Origin: Styela clava
Taxonomy: Eukaryota > Chordata > Ascidiacea > Stolidobranchia > Styelidae
DNA: 64,000 nt
Direction: 5' to 3'
NCBI RefSeq assembly: GCF_964204865.1
Contig: NC_135254.1
Span: forward strand, 15,567,001 to 15,631,000
Under the pieces are notes generated by a model, which was not told the origin of the DNA, searched no databases, and was given only the letters and a program-made list of their open reading frames with translations. Shown piece by piece: positions 1 through 64,000 of the stretch. Position 1 is the stretch's first letter. Each line of letters begins with the position of its first letter. Position numbers and translations under genes: made by a program.

Positions 1-720
1 AGTCAGTTCTTTATCGTCGGCGCCAATGCCATTTCGGTGGATCGTGAGTATATTTGGCAAGCTCTATGACGTGATTGTGATGTCGTAGTGATTTAATTTT
101 TGGATGGCGTAATCAGATGGGGGTTAGGATTGACATATCAAAAAATTGTTATGCTACGCCCACTAGAAGTACGTTAGGTACGAAACTACACGAGACCCGA
201 AGTCTGGGGGTCTCTTGAAGTACACGCCGCACATACGTCTAGTTGGCCTGGCTCAATAATTTTGCATATGTCATTTCTGACCCCCACCTGACTACGTCAT
301 TCGAAAATTACATCACTGCAAATTCGCAGTGTCGTAATAGGCCTACAGACCTCCCAAGCCCTTTCGGCTGTACAGATGGTCGCCCAGACAATCATCCGAA
401 ATCGAGCTAGCTATTTCTCTCGTTTTCTCCTTGAAACGATACCGATAACAGAGAAGTCGCTGACGTTAGTGAGTTTATTATAGTCGGCACAGATGTCATT
501 TTGGACGATTGTAGCTATACTTTAGCAAGCTCTATGACGCAATTGTGACATCGCATGTAATGTAATTTTTGGCTGACGTCTGGACGTACAAAGGTGAGGG
601 TTAGAAATATTATATTAATAAAATCGTTATGCTACTCTCACTCACTAGAAGTACTTGACGGCACGTACTTCAGGAGGCCCAAGTCTGGAAGTGGAGATGA
701 ACTTGAAAGTTCCAACGCAA
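1..720. repeat. Two related copies of a dispersed repeat (about 1-345 and 470-700)
   Basis: Both copies share the same order of short blocks: a 'gcaagctctatgacg' block, then 'gtgattgtgatgtcg' or a close variant, then a G-rich 'gggttag' block, then 'ttgttatgct' and 'cactagaagtac'. Related blocks recur at about 19990-20160 and, inverted, at about 18050-18150. This is a degenerate interspersed repeat with no coding capacity seen. Its class is unknown. Confidence 0.6.
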
Positions 721-784
721 ACGAACCTTGATTTTTAACATGGCTCTATGGTGCAATCATTATAAAATAGCTTTACGCCTTGAG

Positions 785-1048
785 CAATGTTCCCTCTAAT
801 TTTTTGTAGTATGTGTGCGCAGAAATTTTGGTGTGTGCGCACTTTTTTGGAAATGACTAATATTTGTGCAAAAACCAATGAAGAAATTTTGGCGTTCTAA
901 CCGGGTAATAAGTGGGCCAACAACAATTTTCTCAACCTGCCAACCGAGCACATTGTTATATTACATCGAAATAAATAAATCTATGCGTGTGCGCAGCCTC
1001 TGAAAGCTGTGTGCGCGCGCACACGCGCACACCGTAGAGGGAACACTG
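785..1048. mobile_element. Short non-autonomous hAT-type element with 8-bp TSD
   Basis: The ends are imperfect inverted repeats: 'caatgttccctct' on the left and 'agagggaacactg' on the right. The element is flanked by a perfect 8-bp direct repeat, gccttgag, at 777-784 and 1049-1056. An 8-bp duplication is typical of hAT transposons. The interior is rich in 'gtgtgcgcac' motifs and has no open frame. The right end of a relative lies at about 25255-25325. Confidence 0.75.
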
Positions 1049-1283
1049 GCCTTGAGTGCCTGATAATTTTCGTGAAAACAAGTTTCTTTTTATGGCCATA
1101 AAAACTATGATTTAATAATGTTCGAAAGTTTGACCCACGTGACATTGTAATAATATTTTGATACATTATAATCGAGCCATGTTGCAGTGTTGCTCTGCAT
1201 TTGCCAAAACATCATTTGGCCATGGTATTCATTTTAATTCAGTATTTTATAACTATGCATTTACAGGACTATATTATTTAATA

Positions 1284-3077
1284 ATGAAACGTCCTAAACT
1301 AAAAAAGGCAAGCAAACGAATGACATGTCGACTGAAATTTAAGATACAAAAGAGGGTCAAGGAACATCACCGAAAAGCTCGCAAGGAAAGCAAGAAAAAC
1401 GGAAAAGGAGCAAAAAAGAAAGATCCTGGTATCCCGAATGACTGTCCGTTTAAAGAAGAAATTCTCAGAGAGGCAGAAATACGAAAACAAAGACTAGCTG
1501 AGCAAAAAGAACGACAAAAAGAAGAAAGACGAAAGATGTTTAATAAACAGCGTGATCTTAAAATTGAGGGCAATGACTTGGAAAGTTTTCAGAAAGGCAT
1601 ATTGAAAAGGCAAAAAGATTTTGAAAAAATTTCATCCAAGTTTGGAGGAAAAGATTCAAATGAAACGAAGAATCTTGTTCACGAGAACTCTCGGCGGGCA
1701 TATTACAAAGAATTTAAAAAAGTTATTGAATCTGCTGATGTAATTTTAGAGGTAGTTGATGCCAGAGATCCAATAGGATGCAGATGTGCTGAAGTTGAGA
1801 AGGCTGTCTTGGATTCTGGATTGAATAAAAGAATCATACTAGTTTTAAACAAAATTGACCTTGTCCCCAAAGAGAATGTGGAAGCTTGGCTCAAGTATCT
1901 TCGAGCTGAGTTTCCAACAGTTGCTTTTAAAGCAAGTACACAGTCACAAAGACAGAATTTGAGTCAGAATCGAGTTCCGGTTCGCGAGTTAAACAAGGAT
2001 CTCTTGCTGAAATCCAGTAAATGTCTCGGTGCCGATAATCTCCTCAAATTGTTAGGTAATTACTGTCGGAACGCCGACATCAAAACGAGCATCACTGTCG
2101 GGGTTGTTGGATTCCCAAATGTTGGAAAGAGCAGTATAATCAACAGTTTGAAGAGAGCTAAAGCTTGTAACGTAGGAGCCACTCCTGGGGTTACAAAATC
2201 CGTGCAACCTGTGAACATTGATAAGAATATCAAGATCTTGGATTGTCCTGGAATCGTAATGGCAAGTGGTAACGAGGCCACGGCAGTTTTAAGGAATTGC
2301 GTCAGAGTTGAAAGCATTGAAGATCCAGTTACACCTGTGGACGCTATTTTGAAAAGATGTAACAAACAACAGATGATCATGCATTATAATATTAGTAACT
2401 ACGAAAATACAAATGAGTTTTTATCACAGTTAGCAAGGCGGCAAGGTAAATTGAAAAAAGGTGGTATTCCGAATGTCAACAAAGCAGCAAGATCAGTGCT
2501 TAATGACTGGAACAGTGGCAAGATAAGCTACTACACACACCCACCTGAAGATGTATCGAGAAAATCACAAGTATCTGCTGAGATTGTTTCAAAAATGGCG
2601 AAAGAATTCGATTGGGCGTCACTTGAATCTGATAATTTAGCAACATTGAATGCCGTTCGAGGTAATCCATCACTATCCGGAGGCGTTGTATTTGAATCAA
2701 TCGGCCACATGGAAACTGAGGAAAACATTGAAGAAGATAGCGATGTTGAAGAAATGCAAGAAAGCGATGATGACATAGAAATGGGAAAAATCACTATGCG
2801 AAGCACAAAACAGAAAAAAGTCGAAGTAACCAAACCGGAAGGAGATAAACATTCCGCAATCAGACACGTCTCTGCAGCGGATGAACTACAAAGTTCTGGC
2901 AGCAATATACAAGCAAATAAAGGTTTGAAGGACATGATGAAAAAGAACAAAAAGAAAAAGAAACGTGCTGATGTTTTATCTGATAAACTTGGAGAATCTC
3001 TCATGTCTGCAATGGATTTCCGTGACGGTGACAAAGACCAAGAATATGATTTTGAATCTGATTTTAATATGAATTAA
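1284..3077 (+). CDS. GNL3: Nucleostemin, nucleolar circularly permuted GTPase (GNL3)
   Basis: This encodes a 597-residue member of the YlqF/YawG GTPase family. In animals the family acts in the nucleolus in ribosome biogenesis and cell proliferation. The start at 1284 is chosen because the protein then opens with MKRPKLKKASKRMTC, which matches the known start of vertebrate nucleostemin; an open frame continues upstream to 1158 but a splice-acceptor-like 'ttacag' sits at 1261-1266. The G motifs come in permuted order: DARDP at 159-163, NKID at 189-192, GFPNVGKSS at 276-284, TPGVTKS at 300-306 and DCPG at 320-323. The N-terminal 120 residues are strongly basic and probably coiled. The C-terminus has an acidic stretch at about 500-535 and a lysine-rich block. 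The G3 Asp-x-x-Gly is intact, which makes it more GNL3L-like at that point. The coding region has no intron, unlike its neighbours. A poly(A) signal AATAAA lies at 3406-3411. It converges with GTPBP6. Confidence 0.95.
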   Translation: MKRPKLKKASKRMTCRLKFKIQKRVKEHHRKARKESKKNGKGAKKKDPGIPNDCPFKEEILREAEIRKQRLAEQKERQKEERRKMFNKQRDLKIEGNDLESFQKGILKRQKDFEKISSKFGGKDSNETKNLVHENSRRAYYKEFKKVIESADVILEVVDARDPIGCRCAEVEKAVLDSGLNKRIILVLNKIDLVPKENVEAWLKYLRAEFPTVAFKASTQSQRQNLSQNRVPVRELNKDLLLKSSKCLGADNLLKLLGNYCRNADIKTSITVGVVGFPNVGKSSIINSLKRAKACNVGATPGVTKSVQPVNIDKNIKILDCPGIVMASGNEATAVLRNCVRVESIEDPVTPVDAILKRCNKQQMIMHYNISNYENTNEFLSQLARRQGKLKKGGIPNVNKAARSVLNDWNSGKISYYTHPPEDVSRKSQVSAEIVSKMAKEFDWASLESDNLATLNAVRGNPSLSGGVVFESIGHMETEENIEEDSDVEEMQESDDDIEMGKITMRSTKQKKVEVTKPEGDKHSAIRHVSAADELQSSGSNIQANKGLKDMMKKNKKKKKRADVLSDKLGESLMSAMDFRDGDKDQEYDFESDFNMN

Positions 3078-4068
3078 TAATGCTTAGATTCAGATACAGA
3101 AATATTATTGGGACTAACAATTAATTTCAGACGGATAATACCTTAATTTCCCGTTCTATTGTTCGTTTACTCCATATCTCGATAAAGCCATCAATCCGGT
3201 ATTACATGAAATATTATTCACAAGTACCTTTGAAATTCTGAGTGAAAAATTATCAAAGCATTAAAATTTCAATAGAGTATTCCTTTCTAACAAAATTATC
3301 ATGTTAAAAATCCAATGTTAGCAGCTATATCAAATTGGTTTATTTCATATTTTTTCTTTTAGTAATGTGATATCATATAAATGTTTACATTGCTTTTGCC
3401 TGGTTAATAAAATAGAGGGAATAAAGATGCAATGCCTTTTTCTGGTCAATAAATAGCGGTCATACGGCACATGATTGCATATTTATTTCTTACTGGGTAG
3501 CCACTGCTGCTTGAGGTCAGAGCCTTAGGGAGACTTCATAAAACCTCTGTGGTTTGAATACTGCCGTTATCTCAAGCACAATTCAACTAACTGTTCATTA
3601 CTATCATCTCTTTCAGCATTGAGTAGTTCCTGAATCGGTTTACAGGTCGTAGTCATCAGAGTCCCGCTGCCGGTTAGTCAAGCACGAGATAAATGGGACT
3701 CAAATTGATCTCTTGTTACTGCAACCAATGCTAATTACAATTGTATGTTTTCTCTTAAAATAGCATGTCAACAACCTGGATATATCGTATTTTTCTCATA
3801 AATCAACAACGTCTTATACTATTCGAATGCTGCGCTACCCTGATCCAAACTGGTTCTTCATGCAGATAACAAACAAAACCATTTATTAGTACTCTGTAAC
3901 GCATATATATGGTTCATTAAAAAACACAAGAAGTTATTAAAATTATCTGCGAATCAAATAATGTTGGCAAAGATTTTTTCCAAGGGGCTCTAATTCAGGG
4001 AACATTACCATATACCACATTATGACAACGCAGTAATGTTATGTGCAACTATTTTTATATGCATAAAA
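3078..4068. other. Convergent intergenic spacer GNL3 / GTPBP6
   Basis: This stretch holds the two 3' untranslated ends, including AATAAA at 3406-3411 for GNL3 and an inverted AATAAA near 3880 that could serve GTPBP6. I see no further gene. Confidence 0.6.
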
Positions 4069-7000
4069 TTACGATACATCGCCTGAGAGTATATCATAAA
4101 CACTGTATTTTGATTTAAACTTATTAAGCATAGGTTGAGAAATAACAACATCAAATATAAAATGAAAATCTCCATCAGTTTTTACATCATTCACATTTGC
4201 AAATTGATTAAACCAATCCATATGGTCACCATCAGCCGGAACTTTTATTTTACAATAAGAACTTCCAGTAACTTTTACTAATCGATCGTGTATTATTTTA
4301 TTCAATTCATCTAAACCAGGCCCCTCTGTGGCAGATACCATACATGTAGATGACGGTTGAAGATAGAGGTGGTGGCGCTTCAGCTTTTTACCACGTTTTG
4401 AATAGGCAGCTTCTTTTTGAATTGGAATTGAAGAATCTTTTCTGTAATGTAGCGAAGCATAAGTACAAATAAAGTTTTCTTAGTATACCAGCGGTTCCCA
4501 AACGCAAAATCATTTCTCCGCAATTTGAACTTTTGGCGTAACGGTTAAATGATAAAACTTAATTGTGTTGCAGATTGCACCTTTCGAGTTCGAATCCGAA
4601 GCCCCCACCTCACCCACGCTATAATAAAATTGATAGACAATGTCGCCCCATATCTGTCCTTCAATCAAAAGCAGCTGGTATAGTGCCTTGCTTGGAGTGA
4701 AAGGCAATGATAAGCGATGTATAAAAATACTAGTCTTAAAATAATGAAGTCTATTCAAAAATTTATTGTATGTTAAAGTATTTCCTTGTTTCACTAGTTT
4801 TGTATATATCTACTGGAGTTTCTTTAACCAACGACGAGGATCCACTCAAGCAGAGATGACTATAAGATTGAGACCACCAAATATAAACAATTTTGATACT
4901 AATTGAATAAAGAAAAAAACATACTGAAATTCAGATGTCTGAATAATATAAAAACATGAACCAGCATTCATACAGGGTGACTAAGAAACAGAACCCATAA
5001 ATTTCTCAATTCTGCAAAAATGCATGAAATTAATTTAACACTTAAATTTCCCATTGTTTATGATTGTACCCAAACGTTTAGGTAAACTAGGAAAGAAGCT
5101 TTGCACAAAAGTCTCTTACTGTACATAATTATGTTCCGACAGATCTGTTTTTTTGGGGATCACCCTGTACCAAAAGTTGACCATTTCTTAGACACGACAT
5201 ATGGATACTAAAATCTGGATGAACGAACTCTTAGAAAAATTAGAATTAGACGAATCACAATGTAGACACAAATGCAAGTAAAATTATATAACTTACTGTT
5301 CAATATTTCGAGTATCTGGCAATAAATCAATTTTATTTTGAACTTCTATCATATTTTCTAGTAGTTTTTCCGGCAAATTGAGATCCGATAATACTTTATA
5401 AACATTCATCTTCTGATTTTTGTAGTCTGGATGACTTATATCACTCACATGAATTATCATATCCTGAAAATAGAGGTAATGTTAGAATTTTTCCATTATT
5501 GGAGTTCTATAAAGAAATCTTTTTTCTCTCTAACTACTGGACCAATTGTTTTGAAATTTTCAGTGGTTGAATATCGTGGTCATCGCTAAAAGGCTATTAC
5601 TTTTATTTATCCTAAATTTTCTATAATTCCTATAAGATTTGATATTTTATCCAATTTTTATTCATGAGAACACAACGAAACGTCAGTCTTCGGATTTTGA
5701 TTTCGTGCTACGCAAAAGTCTAGAGCTTCACGCTACTGGTGACTTACTGTAAACTACGTACGTTAGGTTACCGTTGAAAGATTGTCGAAACATTTGGTAA
5801 TTTCATTCGCGCTGGCACAATACACATGAATCATCATCATGACAGGACCAGGTAAAGCTAGGAAAGTTTGGGTACCGGTACTAGTAAGTTCAGAAGTTGC
5901 AGCTTCATCCGAGATATATTTTTGGGGAACATTTTGAGTAAAATATTTCAATTTGGCTTTCGTGTTTACATATTTGAGCATTTCTCCCTCCTGTTATTAT
6001 TCTAAACTGCATGTTATATTCATATATTTGTTTTTATGTTTTTTGGAAAAAAGGTGAAAAAGTACATCTTCAAGAAAAATTGGACTTACAGCTTGTAACA
6101 TATCCTCCATTGTAGCACTAAAAGCATCAATAAGTGAATGAGGTAAATCAGATAAAAATCCCACAGTGTCAATTAATAAGTATCTGAAAAATATCGGGTT
6201 TTAAAAATTTTTAAGCATGAGGGAACAAATTTCTTATCTTTTGCGTAACTCTTATCTGATACCAATATCCCTTTTTCACATATTATTTGACTTGCAGACT
6301 GATTATGCAGCCCAACTAGGTGTTGCCACATCAAAAAGCATTGCTCGCCATTGTAAGTGGAACATAATAGCAGCTCATCAATAGAGGCTATTTCACAAAA
6401 TGTGTCCATGCATCCAGAACTACTCCCAAGTGTCACACTACACATAGACTGGTAACCGGGCAGGTAGTTATGTTTGTTCATAACTGAACACTTTTATCCA
6501 ATTTTTATGTTCTTATGAGTAAATTTGTAAATCCTAAACATGTGCATAATATGTTGCGTTTATTTTCATCAGGTCAGTAATCATTTCAAGCAGTATACTT
6601 TTTGTAGGGTGTTTGTGGCTCCCAATCTTTGTTGTTAAATTCTTCCCTTCGCCTAATTTGGAATTCTTCATTTCTACCTCGCTATGCATAAAAACTCCCT
6701 TTATTTATTCAATCTTTAATAGATCCTCAGCTAGTGTTATGCACAAGCCATTTTTGTACAGTTTAAGTACCAGTTCGAAGATGTGTGCATAAATAATTAT
6801 TATGATAATAATAAAGAACTGAAGAATATTATAATCGTAATACTAGAGCAAATACAAAGCCCGAAGCAATTTGGTAATGTTGGTTCTTCTTGTGTTTTCT
6901 CTAAAACAGGGATGTCTAACCCGCGAGCCGCATGTGGCCCACAGATAGAATTTGTGCGACCCACGTGTAGTTTTTATATAAATACCGACATATAAACATA

Positions 7001-10000
7001 TTTAACATAAATTTCCTGGTATGATATCAAATCTTACCATAATTTGGGCTATGATTTCACGTGATTCCGCCATATGGAAAGCGTTGTTATGCGCTACAGA
7101 ACATGATTTCACAAAGGCCACTCAAGCGTGCGACACCTGCGGCGATACAATGGGTTTTTCTACCCATTGTGGAGTCAAGGTTGAAGTCACTTGAGGATTT
7201 AAATCAGAAATATCAAAAGGATTGGGAAGAGTTGTAAGACAACGATGTATGCCTAATATGCCGTAAATTTCTCCACCCATTGTGGAGTCAAGGTTGAAGT
7301 CACTTGAGGATTTAAATCAGAAATATCAAAAGGATTGGGAAGAGTTGTAAGACAACGATGTATGCCTAATATGCCGTAAATTTGTTTCGAGCTTGAAGTC
7401 TTATATTTTAAAAATTATGAAGTCGAAGCCTAGAAGTACGCTGACGAACGATAATTTGACAAGCCAGTTAGTTACATTTGGCAGTATCAAAACTACACGT
7501 TGATATTAAACAGTTGTGCAATGACAATCAAAAGCAAGTTTCGAACTAGTTGAAGAGGAAAATTGCTGACTTCATATTTATTTATTTTTTTGATTATTTA
7601 CGCCAATGTATGTACATTTTGAATAAAAAATGAGTTGAATTTCATGGTCCATGGTCTTTGTGTGCATCTTGTGTTCAGGAATCCGCAAAATTTTTGTGCA
7701 ATCCAGGCGCGTTTGATTTAGCGACGATCAAATTCTAACGTAAATCGGAATTGGGTTGCTATTTGAGTTTGGTAAAAACGTTTGCGGCCCGCAATGAATT
7801 CCCCCACGTGGAAGTGGCCCGCGACACTAAAAAGTTTGGACATGCCTGCTCTAAAAGATAAACTTTTCAGAAAAAACAGAGATAATTTGTTTTACATGAG
7901 AATAACCTAGATGGTTCAGGCTTGGCAATTTGTTTTTTGCAAAAACCAGCGAAAATAATGAAAATTTTCACCATACCACGATACTGATATTATTTGGCGA
8001 ATTCCTATTAATTAATGGAGTTGACCAAGAACTTTTTTTACAACAATGTATTCAAATATACAGAATCATGATTGCCATGCATCATGAACATTAGTTATCG
8101 TTGCCATCTTACCTTAAGTTACCACAAGATAATGCTGAGTGAGTTGTAACATCTAATGTTGCAAATAAATGATTCTTTGGTTCAAGTCTCTCAGATTTAG
8201 TAAGTGCTTTTATTAAAGTTGTTTTACCTAAACAAAAAAAATGTGTTGATATTTAAAAGAAACAACTAAATTGCCAAAAATTGCAAGGATGTATGTTGAC
8301 TATCTCCTGAAATATTATATTTGAATATGTTAAATCGAATAAATACTGAATTGGGATTAGATTTATATTTGTGAAGATTGATTAAATGAGCCCATGGGTG
8401 TACAACATTTTTTGTCAGTGGGCCATATAACCAACTTCAGACATCTAGCTGGGCCAGTGACGGGGCCACACATAAAATTTTGTTAATCAATGCAGGGAAG
8501 GCAAGAAAAGAAAATGCGGCTATTGCTTAACCTCGCAGTAACAAAGGCGAAACGACGAAAGATTTAACACAGCGACAAGGGCAAAAAATAATATGTATTT
8601 ATAAGCATGTGATTGATGTGAGTGACTTTTTAAACAGAGTGAGTGTTGACAAGGGCCACACTAAATGGCTTGGCGAGCCGGTTAGTGGCCCACTTGTTGC
8701 ACAGATCTGTGTTATAGCCAGAAAAAATTTATAAATTTTACGTTGATTTTTTCATGGTTATGATAAAACGAAAAACTTCTAAAGTATTCCTAAAATAAAC
8801 AATTGACTACTGGTAAAGAGAATATTAGAATTTCAAATGTATTCATATTTTCTACTTCTTAAGAGCAACACTAGCGACTAACCAGCATTTGTGTATCCAA
8901 CAACAGCAACTACTGGTATATTATTCTTCCTCTTTGCTTGTCTCTGATATGTTCGATGTTTGCTTAATTCTGTCAAACGGGATCTAATTTTTTGTTCTCG
9001 AATTTTAAATTGTCGTTTCAGTAATTCCATTGGCGTTTCTCCAGGGCCACCGACAGCACCGTGCCTTATTGAATATATATGTATTGATAATATATCAGAA
9101 TTAGATTATCGTACATGTTATCATCTCCGCGGATAACAAAGGGTGGTGGCAAGGATACCCAGAAACAGGTAATTTACTATAGGCCTACTATAGATCAGGG
9201 TTCAGCAAACTGTGGCCCGCAAGCAAATTTTAAATACATGAAAACATTTTGTAGAGTAGAAGTAACTGGAACATGTGTCAGTTGCAAGTTTACTTGCGAT
9301 CATACTCACTATCATTCGTAATTAACACAGGAATAGGTATCTCAGGTGCGTCATTATACAAAATTTGATTCCGGCAATTCTCTATAAGCGGAAATTATTG
9401 CCAACTATGTACATATTTAGTCCAGTAATGCATAGGGACCACTGCTAAAATATATAAACTTATTTTGATTAGTTTTCTATTTTGTCAGAAACCTATTTTA
9501 TGTCTCATTTTCGACATCCATGGATGGGCTTATTATAAAACAAATACCGTAAGTGCATGAATTTCTCATGTAAGCAAGGTCACATGCATTTTCGTATAGC
9601 AGATACAATGCTGTACTACATAGTAGGATTAGGATTAACATATTTATCCCGGGGGAGAGGAAAGCCGATAAGACGGCTTATCCATATGGCGAACCACGGC
9701 CTCTTGTCTGGTTACCATTCCAAGTCGGGTATGGGATTAGTTATATTGTTTGTTTTTGGAAGCATGGACTTGGTGGTGGAGGAAGCCGTAACCGACCAGC
9801 GGTTACGTGAACCACCCAACGGCGGCGAGGAGTCCAGCAATCCTCTCGCACATAACCATCCCTGCATGGGATTCGAACCTGCGAACCCACGTAGAGTAAT
9901 TAGAGGTGCGGTGGCGAGCGTATCCCTAACGCTTAGCCCGTTGAGCCGAACCGCCGCGCCAAGAGTAGAGTTACAAGCGACGAGGAACATACTAAAAGCT

Positions 10001-12568
10001 ATATAACTGGCACTGATGTCATAGTGACCCAATGAGCAATGACATTCAAAAATTAAAATCTGTCATATTTTGCTATTCATCATATAAAAATATAGATTTG
10101 ACATATTATAGATCAATGAAAAATAATGCTATCATACCCTCTTCCTTGTCTGTTGTAAGATGCTAGCTCAGATTTCGAATGCGTTCTCAGATATGGAATT
10201 TCGGCCAATGCAACTTGTAGTTTTGCTTGTTTGGTTTGTGCTCTCAATCGGAAGATTTCCAAAACAAGTGAATATCTGTTGATGGAATTTTGAAAACTAA
10301 AATTTAAATATCTGTAATGATACCGTTGATACGAGCATAGAGTTTGATATAAGACAAGATTAAGACAATAAGTTGTTTAATCTACTTCTTCTCAAAGTTC
10401 CCGAACCTCTTGCTGATAGGCCATCCTACCTTAGGCATTGGGTAATGAAAGAGAGAGGAGTAAACAAGGTTGGAAGGTTCACAAATGTTCTTGAAAGTTT
10501 GCACCTTTATTTTTTTTTTCAATAAAAATATATTATATAGAGTACCCTTCAAAAGCAGTGTTTATTCAGAGACTACATTATCATATAACTATCTCATGTT
10601 TCAACATATCTACAATTGATGTCCGGAGTAACAAATTCACAGATTTCACACACCAAGATCACATCTAAAGCACCTATATATTTAGGTAAAGGTTGTGATG
10701 ATAAAACTCCTTTTTCAATATATACTCCTTTTCATCTTACCTGTCGAAAATACTTTCGATTCGTGTCATATCAGAAATATATTTTCTTTGGAGTCCGTTT
10801 AATCCATTCAGACTTAAAAATATAGCCGTGATATCTTGATGTTGAACTATCTGTTCTTTCAGACGTTCAAGTCTTTCACCTCTAAAAATTCTTTGTTCAT
10901 GTGGTGTTCTAAGAATGTACAAAATGTATTTGTAAATTATGTTTGCAAGACATAGAATATAGCTTTTGAATTAAATAAATTCAAATTGCAAAATCGGAAA
11001 AAATGAGTTTCCAATTTCTTCACCAGTAAATGTTTTATTTAGCAAAAATAGGAAAGTTAAAAAACAAAGTTTCTTTCAAAGTCTTAACTCTATATCATCG
11101 CTACAAAAAGGAGGCGCAGTTTTTACCACTTCATGGCAGCTCCTGCCACGAACGAACCGCGAAAGCTCTTGCCATGGTTTTATAGTGCTATTCAGTATTC
11201 AGTATGTACCAGATTTCAATTGATCATGTGGAATTATATCTACCTAAACCCAAATCCATCAAAACTGTATCCATAAGAAAAACGTTCCAACTTACCCAAT
11301 ATTTGTCACCATAAGGGGCAGCCCTGTTTTTACGGTCCACCTGCCGTGGTTACGGCAACAAAATTTTACCTGCCATTGGTTTTCAATTTGCCGCCATCGT
11401 AACGGCAGCTCGTCATTGGTTTGTGGCAGCTAAAAAGTCAGTCGCCATAGGTTTGGCTGTAGCGGCCATGGTATGGAAATACCGCCATGGTTTTGGGGCA
11501 TCTGCAGACGCCACAGAATACTTAAAACTGCACTTAAAAAAAGATTGAAAATTGCAATGACTATTGCAAATATCCCAAGTGTCAAGCTGTTCTACAAAAT
11601 ACCTTGTTTTCAAGATCATTTTCCCACTGACTTTCCATCCTGGTAAACATTCAACTAAAGCTACCGATTCCTCAAGTTGTAATTCAGTGGTTGTGTTGAT
11701 CAAATTATGAGGACGAACTTCACCTGAATACACAAATAGCTAGAATAGACAAAGCAATACTTATCCCTGCATTCTCAGAATACCAGGTTATACACATGAT
11801 GAACAATGTGAAGTGATGAACTAGAATGGAGGATAGTGATACAATCTTGACTTAGTGCAGTAATGTGAGCATATAATGATTATCCAAACCACTTTTTTTA
11901 AATAATACCCTATACCCCCCCCCCCCCCTTTCTGCAATACATGAAATAACTGAGTTATATTAAAAATATGCTAGAGAGTAATGAGAGGATCGTTTTCAAG
12001 TTCTCCCTAACCCTTCAACAAATTACTTAGTTTTATTACAGTGTGTTCATATATTAGTGGAGAGGATAATTTAAAAAAGGTCTCTGGTATCCTCCTAACA
12101 TGAAACGACCAGTTCATTTTAATAATATCTATAGCCCGTCCCTCTATGCATATGGCAGTATGGAGAGGTATGATGAGAAGAATGCTTAACAGTAACATCA
12201 ACAAATATTCAAAACACGAAACCTTACTTAAATAGACCTGTAGACCCAGAGTTTTTCAAATACTTTATCTATTTATTTTTGTCCAATGCTTCAAAAAAAA
12301 AAAAAACTTTGAAAATAAACTTGCCTATCAAGTCAGGCTGTATAACAAATACATTGTGATCTCCTAATTTCAGTACTTCACTGTCAATAATGTCATTTAT
12401 TGGTTCATTGTCCTCATATTCATCATCTATGGATCGATAAAAGTTTGCAGAACAATGTACACGTCTCAAAGGAATTGCGGCTTGATAAGTTACAAAAGTT
12501 TGATACTTATTTCTCAGTAAATTATTACCTACACATAAAATCTTTCTACTAAATAATTTATTTATCAT
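4069..12568 (-). CDS. GTPBP6: GTPBP6, mitochondrial HflX-like GTP-binding protein (9 exons)
   Basis: The exons in transcript order are 12325-12568, 11603-11723, 10741-10908, 10138-10275, 8883-9064, 8113-8227, 6090-6183, 5297-5463 and 4069-4441. All splice phases agree and give 1602 nt, or 533 residues plus stop. HflX-family proteins split ribosomal subunits; GTPBP6 does this for mitochondrial ribosomes. The basic, acid-poor N-terminus fits a mitochondrial presequence. The order is an HflX N-terminal domain (LPGW near residue 104, 'KTRTPHEQRIF'), then 'RAQTKQAKLQVALAEIP', then the glycine-rich loop 'GRGHGAVGGPGET'. G1 is GYTNAGKTTL at about 279-288, G3 is DTVGF at 328-332, G4 is NKID at 397-400, and G5 is SA at 446-447. 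About 45 residues separate G4 from G5, more than in the human protein. Intron 1 has a GC donor (gcaagt). Several introns hold transposons. The start is the only Met in the first open exon. Confidence 0.94.
5512..5995. repeat. Dispersed repeat 'R' inside GTPBP6 intron 7
   Basis: This copy shares the blocks 'ctactggaccaattg', 'ttttcagtggtt', 'aaggctattactttt' and the terminal 'catatttgagcat' plus 'ctc' with copies at 18535-18805, 21122-21365 and 36425-36665. The intron is 5464-6089. No coding sequence is seen, and its class is unknown. Confidence 0.6.
6907..7848. mobile_element. Non-autonomous hAT element, 942 bp, perfect 8-bp TSD
   Basis: It lies inside GTPBP6 intron 6 (6184-8112). The left end 'cagggatgtctaaccc' and the right end 'gtttggacatgcctg' are inverted repeats, with sub-terminal 'gtggccc' and 'gcggcccgc' motifs. 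The flanks carry the direct repeat ctctaaaa at 6899-6906 and 7849-7856. Inside, a 113-bp segment is tandemly duplicated with no visible difference (7163-7275 and from 7276). No intact transposase frame is present. Confidence 0.85.
7163..7385. repeat. Exact 113-bp tandem duplication within the hAT element
   Basis: The segment starting 'cccattgtggagtcaagg' at 7163 recurs identically from 7276. It contains a short stretch reading like an eroded transposase frame. The identity points to a recent duplication. Confidence 0.85.
8388..8715. mobile_element. Probable degenerate hAT-like element
   Basis: It lies inside GTPBP6 intron 5 (8228-8882). Sub-terminal 'gtgggcc' and 'ggccac' motifs occur in inverted orientation at both ends ('gtcagtgggccat' on the left, 'gtggcccacttgttg' on the right). 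I found no clear target-site duplication, so the limits are approximate. Confidence 0.4.
9640..9975 (-). mobile_element. tRNA-derived SINE copy, in GTPBP6 intron 4
   Basis: Read on the - strand, the head has RNA polymerase III promoter elements. An A-box-like 'ggctcaacggg' lies near 9937-9947 and a perfect B box 'ggttcgaatcc' at 9869-9879. A tRNA-unrelated body follows, ending in 'ctctcccccgggataaa'. Relatives lie at 13420-13725 (+), 13230-13400 (-), and as fragments at about 15950-16060 and 17995-18045. The anticodon arm does not fold as a functional tRNA. Confidence 0.8.
11240..11520 (-). repeat. Dispersed repeat copy, inverted relative to 19610-19860
   Basis: The reverse complement shares 'tattgggtaagttggaacg', 'cttatggatacatttt' and 'gccgtaaccacggca' with 19610-19860. 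It lies in GTPBP6 intron 2, is rich in 'gccatggtt' and 'cggca' motifs, and has no open frame of interest. Confidence 0.6.
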
Positions 12569-13229
12569 CTTTTGGAAAAAAAATTGCTACGAATAATTCA
12601 TCATTAGGGCCATCGCATTTCCCGATATACCCTACCGTACCGGTACAGATATATGAAACGTCAAACGATACCGGTAATGTTGTCAAATCGGATCCTTCAT
12701 ACTACCTTATTACAGAAATTTTCCTGCGACGACGAATACGGCGGGGATTCCCCTACTTTCATTGGCACCCAACTCCCCTTTAAAACACACGTGTAGTCGT
12801 GTTTAACATTGAAATTTCTTGGGAATCCCCCAATTCTGTTATAGAAGCTTGAAAAATATTATCGTACTAGTTCAAAATTTGCCACTAGTCATCTTCCAGT
12901 GTAAATGAACTGAACTCAATAGCCGTATCGTTCCTCCTCTTCCTACCAAAACAATGTTAATGCTGTTGCTGTTTCTATTTTATTGATGACTGTATTTTTC
13001 GTTGACGAAATAATAAATCTCATATTTGAGCCAATCATTTTGTATACCGGTATAAGTTATACTTTCTTTAGAACATTGTCCACTTAGGCCCAAGTGCGTA
13101 GATCCGTTTCTCAAGGATGCATAATGTGATATAAGACGATATAAATGGAGGCGTCTCTCTCATGTGCTAAACTTTGGGAATACGATAGCCATGACGCCTC
13201 TGGTCGCAGATTCGAATCATAGGACAGTA
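12569..13229. other. GTPBP6 upstream region
   Basis: This is the sequence immediately 5' of the GTPBP6 start on the - strand. I see no coding sequence and no convincing TATA box. It contains several 'accggtac' motifs that recur across the window. Confidence 0.4.
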
Positions 13230-13400
13230 CTACATAATTATCCCGAGGGAGAGGAAAGTCGATACTGCGACAAGGCGGCCTAATCATATGGCGAACCACG
13301 GCCGTTCGTCAGGTTGCCGATAAATGTCTGTTATGGGATTAGTGTTAGAGGTGCGGTGGCTAGCGTATTCCTAACGCTTAGCACAATGCGCCATACCGCC
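13230..13400 (-). mobile_element. SINE fragment (inverted to the next copy)
   Basis: This segment carries the SINE body 'atggcgaaccacggcc' and the head 'gaggtgcggtggctagcg' on the - strand. It abuts a + strand copy, forming an inverted pair. Confidence 0.65.
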
Positions 13401-13419
13401 TAGTTGTGGGGTGGTACCG

Positions 13420-13725
13420 GTAACTGGTTACCTGCGCGCTGGTGTGGCTCATCGCGATTCGCCACCGCACCTCTAATTACTCTGCGTGGGTTCGCAGGTT
13501 CGGATCCCATGCGGGAAGGTTATGTGCGAGAGGATTGCTGGACTCCTCGCCGCCGTAGGGTGGTTCACATAACCGCTGGTGGGTTAGGGCATCCTCCACC
13601 ATCAAGTCCATGCTTCCGAAAAACAAGTAACTAATCCCATACCCGACATGGAATGGTAACCGGACGAAAGGCCGTGGTTTGCCATATGGATAAGCCGTCT
13701 TTCCTCTCCCCCGGGATAAAAAAGT
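13420..13725 (+). mobile_element. tRNA-derived SINE, + orientation
   Basis: It has the same family structure as 9640-9975 but on the + strand. A B-box 'ggttcggatcc' lies at 13498-13508 with one change from the consensus. The body is 'ctggactcctcgccgcc', ending near 'ctctcccccgggataaa'. Confidence 0.75.
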
Positions 13726-14742
13726 AAAATCCTATCCTACCTCGACCGCCAAGTATCTAATTCTAAAACATGCGCCATAGCTGGCTAATTGTTCCCAAAC
13801 AATACATAAGCCGAGTCTTATCGGCCTCCCTAGACCCAGAACTAAAAATGATATCTTTTGTTACTTCGTTTCGGCCTTCGTTTCAATATATTTAAGCATT
13901 TCTCTTTTGTTAAATAAATCATCAAACTAAGCCAGAAACTCACATGTATATGATTGAAGTCTTTAATTGACAAAAAAAAGCAAGTCACTCATTTCGATTG
14001 TCAAATAGAATTGCTGATTCACCATCATAACAATAAGACACACAATACTATACAAGTAATGTCAGCTTTTACTTAAATTGATATAGCCTTATTGATAACG
14101 ATAACAACAAGCTTTAAGCACAGAAAATTTTGAAGCGACTGTCTCAGATGGGCAATTCGATTGGCATATGTGTTCAATTTTGAAAAGAGAAAACCATGGC
14201 CCAAATTTATAAATTTTATCAACACAAGTGATGTATGACTAGCACCAATTAAAATCCAATTCTCATAACATTTCCACTCAGTTATTGAAAAATCAATTAT
14301 CTTCAGAATTTTTCAGCTCACTGTAAATCTAAGTAGAAGAGGATTCGGTATTCTGAATATGATTGAAGCACATTACTGACACTAATATAGTGAATTTTTC
14401 TGAATTGCCCATCCCTAGTGTTAATACTACTCCTGCAGTTCAAATTAAGCTATTTACAAGTTCAACCAGCATTATCGTTCAGGTCGGCACTATAAAAATG
14501 CATGCATACACATGAACAAATACAGTTCTGTTAGCCCACTTTAGGTCTGTTTAGTATTCGATGATCTATTCAAAATTGTTTGTGCAATTGCATCGATTTT
14601 AGGTAGAAGAAAAATACAATTCACTAATATGGCATTTTCAGATTTATTGCAGGAGAGGAAGTATGATAAGCTAGCTTAATTACATGGTGATTCACAGCTT
14701 CTCTCTATCTCTCGGAAGAACTCTGGCGGCTGAATGCAGGTT
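13726..14742. other. 3' flank of zinc-finger gene 1
   Basis: No gene is seen. An inverted AATAAA at 14643-14648 lies 95 bases beyond the zinc-finger stop. From about 14510 the sequence is shared with 16494 onward, as part of the zinc-finger duplication. Confidence 0.5.
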
Positions 14743-15957
14743 TTATGATACAACAGTGTGGATTTTCATATGATATTCCACATCTGCTGGTTGTTTAAAT
14801 GTTTTTGCACAAACTATACATTTAAATTTTTTTTCAGTCATGTGAGTCACCATGTGTCTGTTAAGTCCACTTGCATGACTGAATTTCTTACCACATTTCT
14901 TGCATTCAAAATTTCTTATGCCAGTGTGAACGGTTGAATGAATTTGCACATCATAAGATCTCTTAAATGTTTTATCGCACAATGGACATTTATAATTTCT
15001 TTCCGAATTGTGAATGACCATATGACGTTTCAGGCTTCCAGTGAAGAATTTTTCGCAAATTTCACACTGAAATCTCTTGTCACGCATATGGGTTCTCAAA
15101 TGCAACTTAAGACTGCTCTCCCAACGAAAGGTCTTAGAACATATTTCACATTTATAGTTTTTCTGGTCTGCATGGTGTTTCGCATGTCTATTGCGATTGC
15201 TGCAATAGCTGAATCTCTTCCCACATGTTTCACAAGCATATGGCTTTTCTTTTGTATGGGTTCTCAAATGTTGCGTCAAGCTTCCAGAGTGAGTGAATTT
15301 CTTATCGCATACTTCACATACATGCATTTTAACACCAATATGTATCATCATGTGTTCTTCTAGATGGGTTTTAGAGGTGAATTTTTTCCCGCATATATCA
15401 CATGGATAATAAGTTCTGTTTTCAGAATGAATACGTCGAAGATGGGTTTTTACGCCACTTGCTCTGGAAAACTGCTTTTTACATATTTTACATTGATGGA
15501 GCTTTTCGTCTGAATGAGAAATCAAATGATTCTCCATGTAACACTTGAATATGAAGCATTTTTCACATAATGGGCATTTGTACTGCTTCTTCTCCCAATG
15601 TTTTTTCCAGTGCTGTTTTTTGCTGCTCTTGCTACTGTATTTTTTTCCACATATCTCACATTCAAATTCTTTCCTTTCTGCAGCTATGACATCACCAGGA
15701 GTGGATTTTTTGGGATGTTTCTCCTTGTTCATGGTTCAAGATGGTTGTTATGACTGAATGAATTCGCCTTCTTAGTATTGACAGGAAGTTTTGCTAATAC
15801 ATTAAGTACGATACTGGTACAAATTTATTTTTCAAATATATTTTGTTCGGTCTAATGACGGATTGATGCATTGAAATTATAAATAAAATATTTGTTAAAT
15901 AAACAAAAGGAAACCAGAATAAAGTTAAATAGAATAGGATTTACATATTTAACCCGG
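14510..15957. repeat. Zinc-finger tandem duplication, unit 1
   Basis: About 1.45 kb containing zinc-finger gene 1 and both flanks matches 16494-18020. The match starts at 'acatgaacaaatacag' and stops inside a SINE remnant, 'ggatttacatatttaacccgg'. A second SINE-like remnant ('gagaggaagt', 'atggtgattcac') lies in the 3' flank. Confidence 0.85.
14743..15732 (-). CDS. C2H2 zinc-finger protein, 11 fingers (copy 1)
   Basis: This single-exon gene encodes 329 residues. A 22-residue basic leader is followed by 11 consecutive C2H2 fingers from about residue 23 to the end. Most match C-x2-C-x12-H-x3-4-H with seven-residue linkers, one of them TKEKPY. Finger 8 is two residues short between the second Cys and the first His, but keeps all four ligands. 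No KRAB, BTB, SCAN or ZAD domain is present. The protein is probably a nuclear DNA-binding factor; its target is unknown. It is near-identical to the copy at 16793-17782. The 141-residue open frame on the opposite strand (14938-15363) is a shadow of the repeated finger codons. A likely poly(A) signal lies at 14643-14648. The start ATG at 15732 is the first Met and is conserved in both copies. Confidence 0.95.
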   Translation of the reverse strand: MNKEKHPKKSTPGDVIAAERKEFECEICGKKYSSKSSKKQHWKKHWEKKQYKCPLCEKCFIFKCYMENHLISHSDEKLHQCKICKKQFSRASGVKTHLRRIHSENRTYYPCDICGKKFTSKTHLEEHMMIHIGVKMHVCEVCDKKFTHSGSLTQHLRTHTKEKPYACETCGKRFSYCSNRNRHAKHHADQKNYKCEICSKTFRWESSLKLHLRTHMRDKRFQCEICEKFFTGSLKRHMVIHNSERNYKCPLCDKTFKRSYDVQIHSTVHTGIRNFECKKCGKKFSHASGLNRHMVTHMTEKKFKCIVCAKTFKQPADVEYHMKIHTVVS

Positions 15958-16493
15958 AGAAAGCCTAATCATGTGACGAACCATGGCCTCTCATCAGGTT
16001 ACCAGTTTATTTAGGATATGGGACTAGCCAGTTATTTATTTTCAGGAGCATGAACTGGAATGATGGAGAAAGTCATAAGGAAGGGTTACGATATCTGGAA
16101 ATACAAAATCCCTGACAAAACTTTAATGAGCCATGTTGACCAATTATGCAACCAAAACACTTATACTGTACAATATTATGGTATAAATTCACAATGTATT
16201 CAAAGGCACAAGCTATTGTCGCTTTCTTGTGAGAATAGAATATATACAGAACAAAACGAAAGGCCAAAAATTGTTGCCTAATCATTAGCCCGAGTGACTA
16301 AACCCTAGCACAAAATAAAGTAAGTTACTGGTAGTGCAGCCAAGATGCAGATCACAAAATGATGGCAATTCAGGTCATCTATTATCTGAATGCGAAGCAA
16401 TCAGTGTTGCACAAAAATGTTTGCATGTGACATATCTCTGATAAAATAGCAATATCTGAATACTCGAAGATTTGTAGGATTGTAGCAGGAATT
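15958..16493. other. Spacer between the two zinc-finger units
   Basis: It starts with a SINE fragment (about 15950-16060) on the - strand and continues as unique AT-rich sequence. No supported gene is present. Confidence 0.5.
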
Positions 16494-18020
16494 ACATGAA
16501 CAAATACAGTCCTGTTAGCCCACTTCAGGTCTGTTTAGTTTTCGATGATCTATTCAAAATTGAAATGGCATTCACCATCACAACTAAGTATACAATTGTT
16601 GCCTTGTTTATGCAACTGCATCGATTTTAGGTAATAGACAAAAGAAAAATACAATTTGCTAATATGGCATTTTCAGATTTATTGCGGGAGAGGAAGTCTG
16701 ATAAACTAGCTTGATTATATGGTGAACCATAGCTTCTCGCTTACTCTCGGAAGTACTCTAGAGACCGAATGCATCAAATTACATCTTAGGTTTTATGATA
16801 CGACAGCATGGATTCTCATATGATTGTCCACATCTGCTGGTTGCTTAAATGTTTTTGCACAAATTTCACATCTGAATTTTTTTTCAGTCATATGAGTCAC
16901 CATGTGTCTTTTAAGTCCACTTGCATGACTGAATTTCTTACCACATTTCTTGCATTCAAAATTTCTTATGCCAGTGTGAACGGTTGAATGAACTTGCACA
17001 TCATAAGATCTCTTAAATCTTTTATCGCACAATGGACATTTATAATTTCTTTCCGAATTGTGAATGACCATATGACGTTTCAGGCTTCCAGTGAAGTATT
17101 TTTCGCAAATTTCACACTGAAATCTCTTGTCACGCATATGGGTTCTCAAATGCAACTCAAGACTGCTCTCCCAACGAAAGGTCTTAGAACATATTTCACA
17201 TTTATAGTTTTTCTGGTCTGCATGGTGTTTCGCATGTCTATTGCGATTGCTGCAATAGCTGAATCTCTTCCCACATGTTTCACAAGCATATGGCTTTTCT
17301 TTTGTATGGGTTCTCAAATGTTGCGTCAAGCTTCCAGTGTGAGTGAATTTCTTATCGCATACTTCACATACATGCATTTTAACACCAATATGTATCATCA
17401 TGTGTTCTTCTAGATAGGATTTAGAGGTGAATTTTTTCCCGCATATATCACATGGATAGTAAGTTTTGTTTTCAGAATGAATACGTCGAAGATGGGTACT
17501 TACGCCACTTGCTCTGGAAAACTGCTTTTTACATATTTTACATTGATGGAGCTTTTCGTCTGAATGAGAAATCAAATGATTCTCCATGTAACACTTGAAT
17601 ATGAAGCATTTTTCGCATAAAGGGCATTTGTACTGCTTCTTCTTCCAATGTTTTTTCCAGTGCTGTCTTTTGCTGCCCTCGCTACTGTATTGTTTTCCAC
17701 ATATCTCACATTCAAATTCTTTTATTTCTGCAGCTATAACATCACCAGAAGTGGATTTTTTGGTATGTTTCTCTTTGTTCATGGTTCAAGATGGTTGTTA
17801 TTACTGAATAAATTCGCCTTATTATTATTAACATAAAGTTTTGCTAATACATTAATATACCTACGGTATACTGGTACAAATTTATTTTTCAAATATATTT
17901 TGTTCAGCCTAATAACTGAATGATGTAGCCTATTGAAATTAAAAATAAAATATTTGTCAAATAAACAAGAGGAAATCGGAATAAAGTAGGATAGAATAGG
18001 ATTTACATATTTATCCCGGG
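16494..18020. repeat. Zinc-finger tandem duplication, unit 2
   Basis: This is the direct-repeat partner of 14510-15957. It ends at the same SINE remnant ('ggatttacatatttatcccgg'), so the SINE was already present in the duplicated unit. Confidence 0.85.
16793..17782 (-). CDS. C2H2 zinc-finger protein, 11 fingers (copy 2)
   Basis: This single-exon gene encodes 329 residues with the same 11-finger architecture and short finger 8 as copy 1. Several differences fall in the recognition helices. Finger 4 changes position 2 (T to S) and position 3 (H to Y). Finger 9 changes position 6 (I to V). Finger 11 changes positions 5 and 6 (E-Y to D-N). Fingers 3, 7 and 10 change position 5. All zinc ligands are kept, so both copies are probably functional. 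Helix positions 3 and 6 normally contact bases, so the two proteins may have drifted in DNA specificity; that is inference. A likely poly(A) signal AATAAA lies at 16678-16683 on the - strand. Confidence 0.95.
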   Translation of the reverse strand: MNKEKHTKKSTSGDVIAAEIKEFECEICGKQYSSEGSKRQHWKKHWKKKQYKCPLCEKCFIFKCYMENHLISHSDEKLHQCKICKKQFSRASGVSTHLRRIHSENKTYYPCDICGKKFTSKSYLEEHMMIHIGVKMHVCEVCDKKFTHTGSLTQHLRTHTKEKPYACETCGKRFSYCSNRNRHAKHHADQKNYKCEICSKTFRWESSLELHLRTHMRDKRFQCEICEKYFTGSLKRHMVIHNSERNYKCPLCDKRFKRSYDVQVHSTVHTGIRNFECKKCGKKFSHASGLKRHMVTHMTEKKFRCEICAKTFKQPADVDNHMRIHAVVS

Positions 18021-18039
18021 AAAGAAAAGTTGATAAGAC

Positions 18040-18200
18040 AGCTGGATCAATCCTAACCCTCACCTGACTAGTGACTACACCCTGGGTCTGACACCACCCA
18101 AACCTACACCATATGTCACAATCACGTCATAAAGCTTGCCAAAGTAAACCGGTACCGGTACCGTAAAACTGGTTACCGTAACTTAGGATGACTTCACTAT
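18040..18200 (-). repeat. Copy of the window-start dispersed repeat, inverted
   Basis: The reverse complement carries 'ttggcaagctttatgacg', 'gtgattgtgac' and 'gagggttaggattga', as at 45-150. Confidence 0.55.
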
Positions 18201-18534
18201 ACCGGTACTTTAATCAGCCGTTTGTTGTCCGATTCGCGTCAAACTTAACATTACATTGATGTAATTCTCTGTACATGCATTTAATTTTCTCGTCGATCGG
18301 ATCATTTTTTATGTCTTAATTGTCTCATTTTTACTACGCCACTAAATATCTAACTTCGGATGGGGAATCACCTCCTTGCGTCACCGCAACTCGAGATAAA
18401 AGTGCGTGCGAGAAGACAAAACACGCTTTACGTCGTTGCGTAAATGCCAGATGTTCAATCCCCATCGCGAGCGGCGGTGATGATGACGTCCGTAGATTTT
18501 CCGGTGCAGCACTCTCAAGTTGTGCTCATCTAAA

Positions 18535-18805
18535 ACGTCTTGTTTTTGGACACGTAGTGGACATAACGATCGTTTCAACATTTTGTTGTTATTGGACACG
18601 TTTAGTGGACATAACGATCGTTTCGTTGTTCTTTGACACGTTTTGAAGAAATCGCTTTTCTCTTTGATTACCGGACCAATTGCTTCGAAATTTTCAGTGG
18701 TTAAAGATAAAAATTTTCTCCAGAAGGTTATTACTTTTTTCCGCCATGACGTCATCCAAATTATGTAACTCTACGTATTCATATATTTGAGCATAGCTCT
18801 CTTGT
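18535..18805 (+). repeat. Dispersed repeat 'R' copy
   Basis: It shares 'ggacacgtagtggacataac', 'accaattgcttcgaaat', 'aaaattttctccagaagg' and the terminal 'atatatttgagcatagctc' with 21122-21365. A 'ggacacgt..ataacgatcgtttc' piece is doubled within it. It covers a spurious 108-residue open frame. Confidence 0.65.
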
Positions 18806-19609
18806 ATTTTCTATTATCGTAACTTTAGATCCGAATATTCACCGATCAAAGCTGATTTTGTTATAGCCGATAATGTTTTGATACCGTTTTTCAAACTCCA
18901 CTTCGTAAATAGTCGCACGATAAATGTTATTAAGCATTCATAAGGCTGTTTCTTTATGAAAATATTTGCGCATAATCACGACAAAACACTGATTTGGCAA
19001 TAGGCAACTTTGATTTAAATAACTTTTGTTAAATTTATAAAACCGAACTCATTTGCGACAACTTATCGCTGGTCATATATTTTATAATTACGCAGTATTT
19101 CACGACTGCTCACAATTTTTCTATTTCGAACCATGCTGCCGTTCCAAATGGAGGAATTTGAAATCGTCAAATTGAACGAAAATGCTTTTCGTTAATTGCC
19201 ATTTTCAATCAATTTAATTATATTACATTTCCAACATTTGACGCCATGAATTCAAGATCCACAGAAAACTGTTGATGTATATGTTAGCCGATATTGATCC
19301 AATTAAACAAAATATCGTTGTTATTTTTAAATCTACTGCCAACCCGTCATTCGACGCCCTCTGTCGAATGACGATATTTTAAGGAAGTTACAAGTCACGA
19401 TTTAAGCCACTCGAAAACGGAGTATCAATTTTATCGTAAAACATGATTTTTTTTTATCAAAAAAAAGATTAAATTGCCTGATTGAATATGATAACTGATT
19501 TAAATATATAAGGACTCACTTTAGAAACTGTCAGGAGCACAGTATGACGCAATTTAGTCGAGATATAAACGTTTGAAAATTTCATCCGAAGTTACAGGGC
19601 ATTCGAAGT
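18806..19609. other. AT-rich intergenic DNA
   Basis: I see no gene, RNA or clear mobile element here. Confidence 0.4.
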
Positions 19610-20160
19610 TAGCCGATTTTACAGTACCTACGATCACCCAAAATGGCATCTGCGCTGACAAGTGCTGTTTCAAGTTTTTTGTGACGCCTAGAACTGCCGC
19701 AAAACCATGGCCGCTATGATCAAGCCAACGGCAGCAAATCGAATACCACCAATTTTGCTGCCGTAACCACGGCATGTCGGCCCCTGATGGTGATAAATAT
19801 TGGGTAAGTTGGAACGTTTATCTTATGGATACATTTTGGGTGGATGTAAGAACTGCACCTCTGCGCTGACGATAAAGAACTCACTAATCAGAACAGCAGC
19901 TGTCATATCGGGATCGTTAAAACGACAGAAATACCTTGCCCAATTTTGGATGATCGTCTGCACATCTTGGATGACAGTTCGTATAGCCCCGTTTGAAAGG
20001 ACTTATCGGTATTATGTCAGTGACGTCGTGATGACGTAATTTTGTATAACGCAGACAGGTGGGGGTTCGGATTGACATATGCAATAATTGTTACGTGACG
20101 GCCACTAGAAGTTATTCAGGTAAGAAACTACATCAGACCCCAAAATTGCCCTCCACCCGA
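19610..20160 (+). repeat. Two adjacent dispersed repeats
   Basis: 19610-19860 matches 11240-11520 inverted. 19990-20160 matches the window-start family ('gacgtcgtgatgacgtaat', 'gggggttcggattgac', 'cactagaagt'). Confidence 0.55.
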
Positions 20161-21121
20161 TAAACCTACCGCACCCCTCCTGGATCGCATACAAATGCAA
20201 TATTGTACTCAGTACCAGTATGGCCTAACAAACACTAGAAGACTAGTGAGGTCTAGCATTCTACCAATGTTCGATGGTAGTTAAGGTGTCCTAAACTTCT
20301 AACAAACACCTGCACAAAATTTTACAAATCCATCACAACAGGGAGCGTTGTCCGCCGTTTTGGGAATATGTTAGTTACAGTACTTTCCATTTTTTTCACG
20401 GTTTCAATAGCAGCATTTCACCATGTTTTTTTTTATCATTTTAACATGTTTTTGTGCTTAAGGGACTTCTTTTGCTAATGTTTTGCTGATACAATCTACA
20501 GAAGTAATCGGAGTCTCTTGTAACGTTAGCGACATCAGACTGCTGACATTATAGCTATAGGGCTAGGCTGTGTGCCTCTGGATGGGATTTACGTTTATCG
20601 CGGGGCATTTTTGTACAAGGCATCCACCACTGATGCAAGATTGTGAAAAACACCCCCGACACGCTATAAAATACCAGATTGGTAATTATCTAGTAGAACA
20701 GTGGTTGGAATCTTTAGAACAGTGGTTCCCAACCTTTTATGACTCATGGCCCCCTTCCGGTGTCTTTTTGCACTCGTGCGAAATAAGTATGTACAACCTT
20801 TTATGGAATGCAAAAACAAACCACAGGCAAGAGAGTCCAAATTTTTTAGTATACAATCAATGGGAATCTTGCACTTGGGACTGTCTGAAGAGGTTGCTTA
20901 TATTAGACACTGTCTTTGATAAAGCTAGACGAGTGTCACTGTCAACATCAAGACGGTTTCTAGATTTTGTTTGATGGTAACAAGATCAGAAACCCGATCT
21001 TGGCCAAGGCTGCTCCTTTATTGTCACAACTCGCTTGGCAGCCAAGAAACCGTCAACGTCTTTCGCCTGGGGATGATTTTTGTCACGGTAGGTTTGAACT
21101 TTAGATGGACTTAATGATTCA
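20161..21121. other. Intergenic DNA with an orphan hAT end
   Basis: At 20719 the sequence 'cagtggttcccaacctttt' is a hAT terminal repeat, but no partner end was found downstream. The 134-residue open frame over it is not supported. Confidence 0.4.
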
Positions 21122-21365
21122 TTGCTTATTGGACACGTAGTGGACATAACGATCGTTTCAATATTATGTTGTTGTTCTTGTTCTTTGACACGTTTTTAAA
21201 AAGTCGCTTTTCTCTTCGAATACTGGACCAATTGCTTTGAAATTTTCAGTGGTTAAAGATAAAAATTTTCTCCAGAAGGCTATTACTTTTTTTTTCGCTA
21301 TGACGTCATCAAAATTATGTGACTCTACGTGTCCATATATTTGAGCATAGCTCTCGTGTTACGTA
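21122..21365 (+). repeat. Dispersed repeat 'R' copy
   Basis: It has the same blocks as 18535-18805, ending in 'atatatttgagcatagctc'. Confidence 0.65.
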
Positions 21366-22043
21366 CGAGCAATGGACCTTTCCCCGGGCATGGACTTCCT
21401 TGTTTACTTCGTGACATTGGCCAATCAGCAAGATGCAAAAAGTGACGTAACAATGCCCCCTTTTCGCTTCCGCTCTGACACTTTTCTCACTCAGACAGAT
21501 TTTCAAGCGTGATTGTAAACATTACCTCGTTTTCGCGTTTTTGAACTCTATTCGTTAGTTTTCAGTTGTGTTTTGGGAACTTAAATAAAAATCAGATAAT
21601 TCAATGATCACTCTGTCTTTCTAGGAGTTTTAATTTAATTGCAGTCATAAAAATTAGGCTGTGATAGACTAGCCTGAAATTCTTTACCGGTACTTTTAAA
21701 AAACAGATTGTTGTATGCGATGAATCATAATGATGGTTTGAAACACATACCCCATTTTACAGACGCCAACTCGCAAAAGCACTCTTAAAATAGCCTTGAC
21801 AATTTTGCAATGGTAAAGTATAGGGAGAATTTTCCGAGGGTCAAAGGTCGGGGAAAGGTCCATGCAGGCACTGGGCACATTCTTTGTCATCTCGACTTAT
21901 TTTGGTAAAGCCAACGTAACTCTCGGTCTTTTTTTGTATTTTAGGCATCAGGAATTTACAAATCGATTTTTGCGTATATGATGCGATAGTGAAGGTTATC
22001 TCGTAGTCTAGTCCTAGAGAAACCCACCGTTCGTAGGTTAGAC

Positions 22044-22564
22044 CAGTGCTGTTCAACCGGGTATACGGTATACCCAAGTGTATACCAGACCATAAGTTGG
22101 GTATACAACTGATAAAGGGTATACGAAAGGTGTACAACCTAACTCAGGAAATCTAAACTCTAATATATATATAATAAAATATTCAATTGGAGACAACAAT
22201 GCAAACGCGGCGCACATGAAATATAAAATGTTATTAACGCTAAGAACCGAAGTGAGCACGTTGTTACATCACAAATTATATAGATAATACGGTTATGTGT
22301 CTGGGTTGGTGATTTCGGCTGCCATGCACTTTGTTTGATTTACGTCGAACATTATTCCCGTCGACGCTAAGGCAGTCAGTCAAATTTATAACTTGCGGTC
22401 ACTAGCCTATTAGATTGCATGATGATATTGCAGTACAATATGTGCTTAAAATTTATTGTTTATTTGAGCCCTAAATAAACATTGGTATTTGTAAGGTAAT
22501 GGTATACAAAGTTCCTGAAAAACTGTAAAAGGTATACTTCGATAAAAAAGGTTGAAGAACACTG
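22044..22564. mobile_element. Non-autonomous hAT element, 521 bp, perfect 8-bp TSD
   Basis: The left end is 'cagtgctgttcaacc' and the right end 'ggttgaagaacactg'. Inside each end lies a 'gggtatac' type motif repeated several times. The 8-bp duplication ggttagac is at 22036-22043 and 22565-22572. No transposase frame is present. Confidence 0.85.
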
Positions 22565-22572
22565 GGTTAGAC

Positions 22573-23027
22573 GGCCTACCAGCGATATATTTTGATTTGT
22601 AGATTCCAAAATCAATTATGAACAAACAATTCACGCATAATAAAGTAAATACACCCTGTGATCGCAAATAACATATTCAGATTCTGAGAATGCGGTGAAG
22701 GCCTGGACGGGGAATTATATTTTTAAAGGAAAGTATGCAAACGAAGCCTCTTTATGAACAATTTTAAACTTGTGTCGTGGCCCCCCTTGATCTTCTTCGT
22801 AGGCTAAACTAGATGGGATTTGGAGGAGGTCTGAGTTGGTAGCAGTGTCGGCTCTTGAATCTCGAGGTTGGTGCACACAATAATCCCCCCCTCTTATAAG
22901 GGGTTAACACCTCCCCTAAAAATTTAACCCCCCCCCTCCTTTTGAGGTGCGATTCCACACTGTAATTCCTAACTCAAGTATAATTGTATTTAAATATAAC
23001 GACCATGGCATATTCATCAGTGTAGAT
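22573..23027. other. Intergenic DNA between two hAT elements
   Basis: No gene is seen. Short C-rich runs lie at 22890-22940. Confidence 0.4.
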
Positions 23028-25060
23028 GAGGGGTTCCAAACCGCAGTCTGCGGGCCAATTACGGCCCGCGTAACGATTTGAAAAGTGAAATAGTTTTCAA
23101 GTGGTACCATTGATACCTTAAATGTTAAGTCATCAATGGTGGTACCTATTGAGTTTTAGATACCGTCTATCGTTACATCATTATCACAGTTTAAGCACGT
23201 TTATTTCGTAACAATTGAATTATACCGGGATCTTATGTATACGTACGGGTATTAGGATTACACACTGCAGTATTTTAGATATCAGCCGTATATTAAGAAA
23301 GCTCAAAGATGTCACAAAACAAAAACTAGGTACTGAAAATAGACGTTTTCTAGATGAATGGCAGCGTTTTTATTTTCTCATTGAAAAGAATCAAACTTCA
23401 GCGATTTGTCTTCCTTGCCAACAAAATATTTCAGTTCTGAAGGAATACAACATTATGCGCCATTATGATCAGTTGACGCGCGTATTTCGGCATTTAATTA
23501 ATTGCTTAATTCATACAAAAGTCAAACAAACATGTTCAAAAAAATGGGAAATGTGTAACAAAACAAGCCATAAGTAGCCATCGTACATCGCCATAAGTAC
23601 ATCGCTTCTTAAATCCATACCATTTTTTTAAGAATAGAAGTAGTTTTATTTTACTACCCCCTAAATTTCGAAACACCCCCCCCCCTCCATAAAATGAAAA
23701 GCTGGGGAACATAAGCCGTACACACGTGGCCATGAGCTTATACTGAATGATACCGATGTTATATAATATAGCGATGCTGTAAGTATGTTTCACCAGAAAT
23801 TACTAAAAAGAGTTTTAAGCGTTTTCATATTCAGCACATTACTAGAATGAGTGGTTTATTAATTAACCAAAACCAATAATATACTAGTTTTCTTTATCTG
23901 ACGCGTGGGTGAAATGTCTATTCAAGGAAGTAAAGCTAAAAATAAGAAAACTGATTTTAAAGTGGAATGGCTACATACAACAGTGAGGTGTTTGACACTA
24001 ATTTGCAATCGTGGATACCGGTATGCATAAGCTAAAAATAACTGCTAAACTTTACAAAATTTTTTGCTATTTCACGCCAAGGAATGTGATAATCCACAAA
24101 GTTTGTCGGGAAGTGTCACCTGATAGTGATATGAAAATCATGGGTGGGAATAAGAAGTTGACTATCTAAAACGCCATTTAAAAAAATAATATAAGCACGT
24201 TGACGCACTAGATCAGGGGTCGGCAACCTACGGCCCGCGGGCCGGATCCGGCCCACGGAGCACTATAATCCGGCCCGCGACGCTTCACTAAATTATAGTA
24301 ACAAAACATCCGTTTTGACGAATATATTCTTTAGAATAAATTATATTATAGCCTAACAACTATATATTTCACAATCACTCGTTTAATGAGCATATAATTT
24401 AAATATAATTAAGCAAATGGCAACAAAACGCCGTAAAGTTGATGCTAAGAGCAAAGGGTTCAATGGCGCTGAAAATATTCAAATGAAATTTTATGAGATG
24501 CAATGAGGAAATAAATCTATATTCCATTCGAGAGATGTATCACTGCTTGATTTTTATTATAAAAAGTACCATCCGTTCGGTTTTTCAACTTTCTAAAAAA
24601 TATGTGCGGCCCGTCAATGACTTGCAACCTTAATTTTGGCCCGCGAGCGACAAAAGGTTGCCGACCTCTGCACTAGATGCATCAGAAGCGAAACGTGGAA
24701 GCAAGAGGATGTTGTTCGAATTTTTTCACCGCAATTCCAACCGCTGAAGAGAGTGAAATATTAAAAAAAACCTCAAGTGAAATAAAGACTCACATAGTTA
24801 GTGTCCACCACGTGTTAAGCTGAATTCGTCAATATTGTCCCGCAAATTTTAATAAATAGTCGCAAATTAATAATATGTCAAAATACACTAAATTGCCACA
24901 TTCATGGTGAAGCAAAAATTACGGCTTCGAATTTTTGATAAGCATAGACTTTGTCGCCAGGGAAGAAATCATGCGGAGCATAAGACAAGCAAAATTTCAT
25001 ACGCTGAGTGTTGATGAAAGCAATGATATTTCAACAACAAATATGTCTATCTAGATTGTA
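23028..25060 (+). pseudogene. Decayed hAT transposase relic (GTF2IRD2/ZBED-like)
   Basis: A hAT-like left end ('ggggttccaaaccgcag' plus 'acggcccgcg') at about 23028 is followed by an open stretch at 23308-23500. This reads TENRRFLDEWQRFYFLIEKN and then ICLPCQQNISVLKEYNIMRH, which resembles the N-terminal zinc-binding region of GTF2IRD2-like hAT transposases. Further on, at about 24995-25042, FHTLSVDESNDISTTN resembles the catalytic 'DES' region of hAT transposases. The frame between is broken by stops and by the nested element at 24214-24670. It is non-functional, and its right end is not identified. Confidence 0.6.
24214..24670. mobile_element. hAT element nested in the transposase relic, 457 bp
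   Basis: The inverted ends are 'caggggtcggcaacc' and 'ggttgccgacctctg', with 'ggcccgcgggcc' and 'ggcccgcgag' just inside. A perfect 8-bp duplication cactagat lies at 24206-24213 and 24671-24678. This is the widespread hAT end type seen in many animal genomes. There is no coding capacity. Confidence 0.9.
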
Positions 25061-25840
25061 CATTAAGTATTGCACTTTGGATGATTGTCGCTTGATTCAG
25101 CAATAAACACAACAAACATGGACAAAGTGTATAAACGTTGGAAAGGCACGAAAACAATGAGAAGCTACTTGAGTTAAACGTGGGCTTTGTTCGCATTCCG
25201 ATAATATACTACTATTACTACATTTCACAAAGTTTGAAATAATTTAGGATTCTGCTCAGCCTTAAAATAGTTTTGCTCAGTAAAAACAACATTTGCGCAG
25301 TGTGAAATTTTCTTAGAGGGAACACTGCCAGCAACTCTCTCGCTCATAAACCTGCAAATGCAAGGTAATCAGTAGTGACATTAGCGAGCTAATCCCTAAC
25401 GATGCACCACACCGCGTTTTTATTTATACATATATATATATTGAATACGTATTTGAACATATTAAAACATTTAGAATTGACATTATCCCAAATATATTCA
25501 GGAACACGAGCTTCGTAGACATCGACAATCGCATTTCGTACACCTTCGCTAAAATAGACTGAGCTAAAATAGCGGCCACGCCAACCGTGAATAGACAGTT
25601 TTGTGTGCTAATAGCAAATCGCGTCTGTCGCCTTGGATTGGTCGTGTCGTCACGCTGACCACGTAGTGTAGTGTACATAGTGTAGTAGTAATGTCTAACT
25701 ATTTATACCTACATAGATGATATTGCATTTGTTCATAAAGTCAGAATTTTCACAATTATCGATATTTTTATTGCATATTTTTTGCAACGAATTATAAAAA
25801 TTCAAAAAGTAGAATACTTGATGACATGCTCGATGTTTAT
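25061..25840. other. 3' flank of P450 gene A
   Basis: It contains the orphan right end of a '785-1048'-type element at about 25255-25325 ('agagggaacactg'). An AATAAA poly(A) signal on the - strand lies at 25767-25772, about 70 bases after the P450 stop. No further gene is seen. Confidence 0.5.
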
Positions 25841-28800
25841 TTAATCTACATTTCTTTGGGATAGTTTTATATTTATACCATTGCGTGATCTTAATATGAT
25901 ATCGCCCATCAAACGCAATTCTTTAGTCTTGTCACAAGATGTAACTGCATACTTTCGTAGTAAATGAGCCAATACGACTTTTTCTTCCATCAATGCAAAC
26001 CTTTGACCTATGCAATTTCGGGGTCCTGCTGAAAACGGCAAATATGAGTAGGGATGTCGTCCGACGCTGTTTTCAGAACTGAATCGGTCAGGCTCGAAAC
26101 TGAAATAGAAGCAGTTATTCAAAAATACAAAATGAGCTTTTAAAATCAGAGCTGAAAGAATTATCATTTCGTGAATGAATGACTTGAGCCCGAGACTTAA
26201 CACGTCATACACTCGTACTAATTCACAAATCAAACGACCAATTTCATATTAAGTTCCTTATCCGAAGCAAGCGCATTAGGCATCGTAAAACTAAATATTA
26301 CCTCTCGGGATCGGTCCAATAGTTAGGATTCTTATTTACTGCTTGTGTGAACAAGACGCAGTCAGTTCCAGCTGGTATCAAATGTCCATCCATCCTGAAA
26401 TATTGCATTCATAGGATTTATAGTTTGAGACAAAACATGTAAGATAACGACATAGCTATACCGAGCGCGATATCAATGATGATAAAGTTGGTAGGTTGGG
26501 CAGGGCACAAGCTTGAATTTGGAAAAGTCTTCTTATGATGATACACAACCTAAATTTGTTTCGCAGAATTCTACATGAACATTTTTGAAAAAAGGGCCAT
26601 ACCGGTCACACCTACGATTGAACAAATTTCTCTGGGAACTGTCTGTTAACAAAATATTGCTAAAAATAACAGTAGATTGGTCGAAATGAACTTTTAGAAT
26701 TCCATCCATTTTAATATATTATAATAAAGAATTATATCCATTTATGGGTTTGCCCTTGAATTTTCTAGTTTCCTGAAAAAATACCTTTAAAAAGTCGGAA
26801 TTCCCAAATGCCGTACCGTTGGTGATGAACTAGTTTAAGCGTAAAAAATAAATCAATATATCTCAGCCAGACGTTGAATAAAAATTTATAGAGATAATTT
26901 ATCATAAAAACTGGAATATAGGTATCATAGGAATCACTAGCAGGTCATTTCGGCCCATCACTAATTCCAATGTGACCAAAAAATTGAGTTCTGGCTTGTC
27001 TGATTGTGATCATAATTAATAAATAGGGATCATGGACGATCTTACTCGCAATCTTTGCTCGTTATACGTCCAATGATAGGAACAGATGGTAGGATGCGAA
27101 GGCTTTCTTTTACTACCATTTCCAGGTATTCAAGCTTTTTTAGATTTTCCATTGTTATGTACGCAGAATCGGTTTCATTTAATACCCTGTCGAGTTCGTC
27201 ATAAATTTTAGCTTGAACATCCGGATGGGCGCCAATCAAATGCAGAGCCCATGCTAAAGCTGCTGCTGTGGTATCGTGTCCTTGGTAAAAGAAAATATTT
27301 GTTTTTAACTGAGCACAATTCTTATTTTGTTGACGGTTTGCAAACATACTGATTGTACTTCTTTGGCTAATATGAAATCGATTATATATATTGTCGAGTA
27401 TGAGCCAACGACGAGGTGTGGCACAGCATAAATGGATCGTCTTCGACTACACATTAGCTATATATAGCGATGATGTGCTCATTAACTGTTTTATTGCAAT
27501 ATACGCCTACCTTGTCTCTATCGAAACCCTCGTTGTGGGCGGTGCCGTGTGTTGGACCAATTGAAATAAAAGTTTAAAGTTTTTCAAGCCGGCATATTTG
27601 TTAATTACAATAGACTTTACATTAGACTATATACAGTAATATGTTGCGCATACCTTCAAACATAAAAGTATCTACTTCTTCTCGAATATCATCAAATGAA
27701 AGCACCTTTCCATCGTCTGCAACACTGAGAAGCATGTCAAGGAATGCCAAACGTTTGGGCTTCTTTTCCCCTGATTCACTCGCCGAAAATGTTTCCATTT
27801 TTTCTTTGATAACTGATTTCGTAAAACCGTGCAATATGCCAAGACATTTGTAATATTCTTTACCATACTTAGTGTGACGAAAAACCAAATCCGACCAAAT
27901 CCAAGGCGACTTTTGACGTTCTTGTATGATGCTAGATGTTCTAAAAATCATCATCAATAATATATATGATGAAAGCCAATGTAAAATACATATATGTTAT
28001 GAAGAAACATATATATGAACAAGATATATCGGTACTTTCGTAGTGTGTGAACCAAGATGGCGGACACCGGAACGTAGTTTGAGTACCAGGTTAAGGTTAG
28101 GCCATAATTTCAGGTGCTGATACTACGGGAGTCACTTGGCTAGTCCCCGAACTCGTAATAATACTAAAATAAGGAAAATTGGAATAAAATTATGGCCTAA
28201 ACCTGACCTGGTACACGCACTACGTTCCGGTGTCCGCCATCTTGGTTCACATACCCCGGGAGTACGGATATTTCTTATCATCATAACATATTTTTCAAAC
28301 TCTGGTCACAATATATATACTTAGATGCCAATTGGACCAAATTAACATGGCACTATATAGACGTATATATATATATATAATATTGTTTTGTTCTGTTATG
28401 GCATTAGCGAACGTTAGAAACTTGTGAATGTGAAAGTATTCTATAAAAAACTGAACTATGCCATATTACATTACAAAATTTTAAACGAAAGACCTAAACG
28501 TTGAAGTTCAATTAAATAGTCTTTTACCAAGCAAATTTGATTATGATTTTCTTCTACCTATAGATGGCGTTAACGTATTCTGAGTCTTCAGAATCTTGTG
28601 CGTTGATAGATTTCCCCATCGCAGTCTCACAAATGATATCAAGTGTGCAGAGTGTTATAGGTGTACAGACGTTGAATGTTTCTCCGGTTTTCGCAAATTT
28701 CTCAAGGTTAGTGGAAAAAACTTTTGCCTGTTCGTTCATCACCGCAAGGAAGTCGTTGAGAATACTGAATAAAACAAAAAATTGTTAAGCGAGTCGAGTC

Positions 28801-29406
28801 TGGCAAGTTTATTTCAAAGCGACTGCATGGGTCGCGCAAAAAGTAGCCTAGCAAATAATTTGAGCAACATAGGCGCATACAGGTAGATAGTATATTATTA
28901 TATATACCAGTATATCTCTGAAATATGGATAAAGATATTTGCAACTTACTCGGTACTATGAATTTATACCTGAAATGGAAAGTTGGTGTCAATAATCGTC
29001 GTCTAGTCTTCCATTTTTCTCCACTAGCTGTCAGCAGGCCAGTGCCAAGCCAAGAATGCAGGAAGTCGTAGAAGAATGACTTTTTGATGTGATTGGTACT
29101 ATGGAGTAACGTTTCCGCGCTTTTTGGTCCAAGTATAACAATTACAGGTTTCATTCCCATCCAACCTATTCCTACTTCGTCTTCTTGGTTTGGTCTATCT
29201 TTAATCATTTTCATTAGAAACTCATACATTTCATCAGGATCACCTCTCAGTTGCAATGCATGACCAATAATTGGATAAGCCTTCAGTAGTGGCGATGGGA
29301 TGTTTTTGAAAGCGTTCAATTTTTGCACGTAATCTTTGAAGAATGCAAACAGTTTGACGAGTACAACAGCTATAACAAGGCTTACTGTCAGAAAAGCGGC
29401 CTCCAT
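25841..29406 (-). CDS. Cytochrome P450, CYP4 family (CYP4V-like), gene A
   Basis: The six exons in transcript order are 28970-29406, 28558-28764, 27654-27940, 27046-27280, 26302-26394 and 25841-26099, totalling 1518 nt or 505 residues. CYP4 enzymes are ER haem monooxygenases, mostly fatty-acid omega-hydroxylases. An N-terminal membrane anchor spans residues 3-24. The proline-rich hinge is weak ([10 protein letters not shown]). Helix C has '[15 protein letters not shown]'. The I-helix has the CYP4 signature [13 protein letters not shown]; its Glu covalently links haem in many CYP4 proteins. The K-helix ExxR is E369-R372. The haem loop [14 protein letters not shown] places the ligand at Cys449. 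The closest recalled family is CYP4V2. Every splice phase closes and no lesion is seen, so the gene looks functional. Intron 2 contains a foldback MITE at 28032-28265. Confidence 0.95.
28032..28265. mobile_element. Foldback MITE copy 1 (long inverted repeats)
   Basis: The left arm 'gtgaaccaagatggcggaca' (28048 on) and right arm 'gtccgccatcttggttcac' form a near-perfect inverted repeat of about 45 bp, with outer ends 'gtac...gtac'. A relative lies at 42481-42684. It is inside intron 2 of P450 gene A. Confidence 0.75.
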
Positions 29407-30885
29407 TTTTACAATGCTAGAAGATATTTATATATATATCTATAGTAGAAGTTATAAATGGTTAAATATAACGAAACCTATTACCTAAGCTTTGTGATTG
29501 ACTATATATTAATAGTAGGTTCGGTCACATACAAAATTGATTCGAACATAATACCTCAGAAGAACGCACCGCATTTTCCAGCACCTTATACTAATGGAGC
29601 GATCAACTTTTCTGTCAAACTTCGTACACTATTTGATATTAATCCAATGTTCGATTTTATTACACTCTTCCGTAATCATATATATCAACATACTTTCTAG
29701 AATTAATCTAGATCATAAATAATAGCCTAACAATCTCAGCCTTAACTTTAACACATTTATACTATAGCTGCCCTTGTTCTCAGCTCGAATAGTATATTCA
29801 TATTGTTATGAGCTATACCTTCCCGAAAATACCCAAAACCTTCTCGCACACTGCTATATCAATGCATTAATATTTTAAGATATGCTTGTTGAACTTTGGA
29901 CCGTATTGTTTCAGGGCTCAAAATATACCGAAATTTTTCTTCGGTCTATCATGCCAGAAGGTCGTATTATTATTACCTGTATTTGCCATGATTTCGAGTC
30001 GCATAGTCCGGCCTCAACAGGTATTTGCTGAAGTTTGTTACTAACATTACAACTAGAGCGTTTCTTCTAACGAAACGCTTTTGCTACTAATACGCAGTTA
30101 CCAATTCTGTGTCGATAATAACACATCGAATGAAATAACATTTTGATTTGTCCATTTATTATTTATTGAATAACACAAAATTCGTCGCACTAACAAAGTT
30201 TTGTTCCACTAATTTTTCGATATGTTTTCATTGGTTCTGTTTATTTATAATTAGGTTAGACTAAGTCAAAAGTGATAAATCATCTAATTGGTCTCATAAT
30301 TTGGCATTCATTTTTACCGTATTTCCCGTAAAATAAGACAGGGTTTTATTTCAATTTTCTTTCGAAAAAAAGCGCTAAGGAATATTTCGAGGAGATGTTT
30401 TTTATTTTCATTTATCGTAAACAAAACTACAAAGTAGAAAATTACGAGGTTTTCAAATATACAAAATATGAAAACCGATATCCATTTACTTATAAATAAC
30501 AAGTTTTTATTTCAAAAACGGGTTAACATAGATTATCAATAATTTAGAAGGTATAGGAGAGCTTTTTTTCTACTCGCTTTTAAGGGGAGGATTTATATTA
30601 CAATCATTTTTAAAATTTAGTATAGGTCCTATTTTCAGGCTAGGTCTTATTTTCGAAGAAACACGGTGAGAAGGTATAAACGAAATAAAGTTCGACACAG
30701 CAACGACGTTGATGGCCGTATGTATGTGTTCTGTTTTTTAACCTTTGGGCTAGGCTAGGGTATTGCATGGATTTGACCAGTGTGCTTGTATTTGAACATT
30801 TTTATCTATGGCATTTATAATTACCAAAAAATCACAGTTATAGCATTTCATTCATAAACTTGATAACTAAACAATCAAAATATTG
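29407..30885. other. Intergenic region between P450 genes A and B
   Basis: The 5' flank of gene A has a TATA-rich run ('atatttatatatatatc') some 20-35 bases upstream of its ATG. The rest is AT-rich. The 80-residue frame at 29458-29700 is not supported by any motif. Confidence 0.4.
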
Positions 30886-33800
30886 TCACATTTCAACACT
30901 TCTTCTTTTTATTTTTATATTTATCCCATTTCTTGATCTGAGTATGACGTCACCCATGAGTTTTATATCTTCAATTCTATCGCATGATTCAACGGAATAT
31001 TTTTGCAAGAAATGAGCAAGAATTACTTTTTCTTCCATCGTTGCGAACTTTTGTCCGATGCAGTTTCGAGGACCGGCAGAAAACGGTACGTATGCATATG
31101 GATGTCTTCCTACGCTATTCTCAACGGTGAAGCGTTCTGGATCGAATCTGAACAAAAACTAATTTGTCTGCTTTCGGGGGTTACCCACAAAAATGCAAAA
31201 TATATTGAAATACATTTTGTAAAAATCTATCCTCAGGGGTCGAAAACTAAAATATAATATAAAAGTGCGCATGCCGTTTTTTCAGTTTGGTTTGAATAAT
31301 TATGACGCTTGAAAAGATTTCTGGAAATTTATTGCATATATATTGCAAAATGCAAGCTCGCTTAATGACAAAAAGTACTTAGAAAATATTTATACATACG
31401 GAAATACAATACCATAATATACCATTCTTTAGCCTAGTCAGTGCCTGTTGATATAAAATTATTACCGATTTTCCAAGAAAACTGTTCGGAAAACTCAGAT
31501 ATATAAATGTACATATGATTTTCTAGAAAATCAATAGAAGTGAATAAAATAGTATTTCTATTCACCTCAGAGGTTCTGTCCAATATCTTGGATTATTGTT
31601 GACAGCATGTAAAAATATAAGACACTCTGTTCTTTCTGGAATGAAATGCCCATCCACCCTGTGAAGAGAAGAAACAATCTCAAACACATTTCTACAGAAG
31701 AAGCCATTCATATTCGTGAATGCATTTATACATAGCTGTTAGAAATACTGTTAACAAGCACCATTATATATAAATAAAAATAATAATTATATTTGTGTGC
31801 TCTTCTTTTTTTCTAGAATTGGTAATAATAATACCGACATTGGGGATTATGTCTTACGTGCAATCTCGAGTGGTGACTCGTCCGATCATCGGTACCGATG
31901 GCAACAACCGTAGAGCTTCTTTTACTACGAGATCCAAATACTTCAGATTTGCTAAATCGTTCATGGTTACATCTATATCGAGTTTCCCGTAAAAAACTTC
32001 GTCTAATTCTGCATGTATTTTCCTTTGGATTTTTGGATGAAGTCCGATTAAATAAATTGCCCAACTTAATGCAGCTGCAGTAGTGTCATGTCCTTCGAGA
32101 TAAAATGGATACTCAATAAATTAGGTAGAAGTTACCTTATGTAAAAATGAACAAAGAATGAAAACCATAATATATATATTACAAATAACTGGAGGTAAAA
32201 TTTGAAACTCATATAAGCAGAAATAGCAATGAAGAATTATCATGATTTCAAACAAGAACAGAGTACAATTTTCTGCGCTATATTTGTCAAACGCCGCTAC
32301 TACCACTTTAGATATAGTCTCCCAAAATCTTGTCGTCGAGACTGTGAACTGCGTTGGTGTATGATTAAAGGGTGAGCATTATTCTACACCACGATGGTGA
32401 CCTTTTTGGGTCACATTTTGCCTTGAATAATCCCCTTACCTTCAAACATGAAAGTATCCGTTTCTTCCTGAATATCTTTGAATGACAGTGGTGTACCGTC
32501 GTCTGATGCAGTCATGAGAGTATCTAAGAAAGCTAAGCGTTTCTTTTTCTCAAACGTTCCACCAAAATTATCTTTCCTATCTTGAATAACTGATCGTGTA
32601 AACTCATGAACAATACTCAGGCATTTTTCATATTCTTTTCCATCGGCAGTATGGCGATAAATGAAATTGGGCCAGAGCCACGGAGATTTCCCACGATCGA
32701 GTATGAATTCGGTACATCTGCAACAAGTTTATATTAAAATTACTTGATACAGTACTATCTGGAAAATACCAACGGAGTTGATAATTTGTTATGCTCATAG
32801 AGCCAAAAATGTACATATACAGCCAAGTATGCATATACAGCCTGTGACATGCATAAACAACCAACCTAATGTGCTCAGCCATTCAGGTAATGTATATACA
32901 CAGCCAATCGCTTTTATATGCATGTGCTTCCGCGTGTTTGATGTCTAAGCGTTGGATTTTGTGTAAGTTGGCGGAGTTGCATGGAAAAATAAAATTGCAA
33001 CTGGTCCTTTTATCGCAATTAGCACACAATAATTACTTGTATATTGCTTTCACATATTCCGAGTTCTCATTATCCTGTGCGTTGATCGACTTTCCCATTG
33101 CTGTTTCACATATTATGTCCAGCGTGCATAAAGTTACCGGTTTCCAAACGTCAAAAGATTTTTCCGTATTCGAATATGGACTCAATTTCTCCATAAACAC
33201 TTTTGCCTGTTCATTCATTACCTCGAGAAAATCTTTCAAAATGCTGAAAAATGAAGATTTACTATCAAGTTGTATAATATTTTGACTTGTGAAGTTTTTG
33301 CAAAATTATTCTGAATTCCATTGAACAATCACAACTGCTGGGATAACCCGGAGTACGAGTGTCTATTATACGCAATAAGATTAAGGCCGAGCGTGGCATA
33401 TTATGATGAATAAATGATAAAATGATTTACGCCGAAACTATCTTTATTCAAGTGATAGAATAGTATTTTTGAGATATTTACACTTGCTGAAAATTTCCGA
33501 CGGGTTTATTTAGAAAGCTCTAAGGTTCTATGCAATGATTTCATAAAAATTTGACTGATTTTTGAGTTTTCGATTTAAATTTTGGGCATTTGAAGTAAAA
33601 TATAATTTATTACAATCTGTGCATTCAATATATATTGCGTATATCCATCTTCACGAATATGCGTTTAAATTTTTACAAATTGCACCCAGACGGCAAATTT
33701 TTCTTTGAAAAAATTTATCAGCTATCAGCTAGCTATACGGTATGCAGACCTAAAATGAAACGTCGGTGTCAATAATCTTCTTCTTGACTTCCATTTTTCT

Positions 33801-34189
33801 CCAGATGAAGTCAAAAGACCAGTTCCCAACCACGAATGAAGAAAATCATAAAAGAATGTTTTTTCGGTGTGATCAGAGGAATGAAGGATGCTTTCAGCGG
33901 CTTTTGCTCCACCGACAATAAGAACTGGAACTGTTCCGACCCAAGCCAGTCCGACATCACTTGTTTCAGGTGCAGGACTTTCAATCATTAGTTTAAGTAC
34001 GTTTTCGTAGTACTTGTCAGGTGTTCCAGTCAAAATCAAAGCATGTCCCAAGAACGGGATCGCCCTGACTCCCGGGCCTGGCAGTCCCTTGAAGATGTCC
34101 CATTTACGTTTATATTCTTTAAGAAAAAATAGTAGCTTAATTCCTGCCCAAACCGCCGCTAAAGATATGATTGTGAACAAAACTTCCAT
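30886..34189 (-). CDS. Cytochrome P450, CYP4 family (CYP4V-like), gene B
   Basis: The six exons in transcript order are 33750-34189, 33037-33243, 32440-32717, 31858-32092, 31566-31658 and 30886-31147, totalling 1515 nt or 504 residues. Exon 4 has no internal Met and is easy to miss, but it translates cleanly from '[14 protein letters not shown]' to 'GRVTTRDC'. Features are an N-terminal anchor (residues 3-23), the hinge [10 protein letters not shown], the I-helix [13 protein letters not shown] (Thr replaces the usual Val of EVDTF), the ExxR pair E367-R370 and the haem loop [14 protein letters not shown] with Cys447. The exon 1 donor is a weaker 'gtctgc'. The exon plan is identical to genes A and C, so the three arose by duplication. 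It probably oxidises fatty-acid-like or xenobiotic substrates in the ER; the true substrate is unknown. Confidence 0.95.
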
Positions 34190-35816
34190 GTTTTATTTTC
34201 AAGCGTAATACAGGTTAAAAATACTGCTGTAATAAATAATTCAAATTCGATTAATTTGCTAAACTAAGCAATAAATCATAGGGGGTACACAGCCGTGAAT
34301 TAAAATTTCTTCATCTTCTACAGTTTTCAAGATTAATTAATATCTGGAGTAAAAAATGTTTAAAACTAACAAAACCAAATCAGCGTTCAGGAATTAAGCA
34401 CACCGCGGCAAAATCCTGCTTATACTATACATTTCACTGATCATAACGAAATGGGAGTGCTTATGAAGGACATTTTTTTAACATAGCACTGTGTGAACTC
34501 GCTGTGGTTGAATGATTATCGGAATTCCTATAATAAATCTACCTTCAAGTCAAACAAAAAACAATTACCACAGACTAGCGCAAACAATGAGAGAGGTTGA
34601 TAGCATAAAAGTCGAAATAATACTGTTAACATTTTATGCATAAGTCATCAGGCTAAACCAGTAGTTCCCAGTTATCTTGTCCGCGAGACATGTGTTATTG
34701 TTTTTATTTATTTTATTATTTTGCTGCCAGCGTGACCACTTGGTTACAGAGAATACGAAGTCACATTGCTTAATTAATCGATTTGTCTTCCGTCGTTAAA
34801 TTGGGTGTTGAAAGAAGAAATGCAATTGATTTCGCAGTGGTGTCTTTGCCCAGTAATCACACTTCAGGATCCGATTGTTGAGAAAGGTTTTTAACAATTC
34901 TCACAAGTCTTCAAAATCTGAAAATCTATTTATATGTGTTCAAGTCCGCGTCGCCTCCGTATATAAGTGAATAATGCTGCATTCTATTATTGCAGTATTA
35001 TTGTAATTAGATACCAAAACAACACGACAGCAAATCCAAGCAAAAAAAATGGGATTTTGAGACCTCATACATGTTTTTCCCATACTACTTTCATTCTTTG
35101 TTTTACTTTCGAATTTCGTAGTGAAGAAATCTGTAACGATAATACCGTTAGACTACAAATCAAGAAAAATGAAACGCGTTGTCGAACGCGTCCAAATATA
35201 TTCAAATTTTGGGCAAATATTCACCGTCTATGTGAATGCAAATGCTTATATTTGAGTTCAATAACCCGATATTCTTGCTCTCTTTTTCAAATCTGCAACG
35301 AAACATTAGGTTATAATATTACTCAAACACAGGTGTATTATCTGTTTCATTGATTTCTTATTTTGTTACTAGTCCTCGTCGTCATTTTATTTGATGTTAC
35401 CAGTTCACCAGGGTAGAGAGCTGGGAAACCCCAAGGCTAACAGTTGCATACAACAACGTCACACAACGCACGAAAAACTTGCAGACGATATATATACAAT
35501 TACAATATACATTTCTCATGAAGAATTGAATATAATCCTCTGATTTTTGAAATTATTGTACTTTTCTTATTGCCGGTCGCGATTTTACAAAATTTGGGGT
35601 CGCGCAAAAAAAGACTTTGTGAACCACTGATCTATAGCATACCTTCAATGGCACATTTAACGAACTCTCTTACACGTACAGTGAGTATAATTGTTCAGGC
35701 CTTGGTTGTCTTTTTCAATCGCAAATGGATTTGTCATGTTCAATTTCGCCGCGGCTGAAGTTACACAAGGGCGCTGTGTGGTGATGGGGCGTAAAATTTC
35801 TTTTCAATAAATTCTG
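34190..35816. other. Intergenic region upstream of P450 gene B
   Basis: There are hAT-like ends at 34659 ('cagtagttcccagtt') and at about 35613-35629 ('ctttgtgaaccactg') but no matching target duplication. I see no gene; the 128-residue frame at 34967-35353 has no recognisable domain. Confidence 0.4.
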
Positions 35817-36374
35817 TTGTTGGCTTTTAGCATCTCATCTTTTTTAATGCAAGTCATGGTCCTTGAACTGTTCTTCCATCCATTGCAGCAACACCAAAGA
35901 AACATCGGCGATGCAGCTGCAAGTTTGACGTCTATTCGAAAAAGGACTTGCTATGCAACTTTAGTATGCTGCGTCAGCAATACTGGGACTTCCGTTATAT
36001 TAGCTATGGTCGGCATTATTGTATGGGAATATACAAGTATGGAAACTGCCTATGCCAAACATGACATAAATATACACATACCTAAATCGGATTCTATCCA
36101 CCAGAAAAATCTCTTTTTCGCTTCCAGTCTGAAGTTCAATATCGCAAACTTCCTCTTAACCCTGCTGAAACGCTTAAAAACAGTGAAAAACCGTCAAAAA
36201 ACACCAATAACCCTGCTGAAACGCTTAAAAACAGTGAAAAACCGTCAAAAAACACCAATAACCCTGCTAAAACGCTTAAAAACAGTGAAAAACCGTCAAA
36301 AAACACCAATAACCCCGCTAAAACGCTTAAAGGCGTTTCGAATTCCAACTACATTAAAATTGTTCTTGTCTTAA
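35817..36374 (+). other. Unrecognised open frame with a membrane segment and 51-bp repeats
   Basis: An open frame of 185 codons. Residues 26-65 include 'NIGDAAASLTSIRKRT' followed by a hydrophobic run 'TSVILAMVGIIVW', which looks like an extracellular or loop segment plus a membrane helix. A possible splice acceptor 'ccattgcag' (35879-35887) and donor 'caagtatgg' (about 36030) suggest that only about 140 bp may be an exon, either of an unknown membrane protein or of a paralogue of the lectin-like gene, which shares 'GDAAA'. The C-terminal third is a 51-bp minisatellite reading as repeats of LLKRLKTVKNRQKTPIT. Coding status is doubtful. Confidence 0.25.
36160..36331. repeat. 51-bp minisatellite, about 3.4 copies
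   Basis: The unit starts 'ccctgctgaaacgctt' and repeats at 36160, 36211, 36262 and 36313 with very few changes. The length is a multiple of three, so it stays open in frame. Confidence 0.9.
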
Positions 36375-36424
36375 AACTCTGTTTTGAAATTTTGACTGGG
36401 GTTGCTAACTAGGCCGCGCGCCTA

Positions 36425-36665
36425 GGTTTTGACACGTAGTGTACATAATGAACGTGTTGTTATTATGTTGTTGCTGTTATTATTAGTCTTTTTCGTCTTC
36501 TTGTAAAAAAAGTTTTTCTCATTAACTACCGGACCAATTGCTCTGAAATGTTCAGTAGTTAAAGATTGTAGTTTTCGCTGAAAGAGTATTACTTTAATTC
36601 ATATCAAAATTTTTTGAAGAATCTATGGTTTTTTGTGTGCGATGACGACATCAAAATTATTTATT
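36425..36665 (+). repeat. Dispersed repeat 'R' copy
   Basis: It shares 'gacacgtagtg', 'tacataatg', 'ctaccggaccaattgctc' and 'gttcagtagttaaagat' with the copies at 18535 and 21122. Confidence 0.55.
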
Positions 36666-39000
36666 TTAACTCTGAAAAAATGGCACGGTGTAGTAATAAT
36701 ACCGCGCGTCAACAAGTCGAGATAACGGTCAGCATTTCCTCTATATTTTTGAAACGTATTACTCGTATTGTCAATAGAATTTAAAGTGAACATTATATAC
36801 GGTATGAGCTCTTCATTTGTGAGTCATATTTGTTCATCTTTGCACTGTTTATTCTGGTTTCGTGTTGCTTTTATGTACTGTTAAATTTTAGTTTTTGGAT
36901 TTTACATTCAATTCGGAATAAGTCCCGAGAAGTTTCGTTTATTAAAGTCTTTTTCGATTATCACCAACTATTATTGCTTATGTGTCTATATATATGACAT
37001 TGTGTCTGAGCTATTTCCGGAGTTCTGGTGAGGCTGCGTAGTAGACTGGTTCAATGTCTTTCAATGAAAGTTCAATTCAATGAAAAGACCAAAAATTAGA
37101 ACTATTTGAACGATCACGGATACTTTTATAGATTTTTTTGTCATGTAAAGCAGATTTTTCCAAGTAAATAAATCTAGAAAAAGAAGGTTGGGGTTATACT
37201 TCTATAAAATCAAAAAATTGTTAAAAATAAATATTGTTCATGGCTTTGATTAGGCAAATTAGAACTTCCAAATATAGAAAGTAAAATGTTTTAAGTTTTT
37301 TTTTAACCGCATAAATTATGTTAGCTGATTAAGCGACACTGTTAATTATGGCTGATAGAATTTATGCAAATGATTTGAGGACACAAGTATTCAATGTACG
37401 GGAACAAAGTAAGTATGAAATAGTAAATTTCAGAAATTAATCTCTGCAAGATTTAATGATTTGTTCGTTTGAATGTGATGATTGGCAAAAAAACTCTCTA
37501 CTTTTCCTGACAATTATAAAAGTAATATTTTTCCACACGTGCAATGTAAAAACTTTCACTAACTTTATAACTTCAAGTTTTCACTCTGAACATGCCTGAG
37601 TGTGCAAAGTGCGGGCCAAAAGCGGCCCACAAGGAAAAATTGCGCGGAGAAGTGCCAATCTGGAATGGTGTGCCAGCAAAACGAGTTTTTAGTTTGTTTA
37701 ACATGGTACGTGCGAGCAATTCCAATCCTTTTGCGCCGCAAAGCCCATACCAGAACCTGGGTGCTACTGTCATATTAGCAAAACTCCTTTTGCAAAATAC
37801 ATGATTTTATAAAAACGTGCCTCTTACTGAATTCGTTTAAAGTAGTTGTGACAGTAAATTTAAATAAAAGTTTATTTTTATAGAAATTTATGCGTTTTAA
37901 CTCACAATTTCCGCAAGGGCTCCTAATAATGCCGTAAGATCAATACCAAAAAAAAAAAAAAAAAAAAAATTGTGCCTGCAACTACTAGAAAGGCTATCTT
38001 AAATTAAGATGCGGCCCGCAGCTCCACCCAGTTTCTTGTATTTGGCCCTCCTGTAATGAAGGTTGCCCACACCTGCGATGGGAAAATCTCTACAATGCAA
38101 TCTCATAACTGTAAAAAATAGAACAACTTGTATTCTTTGTTCAAGGTTCGGCAGCAAATCCCATCAGTTCGGGACAGAATATGTATTCGGAAGCGAATGC
38201 AGGTATGTATCCTATCTATTCAAACATAATTTAAGGCGGGTATTATAGCATATGTGTTATTGGAAACGAAGTGGAATTAGGGATCGTTTTTGTTGTTGTT
38301 ATTATTGGTATTATTGTTGTCGTGATTATGGAGTGTTGTTGGTAAAAATCGTCTTTTTCGTTACCAGTAGACAGTTTATATATCAGTTTATATATGAAGA
38401 AAGAGCAAAAGATCTTTGAAAACGACGCACGAGTATGTGACTAATTGCAAATACCGTAAAATCGCTCATAAAAAATATATATTGAATTTTGACTCTGAGA
38501 AGTCCAGAATACATGAGTAATGAGAAAAACTTATTGTTATCACAGCCACGGATTATACCACAATATATAGATTGTGATATTGATTTGCCTGGAAATTTTC
38601 AATATTTTTGTTGGCATGTAATAATAAAATAAATCATTTTATGCTACGAAGCATCAATTCATCAGCTGCACTTTACATACCACCATGAATGAAACAGCTA
38701 GGTCTATATTTAAATACCAAAATATAAAATTGTGCAATACTTGGATAAAAGTCAAATTTTTCCAATAACAATCATAACGATAAGTTAAACGCCAACAACA
38801 ACAAGAATTTACCACTCCGGTCCACATGTACATTTCGTGTCCAATTATGCACATATCCTCATTGACTGATATTGGTAAATTTATGGTCTTGAGTTCCTTC
38901 TCATTCTTAACATACTGCCAGAGTACGGTATTAAAAGTGAAATGTGCACCGTACTTTGACTTTCTTAACTTCCTAAAACAAGACTTGTATTTTTATCCAG
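36666..39000. other. Intergenic / possible 5' intron of the lectin-like gene
   Basis: It contains a degenerate hAT-like element at about 37593-38075 (left 'gtgcgggccaaaagcggccc', right 'ggttgcccacacctg') with an A-run at about 37950. The missing first exon of the lectin-like gene may be here, but I could not place it. The open frame at 38826 runs straight into the exon at 39001 without a splice, so it is an alternative start. Confidence 0.4.
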
Positions 39001-41093
39001 GTAGTAGGCAAATTGCAAGTAATGAAGGATTCTATCTGGATCTCGCTCAGACAAGCGCAGGTGATGCAGCTGCAGAAAGTCACAGACAAGAACTTACAAA
39101 AACCAAGAACGCTGTGACCAATGTGGAGGCGCAAACCTCCAAGCTATCTAGTAGGTTAAGTTCGATATTTAATGCTTCATTCATTGCACAAATTTTTTGC
39201 AAATTTTTAGTACTTGGCAATTGAAGAAGTCTTTATGAGACTATTATTTTTTGTTTAAGAGCATGCATAGCCCGATATTTCACCCAAACTTAGCTGTTTA
39301 TTTTACATTCACGGTAACACTGTTTTAACATATAACTCTCGTGTACATATATTTGAGCATTATTCTCATGTTGTTTTATATTTTTGTAGAAGTTGTAGTT
39401 CGTCAGCAAAAATTCCTCATCTTGATCACAATAACGTTTGCAGTGCTACTTGGAATTGGATTGGCCACAGTATACATGCTGAGTAAGTATCATTTAAAGC
39501 TGCCGACTAAGGTTTGACTTGGCGTTTAAAACCCATTTCAATGTGCTGTCATTTAGAGAGATCCGGGGAGGGACGCATTTGGGTCTTGATTGAACGTTGG
39601 AAAAGCTTGGACCAGTAACAATAGCTAGTTTAGCTATGCGGTTTACATTCAATATTGGAAAATAACGAAGATTTTAAAAAGGGACAATCATTCACAATTT
39701 TTCATCTTTCACAATTTCTCAGTCATTAAATTCTTTCTAATGTTTGAAACAGAGATTATCAAACCACATTATATGCCATTCAAACCGTTTAAAAATATAA
39801 CCAACTAGTCTACTTTAACCTAACAAAATATGTTTTTAGCCAAAAATCAAGAAACACAACTAATCGGAAATGTTGGAGTCGGCAACAAAACTCCAGCGAA
39901 TCTTGTTCACTATATTGACGAGCAGAGAAAAGATATCACCGAGTTGGAGTTAAGTTTCGGTGAAGTACAAGAGAACTTATCCGACATAAAATTGGAGGTA
40001 CTTGGCATAATTGAAGGTGATTCGAGGGAAGTCAACAAAACAGTTCTGGAACAACTTCAAATAGCGACAAACCAGTTGAAGTCTGCACAAGAATATTTGA
40101 TTAAAGATACTGTAATTGAGGCGGGAGGTAATATTTCCAATGGCCCGTTCTATCTTGGGCCATAGTATACCGAGAATAAGCATCATTTGTATATGCAAGT
40201 TCGTACAACCTGAATATTAAAAAATAATTTAATAACTAGTTTTCGTTATTTCATACTTTTCAATCCGGGCTGAGTAGCACAACATGATATGAAATTTCCG
40301 TCGTTTGAAAGTGTTTTGTAATATGTTCATGTTGTGACAAAATACCAATCACATGATTTCTTCACACAGAGAATTATACCACCGTCGATGGCAAGTTATT
40401 TTGGACCGGTACTGCACCTGGATTGAATTATACTGTGGCCTACAATGTGTGTGCGAAGTACTGGTCAACAATGGCACAAATAAAAAATAGACAGGAATAT
40501 GATGTTGTGATGTCGATGTTGCGCCCAAAAAGTGGATTTATTACGGTATGGATTGGCTTGGGAATAAATCCAATAGTAAGTCCCAATAAATTATACGTCA
40601 TTGCAAAATTATCAATTTTGAGAAGGTAGCATTGATCATTCACAAAACTTCTGACTGATTTTTTCTATTGATGTTCACAAAGCTTATGTCGTCTTTTACT
40701 TAAATTAAATTTCCTTACTATCAATTCCGCCAATTTGACGGTATTGACTTTTGCATTATTTTATCTGCTCCTAGAAATTTGATTATTGAACCACCACTGC
40801 TCTGCTATACCGGTGTATGTTGGATCTCGGCCTAGAATTATTATTTGGGAAACGCGGTTATGTGAAAATAAACCTTAACTGGGAAATGGAATATTTCTAA
40901 TATTATTTTTCAGACAAAACAAATCTGTCCAACTGACGGTTTCACGAAATGGATTAGCGGAGAACCAGGAATCGGCAGTAGCTACAAAACTTATACAAAC
41001 ATCTCACTTGTAGTTCGTTCAGATCCGATGTATAGTGGAATGATGAACGCTGAACCAAATTGGGCGAGAACCAAAGTATTGTGTCAACTGTGA
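39001..41093 (+). CDS. Type II membrane protein with degenerate C-type lectin-like domain (5' end missing)
   Basis: The exons are 39001-39150, 39390-39482, 39840-40127, 40370-40575 and 40914-41093. Phases agree throughout. The first exon needs an upstream partner ending in phase 1 that I could not identify. The order is a polar cytoplasmic segment; a membrane helix in exon 39390 ('FLILITITFAVLLGIGLATV'); an acidic, probably coiled stalk in exon 39840 ('ITELELSFGEVQENLSDIKL'); then a C-type-lectin-like fold with 'VCAKYWSTMAQIKNRQEYD', 'VWIGLGI', 'KWISGEPG' and the terminal Cys in 'VLCQL'. The Ca-binding EPN motif reads EPG and there is no WND, so calcium-dependent sugar binding is unlikely. 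Possible N-glycosylation sites are NKT and NYT. It is a likely surface receptor of unknown ligand. Confidence 0.8.
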
Positions 41094-41509
41094 AACAAAA
41101 GTGTTATGCTACATTTAAAAGAACAATGGGTTCGCCCTTGTAGCTTAATAATTAAAACTCACATGCGAGAAGGAGGTAGAATAACATTAATTTTTTGCGT
41201 CATTATTCATTAACGGCTTAGAGAGTATATTTTGTGACATTATTCTATTCCACAATCTGTATGTTGTGCTAACTAGATATTGCGTTCCACAAGAAAAATT
41301 TACAATTTATCATACATGAAATGAAACCTCGAAGTTTGCGTTCATGCGCAAACCGCCGATGTTTATTTTGTCACAATTGCCCGGTAAACTATAGTAGCTG
41401 ATGATGAATACATGATGATGGAACAATTGTATGAATCCCCGGCTGAATCCCCCCACTGGTGATATCTAAATTACATGTTTTTGTTAAAATGGAAAACTTA
41501 CGTCTAGAA
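41094..41509. other. 3' flank of the lectin-like gene
   Basis: No gene and no canonical AATAAA are seen close to the stop. Confidence 0.4.
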
Positions 41510-41824
41510 CAGAGGTGGGCACGGTTTTTGGATCAGGGGCCAAATTTTTTGCCCAGCTAAACTGGCGGGCCATGTGGGTATGACGTGAAGAGTTACATTT
41601 TATGAACAATATCTATACTCTATCGTGTTTCAAAAGCAACTGTGGAAAACAATTAACCTCGCGCCAAAACTAAATTTAACAGCAATCTCAACAAATTCAT
41701 TGAGCTATTTTTAACTAAAACATCAAAATTTGGTTTCAGTTTGTTTGTGGCAGCATCAAGCGGGCCAGATTGAATTACCTAGCGGGTCTGATTTAGCCCG
41801 CGGGCCGTACTTTGCCCATGTCTG
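41510..41824. mobile_element. Non-autonomous hAT element, 315 bp, perfect 8-bp TSD
   Basis: The ends are 'cagaggtgggcacgg' and 'tttgcccatgtctg', with 'gcgggcc' and 'gcccgcgggcc' inside. The 8-bp duplication gtctagaa lies at 41502-41509 and 41825-41832. Confidence 0.88.
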
Positions 41825-42480
41825 GTCTAGAAGATGTGAAAAAGCGATTACGTAGTTTATCTCGACGGCAGAGATACCTGTAAATAGCGGTCGACAAGGG
41901 CTTTCAAGACAGCGCTATCGGCGAATAAACGAGAGAATGTGTATTTCAAACGGCGGGGTCTGACAAAAAGGTAGGGTACTGTACTTTTATAATGAGATAG
42001 CAGACCATGGCGTTTACCAATTTCGGGTATTTGAAATGAGTTTTGGTTTGAGTACACTGTGTCTGGGTTTGTCATATATATCTCTATACGAAATTAGCTC
42101 ATAAACACAACCTTTGCCAACATATCTTTCAAATATACAATCCAAATTTCACAATGATTTACGTACTTTGTTTGCCATAGCCAATCAACGAATACGACAA
42201 GCGTTTATAGCCTTCGTGTAGTTAATAATTATTTTCCATAACTGAATCTTGTCGAAGTACAATAGGTGATCAATATAGGCTTAAACCGTATCTAAAAGGC
42301 GGGGTGAGAGTTGAACAAGAGTGCAAAATGTATAGTCTCTGCAAACGGTTTATGGGGTCTTACATGAGGTAAGATGAGAACCAGCCACTCAAGAAGGCTG
42401 AGAAGAAAGGCATCGTGCTCGGCTATATAATTGAGGACGCTATTCTAGCTAGTTCTTAGTTATAGTAGCTGCGATATCGG

Positions 42481-42684
42481 GTACTCCCGAAGTATGTGAA
42501 CCAAGATGGCGGACACCGGAACCGGAATTCAAGTACAAATACTACGGGAGTCCCTTGGGTAGTCCCCGACCTCGTAATAGAACTAAAATATGGAAAATTG
42601 GAATAAGATTATAGCCCAACCCTAACATGGTACACAAACTACGTTACGTTGTCCGCCCAATTGGTTCACATACATCGGGAGTAC
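42481..42684. mobile_element. Foldback MITE copy 2, upstream of P450 gene C
   Basis: The left arm 'gtactcccgaagtatgtgaa' and right arm 'ggttcacatacatcgggagt' are inverted. The inner arm has the same 'ccaagatggcggacaccgga' as copy 1 at 28032. It ends 127 bases before the ATG of P450 gene C, so it lies in the probable promoter or leader. Confidence 0.75.
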
Positions 42685-42811
42685 CTGATGTCGTATCATT
42701 TTATGGAAAATTTCCAAAATAATTGTTTTTTAAAAACAGCCATAGAAATTGAAATATATGTTGCTTTATTTATCACAGATTTATTCCTAAAAGCCACCGA
42801 TAGTATGTAAG

Positions 42812-45783
42812 ATGGGGGTGGCAGTATACTCTGTATATCTACTTGTAGCATACATTTCATTCCAAATATTTTTTGTTTTAAAAACGTTTGCAAAGAATTG
42901 GATCACTTTCAAAGATGTGCCCGGCCCCCCGCATCGACCATTACCTCTCGTAGGACACTTACTCAGAGAACGCGTAGGAGTAGAGGAATTTTACACACGT
43001 ATCACTACCGGCTTGAATGAAATGGCGATTTCAAGTGAGCGTGAAGTGGCGTGCGTCTTTCTAGGCCCGATACCGGTTTTGTTCATTTGCGGTCCAAATG
43101 CAGCAGAAGTAATTCTCCGGAGCTCCAAACACAACGAAAAAGGCTTCATGTATCATTTTTTAACTGAATGGCTAGGAACGGGTTTGTTGACATCAAAAGG
43201 TGACAAATGGAAGGAAAGGAGGAGATTACTCACGCCGACATTCCATTTCAGGTTTGGAATATTCTGTACCATAGTATATATGTGTACATGTACTACGTCT
43301 ACTGATAACTAATAACTAATGAAACTTTTATTATTTTTTTCACAAGAATAGTCTTGGAACGGTCTTGATAAGCAATGAGATACAATTTGATTTATTATTG
43401 CTTCCTTCTTTAACAAGCAACCAACACTAATAATTTGTTTGTTTATCTGATTTTTGTTTATATATTTGATAATATAGATTTTGATCATTTTCAACCAAAT
43501 TCCCGCATTTTTCAGCATACTCCAAGATTTTCTTGAGGTCATGAACGAACAATCAAGCGTTTTTACAAGAAATTTGGAAAAATTTGCTGAAACTGGAGAA
43601 CGTTTGGATATTTTTAATCCAGTTACGTTGTGCGCACTTGATATCATATGCGAAACAGCAATGGGAAAGAAGATTAATGCCCAGGATAATTCAGAGTCGG
43701 ACTATGTCACTGCTTTGTACACGTAAGTATAGGCGTCGACAAATTGTGCATGGAAAAATATACCATTTCTTATTTTTTGTCATTTAATATGTGTACTACA
43801 AGTTTTATTGTGCCTTCATACATCGCTGTGGATTTTCTCCTCACGTTACTGAGAATCTATATGTTTGCTGCTATATATAAGATGAGGTCCCAAATTTTAT
43901 CATCCTTGACTTGAAAAAATAAACTATAACTGCTCTTTAGGATATCAGAGATGTTATTCAATCGAATACGGTCTCCATGGTTATGGCCGGATTTTACGTT
44001 CTCTCTCACAAGTAGTGGTAAACGGTATTACAAATGCTTGAATACTTTACATGGCTTCACAAAATCTGTCATAAAAGATCGAATGCAAAATTTTAATCTC
44101 GATGAAGATGCAACCTCTGATGTTAAAAAACGACCAGCGTTTCTCGACCTTCTGCTTAGAGTTTCGGAAAACGGAAAAGTACTTTCATTTGAAGATATTC
44201 AAGAAGAAGTGGATACATTTATGTTTGAAGGTTTCGCCTATTGCTATTAATTATATCCATAATCGATTATAAACGATTTGCAGCAGCAGTTATGCACATT
44301 GATTCTTTTATGAACAAAATACCAGTAATACATTATCATGCATGAGTATTTTATTCAAAGCATAGTCAAAAAGTCAAAAAAAATGTGAACAAAATCACTG
44401 AAACAAAAGTAACGAACAACCACTGTAAAAGATTTAAAAGTCCACAAACTCAAAGGAATTCAATTCGAAATGGCGCAAGTTTTCGGAAACAAAATCATGG
44501 CATAAATACCAAATTTATGAAAGGTAACTTCTACAACAAATGGCAGAGAAGTTGTGATCACGGCGTTTTAAGATTTATTGTGGACAGTTTGTACAGTATA
44601 GACGCCACTTGTAATATTGATAGAAATTAGCAATATTTCTTCGTTAGGAAAGATACCGGACTGTATGTATTCGATTGTTGTAAATACTATAATATGACAG
44701 TAAACAACATTTCTACTTGTCGATCCATCCCCTTCGCAGGCCACGACACAACTGCTGCAGCAATGTCATGGGCAATCTTTTTAATTGGATCTCACCCGGA
44801 AGTTCAAGTAAGAATTCAGGAAGAATTGGATGAAGTATTAGGACAAGATATGAACAGAAATATAACCATGGATGATCTTCGAAAGATGGATTATCTGGAA
44901 CTTGTTGTGAAGGAATGTTTGAGGGTTATACCATCTGTTCCACTCATCGGAAGAGTTACAAGCTGTGAATGCGTGTAAGAAATTCTACTTGCACCCTTTC
45001 TCTCCTTTTCTATCTGACGCTCACAAACTTTTTTTCTTACTCCTCTTTCAATTTTCATTCCAAGTCATCTGTCACCATTCAAGAATTATTTTTATATATT
45101 TATTGCGATCTTCTTCATGCGAATAACATACAATATGACATACGTAATCATTCTACTTTTTATGATAAAACAGAATCGATGGACACAAAATACCCGAAGG
45201 CTCGGAATGCTTGCTATTTCCTCAACTTGTGAACAACTTTCCAAAATTTTGGCCGGATGCTGAAAGGTAATGCTTCGATTGGCGTGTTGCTTCATATCAT
45301 TGTTACATGTCGTGTATTACTTAAATTTCATTCAGCCTTTTCCCAATTTTAATCAGTTTTGAGGAAGTAGTTTTTTTCATATTCAGAAATAAGAAATGTC
45401 GTTTGTATGTAATGTCTTAAGGTCGCCCAAGACAAATACGTTCATACCAAATCTATCGCTTCATATCTTTAAAAAAATTTCAACATAGCAAAACTAAATT
45501 GATGAACAATATTTAACTCTTCTCTAGTTTTAACCCGGAAAGATTCACTGTTGAAAATAGTGTTGGAAGACATCCATACGCATATCTTCCATTTTCTGCT
45601 GGTCCTCGAAATTGCATTGGTCAGAGATTTGCGATGATGGAGGAGAAAGTTATGTTGGCACATTTGTTCAGAAAATTTTCTGTCGAAGCGTGCGATAAAC
45701 GTGAAGATATAAAACTACTTGGAGATCTTATTCTACGACCTGGAGACGGTATCAACGTAAAACTGAAGAAAAGATTCGAATAA
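42812..45783 (+). CDS. Cytochrome P450, CYP4 family (CYP4V-like), gene C
   Basis: The six exons are 42812-43251, 43516-43722, 43941-44230, 44740-44974, 45174-45266 and 45528-45783, totalling 1521 nt or 506 residues. It shows the N-terminal anchor (residues 3-23), the hinge [10 protein letters not shown], helix C '[15 protein letters not shown]', the CYP4 I-helix signature [13 protein letters not shown] split by intron 3, the ExxR pair E371-R374 and the haem loop [14 protein letters not shown] with Cys451. Exon lengths 2, 4 and 5 (207, 235, 93) are the same as in genes A and B, although this gene lies on the other strand. A poly(A) signal AATAAA is at 45930-45935. No lesion is seen, so the gene is probably active. 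Confidence 0.95.
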
Positions 45784-46055
45784 TTTGCCAATTTTTGTTT
45801 TCCAATGTGCAATTTATAATCTATATCCAGATTCAATTTTGAATTCGAAGTAATACACTGTTTGTAATTTGTATTTTCTTACAATTAACAAAATTTGCAA
45901 AGATTATTTATTGATTATTGTTCAAATGAAATAAAGTTAAACACGCTTTTACAGTATTGGTTGTTGACACGATCCATAGAACACACCATATACACGCCTT
46001 GCTAAGTATGTCCTTAAGTTTATATGGATAATAACAGCTTGTAGTAAAAGTTAAA
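45784..46055. other. 3' flank of P450 gene C
   Basis: It contains the poly(A) signal at 45930-45935 and no gene. Confidence 0.5.
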
Positions 46056-46342
46056 CAGTAGTTCTCAAATTTTTTAAGCCGCGCCCCCTTTTTAGAGTTT
46101 GTCAAGTCTCGTGAACCCCTCGAAAATAACTAACTCCCAATAAGCTACAAATACCAGGAAGTGAGACGAACGTATGTTTTATTCAAAAACACGTTGAAAT
46201 TACGTGGATGGAACGTAAATATTCAAAATGGGGCGGGCAAGATCAATCTAACAAATATTTTTAATCAGCTTCATGACCCCTTGAAAATTATCTACCCCCC
46301 CCCCCCCCGTGTCGGGCGCACCCAATCGTTTGTGAACCACTG
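46056..46342. mobile_element. hAT-like element, 287 bp, imperfect TSD
   Basis: The inverted ends are 'cagtagttctcaaa' and 'tttgtgaaccactg', with 'gcgccccc' and 'ggcgca' inside. The flanks share only about six bases (agttaa). Confidence 0.55.
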
Positions 46343-46462
46343 AGTTAATGGTTGGAGGGACCGCTTATTATAAAAATGATGTTTGCAAAAATTGAGTTTT
46401 GTGAATCTGACCTTTTTCGATAATAGACTTTGGCGCGATGAATTTAAAATAAAACTAAAAAG

Positions 46463-46608
46463 AAAGCTATAATTCATGATTAATTTCAATCGTCCATTCT
46501 TCTAAATGTTGATTTATTTTTAAAAACTAAAAAAACTAAAAAAAAAGCTATAATTCATGATTAATTTTCAATCGTTCATTCTTCTAAATGTTGATTTATT
46601 TTTGATTT
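46463..46608. repeat. 81-bp tandem duplication
   Basis: The segment beginning 'aaagctataattcatgatta' occurs at 46463 and again at 46544 with a few changes. Confidence 0.8.
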
Positions 46609-47028
46609 TACATCGCAAATCTTGGTTTTCTGGGAATACCTTTTGAAGGCTCATATACATTTATGTACAATTGTGAAGCACAATTGTCAGACACTACACT
46701 CAAAATACGATGACTACTACTATTAGAGTTATCCGCTTTTTGAAGTTGGATACAATGATTAAACTCAAATTTATGTAAAATGATAAAACAGTCGGCATTT
46801 CATTTAAAAAAAATATGTTGTTGCAAATCGTTTGTAACAAGAAAACCCATTTTTAATCAAAGTTGTGACCAAAATGCCTATTTTAATAAAAGTTTATTTT
46901 TTTTTATATGAAATAATACACTGTCTATTGTTCCGCTAACACAATGTAACTTCAAATTCAGCCCAGGTGAGAACTAAAATAGAAATATAATTGGCTGTAA
47001 TTATTTTTTTCAAAGAATCAAACTTTTT
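46609..47028. other. AT-rich spacer before the A/B duplication
   Basis: Nothing recognisable. Confidence 0.4.
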
Positions 47029-49119
47029 GAACTACCTCAACTTCAATGTCAACCTTTTACTGAAACTAATTATAAGTCGAAGACAAACTTCCAAGAAATA
47101 TAATTAATACTTTCGCCGTGTAACACATAATAATTATGCCACTTTCAGGTGACTAATCAATTCTACTTTCACACAATAGAAGCATTAAAAGGTATTTTCA
47201 GCAAAACGAGAGAAAATAAATTGCATTTTTTCGTAATCTCTGACTTGCGTTACATGGGAACGAAATCCTACTTGATCCTAGCTTGCATTCATAAATTTAG
47301 GAAGTAAAGTGAAAAAATTTGCATTTGTATTATGTTAATTTTGGCTGTTATTGTTTTTAGTGGAAATTTATAATTTATTCATGGGTTTGTATGTTTCTAC
47401 GAGGTTTGGGCTTTTGTGTATTCTGATGCTTTGCTTGAGTTGAACCAGTATAGTTACATTAAACTGCCTAAATGATTGTCTGTTCAGAAAAAGTTTCCTA
47501 ATTGCACAGAATGTAAGTACTAGTAAAAATATGCATTTCCCGTTTCTTATTTTATGTACTGTTCGCAGTTATTAGTCCTTTTAATTTAATTGCGACGTAC
47601 ATGAAAATCGTACTACCACTCTAAAAATTATTTTATAAAATGAGCAAACAAAAAAAAAAAACTAAGAAAAACAGGATTCAATGGAGTTAGACTTAATTCG
47701 CATCCGATTTTCAAAACCTGATTTAAATTGAGTCACAGAAACTGGCTTACTAGAAACGACACGTGGCTGATACTTGACTATGGGATGATACTTGATGATC
47801 ATTAGTGGCAGAATTAGATATAACAATAATCGATAATAATATGATAAACGATATTCGGAATAATTGGTCTGTCGTGACAATTTGATCTTGAAATAAACAT
47901 ACATAGCCTGATTTACTCCGATAAGTGCATTCATTAAGTATTACATACAATATACGTCAAATCAATTTATCAATCAGGAACCAGAATTAAATACGTTCAT
48001 TGGAGATTCTTAAAAAAACCATTTGCGAATTAAGAAGCTTTAATTAACAATCTTAATACAACTAACTCATTCAATATGATTATGGGTTTAAACAAGTGTT
48101 TTCTAAATACTTACAGTATACTATTAAAAAATTTTGATTAGGGAATTGACGTAAAACCAAATACGTTAAAATGAAATTAATTGAATTAAAACGGATTGAA
48201 CAAAAGGAAACAAACGATCATTATTTTGTTTAAATATAATCAACTTAAATTTATTATTTTCACGATACAATCAAAATTTGAATTTGTAAGAACCAGGTCA
48301 AGCTTCATTCGAAAACTTATTCTTTTTAATCCCATAATCTCAGATGTTCTCAATTAATTGATAGCATTTATCACTTTGAGCAGCTTGAGTAATTCGCCAT
48401 ACCAAAATGGATGACGTATTTCACACTCAATCCCAAGACAAGATTACACGGCAATTAGTAATCCTGACCCGACACAAAACTCGCAGATAAATTTACTGTT
48501 ATCTGCGGTATAAAACTCAATGCATCAAGAGAGCGATGCTCAAATATATGGACACGAAAGCCAAAACGAAGTAATACAGGTATCCAATCTGTCACAGCAG
48601 ACTACATGTATACCGCAGGCTTCACGACTAACGCGAACGTCATTGCACACAAAAAATGAATTCCATAGAGCCCATAAAATTTAAAATAAGTGAAACTAAT
48701 AGTCTTCCATCGAAAAATACTATCTTTATCCACTGAATATTTCAAAGCAGTTAATAAGAAATTCGATTTTCTTTCATAACAATAAGAACAAAAATACCAA
48801 CAACAACATAATAACAAAACGATTCATAGGTCCATTTCGTGTCCAATAATAAATTTCTAATCGTTGTTAAGGGTGACAATATTAAATCGAACAATGGAAG
48901 TAATCACTTTCTAATAAGATTTATCGAAACGTATAATTTGGTTAAAGATCTCTTTAATTTGACTCAATTGACGAATGAAGTTCCACATTATTATTTCTTT
49001 CACGTGCGCGAAATTTTTTATATTTTTTCTCTTCTATATTCCTGAATAGCTTATAAGCACGCGAATTTTACCCGTGAGATTATTTTGAATAACTTCATTG
49101 ACGAAATCATAGAAACAAA
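47029..49119. other. 5' region of gene A1
   Basis: Non-coding as far as I can see. The frame at 48839-49045 (68 codons) is partly kept in unit 2 (57066-57281) but differs in length and start, so it is probably leader or intron. The - strand frame at 47662-47934 is not preserved in unit 2. Confidence 0.45.
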
Positions 49120-49638
49120 ATGGCTATTCTGCAGATAGTTGAATTTGAAAGCAAAAATATTGAAAGGAATATTAAAACGTATAGCAAACTGGAAAAAATC
49201 TATCGATTCAGGAACAACACAAAATTACGTAGACAGAAACACTTAACACTGAAAAACTGTACGGTTTCGAAAAAAACTGAACCAACATCAACGCAGAACT
49301 ATAATAAGATTGCAGCATCTAAAAGAAATAAAGGATTTACCAACAATCTTTGTTCAATCGTGGAATCCGATGAAACAGAGGAGTCAACAAATAATACAAC
49401 AAATGCAAGCTTTTGGATTGGAATTCAAAAAGATTTTGTACAAAAACAAACATTTTATAAGAATTTTAAAATGGATTTGGGAAGAAAACTGAACAATTTA
49501 TTGCCTACAATCGACGAGAACGATGAAATAGTCTACAACAAGGATTTAAAAGCTAAGCAGCATCTTTCTTTAAACTGTAAACCAAGAGAACTTTTCCACG
49601 CAAAGCATGAAAATACAACAATCATATCTTGCTGCTGA
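49120..49638 (+). CDS. Unrecognised small basic protein, family A (A1)
   Basis: A single-exon open frame of 172 residues. I do not recognise the family. It is very rich in Lys, Asn and Thr, has no signal peptide or membrane helix, and is probably an intracellular protein. The C-terminal half carries a motif shared with the B genes: FTNxLC, then W-x-x-I, F-x-K-N, LxRKxNNxLPxIDExDEIxYN, NCKPR and KHE, ending in ISCC. The start at 49120 (MAILQIVEF) aligns with the B start MAVLQIIEY. A poly(A) signal AATAAA lies at 49723-49728. Its unit-2 counterpart is broken at 57260-57776. Motif-sharing paralogues at the same relative places argue that this is a real gene. Function is unknown. Confidence 0.75.
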   Translation: MAILQIVEFESKNIERNIKTYSKLEKIYRFRNNTKLRRQKHLTLKNCTVSKKTEPTSTQNYNKIAASKRNKGFTNNLCSIVESDETEESTNNTTNASFWIGIQKDFVQKQTFYKNFKMDLGRKLNNLLPTIDENDEIVYNKDLKAKQHLSLNCKPRELFHAKHENTTIISCC

Positions 49639-51918
49639 TTGTGAAACCATTAGGCTCGTCATTATATTTTTTTCTAGCTGTTATTGAATTATATTTATCG
49701 ACATTGTGTGCAATATTTTTCAAATAAATTTAATTTTTACCATAGGTTACGTTGAATGAAATTTGTAGAGTAGAAAGGTCAAGATTAAATATCTTAAGAG
49801 TAGGGATGGGTAGTGGAAAGTGAACTGAAAATTCGAGATCGATTCTTTCATAAAGAAAACTCACTAGCATATAGACTACTCAAGAGTAAACACTGTTAAC
49901 GCAATGATCGATCTGTCCTGGTTTGATTAGGAAATGAATCTGAACGAATTTTAGAATTCAAATTTTTTTGGGTAGTGACTGATTCAGCCTCGAAGGTTGA
50001 ATTGTTATAACAACCGAGTTGGATGATCTATAAACTCGGACAAATTACGCTGTAACCAAGTAAGATAGTATCGAGCATATATAGGGCTATAGGAATTGGG
50101 CCTAATTGTATGCAAATTTAGTTGTAGGCAAAAAAGTATGAATAGTAACAATCGCGGAGTTACAAGTGACAATTGGTGGGTTGTACCCAGTGGTAGGATT
50201 CATGGGGTTCTCTCAAACCCGTTAACAGAATGGCACAATACTTAGCAACCCTGTTTTTGTTTTGTTTCAAACGTTAGACGACCACAGCAAATTGGTAACG
50301 TACCTACGAGACGACTGCAGCGTTGTACTGTATTTGCTGCTTTGCGTAAGTTATGTACTAAATTTATGTAAAGCATGTCATGTTAATGAGCTTATTTGTG
50401 ACATTAAATAGAAATTGTTACGTACAGTTACAGATATATAAATTTGACATAACTTTTCTGAAATGAGTTAAGTGTCGTTAGTTAGTTCGACACAACAGAG
50501 AACCTGTTATTTAAAATGTTGAATCTATCACTGTCGTCTGTATTTATATATAGGCTCATCTTAGAGGTGGTAACATAAAACTTAGAACATAGCAACTGAC
50601 GCATTACTTAACGAAACAAGTCGAAACTGCCATAGAAACACCTCGACGTGGCGAATTCCACGAAACAGAAGATTTTGTGACAACCTTTGCTATGCATAAA
50701 TGGAATCTGTCTGATTAGATGGTGGACGTACCAAACTCTTTCCGATAAGAACCAAGCCAAATGCCACGTTTATTATGATATCTACAAATGAGATAGGTAA
50801 ATTCAAACGGTGTAAGTATTTTTAGAATATCAACTAGTATAATATTTTTCGAATTGGAATTTCAAGTATATTTGAAGTCACGCTGTAGAATTATTTATTT
50901 AAGGTGTTTCACCTCTTTCTTCAACGCAAGAGAAATATCTGTCATTTTACTACAAAAAAGCATAAAAGATAATTGCGAATCTATGTCGTTTTAGGTAAAA
51001 AAAAAATTTCCGTTCTAGGTAATTTTACCGATATAAATTTAATAATCTTACTATTCAAAAGCAAAAGTGCTAAGCCTGAGAGAATAAACAAATTGCCAAA
51101 TTGACAAATAAACATCAACCTTATATATTATAAAACATGAACTTAAAGACGAATGTTCTTGCAGCTGGATCATATTTGGAAAGATAAATATAAATATAAT
51201 TGATTGTAATCGTCTTTATCAAAAGCCGGCATCCACGAACTATACGTCAACGTTAACCACAATCATCAATTACTACTATTTCTTGTACAGAACAAATGAT
51301 GCGTCGAATTAAAAGTTATTAGTTCATGAACTTAATAGTAGCATGTAACACTTAAACATTATGTACGCGTAAACAATGAAGATACAAAAGTTCATTTACA
51401 TGGAACAAGTTACAGATGTTAAAGCATGATTGGCGCTACAAAAATAGAAAAAATATGTCTTTGATTCAATGTATTGCTCTTTTATTTATTCTTCGAAGAA
51501 GTTCAATCTTTTTGATCACTTCCGACTTCCTGCTTATTTTGAAGCTCGGGTCAAATTTATGCTTATATGCTGAAACAAGATTCGGTTTTAAATGGAGTTC
51601 ACTGTATAATATATTTCGTGTCGTCTGTCGGTATCGTTGTTATATGGCACACGTTGCGGGTATGCCGCATATGATGTATTTATTATTATAAACACTGATT
51701 TCCAACTTCAGCCTGTAATTAGAAAAAAAATACGGAAATGGTCGGACTGCGATTAAAATTATGAAGGTCTAACGGATCCCAAACAACTATAATTATCACC
51801 GTAGTTCCGTTTTCCTGTTAAATTATGGCTTTGTTAATCAATTGTGAACTAAATAAAATAATAAACACACCGGTAGCTGGAGGAAACGCTTTCGGATAAT
51901 AATAAACAATCTAGCACA
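49639..51918. other. Spacer between A1 and B1, first part
   Basis: No supported gene. The open frame at 51416-51691 is not preserved in unit 2. 51170-51900 aligns closely with 59350-60100. Confidence 0.45.
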
Positions 51919-52230
51919 CTGGTTCTCAACCAGTGGGCCATGGCTCACTGCTCGGCCATAGATTCTTTTCAAGTGGGCCACAAGCCTATTAAAAATTACT
52001 ACGGTTATTGAAAAGTTTGGTTTCATTTGTGTCAGTATAGTCAAATTTTTAGGGTGGTAGCAATGAATGATGCTGCTGCTTTTCATTCTAATTTTAAAAT
52101 GAAAGTATTTATTTTTGCCAAAAAGTCTCGTTTTTCTTGTAGTTTTTTCCTTCCATGAGAAAGATAGTGGGCCACAGAATTTTCATGCAACGAAAGTGGG
52201 CCACGAAAGAAAAAAGGTTGAGAACCACTG
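51919..52230. mobile_element. hAT element inserted after the segmental duplication
   Basis: The ends are 'ctggttctcaaccagtgggc' and 'ggttgagaaccactg', and the interior is rich in 'gtgggcca'. Flanks ctagcaca (51911-51918) and atagcaca (52231-52238) match at seven of eight bases. Unit 2 has the empty site 'caatctagcacaatggctg' at about 60100. Confidence 0.9.
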
Positions 52231-53595
52231 ATAGCACAATTGCTGTCTACATCGCATGGCTGGGTATTTCGAATCGAAAAGTAAATTATTCGAATCAATT
52301 CATACGACAATTTTGAATCGCCGCGATCTTGTCTTTTTTGACCGCCAAAGACGACGAGTTTCTTCATATTTCGCTATTGATGGAACATGTTTCTTACTGT
52401 GTACGACAACTCCGCGAACTAACTGAGTGATGGATTCTGTGTTTTCATTAATTTACCGTAGGAGGCCCGATTGCAATAAAAAAGTCTCATACAGTTACGT
52501 CGTTGTTTTAATTTAAATATCTTCCAAGTACATTCGATTCGAATAAATGTTCGATTTGATTCTGAAATCATTCGAAAAGTGTCCTAATGATTGTAACCCA
52601 GCATGCTTATAATTTTTTTTTTATCCCGAATGGGCTATTTTTTATCGCCAGGTTTTCTCCATCGGAAGTAATTTTGTCGTTCTTGGGGAGAAATAATTTT
52701 GTATTCGATGTGGTATTACTAATATTTAGTACTTTATTATTACTATAATACTTTTTAGTATTACATTTATGCACACATTAAAAGCTATTTGAACTGTACA
52801 AAAGAGAGAGTGCGACTTGCGCATATCACAAGCTAATGGTCCATTGAAGATTGAACAAAAAAAGTAGTTTTAATGCGTAGTGAAGATGGAATAAAAAAAT
52901 CCGAAATACACAAAAGTACGAATTTAACGGAAAGAACCACTCATAACAGAAGCCTACCATTTCAGCAGAGTGTAAAAAGTTGGGTAGACCCCAGCAGTCC
53001 AAGGATATTTCGGTTCTCCATGGCAGTTCCCTACACTTTCTTTAGACTTTAGAGATTTCGCACCGAGTTTTGCTTAAAGAGGTATCAGTCAAAAATAACG
53101 CTATTTTACATGTTAACGTTTGGGAATGAGGGTGAAATGTTTTTTCTTTTTCATGGGGTGAGCTATATTGAGCCTGCTGTCAAAAAGTAATGATGACATC
53201 ATTCAACTGTCAATTCAAAAAATAGTGGTAATTTATCAGTGCTTATGTGATTTTTAAGTCGTGTTTCATGATTGGTTTATACTTAATCAAAATATTTACC
53301 TATTTATTTGTTTGTCTTCACTACAATACGAAGCTGCTATATTTTTAATTATAGTGTTTGGAATCTACAATTAGAAATTAATTGAAAGGAAGTTAAACTC
53401 TTTTAAATAGGCGTACTGAAACTAATAATTTTGTTTAATATTAAGTTTATTTAAGTGGTACGTACTTTGCCTCAGATGTTTCCGTGGGTAGGTTGATTTA
53501 TTACATTTTATTTTCTCTTCGCAGAATATAAGTGCGCGAATGTTGTCCGTGATCTCATTTTACGCAACACTTTGTCACAAGTCGTAGCATAGAAA
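52231..53595. other. Spacer upstream of B1
   Basis: No gene. It aligns with 60110-61478. A pyrimidine-rich splice acceptor 'ttttctcttcgcag' ends at 53524, 71 bases before the B1 ATG. Confidence 0.5.
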
Positions 53596-54126
53596 ATGGC
53601 TGTTCTACAAATAATTGAATATTCCAGCGAAGATATTGTCGAGAAAACTAATAAAAATTGCAATAGTAATCGAATTGCGGAAAGAATACATTGCTTTAAC
53701 AAAGAAATCAATTCTGGTCGGAAGCATATCAACGAACTAAAGAATTTCATGGCTGTGGAGAAATTCGAATCGAAGTCATTGGAAAGGCAAAAGCGAGTTT
53801 TTTCAACAAAATCAAAAAGAAAATTCACTAACCTATGCGCAATCAAGGAATCGGAAGAAACAGTGGAAATAATAAACAAGACATCGAATTTATGGATTAA
53901 AATTGAAATGAATCAAAGAAATTTCGCGGAAAGACAACTATTTTCAAAAAATAATAAAACAAATCTGCGACGAAAAATGAACAATATGTTACCGGTAATT
54001 GACGAAAAAGACGAAATAATTTATAATACGGAATTAAACGCAAAACGGTATCGTTCTATAAACTGCAAACCACGAAATCATTTCCGGGAGAAACATGAAT
54101 TTAAATTATTTGTATCTTGCCATTAA
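53596..54126 (+). CDS. Unrecognised small basic protein, family B (B1)
   Basis: An open frame of 176 residues with the start MAVLQIIEYSS. I do not recognise it. It is strongly basic, has no signal peptide or membrane helix, and carries several Cys (NCNS, HCF, NLCA, NCKPR and the penultimate SCH). The last 113 residues differ from B2 at only 12 positions, with a fully identical 53-residue run at B1 residues 115-167 that includes LRRKMNNMLPVIDEKDEIIY. It is clearly homologous to A1 in this half. An upstream splice acceptor at 53511-53524 gives a 71-nt leader in the last exon. A poly(A) signal AATAAA is at 54188-54193. Function is unknown. Confidence 0.75.
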   Translation: MAVLQIIEYSSEDIVEKTNKNCNSNRIAERIHCFNKEINSGRKHINELKNFMAVEKFESKSLERQKRVFSTKSKRKFTNLCAIKESEETVEIINKTSNLWIKIEMNQRNFAERQLFSKNNKTNLRRKMNNMLPVIDEKDEIIYNTELNAKRYRSINCKPRNHFREKHEFKLFVSCH

Positions 54127-56620
54127 TTTTTTTACATTACCGTCGAAATATATTTATAGTATTACCTTAAAGTGCAATATGTATGAAAATAAATTTATTT
54201 ATATAAAATGTTGTTGAATTCTTCAGGAGGTAACAAAGGGGTAGATACGACAACTGAGTGCTTTTTCGAGCCTTGTTTTTCTCAGTCACTTCCGTATAAC
54301 ATAGGGTAATCAACACGATGTCAAAGGGGGAATAGGCAATTGGAATTTTAGCTGCCGTTTAGATATTTCGTTTGCTCAGATAGATTTTCAGACGTAGGAT
54401 AATGAATGGCAAGTGTATGTTGGGCATGCACCATCAGTCGAGTCCTTGAAATATACTTGAGATTACAAACTGAAATAAAATATGTAAATACTGTTTTATC
54501 GATTTTGAAAAAATAAACTGAATAAAATTTTCTATCAAGGCATTTCCAGAATAAACTCGAGGTTTATTTTATCATTTCTTCAAAACCAAATTTCCTGAAC
54601 TAATTATATGGCACTAACTTAAGACGAGTTTGAAACAGCTCAATCTATTTTATTTGATTTAATAGTTTAAATTATATACAACGAAAATTTCAAAGTTTAT
54701 ATATCGTCGAAATGAGTAAATAAAATTTCGACCCAATTTTGAATCCGCAAACCGAAATTTAAAAACAAAGGAGAAGCTGTAGATTGTTAAGAAGAAGCAT
54801 ACCTTACTTATGTTTAAACGTAATTTTTGGGATATTAAGTGGACTACTAACATTGCGCTGGTCGTATTCGTACTCCCCTAATAGCCGGGAGTGGCAGTCC
54901 TAGTGGAATGACAAAACTACATCAACCTGACTTTCACTCATTTACTGAAACTAATCATAAGTCGAAGACAAACTTCCAGGAAATATACTTAATACTTTCG
55001 TCGTGTAACACATAATAATTATGCCACTTTCAGGTGATTATTTAAAGCTACTCTCACACAATATAACTATTAAAAGGTATTTTCAACAAAACGAGAGAAA
55101 TAAAAATATTGCATTCTCTCGTAATTTTTGGCTTGCGTTGCGGGGATAACTCTTGCAAGACACTAGCTTGCATTTCTTTCATAAATTTATCAAGGAAAAC
55201 GAAAAACTTTGCATTTGTATTATGTTAATTTTGGCTGTTATCGTTTTTGGTGGATTTTTATAATTCATCCATGGGGTTTTATGTTCCTACAAGGTTTGGG
55301 CATTGGTGCATTCTCATGCTTTGCCGAAGTTGAACTGGTAGTTACTTAAAATGCTAATTAAATGATTGTCTGTTGAAAAATAGTTTCTTAATTGCACAGA
55401 ATGTAAATAGTAGTGAAAATATGCATTTTCCGTTATTTATTCTATGTGCTGTGTTGCACAGATATTAGTCGTTTAATTTAATTGAGATGTGTATGAAGAC
55501 TTAATCTCCAACTTATTTTTAAAACTCGATTTGAATTGAGTCCCAGAAGCTGACTTTACTGGAAATGACACGGGGCTGATACTTCTCATTGATGGATTTG
55601 TACTTGACTAGTCAAGTGAATCTTTAGTAGCAGAATTTGATATAATAATATTAGATAATAAGATGATAAACGATATACGGCATAATTGGTGTGTCATGAC
55701 AATTTAACTTCAAAATAAACACAGCGAGCCTGATTTTCTCCGATAAATGCATTCATTAAATATTACATACGATAGACGTCAAATCAATTTATCAATTAAG
55801 AACTAGAATTAAATACGTTATTTGGAGATACTTAATAACATTTGCGAATTAAGAAGCTTTAATTAACAATCTTAATACAACTACCGGTAACTCATTCCAT
55901 ATGATTATGGGTTTAAACAAGTGTTTTCTAAATACTTACAGTACTATTAAAATTTTTTGATTAAAGAATTGACGTAATACCAAATACGTTAAAATGAAAT
56001 TAGTTGTATTAAAACGGATTGAACAAAAGGATCTAAATGATCATTATTTTGTTTAAATATAATCAACTCAAATTTATTATTTTCACGATATATTCAAAAT
56101 TGTAAGAAACAGGTCAGGCATTACTTAAAAAATGATTCCCTTTAAGCCCATAATCTCAACTCAATTAATTAATAGCATTTATCACTTTGAGCACTTTGAG
56201 CTACCAAAATTGATGACGTATTTCACACTCAATCCCAGACAAGATTACACGGCAATTATTAACTACTCGGCATAGAACTTGCAAGTAAATGTGCTGTTGT
56301 CTATAAAGTGAAACTCATTGCAATAAGAGAGCGTTGCTCAAATATATGACACATTAGCCAAAACGAAGTAATATAAGGTATACAATCTGTCACTGTATGC
56401 TAGCGCTGTCTTCACAACTAACGCGAATGTCATCGCACACAATAAACGAAAAAACAAATCTCATGGAGCCCATAAAATATTTTGAGGTAAGGAATAGCTT
56501 CTAGCCAAAATTAAATGAAAATGAAATTTCTTCTTTAAATGAAATTTCAAAGCAATTGGTCCCGAAGTTAATAAGAAATGCTAATTTTTCATAAAAATAA
56601 GAACAAAAATACCAACAACA
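54127..56620. other. Junction of units 1 and 2 and 5' part of unit 2
   Basis: No gene. The join of the two tandem units is at about 54890-54912. 54912-56620 aligns with 47029-48815. Confidence 0.5.
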
Positions 56621-56623
56621 ACA

Positions 56624-56965
56624 TAACGGGAATATCGGTCAGTATCCGAAGACTTATCGATCGAAAGTTAGGGGATCCCCAAAACAGCGCTCTTACCTCA
56701 TAGTGACACTCTATGTCCTATCACTAATTAATTAATAAATCGCTAATTATACGACATAATCTGCCCAAAATCAATAGGTCCGAGATATGATGAATGCACA
56801 TGCAAAATCTGGAGCAGATTCAATCCCGCTTTCATGAGATATCGCGTGCATCTAACAGACATACACACAACCAGACAGACAGACAGACAAATACCTATCA
56901 CCATACTCACCGATTAAAATCGATAAGTAACGATTAAAATCGATAAGTAATAACAAAATAATCTA
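56624..56965. mobile_element. Probable LINE/SINE 3' fragment inserted in unit 2
   Basis: This sequence is absent from the matching place in unit 1 (about 48815). It contains 'gagatatcgcgtgcatctaa', then 'cagacagacagacagac', typical of 3' ends of some non-LTR elements. It ends with a short tandem tail 'cgattaaaatcgataagta', repeated twice. Confidence 0.6.
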
Positions 56966-57259
56966 TGGGTAAATTTCTAATCGTTGTTAGGGATGTCAAT
57001 ATTAGATCGAACAATGAAAGTGGTCACTTTCTAAGTTTCTAATAAGATTTATCGAAACGTATAATTTGGTTAAAGATCTCTTTAATTTGCCTCAAATGAC
57101 GAATGAAGTTTCACATTATCATTTCTCTCACGTGTGCGAAAATTTTTATATTTTCCTCTTCTATATTCCTGAATATAAGAAGAATATTCCTTATAAGCAC
57201 GATAATTCTACTTATGGCATTATTTTGAATAACTTCATTGGCGAAATCATAGGAACAAA

Positions 57260-57776
57260 ATGGCTATTCTGCAGAAGTTGAATTTGAAAGCAAAAATGAT
57301 GAAACAAATGATGAAACAAATAGAAAACTAGAAAAAATCTATCGATTCAGGAACAACACAAAATTACGTAGACAGAAGGACTTAACACTGAAAAACTGTA
57401 CGGTTGCGAAAAAACTGAGCCAACATCAATAAATTACTAAAATATAATTGCTGCATCTAGAATAAAGAATGGATTTACCAACAATCTGTGTTCAATTGTG
57501 GAATCCGATAAAACAGAAGAATCAACAAATCAAACAACATATGGAAGCTTTTGGATTGAAATTCAAAAAGATTTTGTACAAAAACAAACATTTTGGAAAA
57601 ATTTTAGAATAGATTTGCGAAGAAAAATGAACAATTTATTGCCTACAAATGACGAAAAAAATGAAATAATCTACAACAAGTGATTAAAAGCTAAGCAGCA
57701 TCGTTCTCTCAACTGTAAACCAAGACATCTTTTCCACGCAAAACATGGAACTGCAACAGTCATATCTTGCTGCTGA
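57260..57776 (+). pseudogene. Broken family A copy (A2)
   Basis: It aligns with A1 from the start codon to the stop. Two bases are lost after 'ATGGCTATTCTGCAG', shifting the frame within six codons. Further small indels follow in the first 200 bases. A change near 57680 puts TGA after 'tacaacaag'. The stretch at 57498-57680 remains open and similar to A1, and the final 'tcttgctgctga' is retained. It is a decayed paralogue, not an assembly duplicate. Confidence 0.8.
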
Positions 57777-58599
57777 TTGTGAAACCATTCAGCTCGTCAT
57801 TATATTATTTAAAACTTTTATTGAAATATATTTATTAACATTGCGTGCAAGATTTTTTAAATAAAGTTAATTTGCTATTAATCATATTTTACGTTAAATG
57901 ATTTTGTAGAGTAGAAAGGTCAAGATTACATTTCTTAAGAGTGGGATTGGGTGGCGAAAAGTGAGCTGAAAAATTTACCGACATCGATTCTTTGATACAG
58001 AAAACTCACTAGTTCATACTCAAAAGTAAACAATGTTAACGCAATGATTGATCTGTCTTCGTTTGGTTAATGTAGTGTAGGCCTGTAGGGCGTCGTGACT
58101 AAAAATTGGTCTGAACAAATGTTTTTTTTGGTTGTGACTCATTCAGACTCGAAGATTAAATTGTTACGATTTCCCACTTTTGCGTAAAGCTTAGCTACAT
58201 TTTATAAGCAGATTATGAATATGTATTGGTGAAGTTGACGCAAATATTCAGCTTAAAACCATGAGGTTTGTAACCACAACCTAAGATATTCTTATAAGCA
58301 GAAGGCATCTTGAAACGCTATCGCGCAGATGTACACAGAGCGTGCGACACCTGTGGTGATACAACGAGTTTTCGATGAAGTGGGATCTGAGGTATAACCA
58401 CCATTGACAGTTCCAATTAAACTTGTATATGTGTGAAATCACACTCAGCCAAGCTAAACGTAGGATTGTTGATATCTTTGGTTAAATATGGTATTCTTTA
58501 CATGAGTGGCTTGGTAATGGAAGGATTTCATGATGTGAAATTATTTCAGAGGAGCTCCGACGAACCCCTGATAAAGCTCTACCGAACCCAGGGGCAAAA
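57777..58599. other. 3' flank of the A2 pseudogene
   Basis: 57777-58160 aligns with 49639-50010; beyond this it diverges. No gene. The 89-codon frame at 58433 runs into the minisatellite and is not supported. Confidence 0.4.
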
Positions 58600-58920
58600 G
58601 TACGTGGGTGCAAATGTACGCAGGTGCAAATGTATTTTCTCGGCTGCAAATGTACGCGTTGCAAATGTCCGCGAGTGTCAATTTCCGTGGGTGAAAATTT
58701 AAGGGGGTGCAAATATACATGGGTGCAAATATCTATAGGTGCAAATGTTCATGGGTGCAAATGTTCATCTGCGCAATCTGTGTTGGTGCTAAAATCTGCT
58801 GGTGCAAATGTATCGGTGCAATTGTTCATGGGTGCAAATGTTCGTGGGTGCAAAAATATACAGATGCAATTATCCTGGGTGCAAATGTACGTGTACAATT
58901 GTACGTTGGTGCAAATATAT
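58600..58920. repeat. Degenerate 18-bp minisatellite
   Basis: Variants of 'gggtgcaaatgtncatgg' recur about every 18 bp. Because 18 is a multiple of three, several frames stay open and read as Cys-Lys-Cys or Gly-Ala-Asn-Val repeats. The array is absent from unit 1. Confidence 0.85.
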
Positions 58921-61478
58921 TGAAACCAGGAAAAGTATTTGTCATTTTACTGCAAAAAAAAAAAAAAAAGATTATTGCGAATATATGTCGTTTGAATATA
59001 TCACATATCGTGAAAAAATCTGCAAATCTTTTTTTTTTCATTTTAGGTAATATAACTGATATAAATTTATTAATTTCACTGTTTAAAAGCAAATTTGTTG
59101 TTTAAGCCTGAAAGAATAGAAAAATTACCTAATTTGTTTTGTCTGTTTTTTCACTATATCGTATTATTGGTTAGCAGGCAACCACATATGAATCTTCGCT
59201 TGGATTTATTTTGGAGAAACAATACACGCGACAAAAGATATTTCAAATATTATTTTGCTTATTATAAATTTTATTCTTTCAAAATGCGGTCCATTCTGAA
59301 ATCATAATCAAACTCATATATTATAAAACATGAACCCAAAGACAAATTTTCTGGATCGTATTTGGAAACATAAATAGAAATATAATTGATTGTAATCGTC
59401 TTTATCAAAAAGCCGGCATCCACGAACTATACGTCAACGTTAACCACAATCATCAATTACTACTATTTCTTGTACAGAACAAATGATGCGTCGAATTAAA
59501 AGTTAATAGTTCATGAACAATAAGAGCATGTAACCCTTAAACATAATGTACGCGTTAACAATGAAGATACAAAAGTTTTTTGACATAGAACAAGTTACAG
59601 ATGTTAAAGCATGATTGACGCTACAAAAATAGAAAAAAAAATGTCCTTAATTCAATGTAGCTCTTTTGTTTATTCTTCGACGATGTTCAACCTTTTTGAT
59701 CACTTCCGACTTACTGTTTATTTTGTACCTCGGGTGAAATTTATGCTTATAGGCTAAAACAAGATTCGGTTTTAAATGGAGTTCACTGTATAATATATAT
59801 ATTTCGTGTCGTCTGTCAGTATCTTCGTTATATGGCACACGTTGCGGGTATGCCGCATATGAGGTATTTATTATTATAAACACTGATTTCCGAACTCCAG
59901 CCTGTAATTAGAAGGAAAAATACGGAAATGGTCGGACTGCGATTAAAATTATAAAGGTCTAACGGATCCCAAACAACTATAATTATCACCGTAGTTCCGT
60001 TTTCCTGTTAAATTATGGCTTTCTTAATCAATTGTGAACTAAATAAAATAATAAACACACCGGCAGCTGGAGGAAACGCTTTCGGATAATAATAAACAAT
60101 CTAGCACAATGGCTGTCAACATCGCATGGCTGGGTATTTTGAATCGAAAAGTAAATTATTCGAGTCAATTCATACGACAGTTTTGAATCGCCGCCATCTT
60201 GTCTTTTTTGACCACCAAAGTTGACGAGTTTCTTCCTATTTCGCTATTGATGGAACATGTTTCTTACTGTGTACGACAACTCCGTGTACTAACTGAGTGA
60301 TGGATTCTATGTTTTCATTAATTTACCGTATGTGTCTGGAGGTCCCATTGCAATAAAAAAGTCCCATACAGACACGTCGTTGTATTAATTTAAATATCTT
60401 CCAAGTACATTCGATTCGAATAAATGTTCGATTTGATTCTGGAATCATTCGAAAATGTCCTAATATTTGTAACCATGCTTATAATTTTTTTTATCCCGAA
60501 TGGGCTATTTTTTATCGCCGGTTTTCTCCATCGAAAGTAATTTTGTCGTTCTTTGGGAGAAATTTTGCATTCGATGTGGTATTAATATTTAGTACTTTAT
60601 CATTACTATAATACTTTTTAGTATTACATTTATGCACACAGCTATTTGAACTGTACAAAAGCGGGAGTGCGACTTGCGCATATCACAAGCTAATCCATTA
60701 AATAGTGAACAAAAAAAGTAGTTTTAATGCGTAGTGAAGATGGAATAAAAAAATCCGAAATACGCAAATGTACGAATTTAACGGAAAGAACCACTCATAA
60801 CAGAAGCCTACCATTTCAGCAGAGTGTAAAAAGTTGGGTAGACCCCAGCAGTTCAAGGATATTTCGGTACTCCATGGCAGTTCCCTACACTTTCTACAGA
60901 CTTTAGAGGATTCGCACCGAGTTTTGCTTAAAGAGGTATCAGTCAAAAATACCGCTATTTTACATGTTAACGTGTGGGAATGAGGGTGAAATGTTTTTTC
61001 TTTTTCTTGGGGTGAGTTATATTGAAATTCTGAATTACAGTGATTCACATTGTCGATAGACTGCTGTCAAAAATTAATGATGACATCATTCAACTGTCAA
61101 TTCAAAAAATAGTGGTAATTTATCAGTGCCTATGTGATCATTTTTAAGTCGTGTTTCATGATTGGTTCATACTTAATCAAAATATTTACCTATTTATTTG
61201 TTTGACTTCACTACAATACGAAGCTGCTACGTTTTTAATTATAGTGTTTGGAATCAACAATTAGAAATTAATTGGAAGGAAGTTAAACTCTTTTAATCAG
61301 GCATACTGAAACTTATAATTTTGTTTAATACTATTTAAGTGCTAGCCCTTTGCTTCAGATGTTTCCATGAGTTAGTTGGTTTATCATATTTTATTTTCTC
61401 CTTTCAGAATATAAGCTCGCGAATGTTGTCCGTGAGCTCATTTTACGAAACACTTTGTCAAGAGACATAGCAGAGAAA
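58921..61478. other. Spacer upstream of B2
   Basis: It aligns with 50920-53595 of unit 1 minus the hAT element. A splice acceptor 'ttctcctttcag' ends at 61407, 71 bases before the B2 ATG. No supported gene. Confidence 0.5.
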
Positions 61479-62003
61479 ATGGCTGTTCTACAAATAATTG
61501 AATATTCCAGCAAAAATATTGTCGAGACAACTGATAAAAATTGCAATAGTAATCGAATTGTGGAGAGAATACATTGCTTGAACAAAAACTTAAATTCTAG
61601 TCGGAAGAACATCAACGAACTAAAGAATTTCACTCCTGTGGTAAAACCATCGTCAATGGCAAGGCAAAAGCGAGTTTTTTCAACAAAATCAAAAAGAAAA
61701 TTCACTAATCTATGCGCAGTCAAAGAATTGGAAGAAAAAGTGGAAACAACAAACAAATCATCGAATTTATGGATTAAAATTGAAATGAATCAAAGAAATT
61801 TCACGGAAAGACAAATATTTTCAAAAAATAATAAAACGAATCTGCGACGAAAAATGAACAATATGTTACCGGTAATTGACGAAAAAGACGAAATAATTTA
61901 CAATACGGAATTAAACGCAAAACGGTATCGTTCTATCAACTGCAAACCACGAAATCATTTCCGGGAGAAACATGGATTTAAATTTCTTGTATCTTGCTAT
62001 TAA
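61479..62003 (+). CDS. Unrecognised small basic protein, family B (B2)
   Basis: 174 residues. The start at 61479 is chosen because it aligns with B1 (MAVLQIIEYSS); an in-frame Met lies eight codons upstream. It has the same conserved C-terminal block as B1 and ends in VSCY where B1 ends in VSCH. The N-terminal 60 residues are more diverged and two residues shorter. Within the 53-codon block of identical protein I count three base differences from B1, all synonymous, which hints at selection on the protein. A poly(A) signal AATAAA lies at 62065-62070. Function is unknown. Confidence 0.75.
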   Translation: MAVLQIIEYSSKNIVETTDKNCNSNRIVERIHCLNKNLNSSRKNINELKNFTPVVKPSSMARQKRVFSTKSKRKFTNLCAVKELEEKVETTNKSSNLWIKIEMNQRNFTERQIFSKNNKTNLRRKMNNMLPVIDEKDEIIYNTELNAKRYRSINCKPRNHFREKHGFKFLVSCY

Positions 62004-63060
62004 TATTTTTACATTACCGTCGAAATATATTTATAATATTATCTTACAGTGCAATATGTATGAAAATAAATTTATTTATATAAAATGTTGTTGAATTCGT
62101 CAGGAGGTAACAAAGGGGGAGATACATCAAATGGGTATTTTTCGAGCATTGTTCTCCTCACTCGCTTCCGTAACATGGGGTAATCAACACGATGTCAAAG
62201 GGGGAATGGGCAATTGAAATTTTAGCTGCCGTTTAGATACTTTGTTTGCTCAGATAGATTTTCAGACGTAGGATAATGAAAGGCAAGTGTATGTTGGGCA
62301 TGCACCATCAGTCGAGCCCTTGAAATATACTTGAGAAAACACTCTGCTCATCAAAAGAAAAAATTCCAAACTAAAATAAAATATGTAAAAACTGTTTTAT
62401 CGATTTTGAAAAATAAACTAAATAAAATTTTCAATCAAGGCATTTCCAGAATAAACTCGACGTTTATTTTATCATTTTTTCAAAACCAAATTTCCTGAAC
62501 TAATTATATGGCACTAACTTAAGACGAGTTTGAAACAGCTCAATTTATTTTAATTGATTTGATAGTTTAAATTATATACAACAAAAATTTCAAAGTTTAT
62601 ATATCATTGAAATGGGTATGTAATTAAATAACCAATTGCTTCCGAGATGAAATGTCGACCCAATTTCAAATCCCGCAAACCGAAAATGTGAAATCATCGA
62701 AAAATCATTCAGGAAGCAAACCTTATGTTTAAATGTGGTGCTCAAAATATTAAGTCGACTACTAACATTACTCTTGTCGTATTTTCAAATTCGGCGGCGA
62801 AAAACTTGAAATCACGTAATCACACATCGGGCGTGTCAAAATTTAAATGAGGGTCAGTCAGAGTTTTAGATACCACACTAAAATAAGAAGAAAAGTTGCA
62901 AATGTTAATGTTTTTGAAGTCGAAACTTATATATATATATATATATGTATGCTTTAAAAAATATTAAAATGGTTGTTAGAAATTCAACTGTTCCGGAACA
63001 GGGACACAAAAATGAACTAGAGCTGCGTGCAGCTTTAACAGGCTTCCCGCGTAGAAAAAA
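62004..63060. other. 3' flank of B2 and end of the duplication
   Basis: It aligns with 54127-54890 up to about 62790, then becomes unique. A (TA)n run lies at 62931-62946. No gene. Confidence 0.45.
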
Positions 63061-63705
63061 ACTGAAGACGCGTTTTGCTCACTGGAGCGTGAAAGCGTGG
63101 TCAGTCATGCATAAAATTCGCAATTTATGATGGGGGACTTATTATCTGCATGTGATGTAAATTTCAAGTCTCTAAGTAGTGTCGTTCTCAAGAAGAAGAT
63201 GAAAATGTAAAATCCGATATTGCTTACTGGAGCGTATCGCCGAGGTCACTCATGCGTGTCCTTGACATATCGTATCCGGAACATGTCCATTAATCATTGT
63301 TATGAATTTCAACCCAATAGCATGTATTAATTTTGAGAAATCGCAAAAAAACTGAAAACGCGTTTTGTTCACTGGAGCGTGAAAGCGTGGTCACTCATGC
63401 ATAAAATTTGCAATTTATGATGGGGGACTCATTATCTGCATGTGATGTAAATTTCAAGTCTCTAAGTAGTGTCGTTCTCGAGAAGAAGATGAAAATGTAA
63501 AATCCTATATTGATCACTGGAGCGTATCGCCGAGGTCACTCATGCGTATCCTTGACATATCGTATCCGGAACATGTCCATTAATCATTGTTATGAATTTC
63601 AACCCAATAGCATGTATCAATTTTGAGAAATCGCAAAAAAACTGAAAACGCGTTTTGCTCACTGGAGCGTGAAAGCATGGTCAGTCATGCATAAAATTTG
63701 CGTTT
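63061..63705. repeat. 290-bp tandem repeat, about 2.2 copies
   Basis: 'actgaaaacgcgttttg' (with one variant base in the first copy) starts at 63061, 63351 and 63641. Each unit contains two 'cactggagcgt' motifs about 160 bp apart. The third copy is cut at about 63705. Confidence 0.9.
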
Positions 63706-63770
63706 TATTGCTAGCTGAGAACTTCTGCACATTTGAGGTGAATTTAAAGTTTGTAGGACCAATTTGAAAA

Positions 63771-63843
<73 letters not shown>

Positions 63844-63884
63844 CACAGGAATACAATAGGTTCCCTGCTGACAAGCAGCGGGAA

Positions 63885-63948
<64 letters not shown>

Positions 63949-63990
63949 CACAGGAATACAATAGGTTCCCTGCTGACAAGCAGCGGGAAG
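63771..63990. repeat. Two (TAA)n arrays with a repeated 44-bp spacer
   Basis: (TAA)n lies at about 63771-63841 and 63885-63945. Each is followed by 'aaacacaggaatacaatagg' and 'ttccctgctgacaagcagcg'. The spacer contains a small hairpin (ccctgctgacaagcaggg-like). Poly-Leu and poly-Tyr frames over the arrays are spurious. Confidence 0.9.
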
Positions 63991-64000
63991 CCTAATAATG

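Follow-up and report, generated by a model that had tools for sequence, protein, structure and literature searches.

PP2A-B56 is a cell-division phosphatase, and its natural LxxIxE ligands are mostly larger proteins with other domains. LxxIxE is the motif by which ligands dock on B56, a subunit of PP2A. Two reports (PMC10970375; PMC7108865) describe it as strengthened by acidic residues behind it and, in a subset of ligands, by a basic patch up to about 15 residues ahead of it; the latter report also names H187/R188 of B56. Natural ligands include BubR1, RepoMan, KIF4A, AIM1 and others, and sequence features of the same kind occur in the small proteins described here, encoded in a window of 64,000 nucleotides from Styela clava (contig NC_135254.1) and elsewhere in the same genome. 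They differ from the natural ligands in their length of about 170 residues, in the weight of their two LxxIxE sites, which supply six of the 15 invariant columns, and in being encoded by at least 20 genes. Two further systems offer a comparison. The engineered tetrameric LxxIxE peptide inhibitor of PP2A-B56 (PMC11954910) likewise carries several sites per chain, but it is synthetic and has four of them, whereas the proteins studied here have two or three and are only putative inhibitors. GRA18 (PMC6214654) is a lineage-restricted, B56-binding protein whose disordered region holds a pair of LxxIxE motifs. The likeness noted is one of motif arrangement; GRA18 is secreted by a parasite, has a mass of 70 kDa and binds other partners as well.

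Self-BLAST of the window revealed that positions 47030–54868 (unit 1) and 54915–62783 (unit 2) are adjacent and collinear on the plus strand, matching in six pieces, five with 79–92% identity and one of 208 bp with 69%, which bore out the direct tandem duplication claimed by the first-pass annotation. Unit 1 carries A1 (49120–49638, 172 aa, pI 9.5) and B1 (53596–54126, 176 aa, pI 9.7), both listed as open reading frames, and unit 2 carries B2 (61479–62003, 174 aa, pI 10.0), which lies inside a frame listed from 61455; all three are intact, single-exon and on the plus strand. The annotation had named these three as the content of the units and had missed a fourth member, A2 (57260–57776, plus strand), a copy of A1 with 87% DNA identity that sits at the expected place in unit 2 and has decayed through frame breaks and in-frame stops, its C-terminal site no longer fitting the motif. 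The protein identities of 44% between A1 and B1 and 83% between B1 and B2, together with a DNA match that still joins A1 to B2 (64.6%, E 6e-16, self-BLAST), made it visible that A and B split first and that the unit was duplicated later. The supposed ancient A/B duplication was thereby upheld; the unit duplication, supposed to be recent, is indeed younger than that split but not very recent, with a dS of 0.116 between B1 and B2. The dN/dS ratios were 0.35 for A1 versus B1, 0.31 for A1 versus D1 and 0.69 for B1 versus B2. A TATA box lies 68 bp before the ATG of A1 (49052–49059) and 69 bp before those of B1 (53527–53534) and B2 (61410–61417), and a poly(A) signal (A[AT]TAAA) follows each gene (49723–49728, 54188–54193 and 62065–62070, respectively), all on the plus strand.

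Searches of the same genome showed that the family is not confined to the two adjacent units on which it had been placed. At least 20 full-length intact copies were found in four clusters, three at C5:15.6 Mb, two at C5:18.2 Mb, three on C8 and 12 on C16, along with several broken ones; these numbers are lower bounds, and divergent subfamilies may be missing. Left outside the 20 were D3 (L010), which is open but altered at both ends and lacks the C-terminal site, L025 with one stop, L037 and L051 with broken frames, and the decayed copies, namely A2 and those on the minus strand of the C16 array. The proteins are basic and 165–177 aa long, and the genes are intronless. The A/B/D group was linked to the C8/C16 group by hhalign (probability 93, E 3e-7, residues 1–98) and by a single BLASTP comparison of A1 with E1 (E 4e-4) that spans the middle and C-terminal sites. 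The tblastn link was weak (A1, E 0.8; D1, E 1.6 and 8), and with B1 as the query the C8 copies were not among the tblastn matches at E ≤ 10.

One reading of these copies is that their frames are open by chance and lie in non-coding DNA that was duplicated. Among the unit-1 frames of at least 45 aa besides A1 and B1, three short ones are likewise open over all or nearly all of their length in unit 2 (from 52587, plus strand, 53 aa; from 52873, plus strand, 59 aa; and from 53508, minus strand, 80 aa, antisense to B1), and the dN/dS of close copies rises to 0.78, the upper end of a range starting at 0.27 for 20 chosen pairs, two of them involving D3. However, the A, B and D copies, with 38–44% protein identity to B1 and dS above 1, have kept an open frame, the start codon and a synonymous-biased pattern of change, and TATAA is present in all 20 intact copies, 61–75 bp upstream of the ATG. 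On these grounds the reading is strongly disfavoured, and the presence of related copies in four clusters, constrained at the protein level, makes it near certain, as judged from sequence, that they form a real coding gene family. The 59-aa frame from 52873 was considered as a further gene of the unit and rejected, synonymous bias being absent from it. ARAGORN found no tRNA in the window, and no Rfam match was obtained there. Elsewhere in the genome, a search for GH6 gave one match of 270 bp on C9, with a strongly hydrophobic frame some 0.9 kb upstream of it; GH6/CesA is described as a mark of tunicates (PMC6523144; PMC7464555), and the match fits a probable tunicate host. Mitochondrial COX1 had no match in the assembly.

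A family of this kind could also descend from a transposon or virus protein, domesticated or not, and have been spread by element copying, as its many copies, some of them decayed, its want of introns and the decayed minus-strand copies of the C16 array might suggest. We regard this origin as very unlikely, given that the copies found are confined to four local clusters, that every intact copy has its TATA box and that a poly(A) signal lies within 150 bp in 16 of the 20 (all but E1, E2, L027 and L038). Comparison with known proteins points the same way. A search of IMG/VR viral contigs with one peptide pattern (from alignment A3) returned 10 pattern matches, none of which was confirmed as a relative, and no Pfam family passed the cut-off for any of the eight proteins scanned, so that no match to a known transposon-encoded protein, the outcome named beforehand as refuting, emerged from either source, and the description of the family as one without a known match held. 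A1, B1, B2, E1, L026 and L038 gave no Pfam family at E ≤ 1; D1 and D2 gave sub-threshold matches, the best being CdaS_N for D1 (E 0.005, 10 bits under the cut-off). A PDB search with B1, the one member searched, returned a single match, a gp41-5 chain at E 0.49, which was taken as chance. In a literature coverage that leaves out most subscription journals, we found no report of the A/B family and none pairing LxxIxE with a tunicate or ascidian.

A common start, a C-terminal block and a penultimate Cys had been proposed as the shared pattern of the family. What is constant family-wide is not the C-terminal block as a whole but a set of short islands, two of which are LxxIxE sites. DEIxYN is limited to A1, B1 and B2, and the penultimate Cys occurs in six full-length copies (A1, B1, B2, D1, D2 and L038), while a C[KR]P block is found in 19 of 20, L038 being the exception. 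Both sites fit the published consensus [LMFI]xx[ILV]xE, in which P6 is always Glu, in all 20 intact copies. The middle site reads LCSIVE in A1 (49348–49365), LCAIKE in B1 (53833–53850, preceded by KSKRK) and LCAVKE in B2 (61710–61727), an LxxVxE variant whose Val for Ile at P4 is permitted by the consensus. The C-terminal site reads LPTIDE in A1 (49501–49518) and LPVIDE in B1 (53989–54006, preceded by RRK) and B2 (61866–61883), all on the plus strand; the A1 site has the same residues at P1–P4 and P6 as the 80 nM docking peptide LIE1 (PMC11954910). The N-terminal block (plus strand) is equally conserved, with an invariant Leu4 not accounted for by the motif, yet only 14 of the 20 copies match the consensus there, four having V at P1 and two D at P6. 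It may be a weak LxxIxE-type site in A1 (ILQIVE, 49126–49143); VLQIIE in B1 (53602–53619), with V at P1, falls outside the published consensus, and B2 carries the same sequence (61485–61502).

The column-invariance, column-shuffle and flank-charge statistics were computed on seven representatives of the 20, B2 being left out, and all P values are post hoc because the motif was recognised after the conserved blocks had been seen, in an alignment that showed the flank charges as well. Fifteen of 135 gapless columns were invariant, including all six key LxxIxE positions (hypergeometric 6.7e-7, post hoc); outside the N-terminus, the L, I and E of the two sites make up six of ten invariant columns. 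The x positions carry two to six residues, and all six key codons vary synonymously. Two conserved windows were reached in seven of 200,000 column shuffles (post hoc), and shuffles of single proteins were weak, with P values of 0.006–0.11 for six proteins out of 21. Acidic residues at P7–9 numbered 25 against 4.7 expected (P 0.00026, post hoc), and the net positive charge over the 15 residues upstream was 51 against 12.8 (P 0.033, post hoc). In all 20 copies the middle site has two acidic residues at P7–9 and four to six K/R in the 15 residues upstream; the C-terminal site has one or two acidic residues in all 20, one in the C8 and C16 copies, and two to five K/R upstream. P2 is never acidic; at the middle site it is Ser in 12 of the 20 copies, and at the C-terminal site it is Thr in one of the 20.

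These data suggest that the conserved sites probably dock B56. It is possible, though rather unlikely, that the islands of this real, constrained family bind some other partner and that the LxxIxE fit is coincidental; the choice of motif was post hoc, shuffling of individual proteins gave weak results, and the conserved N-terminal and C-terminal Cys blocks are left unexplained by B56 docking. Two features speak against a different partner: all 20 copies keep the L..I.E spacing at both homologous sites with the x positions free, and the acidic and basic flanks match those published for B56 ligands. In addition, none of the SUMO-interacting, clathrin box, LxCxE and PP1 RVxF motifs appears to fit both sites. 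AlphaFold gave a mean pLDDT of 41.8 from an alignment of three rows only, a value that speaks weakly for disorder. Taken together, we consider it fairly likely that the family comprises multicopy intronless genes for small, basic, probably disordered proteins that are bivalent putative PP2A-B56 ligands.

Exons of B56 (PF01603) were found at three loci of the same genome, and the C1 exon, the one compared, retains the LHRxYGKFLGLR of solved B56; the His-Arg of this exon presumably correspond to H187/R188. Each LxxIxE site would dock into the presumably conserved LxxIxE pocket of B56, making each protein a bivalent ligand, or perhaps a trivalent one if the N-terminal block is counted. More tentatively, the proteins might act by dose, because they have no recognised domain and their many genes have TATA promoters; they could compete with other B56 clients or target PP2A-B56 to a partner that the conserved C-terminal Cys block binds. 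Were this true, small proteins in which B56 docking sites make up most of what is conserved would have arisen in an animal lineage that retains at least 20 genes for them. Nature would then offer its own version of the laboratory multi-site inhibitor, with which the titration of PP2A-B56 in vivo could be studied directly. The case would also illustrate how to read a family that no Pfam model covers, the invariant positions spelling a docking motif while the remainder drifts. PP2A-B56 protects centromeric cohesion in meiosis (PMC12357305), and it is conceivable, but improbable, that the proteins are lineage-specific, dose-dependent PP2A-B56 competitors with fast expansion and turnover, perhaps in the germ line, as expected under meiotic conflict. 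At C1:9.98 Mb the genome also has a B56 locus in which a set of exons is repeated, which may point to co-expansion.

Comparison of the window with itself revealed a stretch of about 7.85 kb repeated directly and side by side, as unit 1 (47030–54868) and unit 2 (54915–62783). The units match in six pieces, of which five are 79–92% identical and the sixth, of 208 bp, reaches 69%. Unit 1 carries A1 (49120–49638) and B1 (53596–54126), which are 44% identical, and unit 2 carries B2 (61479–62003), 83% identical to B1. The first-pass annotation had placed, ordered and described the patterns of these A and B frames correctly; absent from its list was A2, a decayed copy at the position expected for A in unit 2 (57260–57776), which shows 87% DNA identity to A1 and contains frame breaks and in-frame stops. 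A tandem array of about 20 copies of a 16-bp unit also lies within unit 2 (58594–58916).

Relatives were sought in the 376.6-Mb assembly, where the window lies on contig C5, by translated searches with A1, B1, E1 and D1 as queries. The results showed three further loci beyond the window: C5:18.22–18.24 Mb (D1 and D2 intact, D3 altered), C8:19.45–19.54 Mb (E1, E2 and L024 intact, L025 with one stop) and C16:19.85–19.97 Mb (12 full-length copies that are intact, one with a broken frame, several decayed on the opposite strand). The A/B family first noticed in the window was thereby confirmed and extended to at least 20 full-length intact copies, window included, all copy numbers being lower bounds. 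On C16, decayed minus-strand copies are interspersed among the intact plus-strand ones along a 125-kb array (19849297–19974807), an order that suggests repeated block duplication. By tblastn the link between the A/B/D and C8/C16 groups was weak (E 0.8 with A1, 1.6 and 8 with D1), and the B1 search listed no C8 copies at E ≤ 10. Support for the link came from hhalign profile comparison (probability 93, E 3e-7, residues 1–98), from a match of A1 with E1 across their middle and C-terminal sites in one BLASTP comparison (E 4e-4), and from the TATA/ATG layout common to both groups.

TATAA stands 61–75 bp upstream of the ATG in 20/20 intact copies, against a background of 12.5% of 5,000 random 40-bp stretches from the region, and A[AT]TAAA follows the stop within 150 bp in 16 of the 20. 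Given this placement, each intact copy is, on paper, a predicted intronless transcription unit of about 0.6–0.7 kb. Nei-Gojobori analysis of 20 chosen pairs (dS 0.02 to 1.5) gave dN/dS of 0.27–0.78; judged from these sequences, constraint on the proteins, whose pI ranges from 8.9 to 10.4, is real but loose. A, B and their relatives are genes. The family is real and was rightly called unrecognised: it is unnamed in the libraries searched, with no Pfam match above cut-off for eight family proteins, no credible PDB match for B1, no confirmed relative among IMG/VR viral contigs scanned with one peptide pattern and no Rfam match within the window. Sub-threshold Pfam similarity of D1 and D2 (residues 71–121) to CdaS_N, at E 0.005 and 0.011, was taken as chance.

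Alignment of seven representatives, B2 not among them, left 15 of 135 gapless columns invariant. Five fall in the start MA[IV]LxI[IV]E; five come from the middle island, namely its L, I and E together with two more E, and four from the C-terminal island (N, L, I and E), and the last is a Cys. Key positions of two LxxIxE sites, the docking motif for the B56 subunit of phosphatase PP2A, make up six of the ten invariant columns outside the start. The consensus is given in a review as [LMFI]xx[ILV]xE with the Glu fixed (PMC10970375), and both sites match it in all 20 copies, B2 having Val at P4 (counted from the motif Leu) of its middle site. The x positions hold two to six different residues among the seven representatives, and all six key codons vary synonymously. 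Column shuffling yielded two such conserved windows in 7 of 200,000 trials; this and the conservation figures are post hoc, because the motif was recognised by inspecting conserved blocks. Shuffles of six single proteins were no more than suggestive (P 0.006–0.11).

Docking is described as stronger where P2 and P7–9 are acidic or phosphorylated, and some ligands also benefit from a basic patch up to about 15 residues upstream (PMC10970375, PMC7108865). Acidic residues at P7–9 numbered 25, where 4.7 would be expected (P 0.00026), and upstream net positive charge was 51 against 12.8 (P 0.033), tests that lie outside the motif definition and are likewise post hoc, both features being already visible in the same alignment. 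The N-terminal block matches the consensus in 14/20 copies and may be something other than a B56 site; C[KR]P occurs in the C-terminal Cys block of 19/20. AlphaFold returned a low-confidence model from a shallow three-sequence alignment of the window proteins (mean pLDDT 41.8, 0 residues at ≥70), as a disordered protein would give, and the proteins are probably disordered.

B56 exons (PF01603) were found at three loci of the same genome, C1:9.98 Mb, C4:17.1 Mb and C4:9.12 Mb. The C1 exon aligns with solved B56 alpha (E 6e-48) and retains LHRxYGKFLGLR, whose His-Arg we take to be H187/R188. Docking-peptide contacts reported in PMC7108865 include H187 and R188. The C1 gene (9981726–9988785) has two long exons, and some of its exons recur as a second set 4.2 kb or so further downstream; it resembles an additional B56 that has been duplicated in part. 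The matches at the two C4 loci are short exons, unlike those on C1.

Taken together, we lean towards the family proteins being bivalent PP2A-B56 ligands with little else recognisable. They could compete for the B56 pocket in a dose-dependent manner, or could recruit PP2A-B56 to a partner that the C-terminal Cys block holds, and we divide our confidence about evenly between the two. A laboratory tetrameric LxxIxE peptide is reported to block the pocket, and the A1 C-terminal site matches the strong peptide LIE1 of that report at P1–P4 and P6 (PMC11954910); a dose-dependent competitor would therefore be a natural reading. The predicted mode of action, docking to PP2A-B56 through LxxIxE, is already known in kind; what appears new is the small, multicopy, multi-site and probably disordered form of the ligand, and none of the papers searched pairs LxxIxE with a tunicate or an ascidian.

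Elsewhere in the window, a C2H2 zinc-finger gene pair lies in tandem at 14510–15963 and 16494–18024 (89% DNA identity), with minus-strand frames of 330 residues each at 14743–15735 and 16793–17785. Apparent exons of several cytochrome P450 genes occupy 25841–34192 (minus strand) and 42791–45783 (plus strand), and two frames scanned among them matched Pfam p450. One 644-residue open frame at 1143–3077, GNL3L-like with GN3L_Grn1 and MMR_HSR1 domains, is without visible introns. Further tandem arrays comprise 3.4 copies of a 51-bp unit (36157–36331) and 2.3 copies of a 290-bp unit (63055–63708). The host is probably a tunicate: although COX1 had no match in the assembly, a GH6 exon is present, and CesA/GH6 genes are, among animals, reported from tunicates (PMC6523144, PMC7464555).
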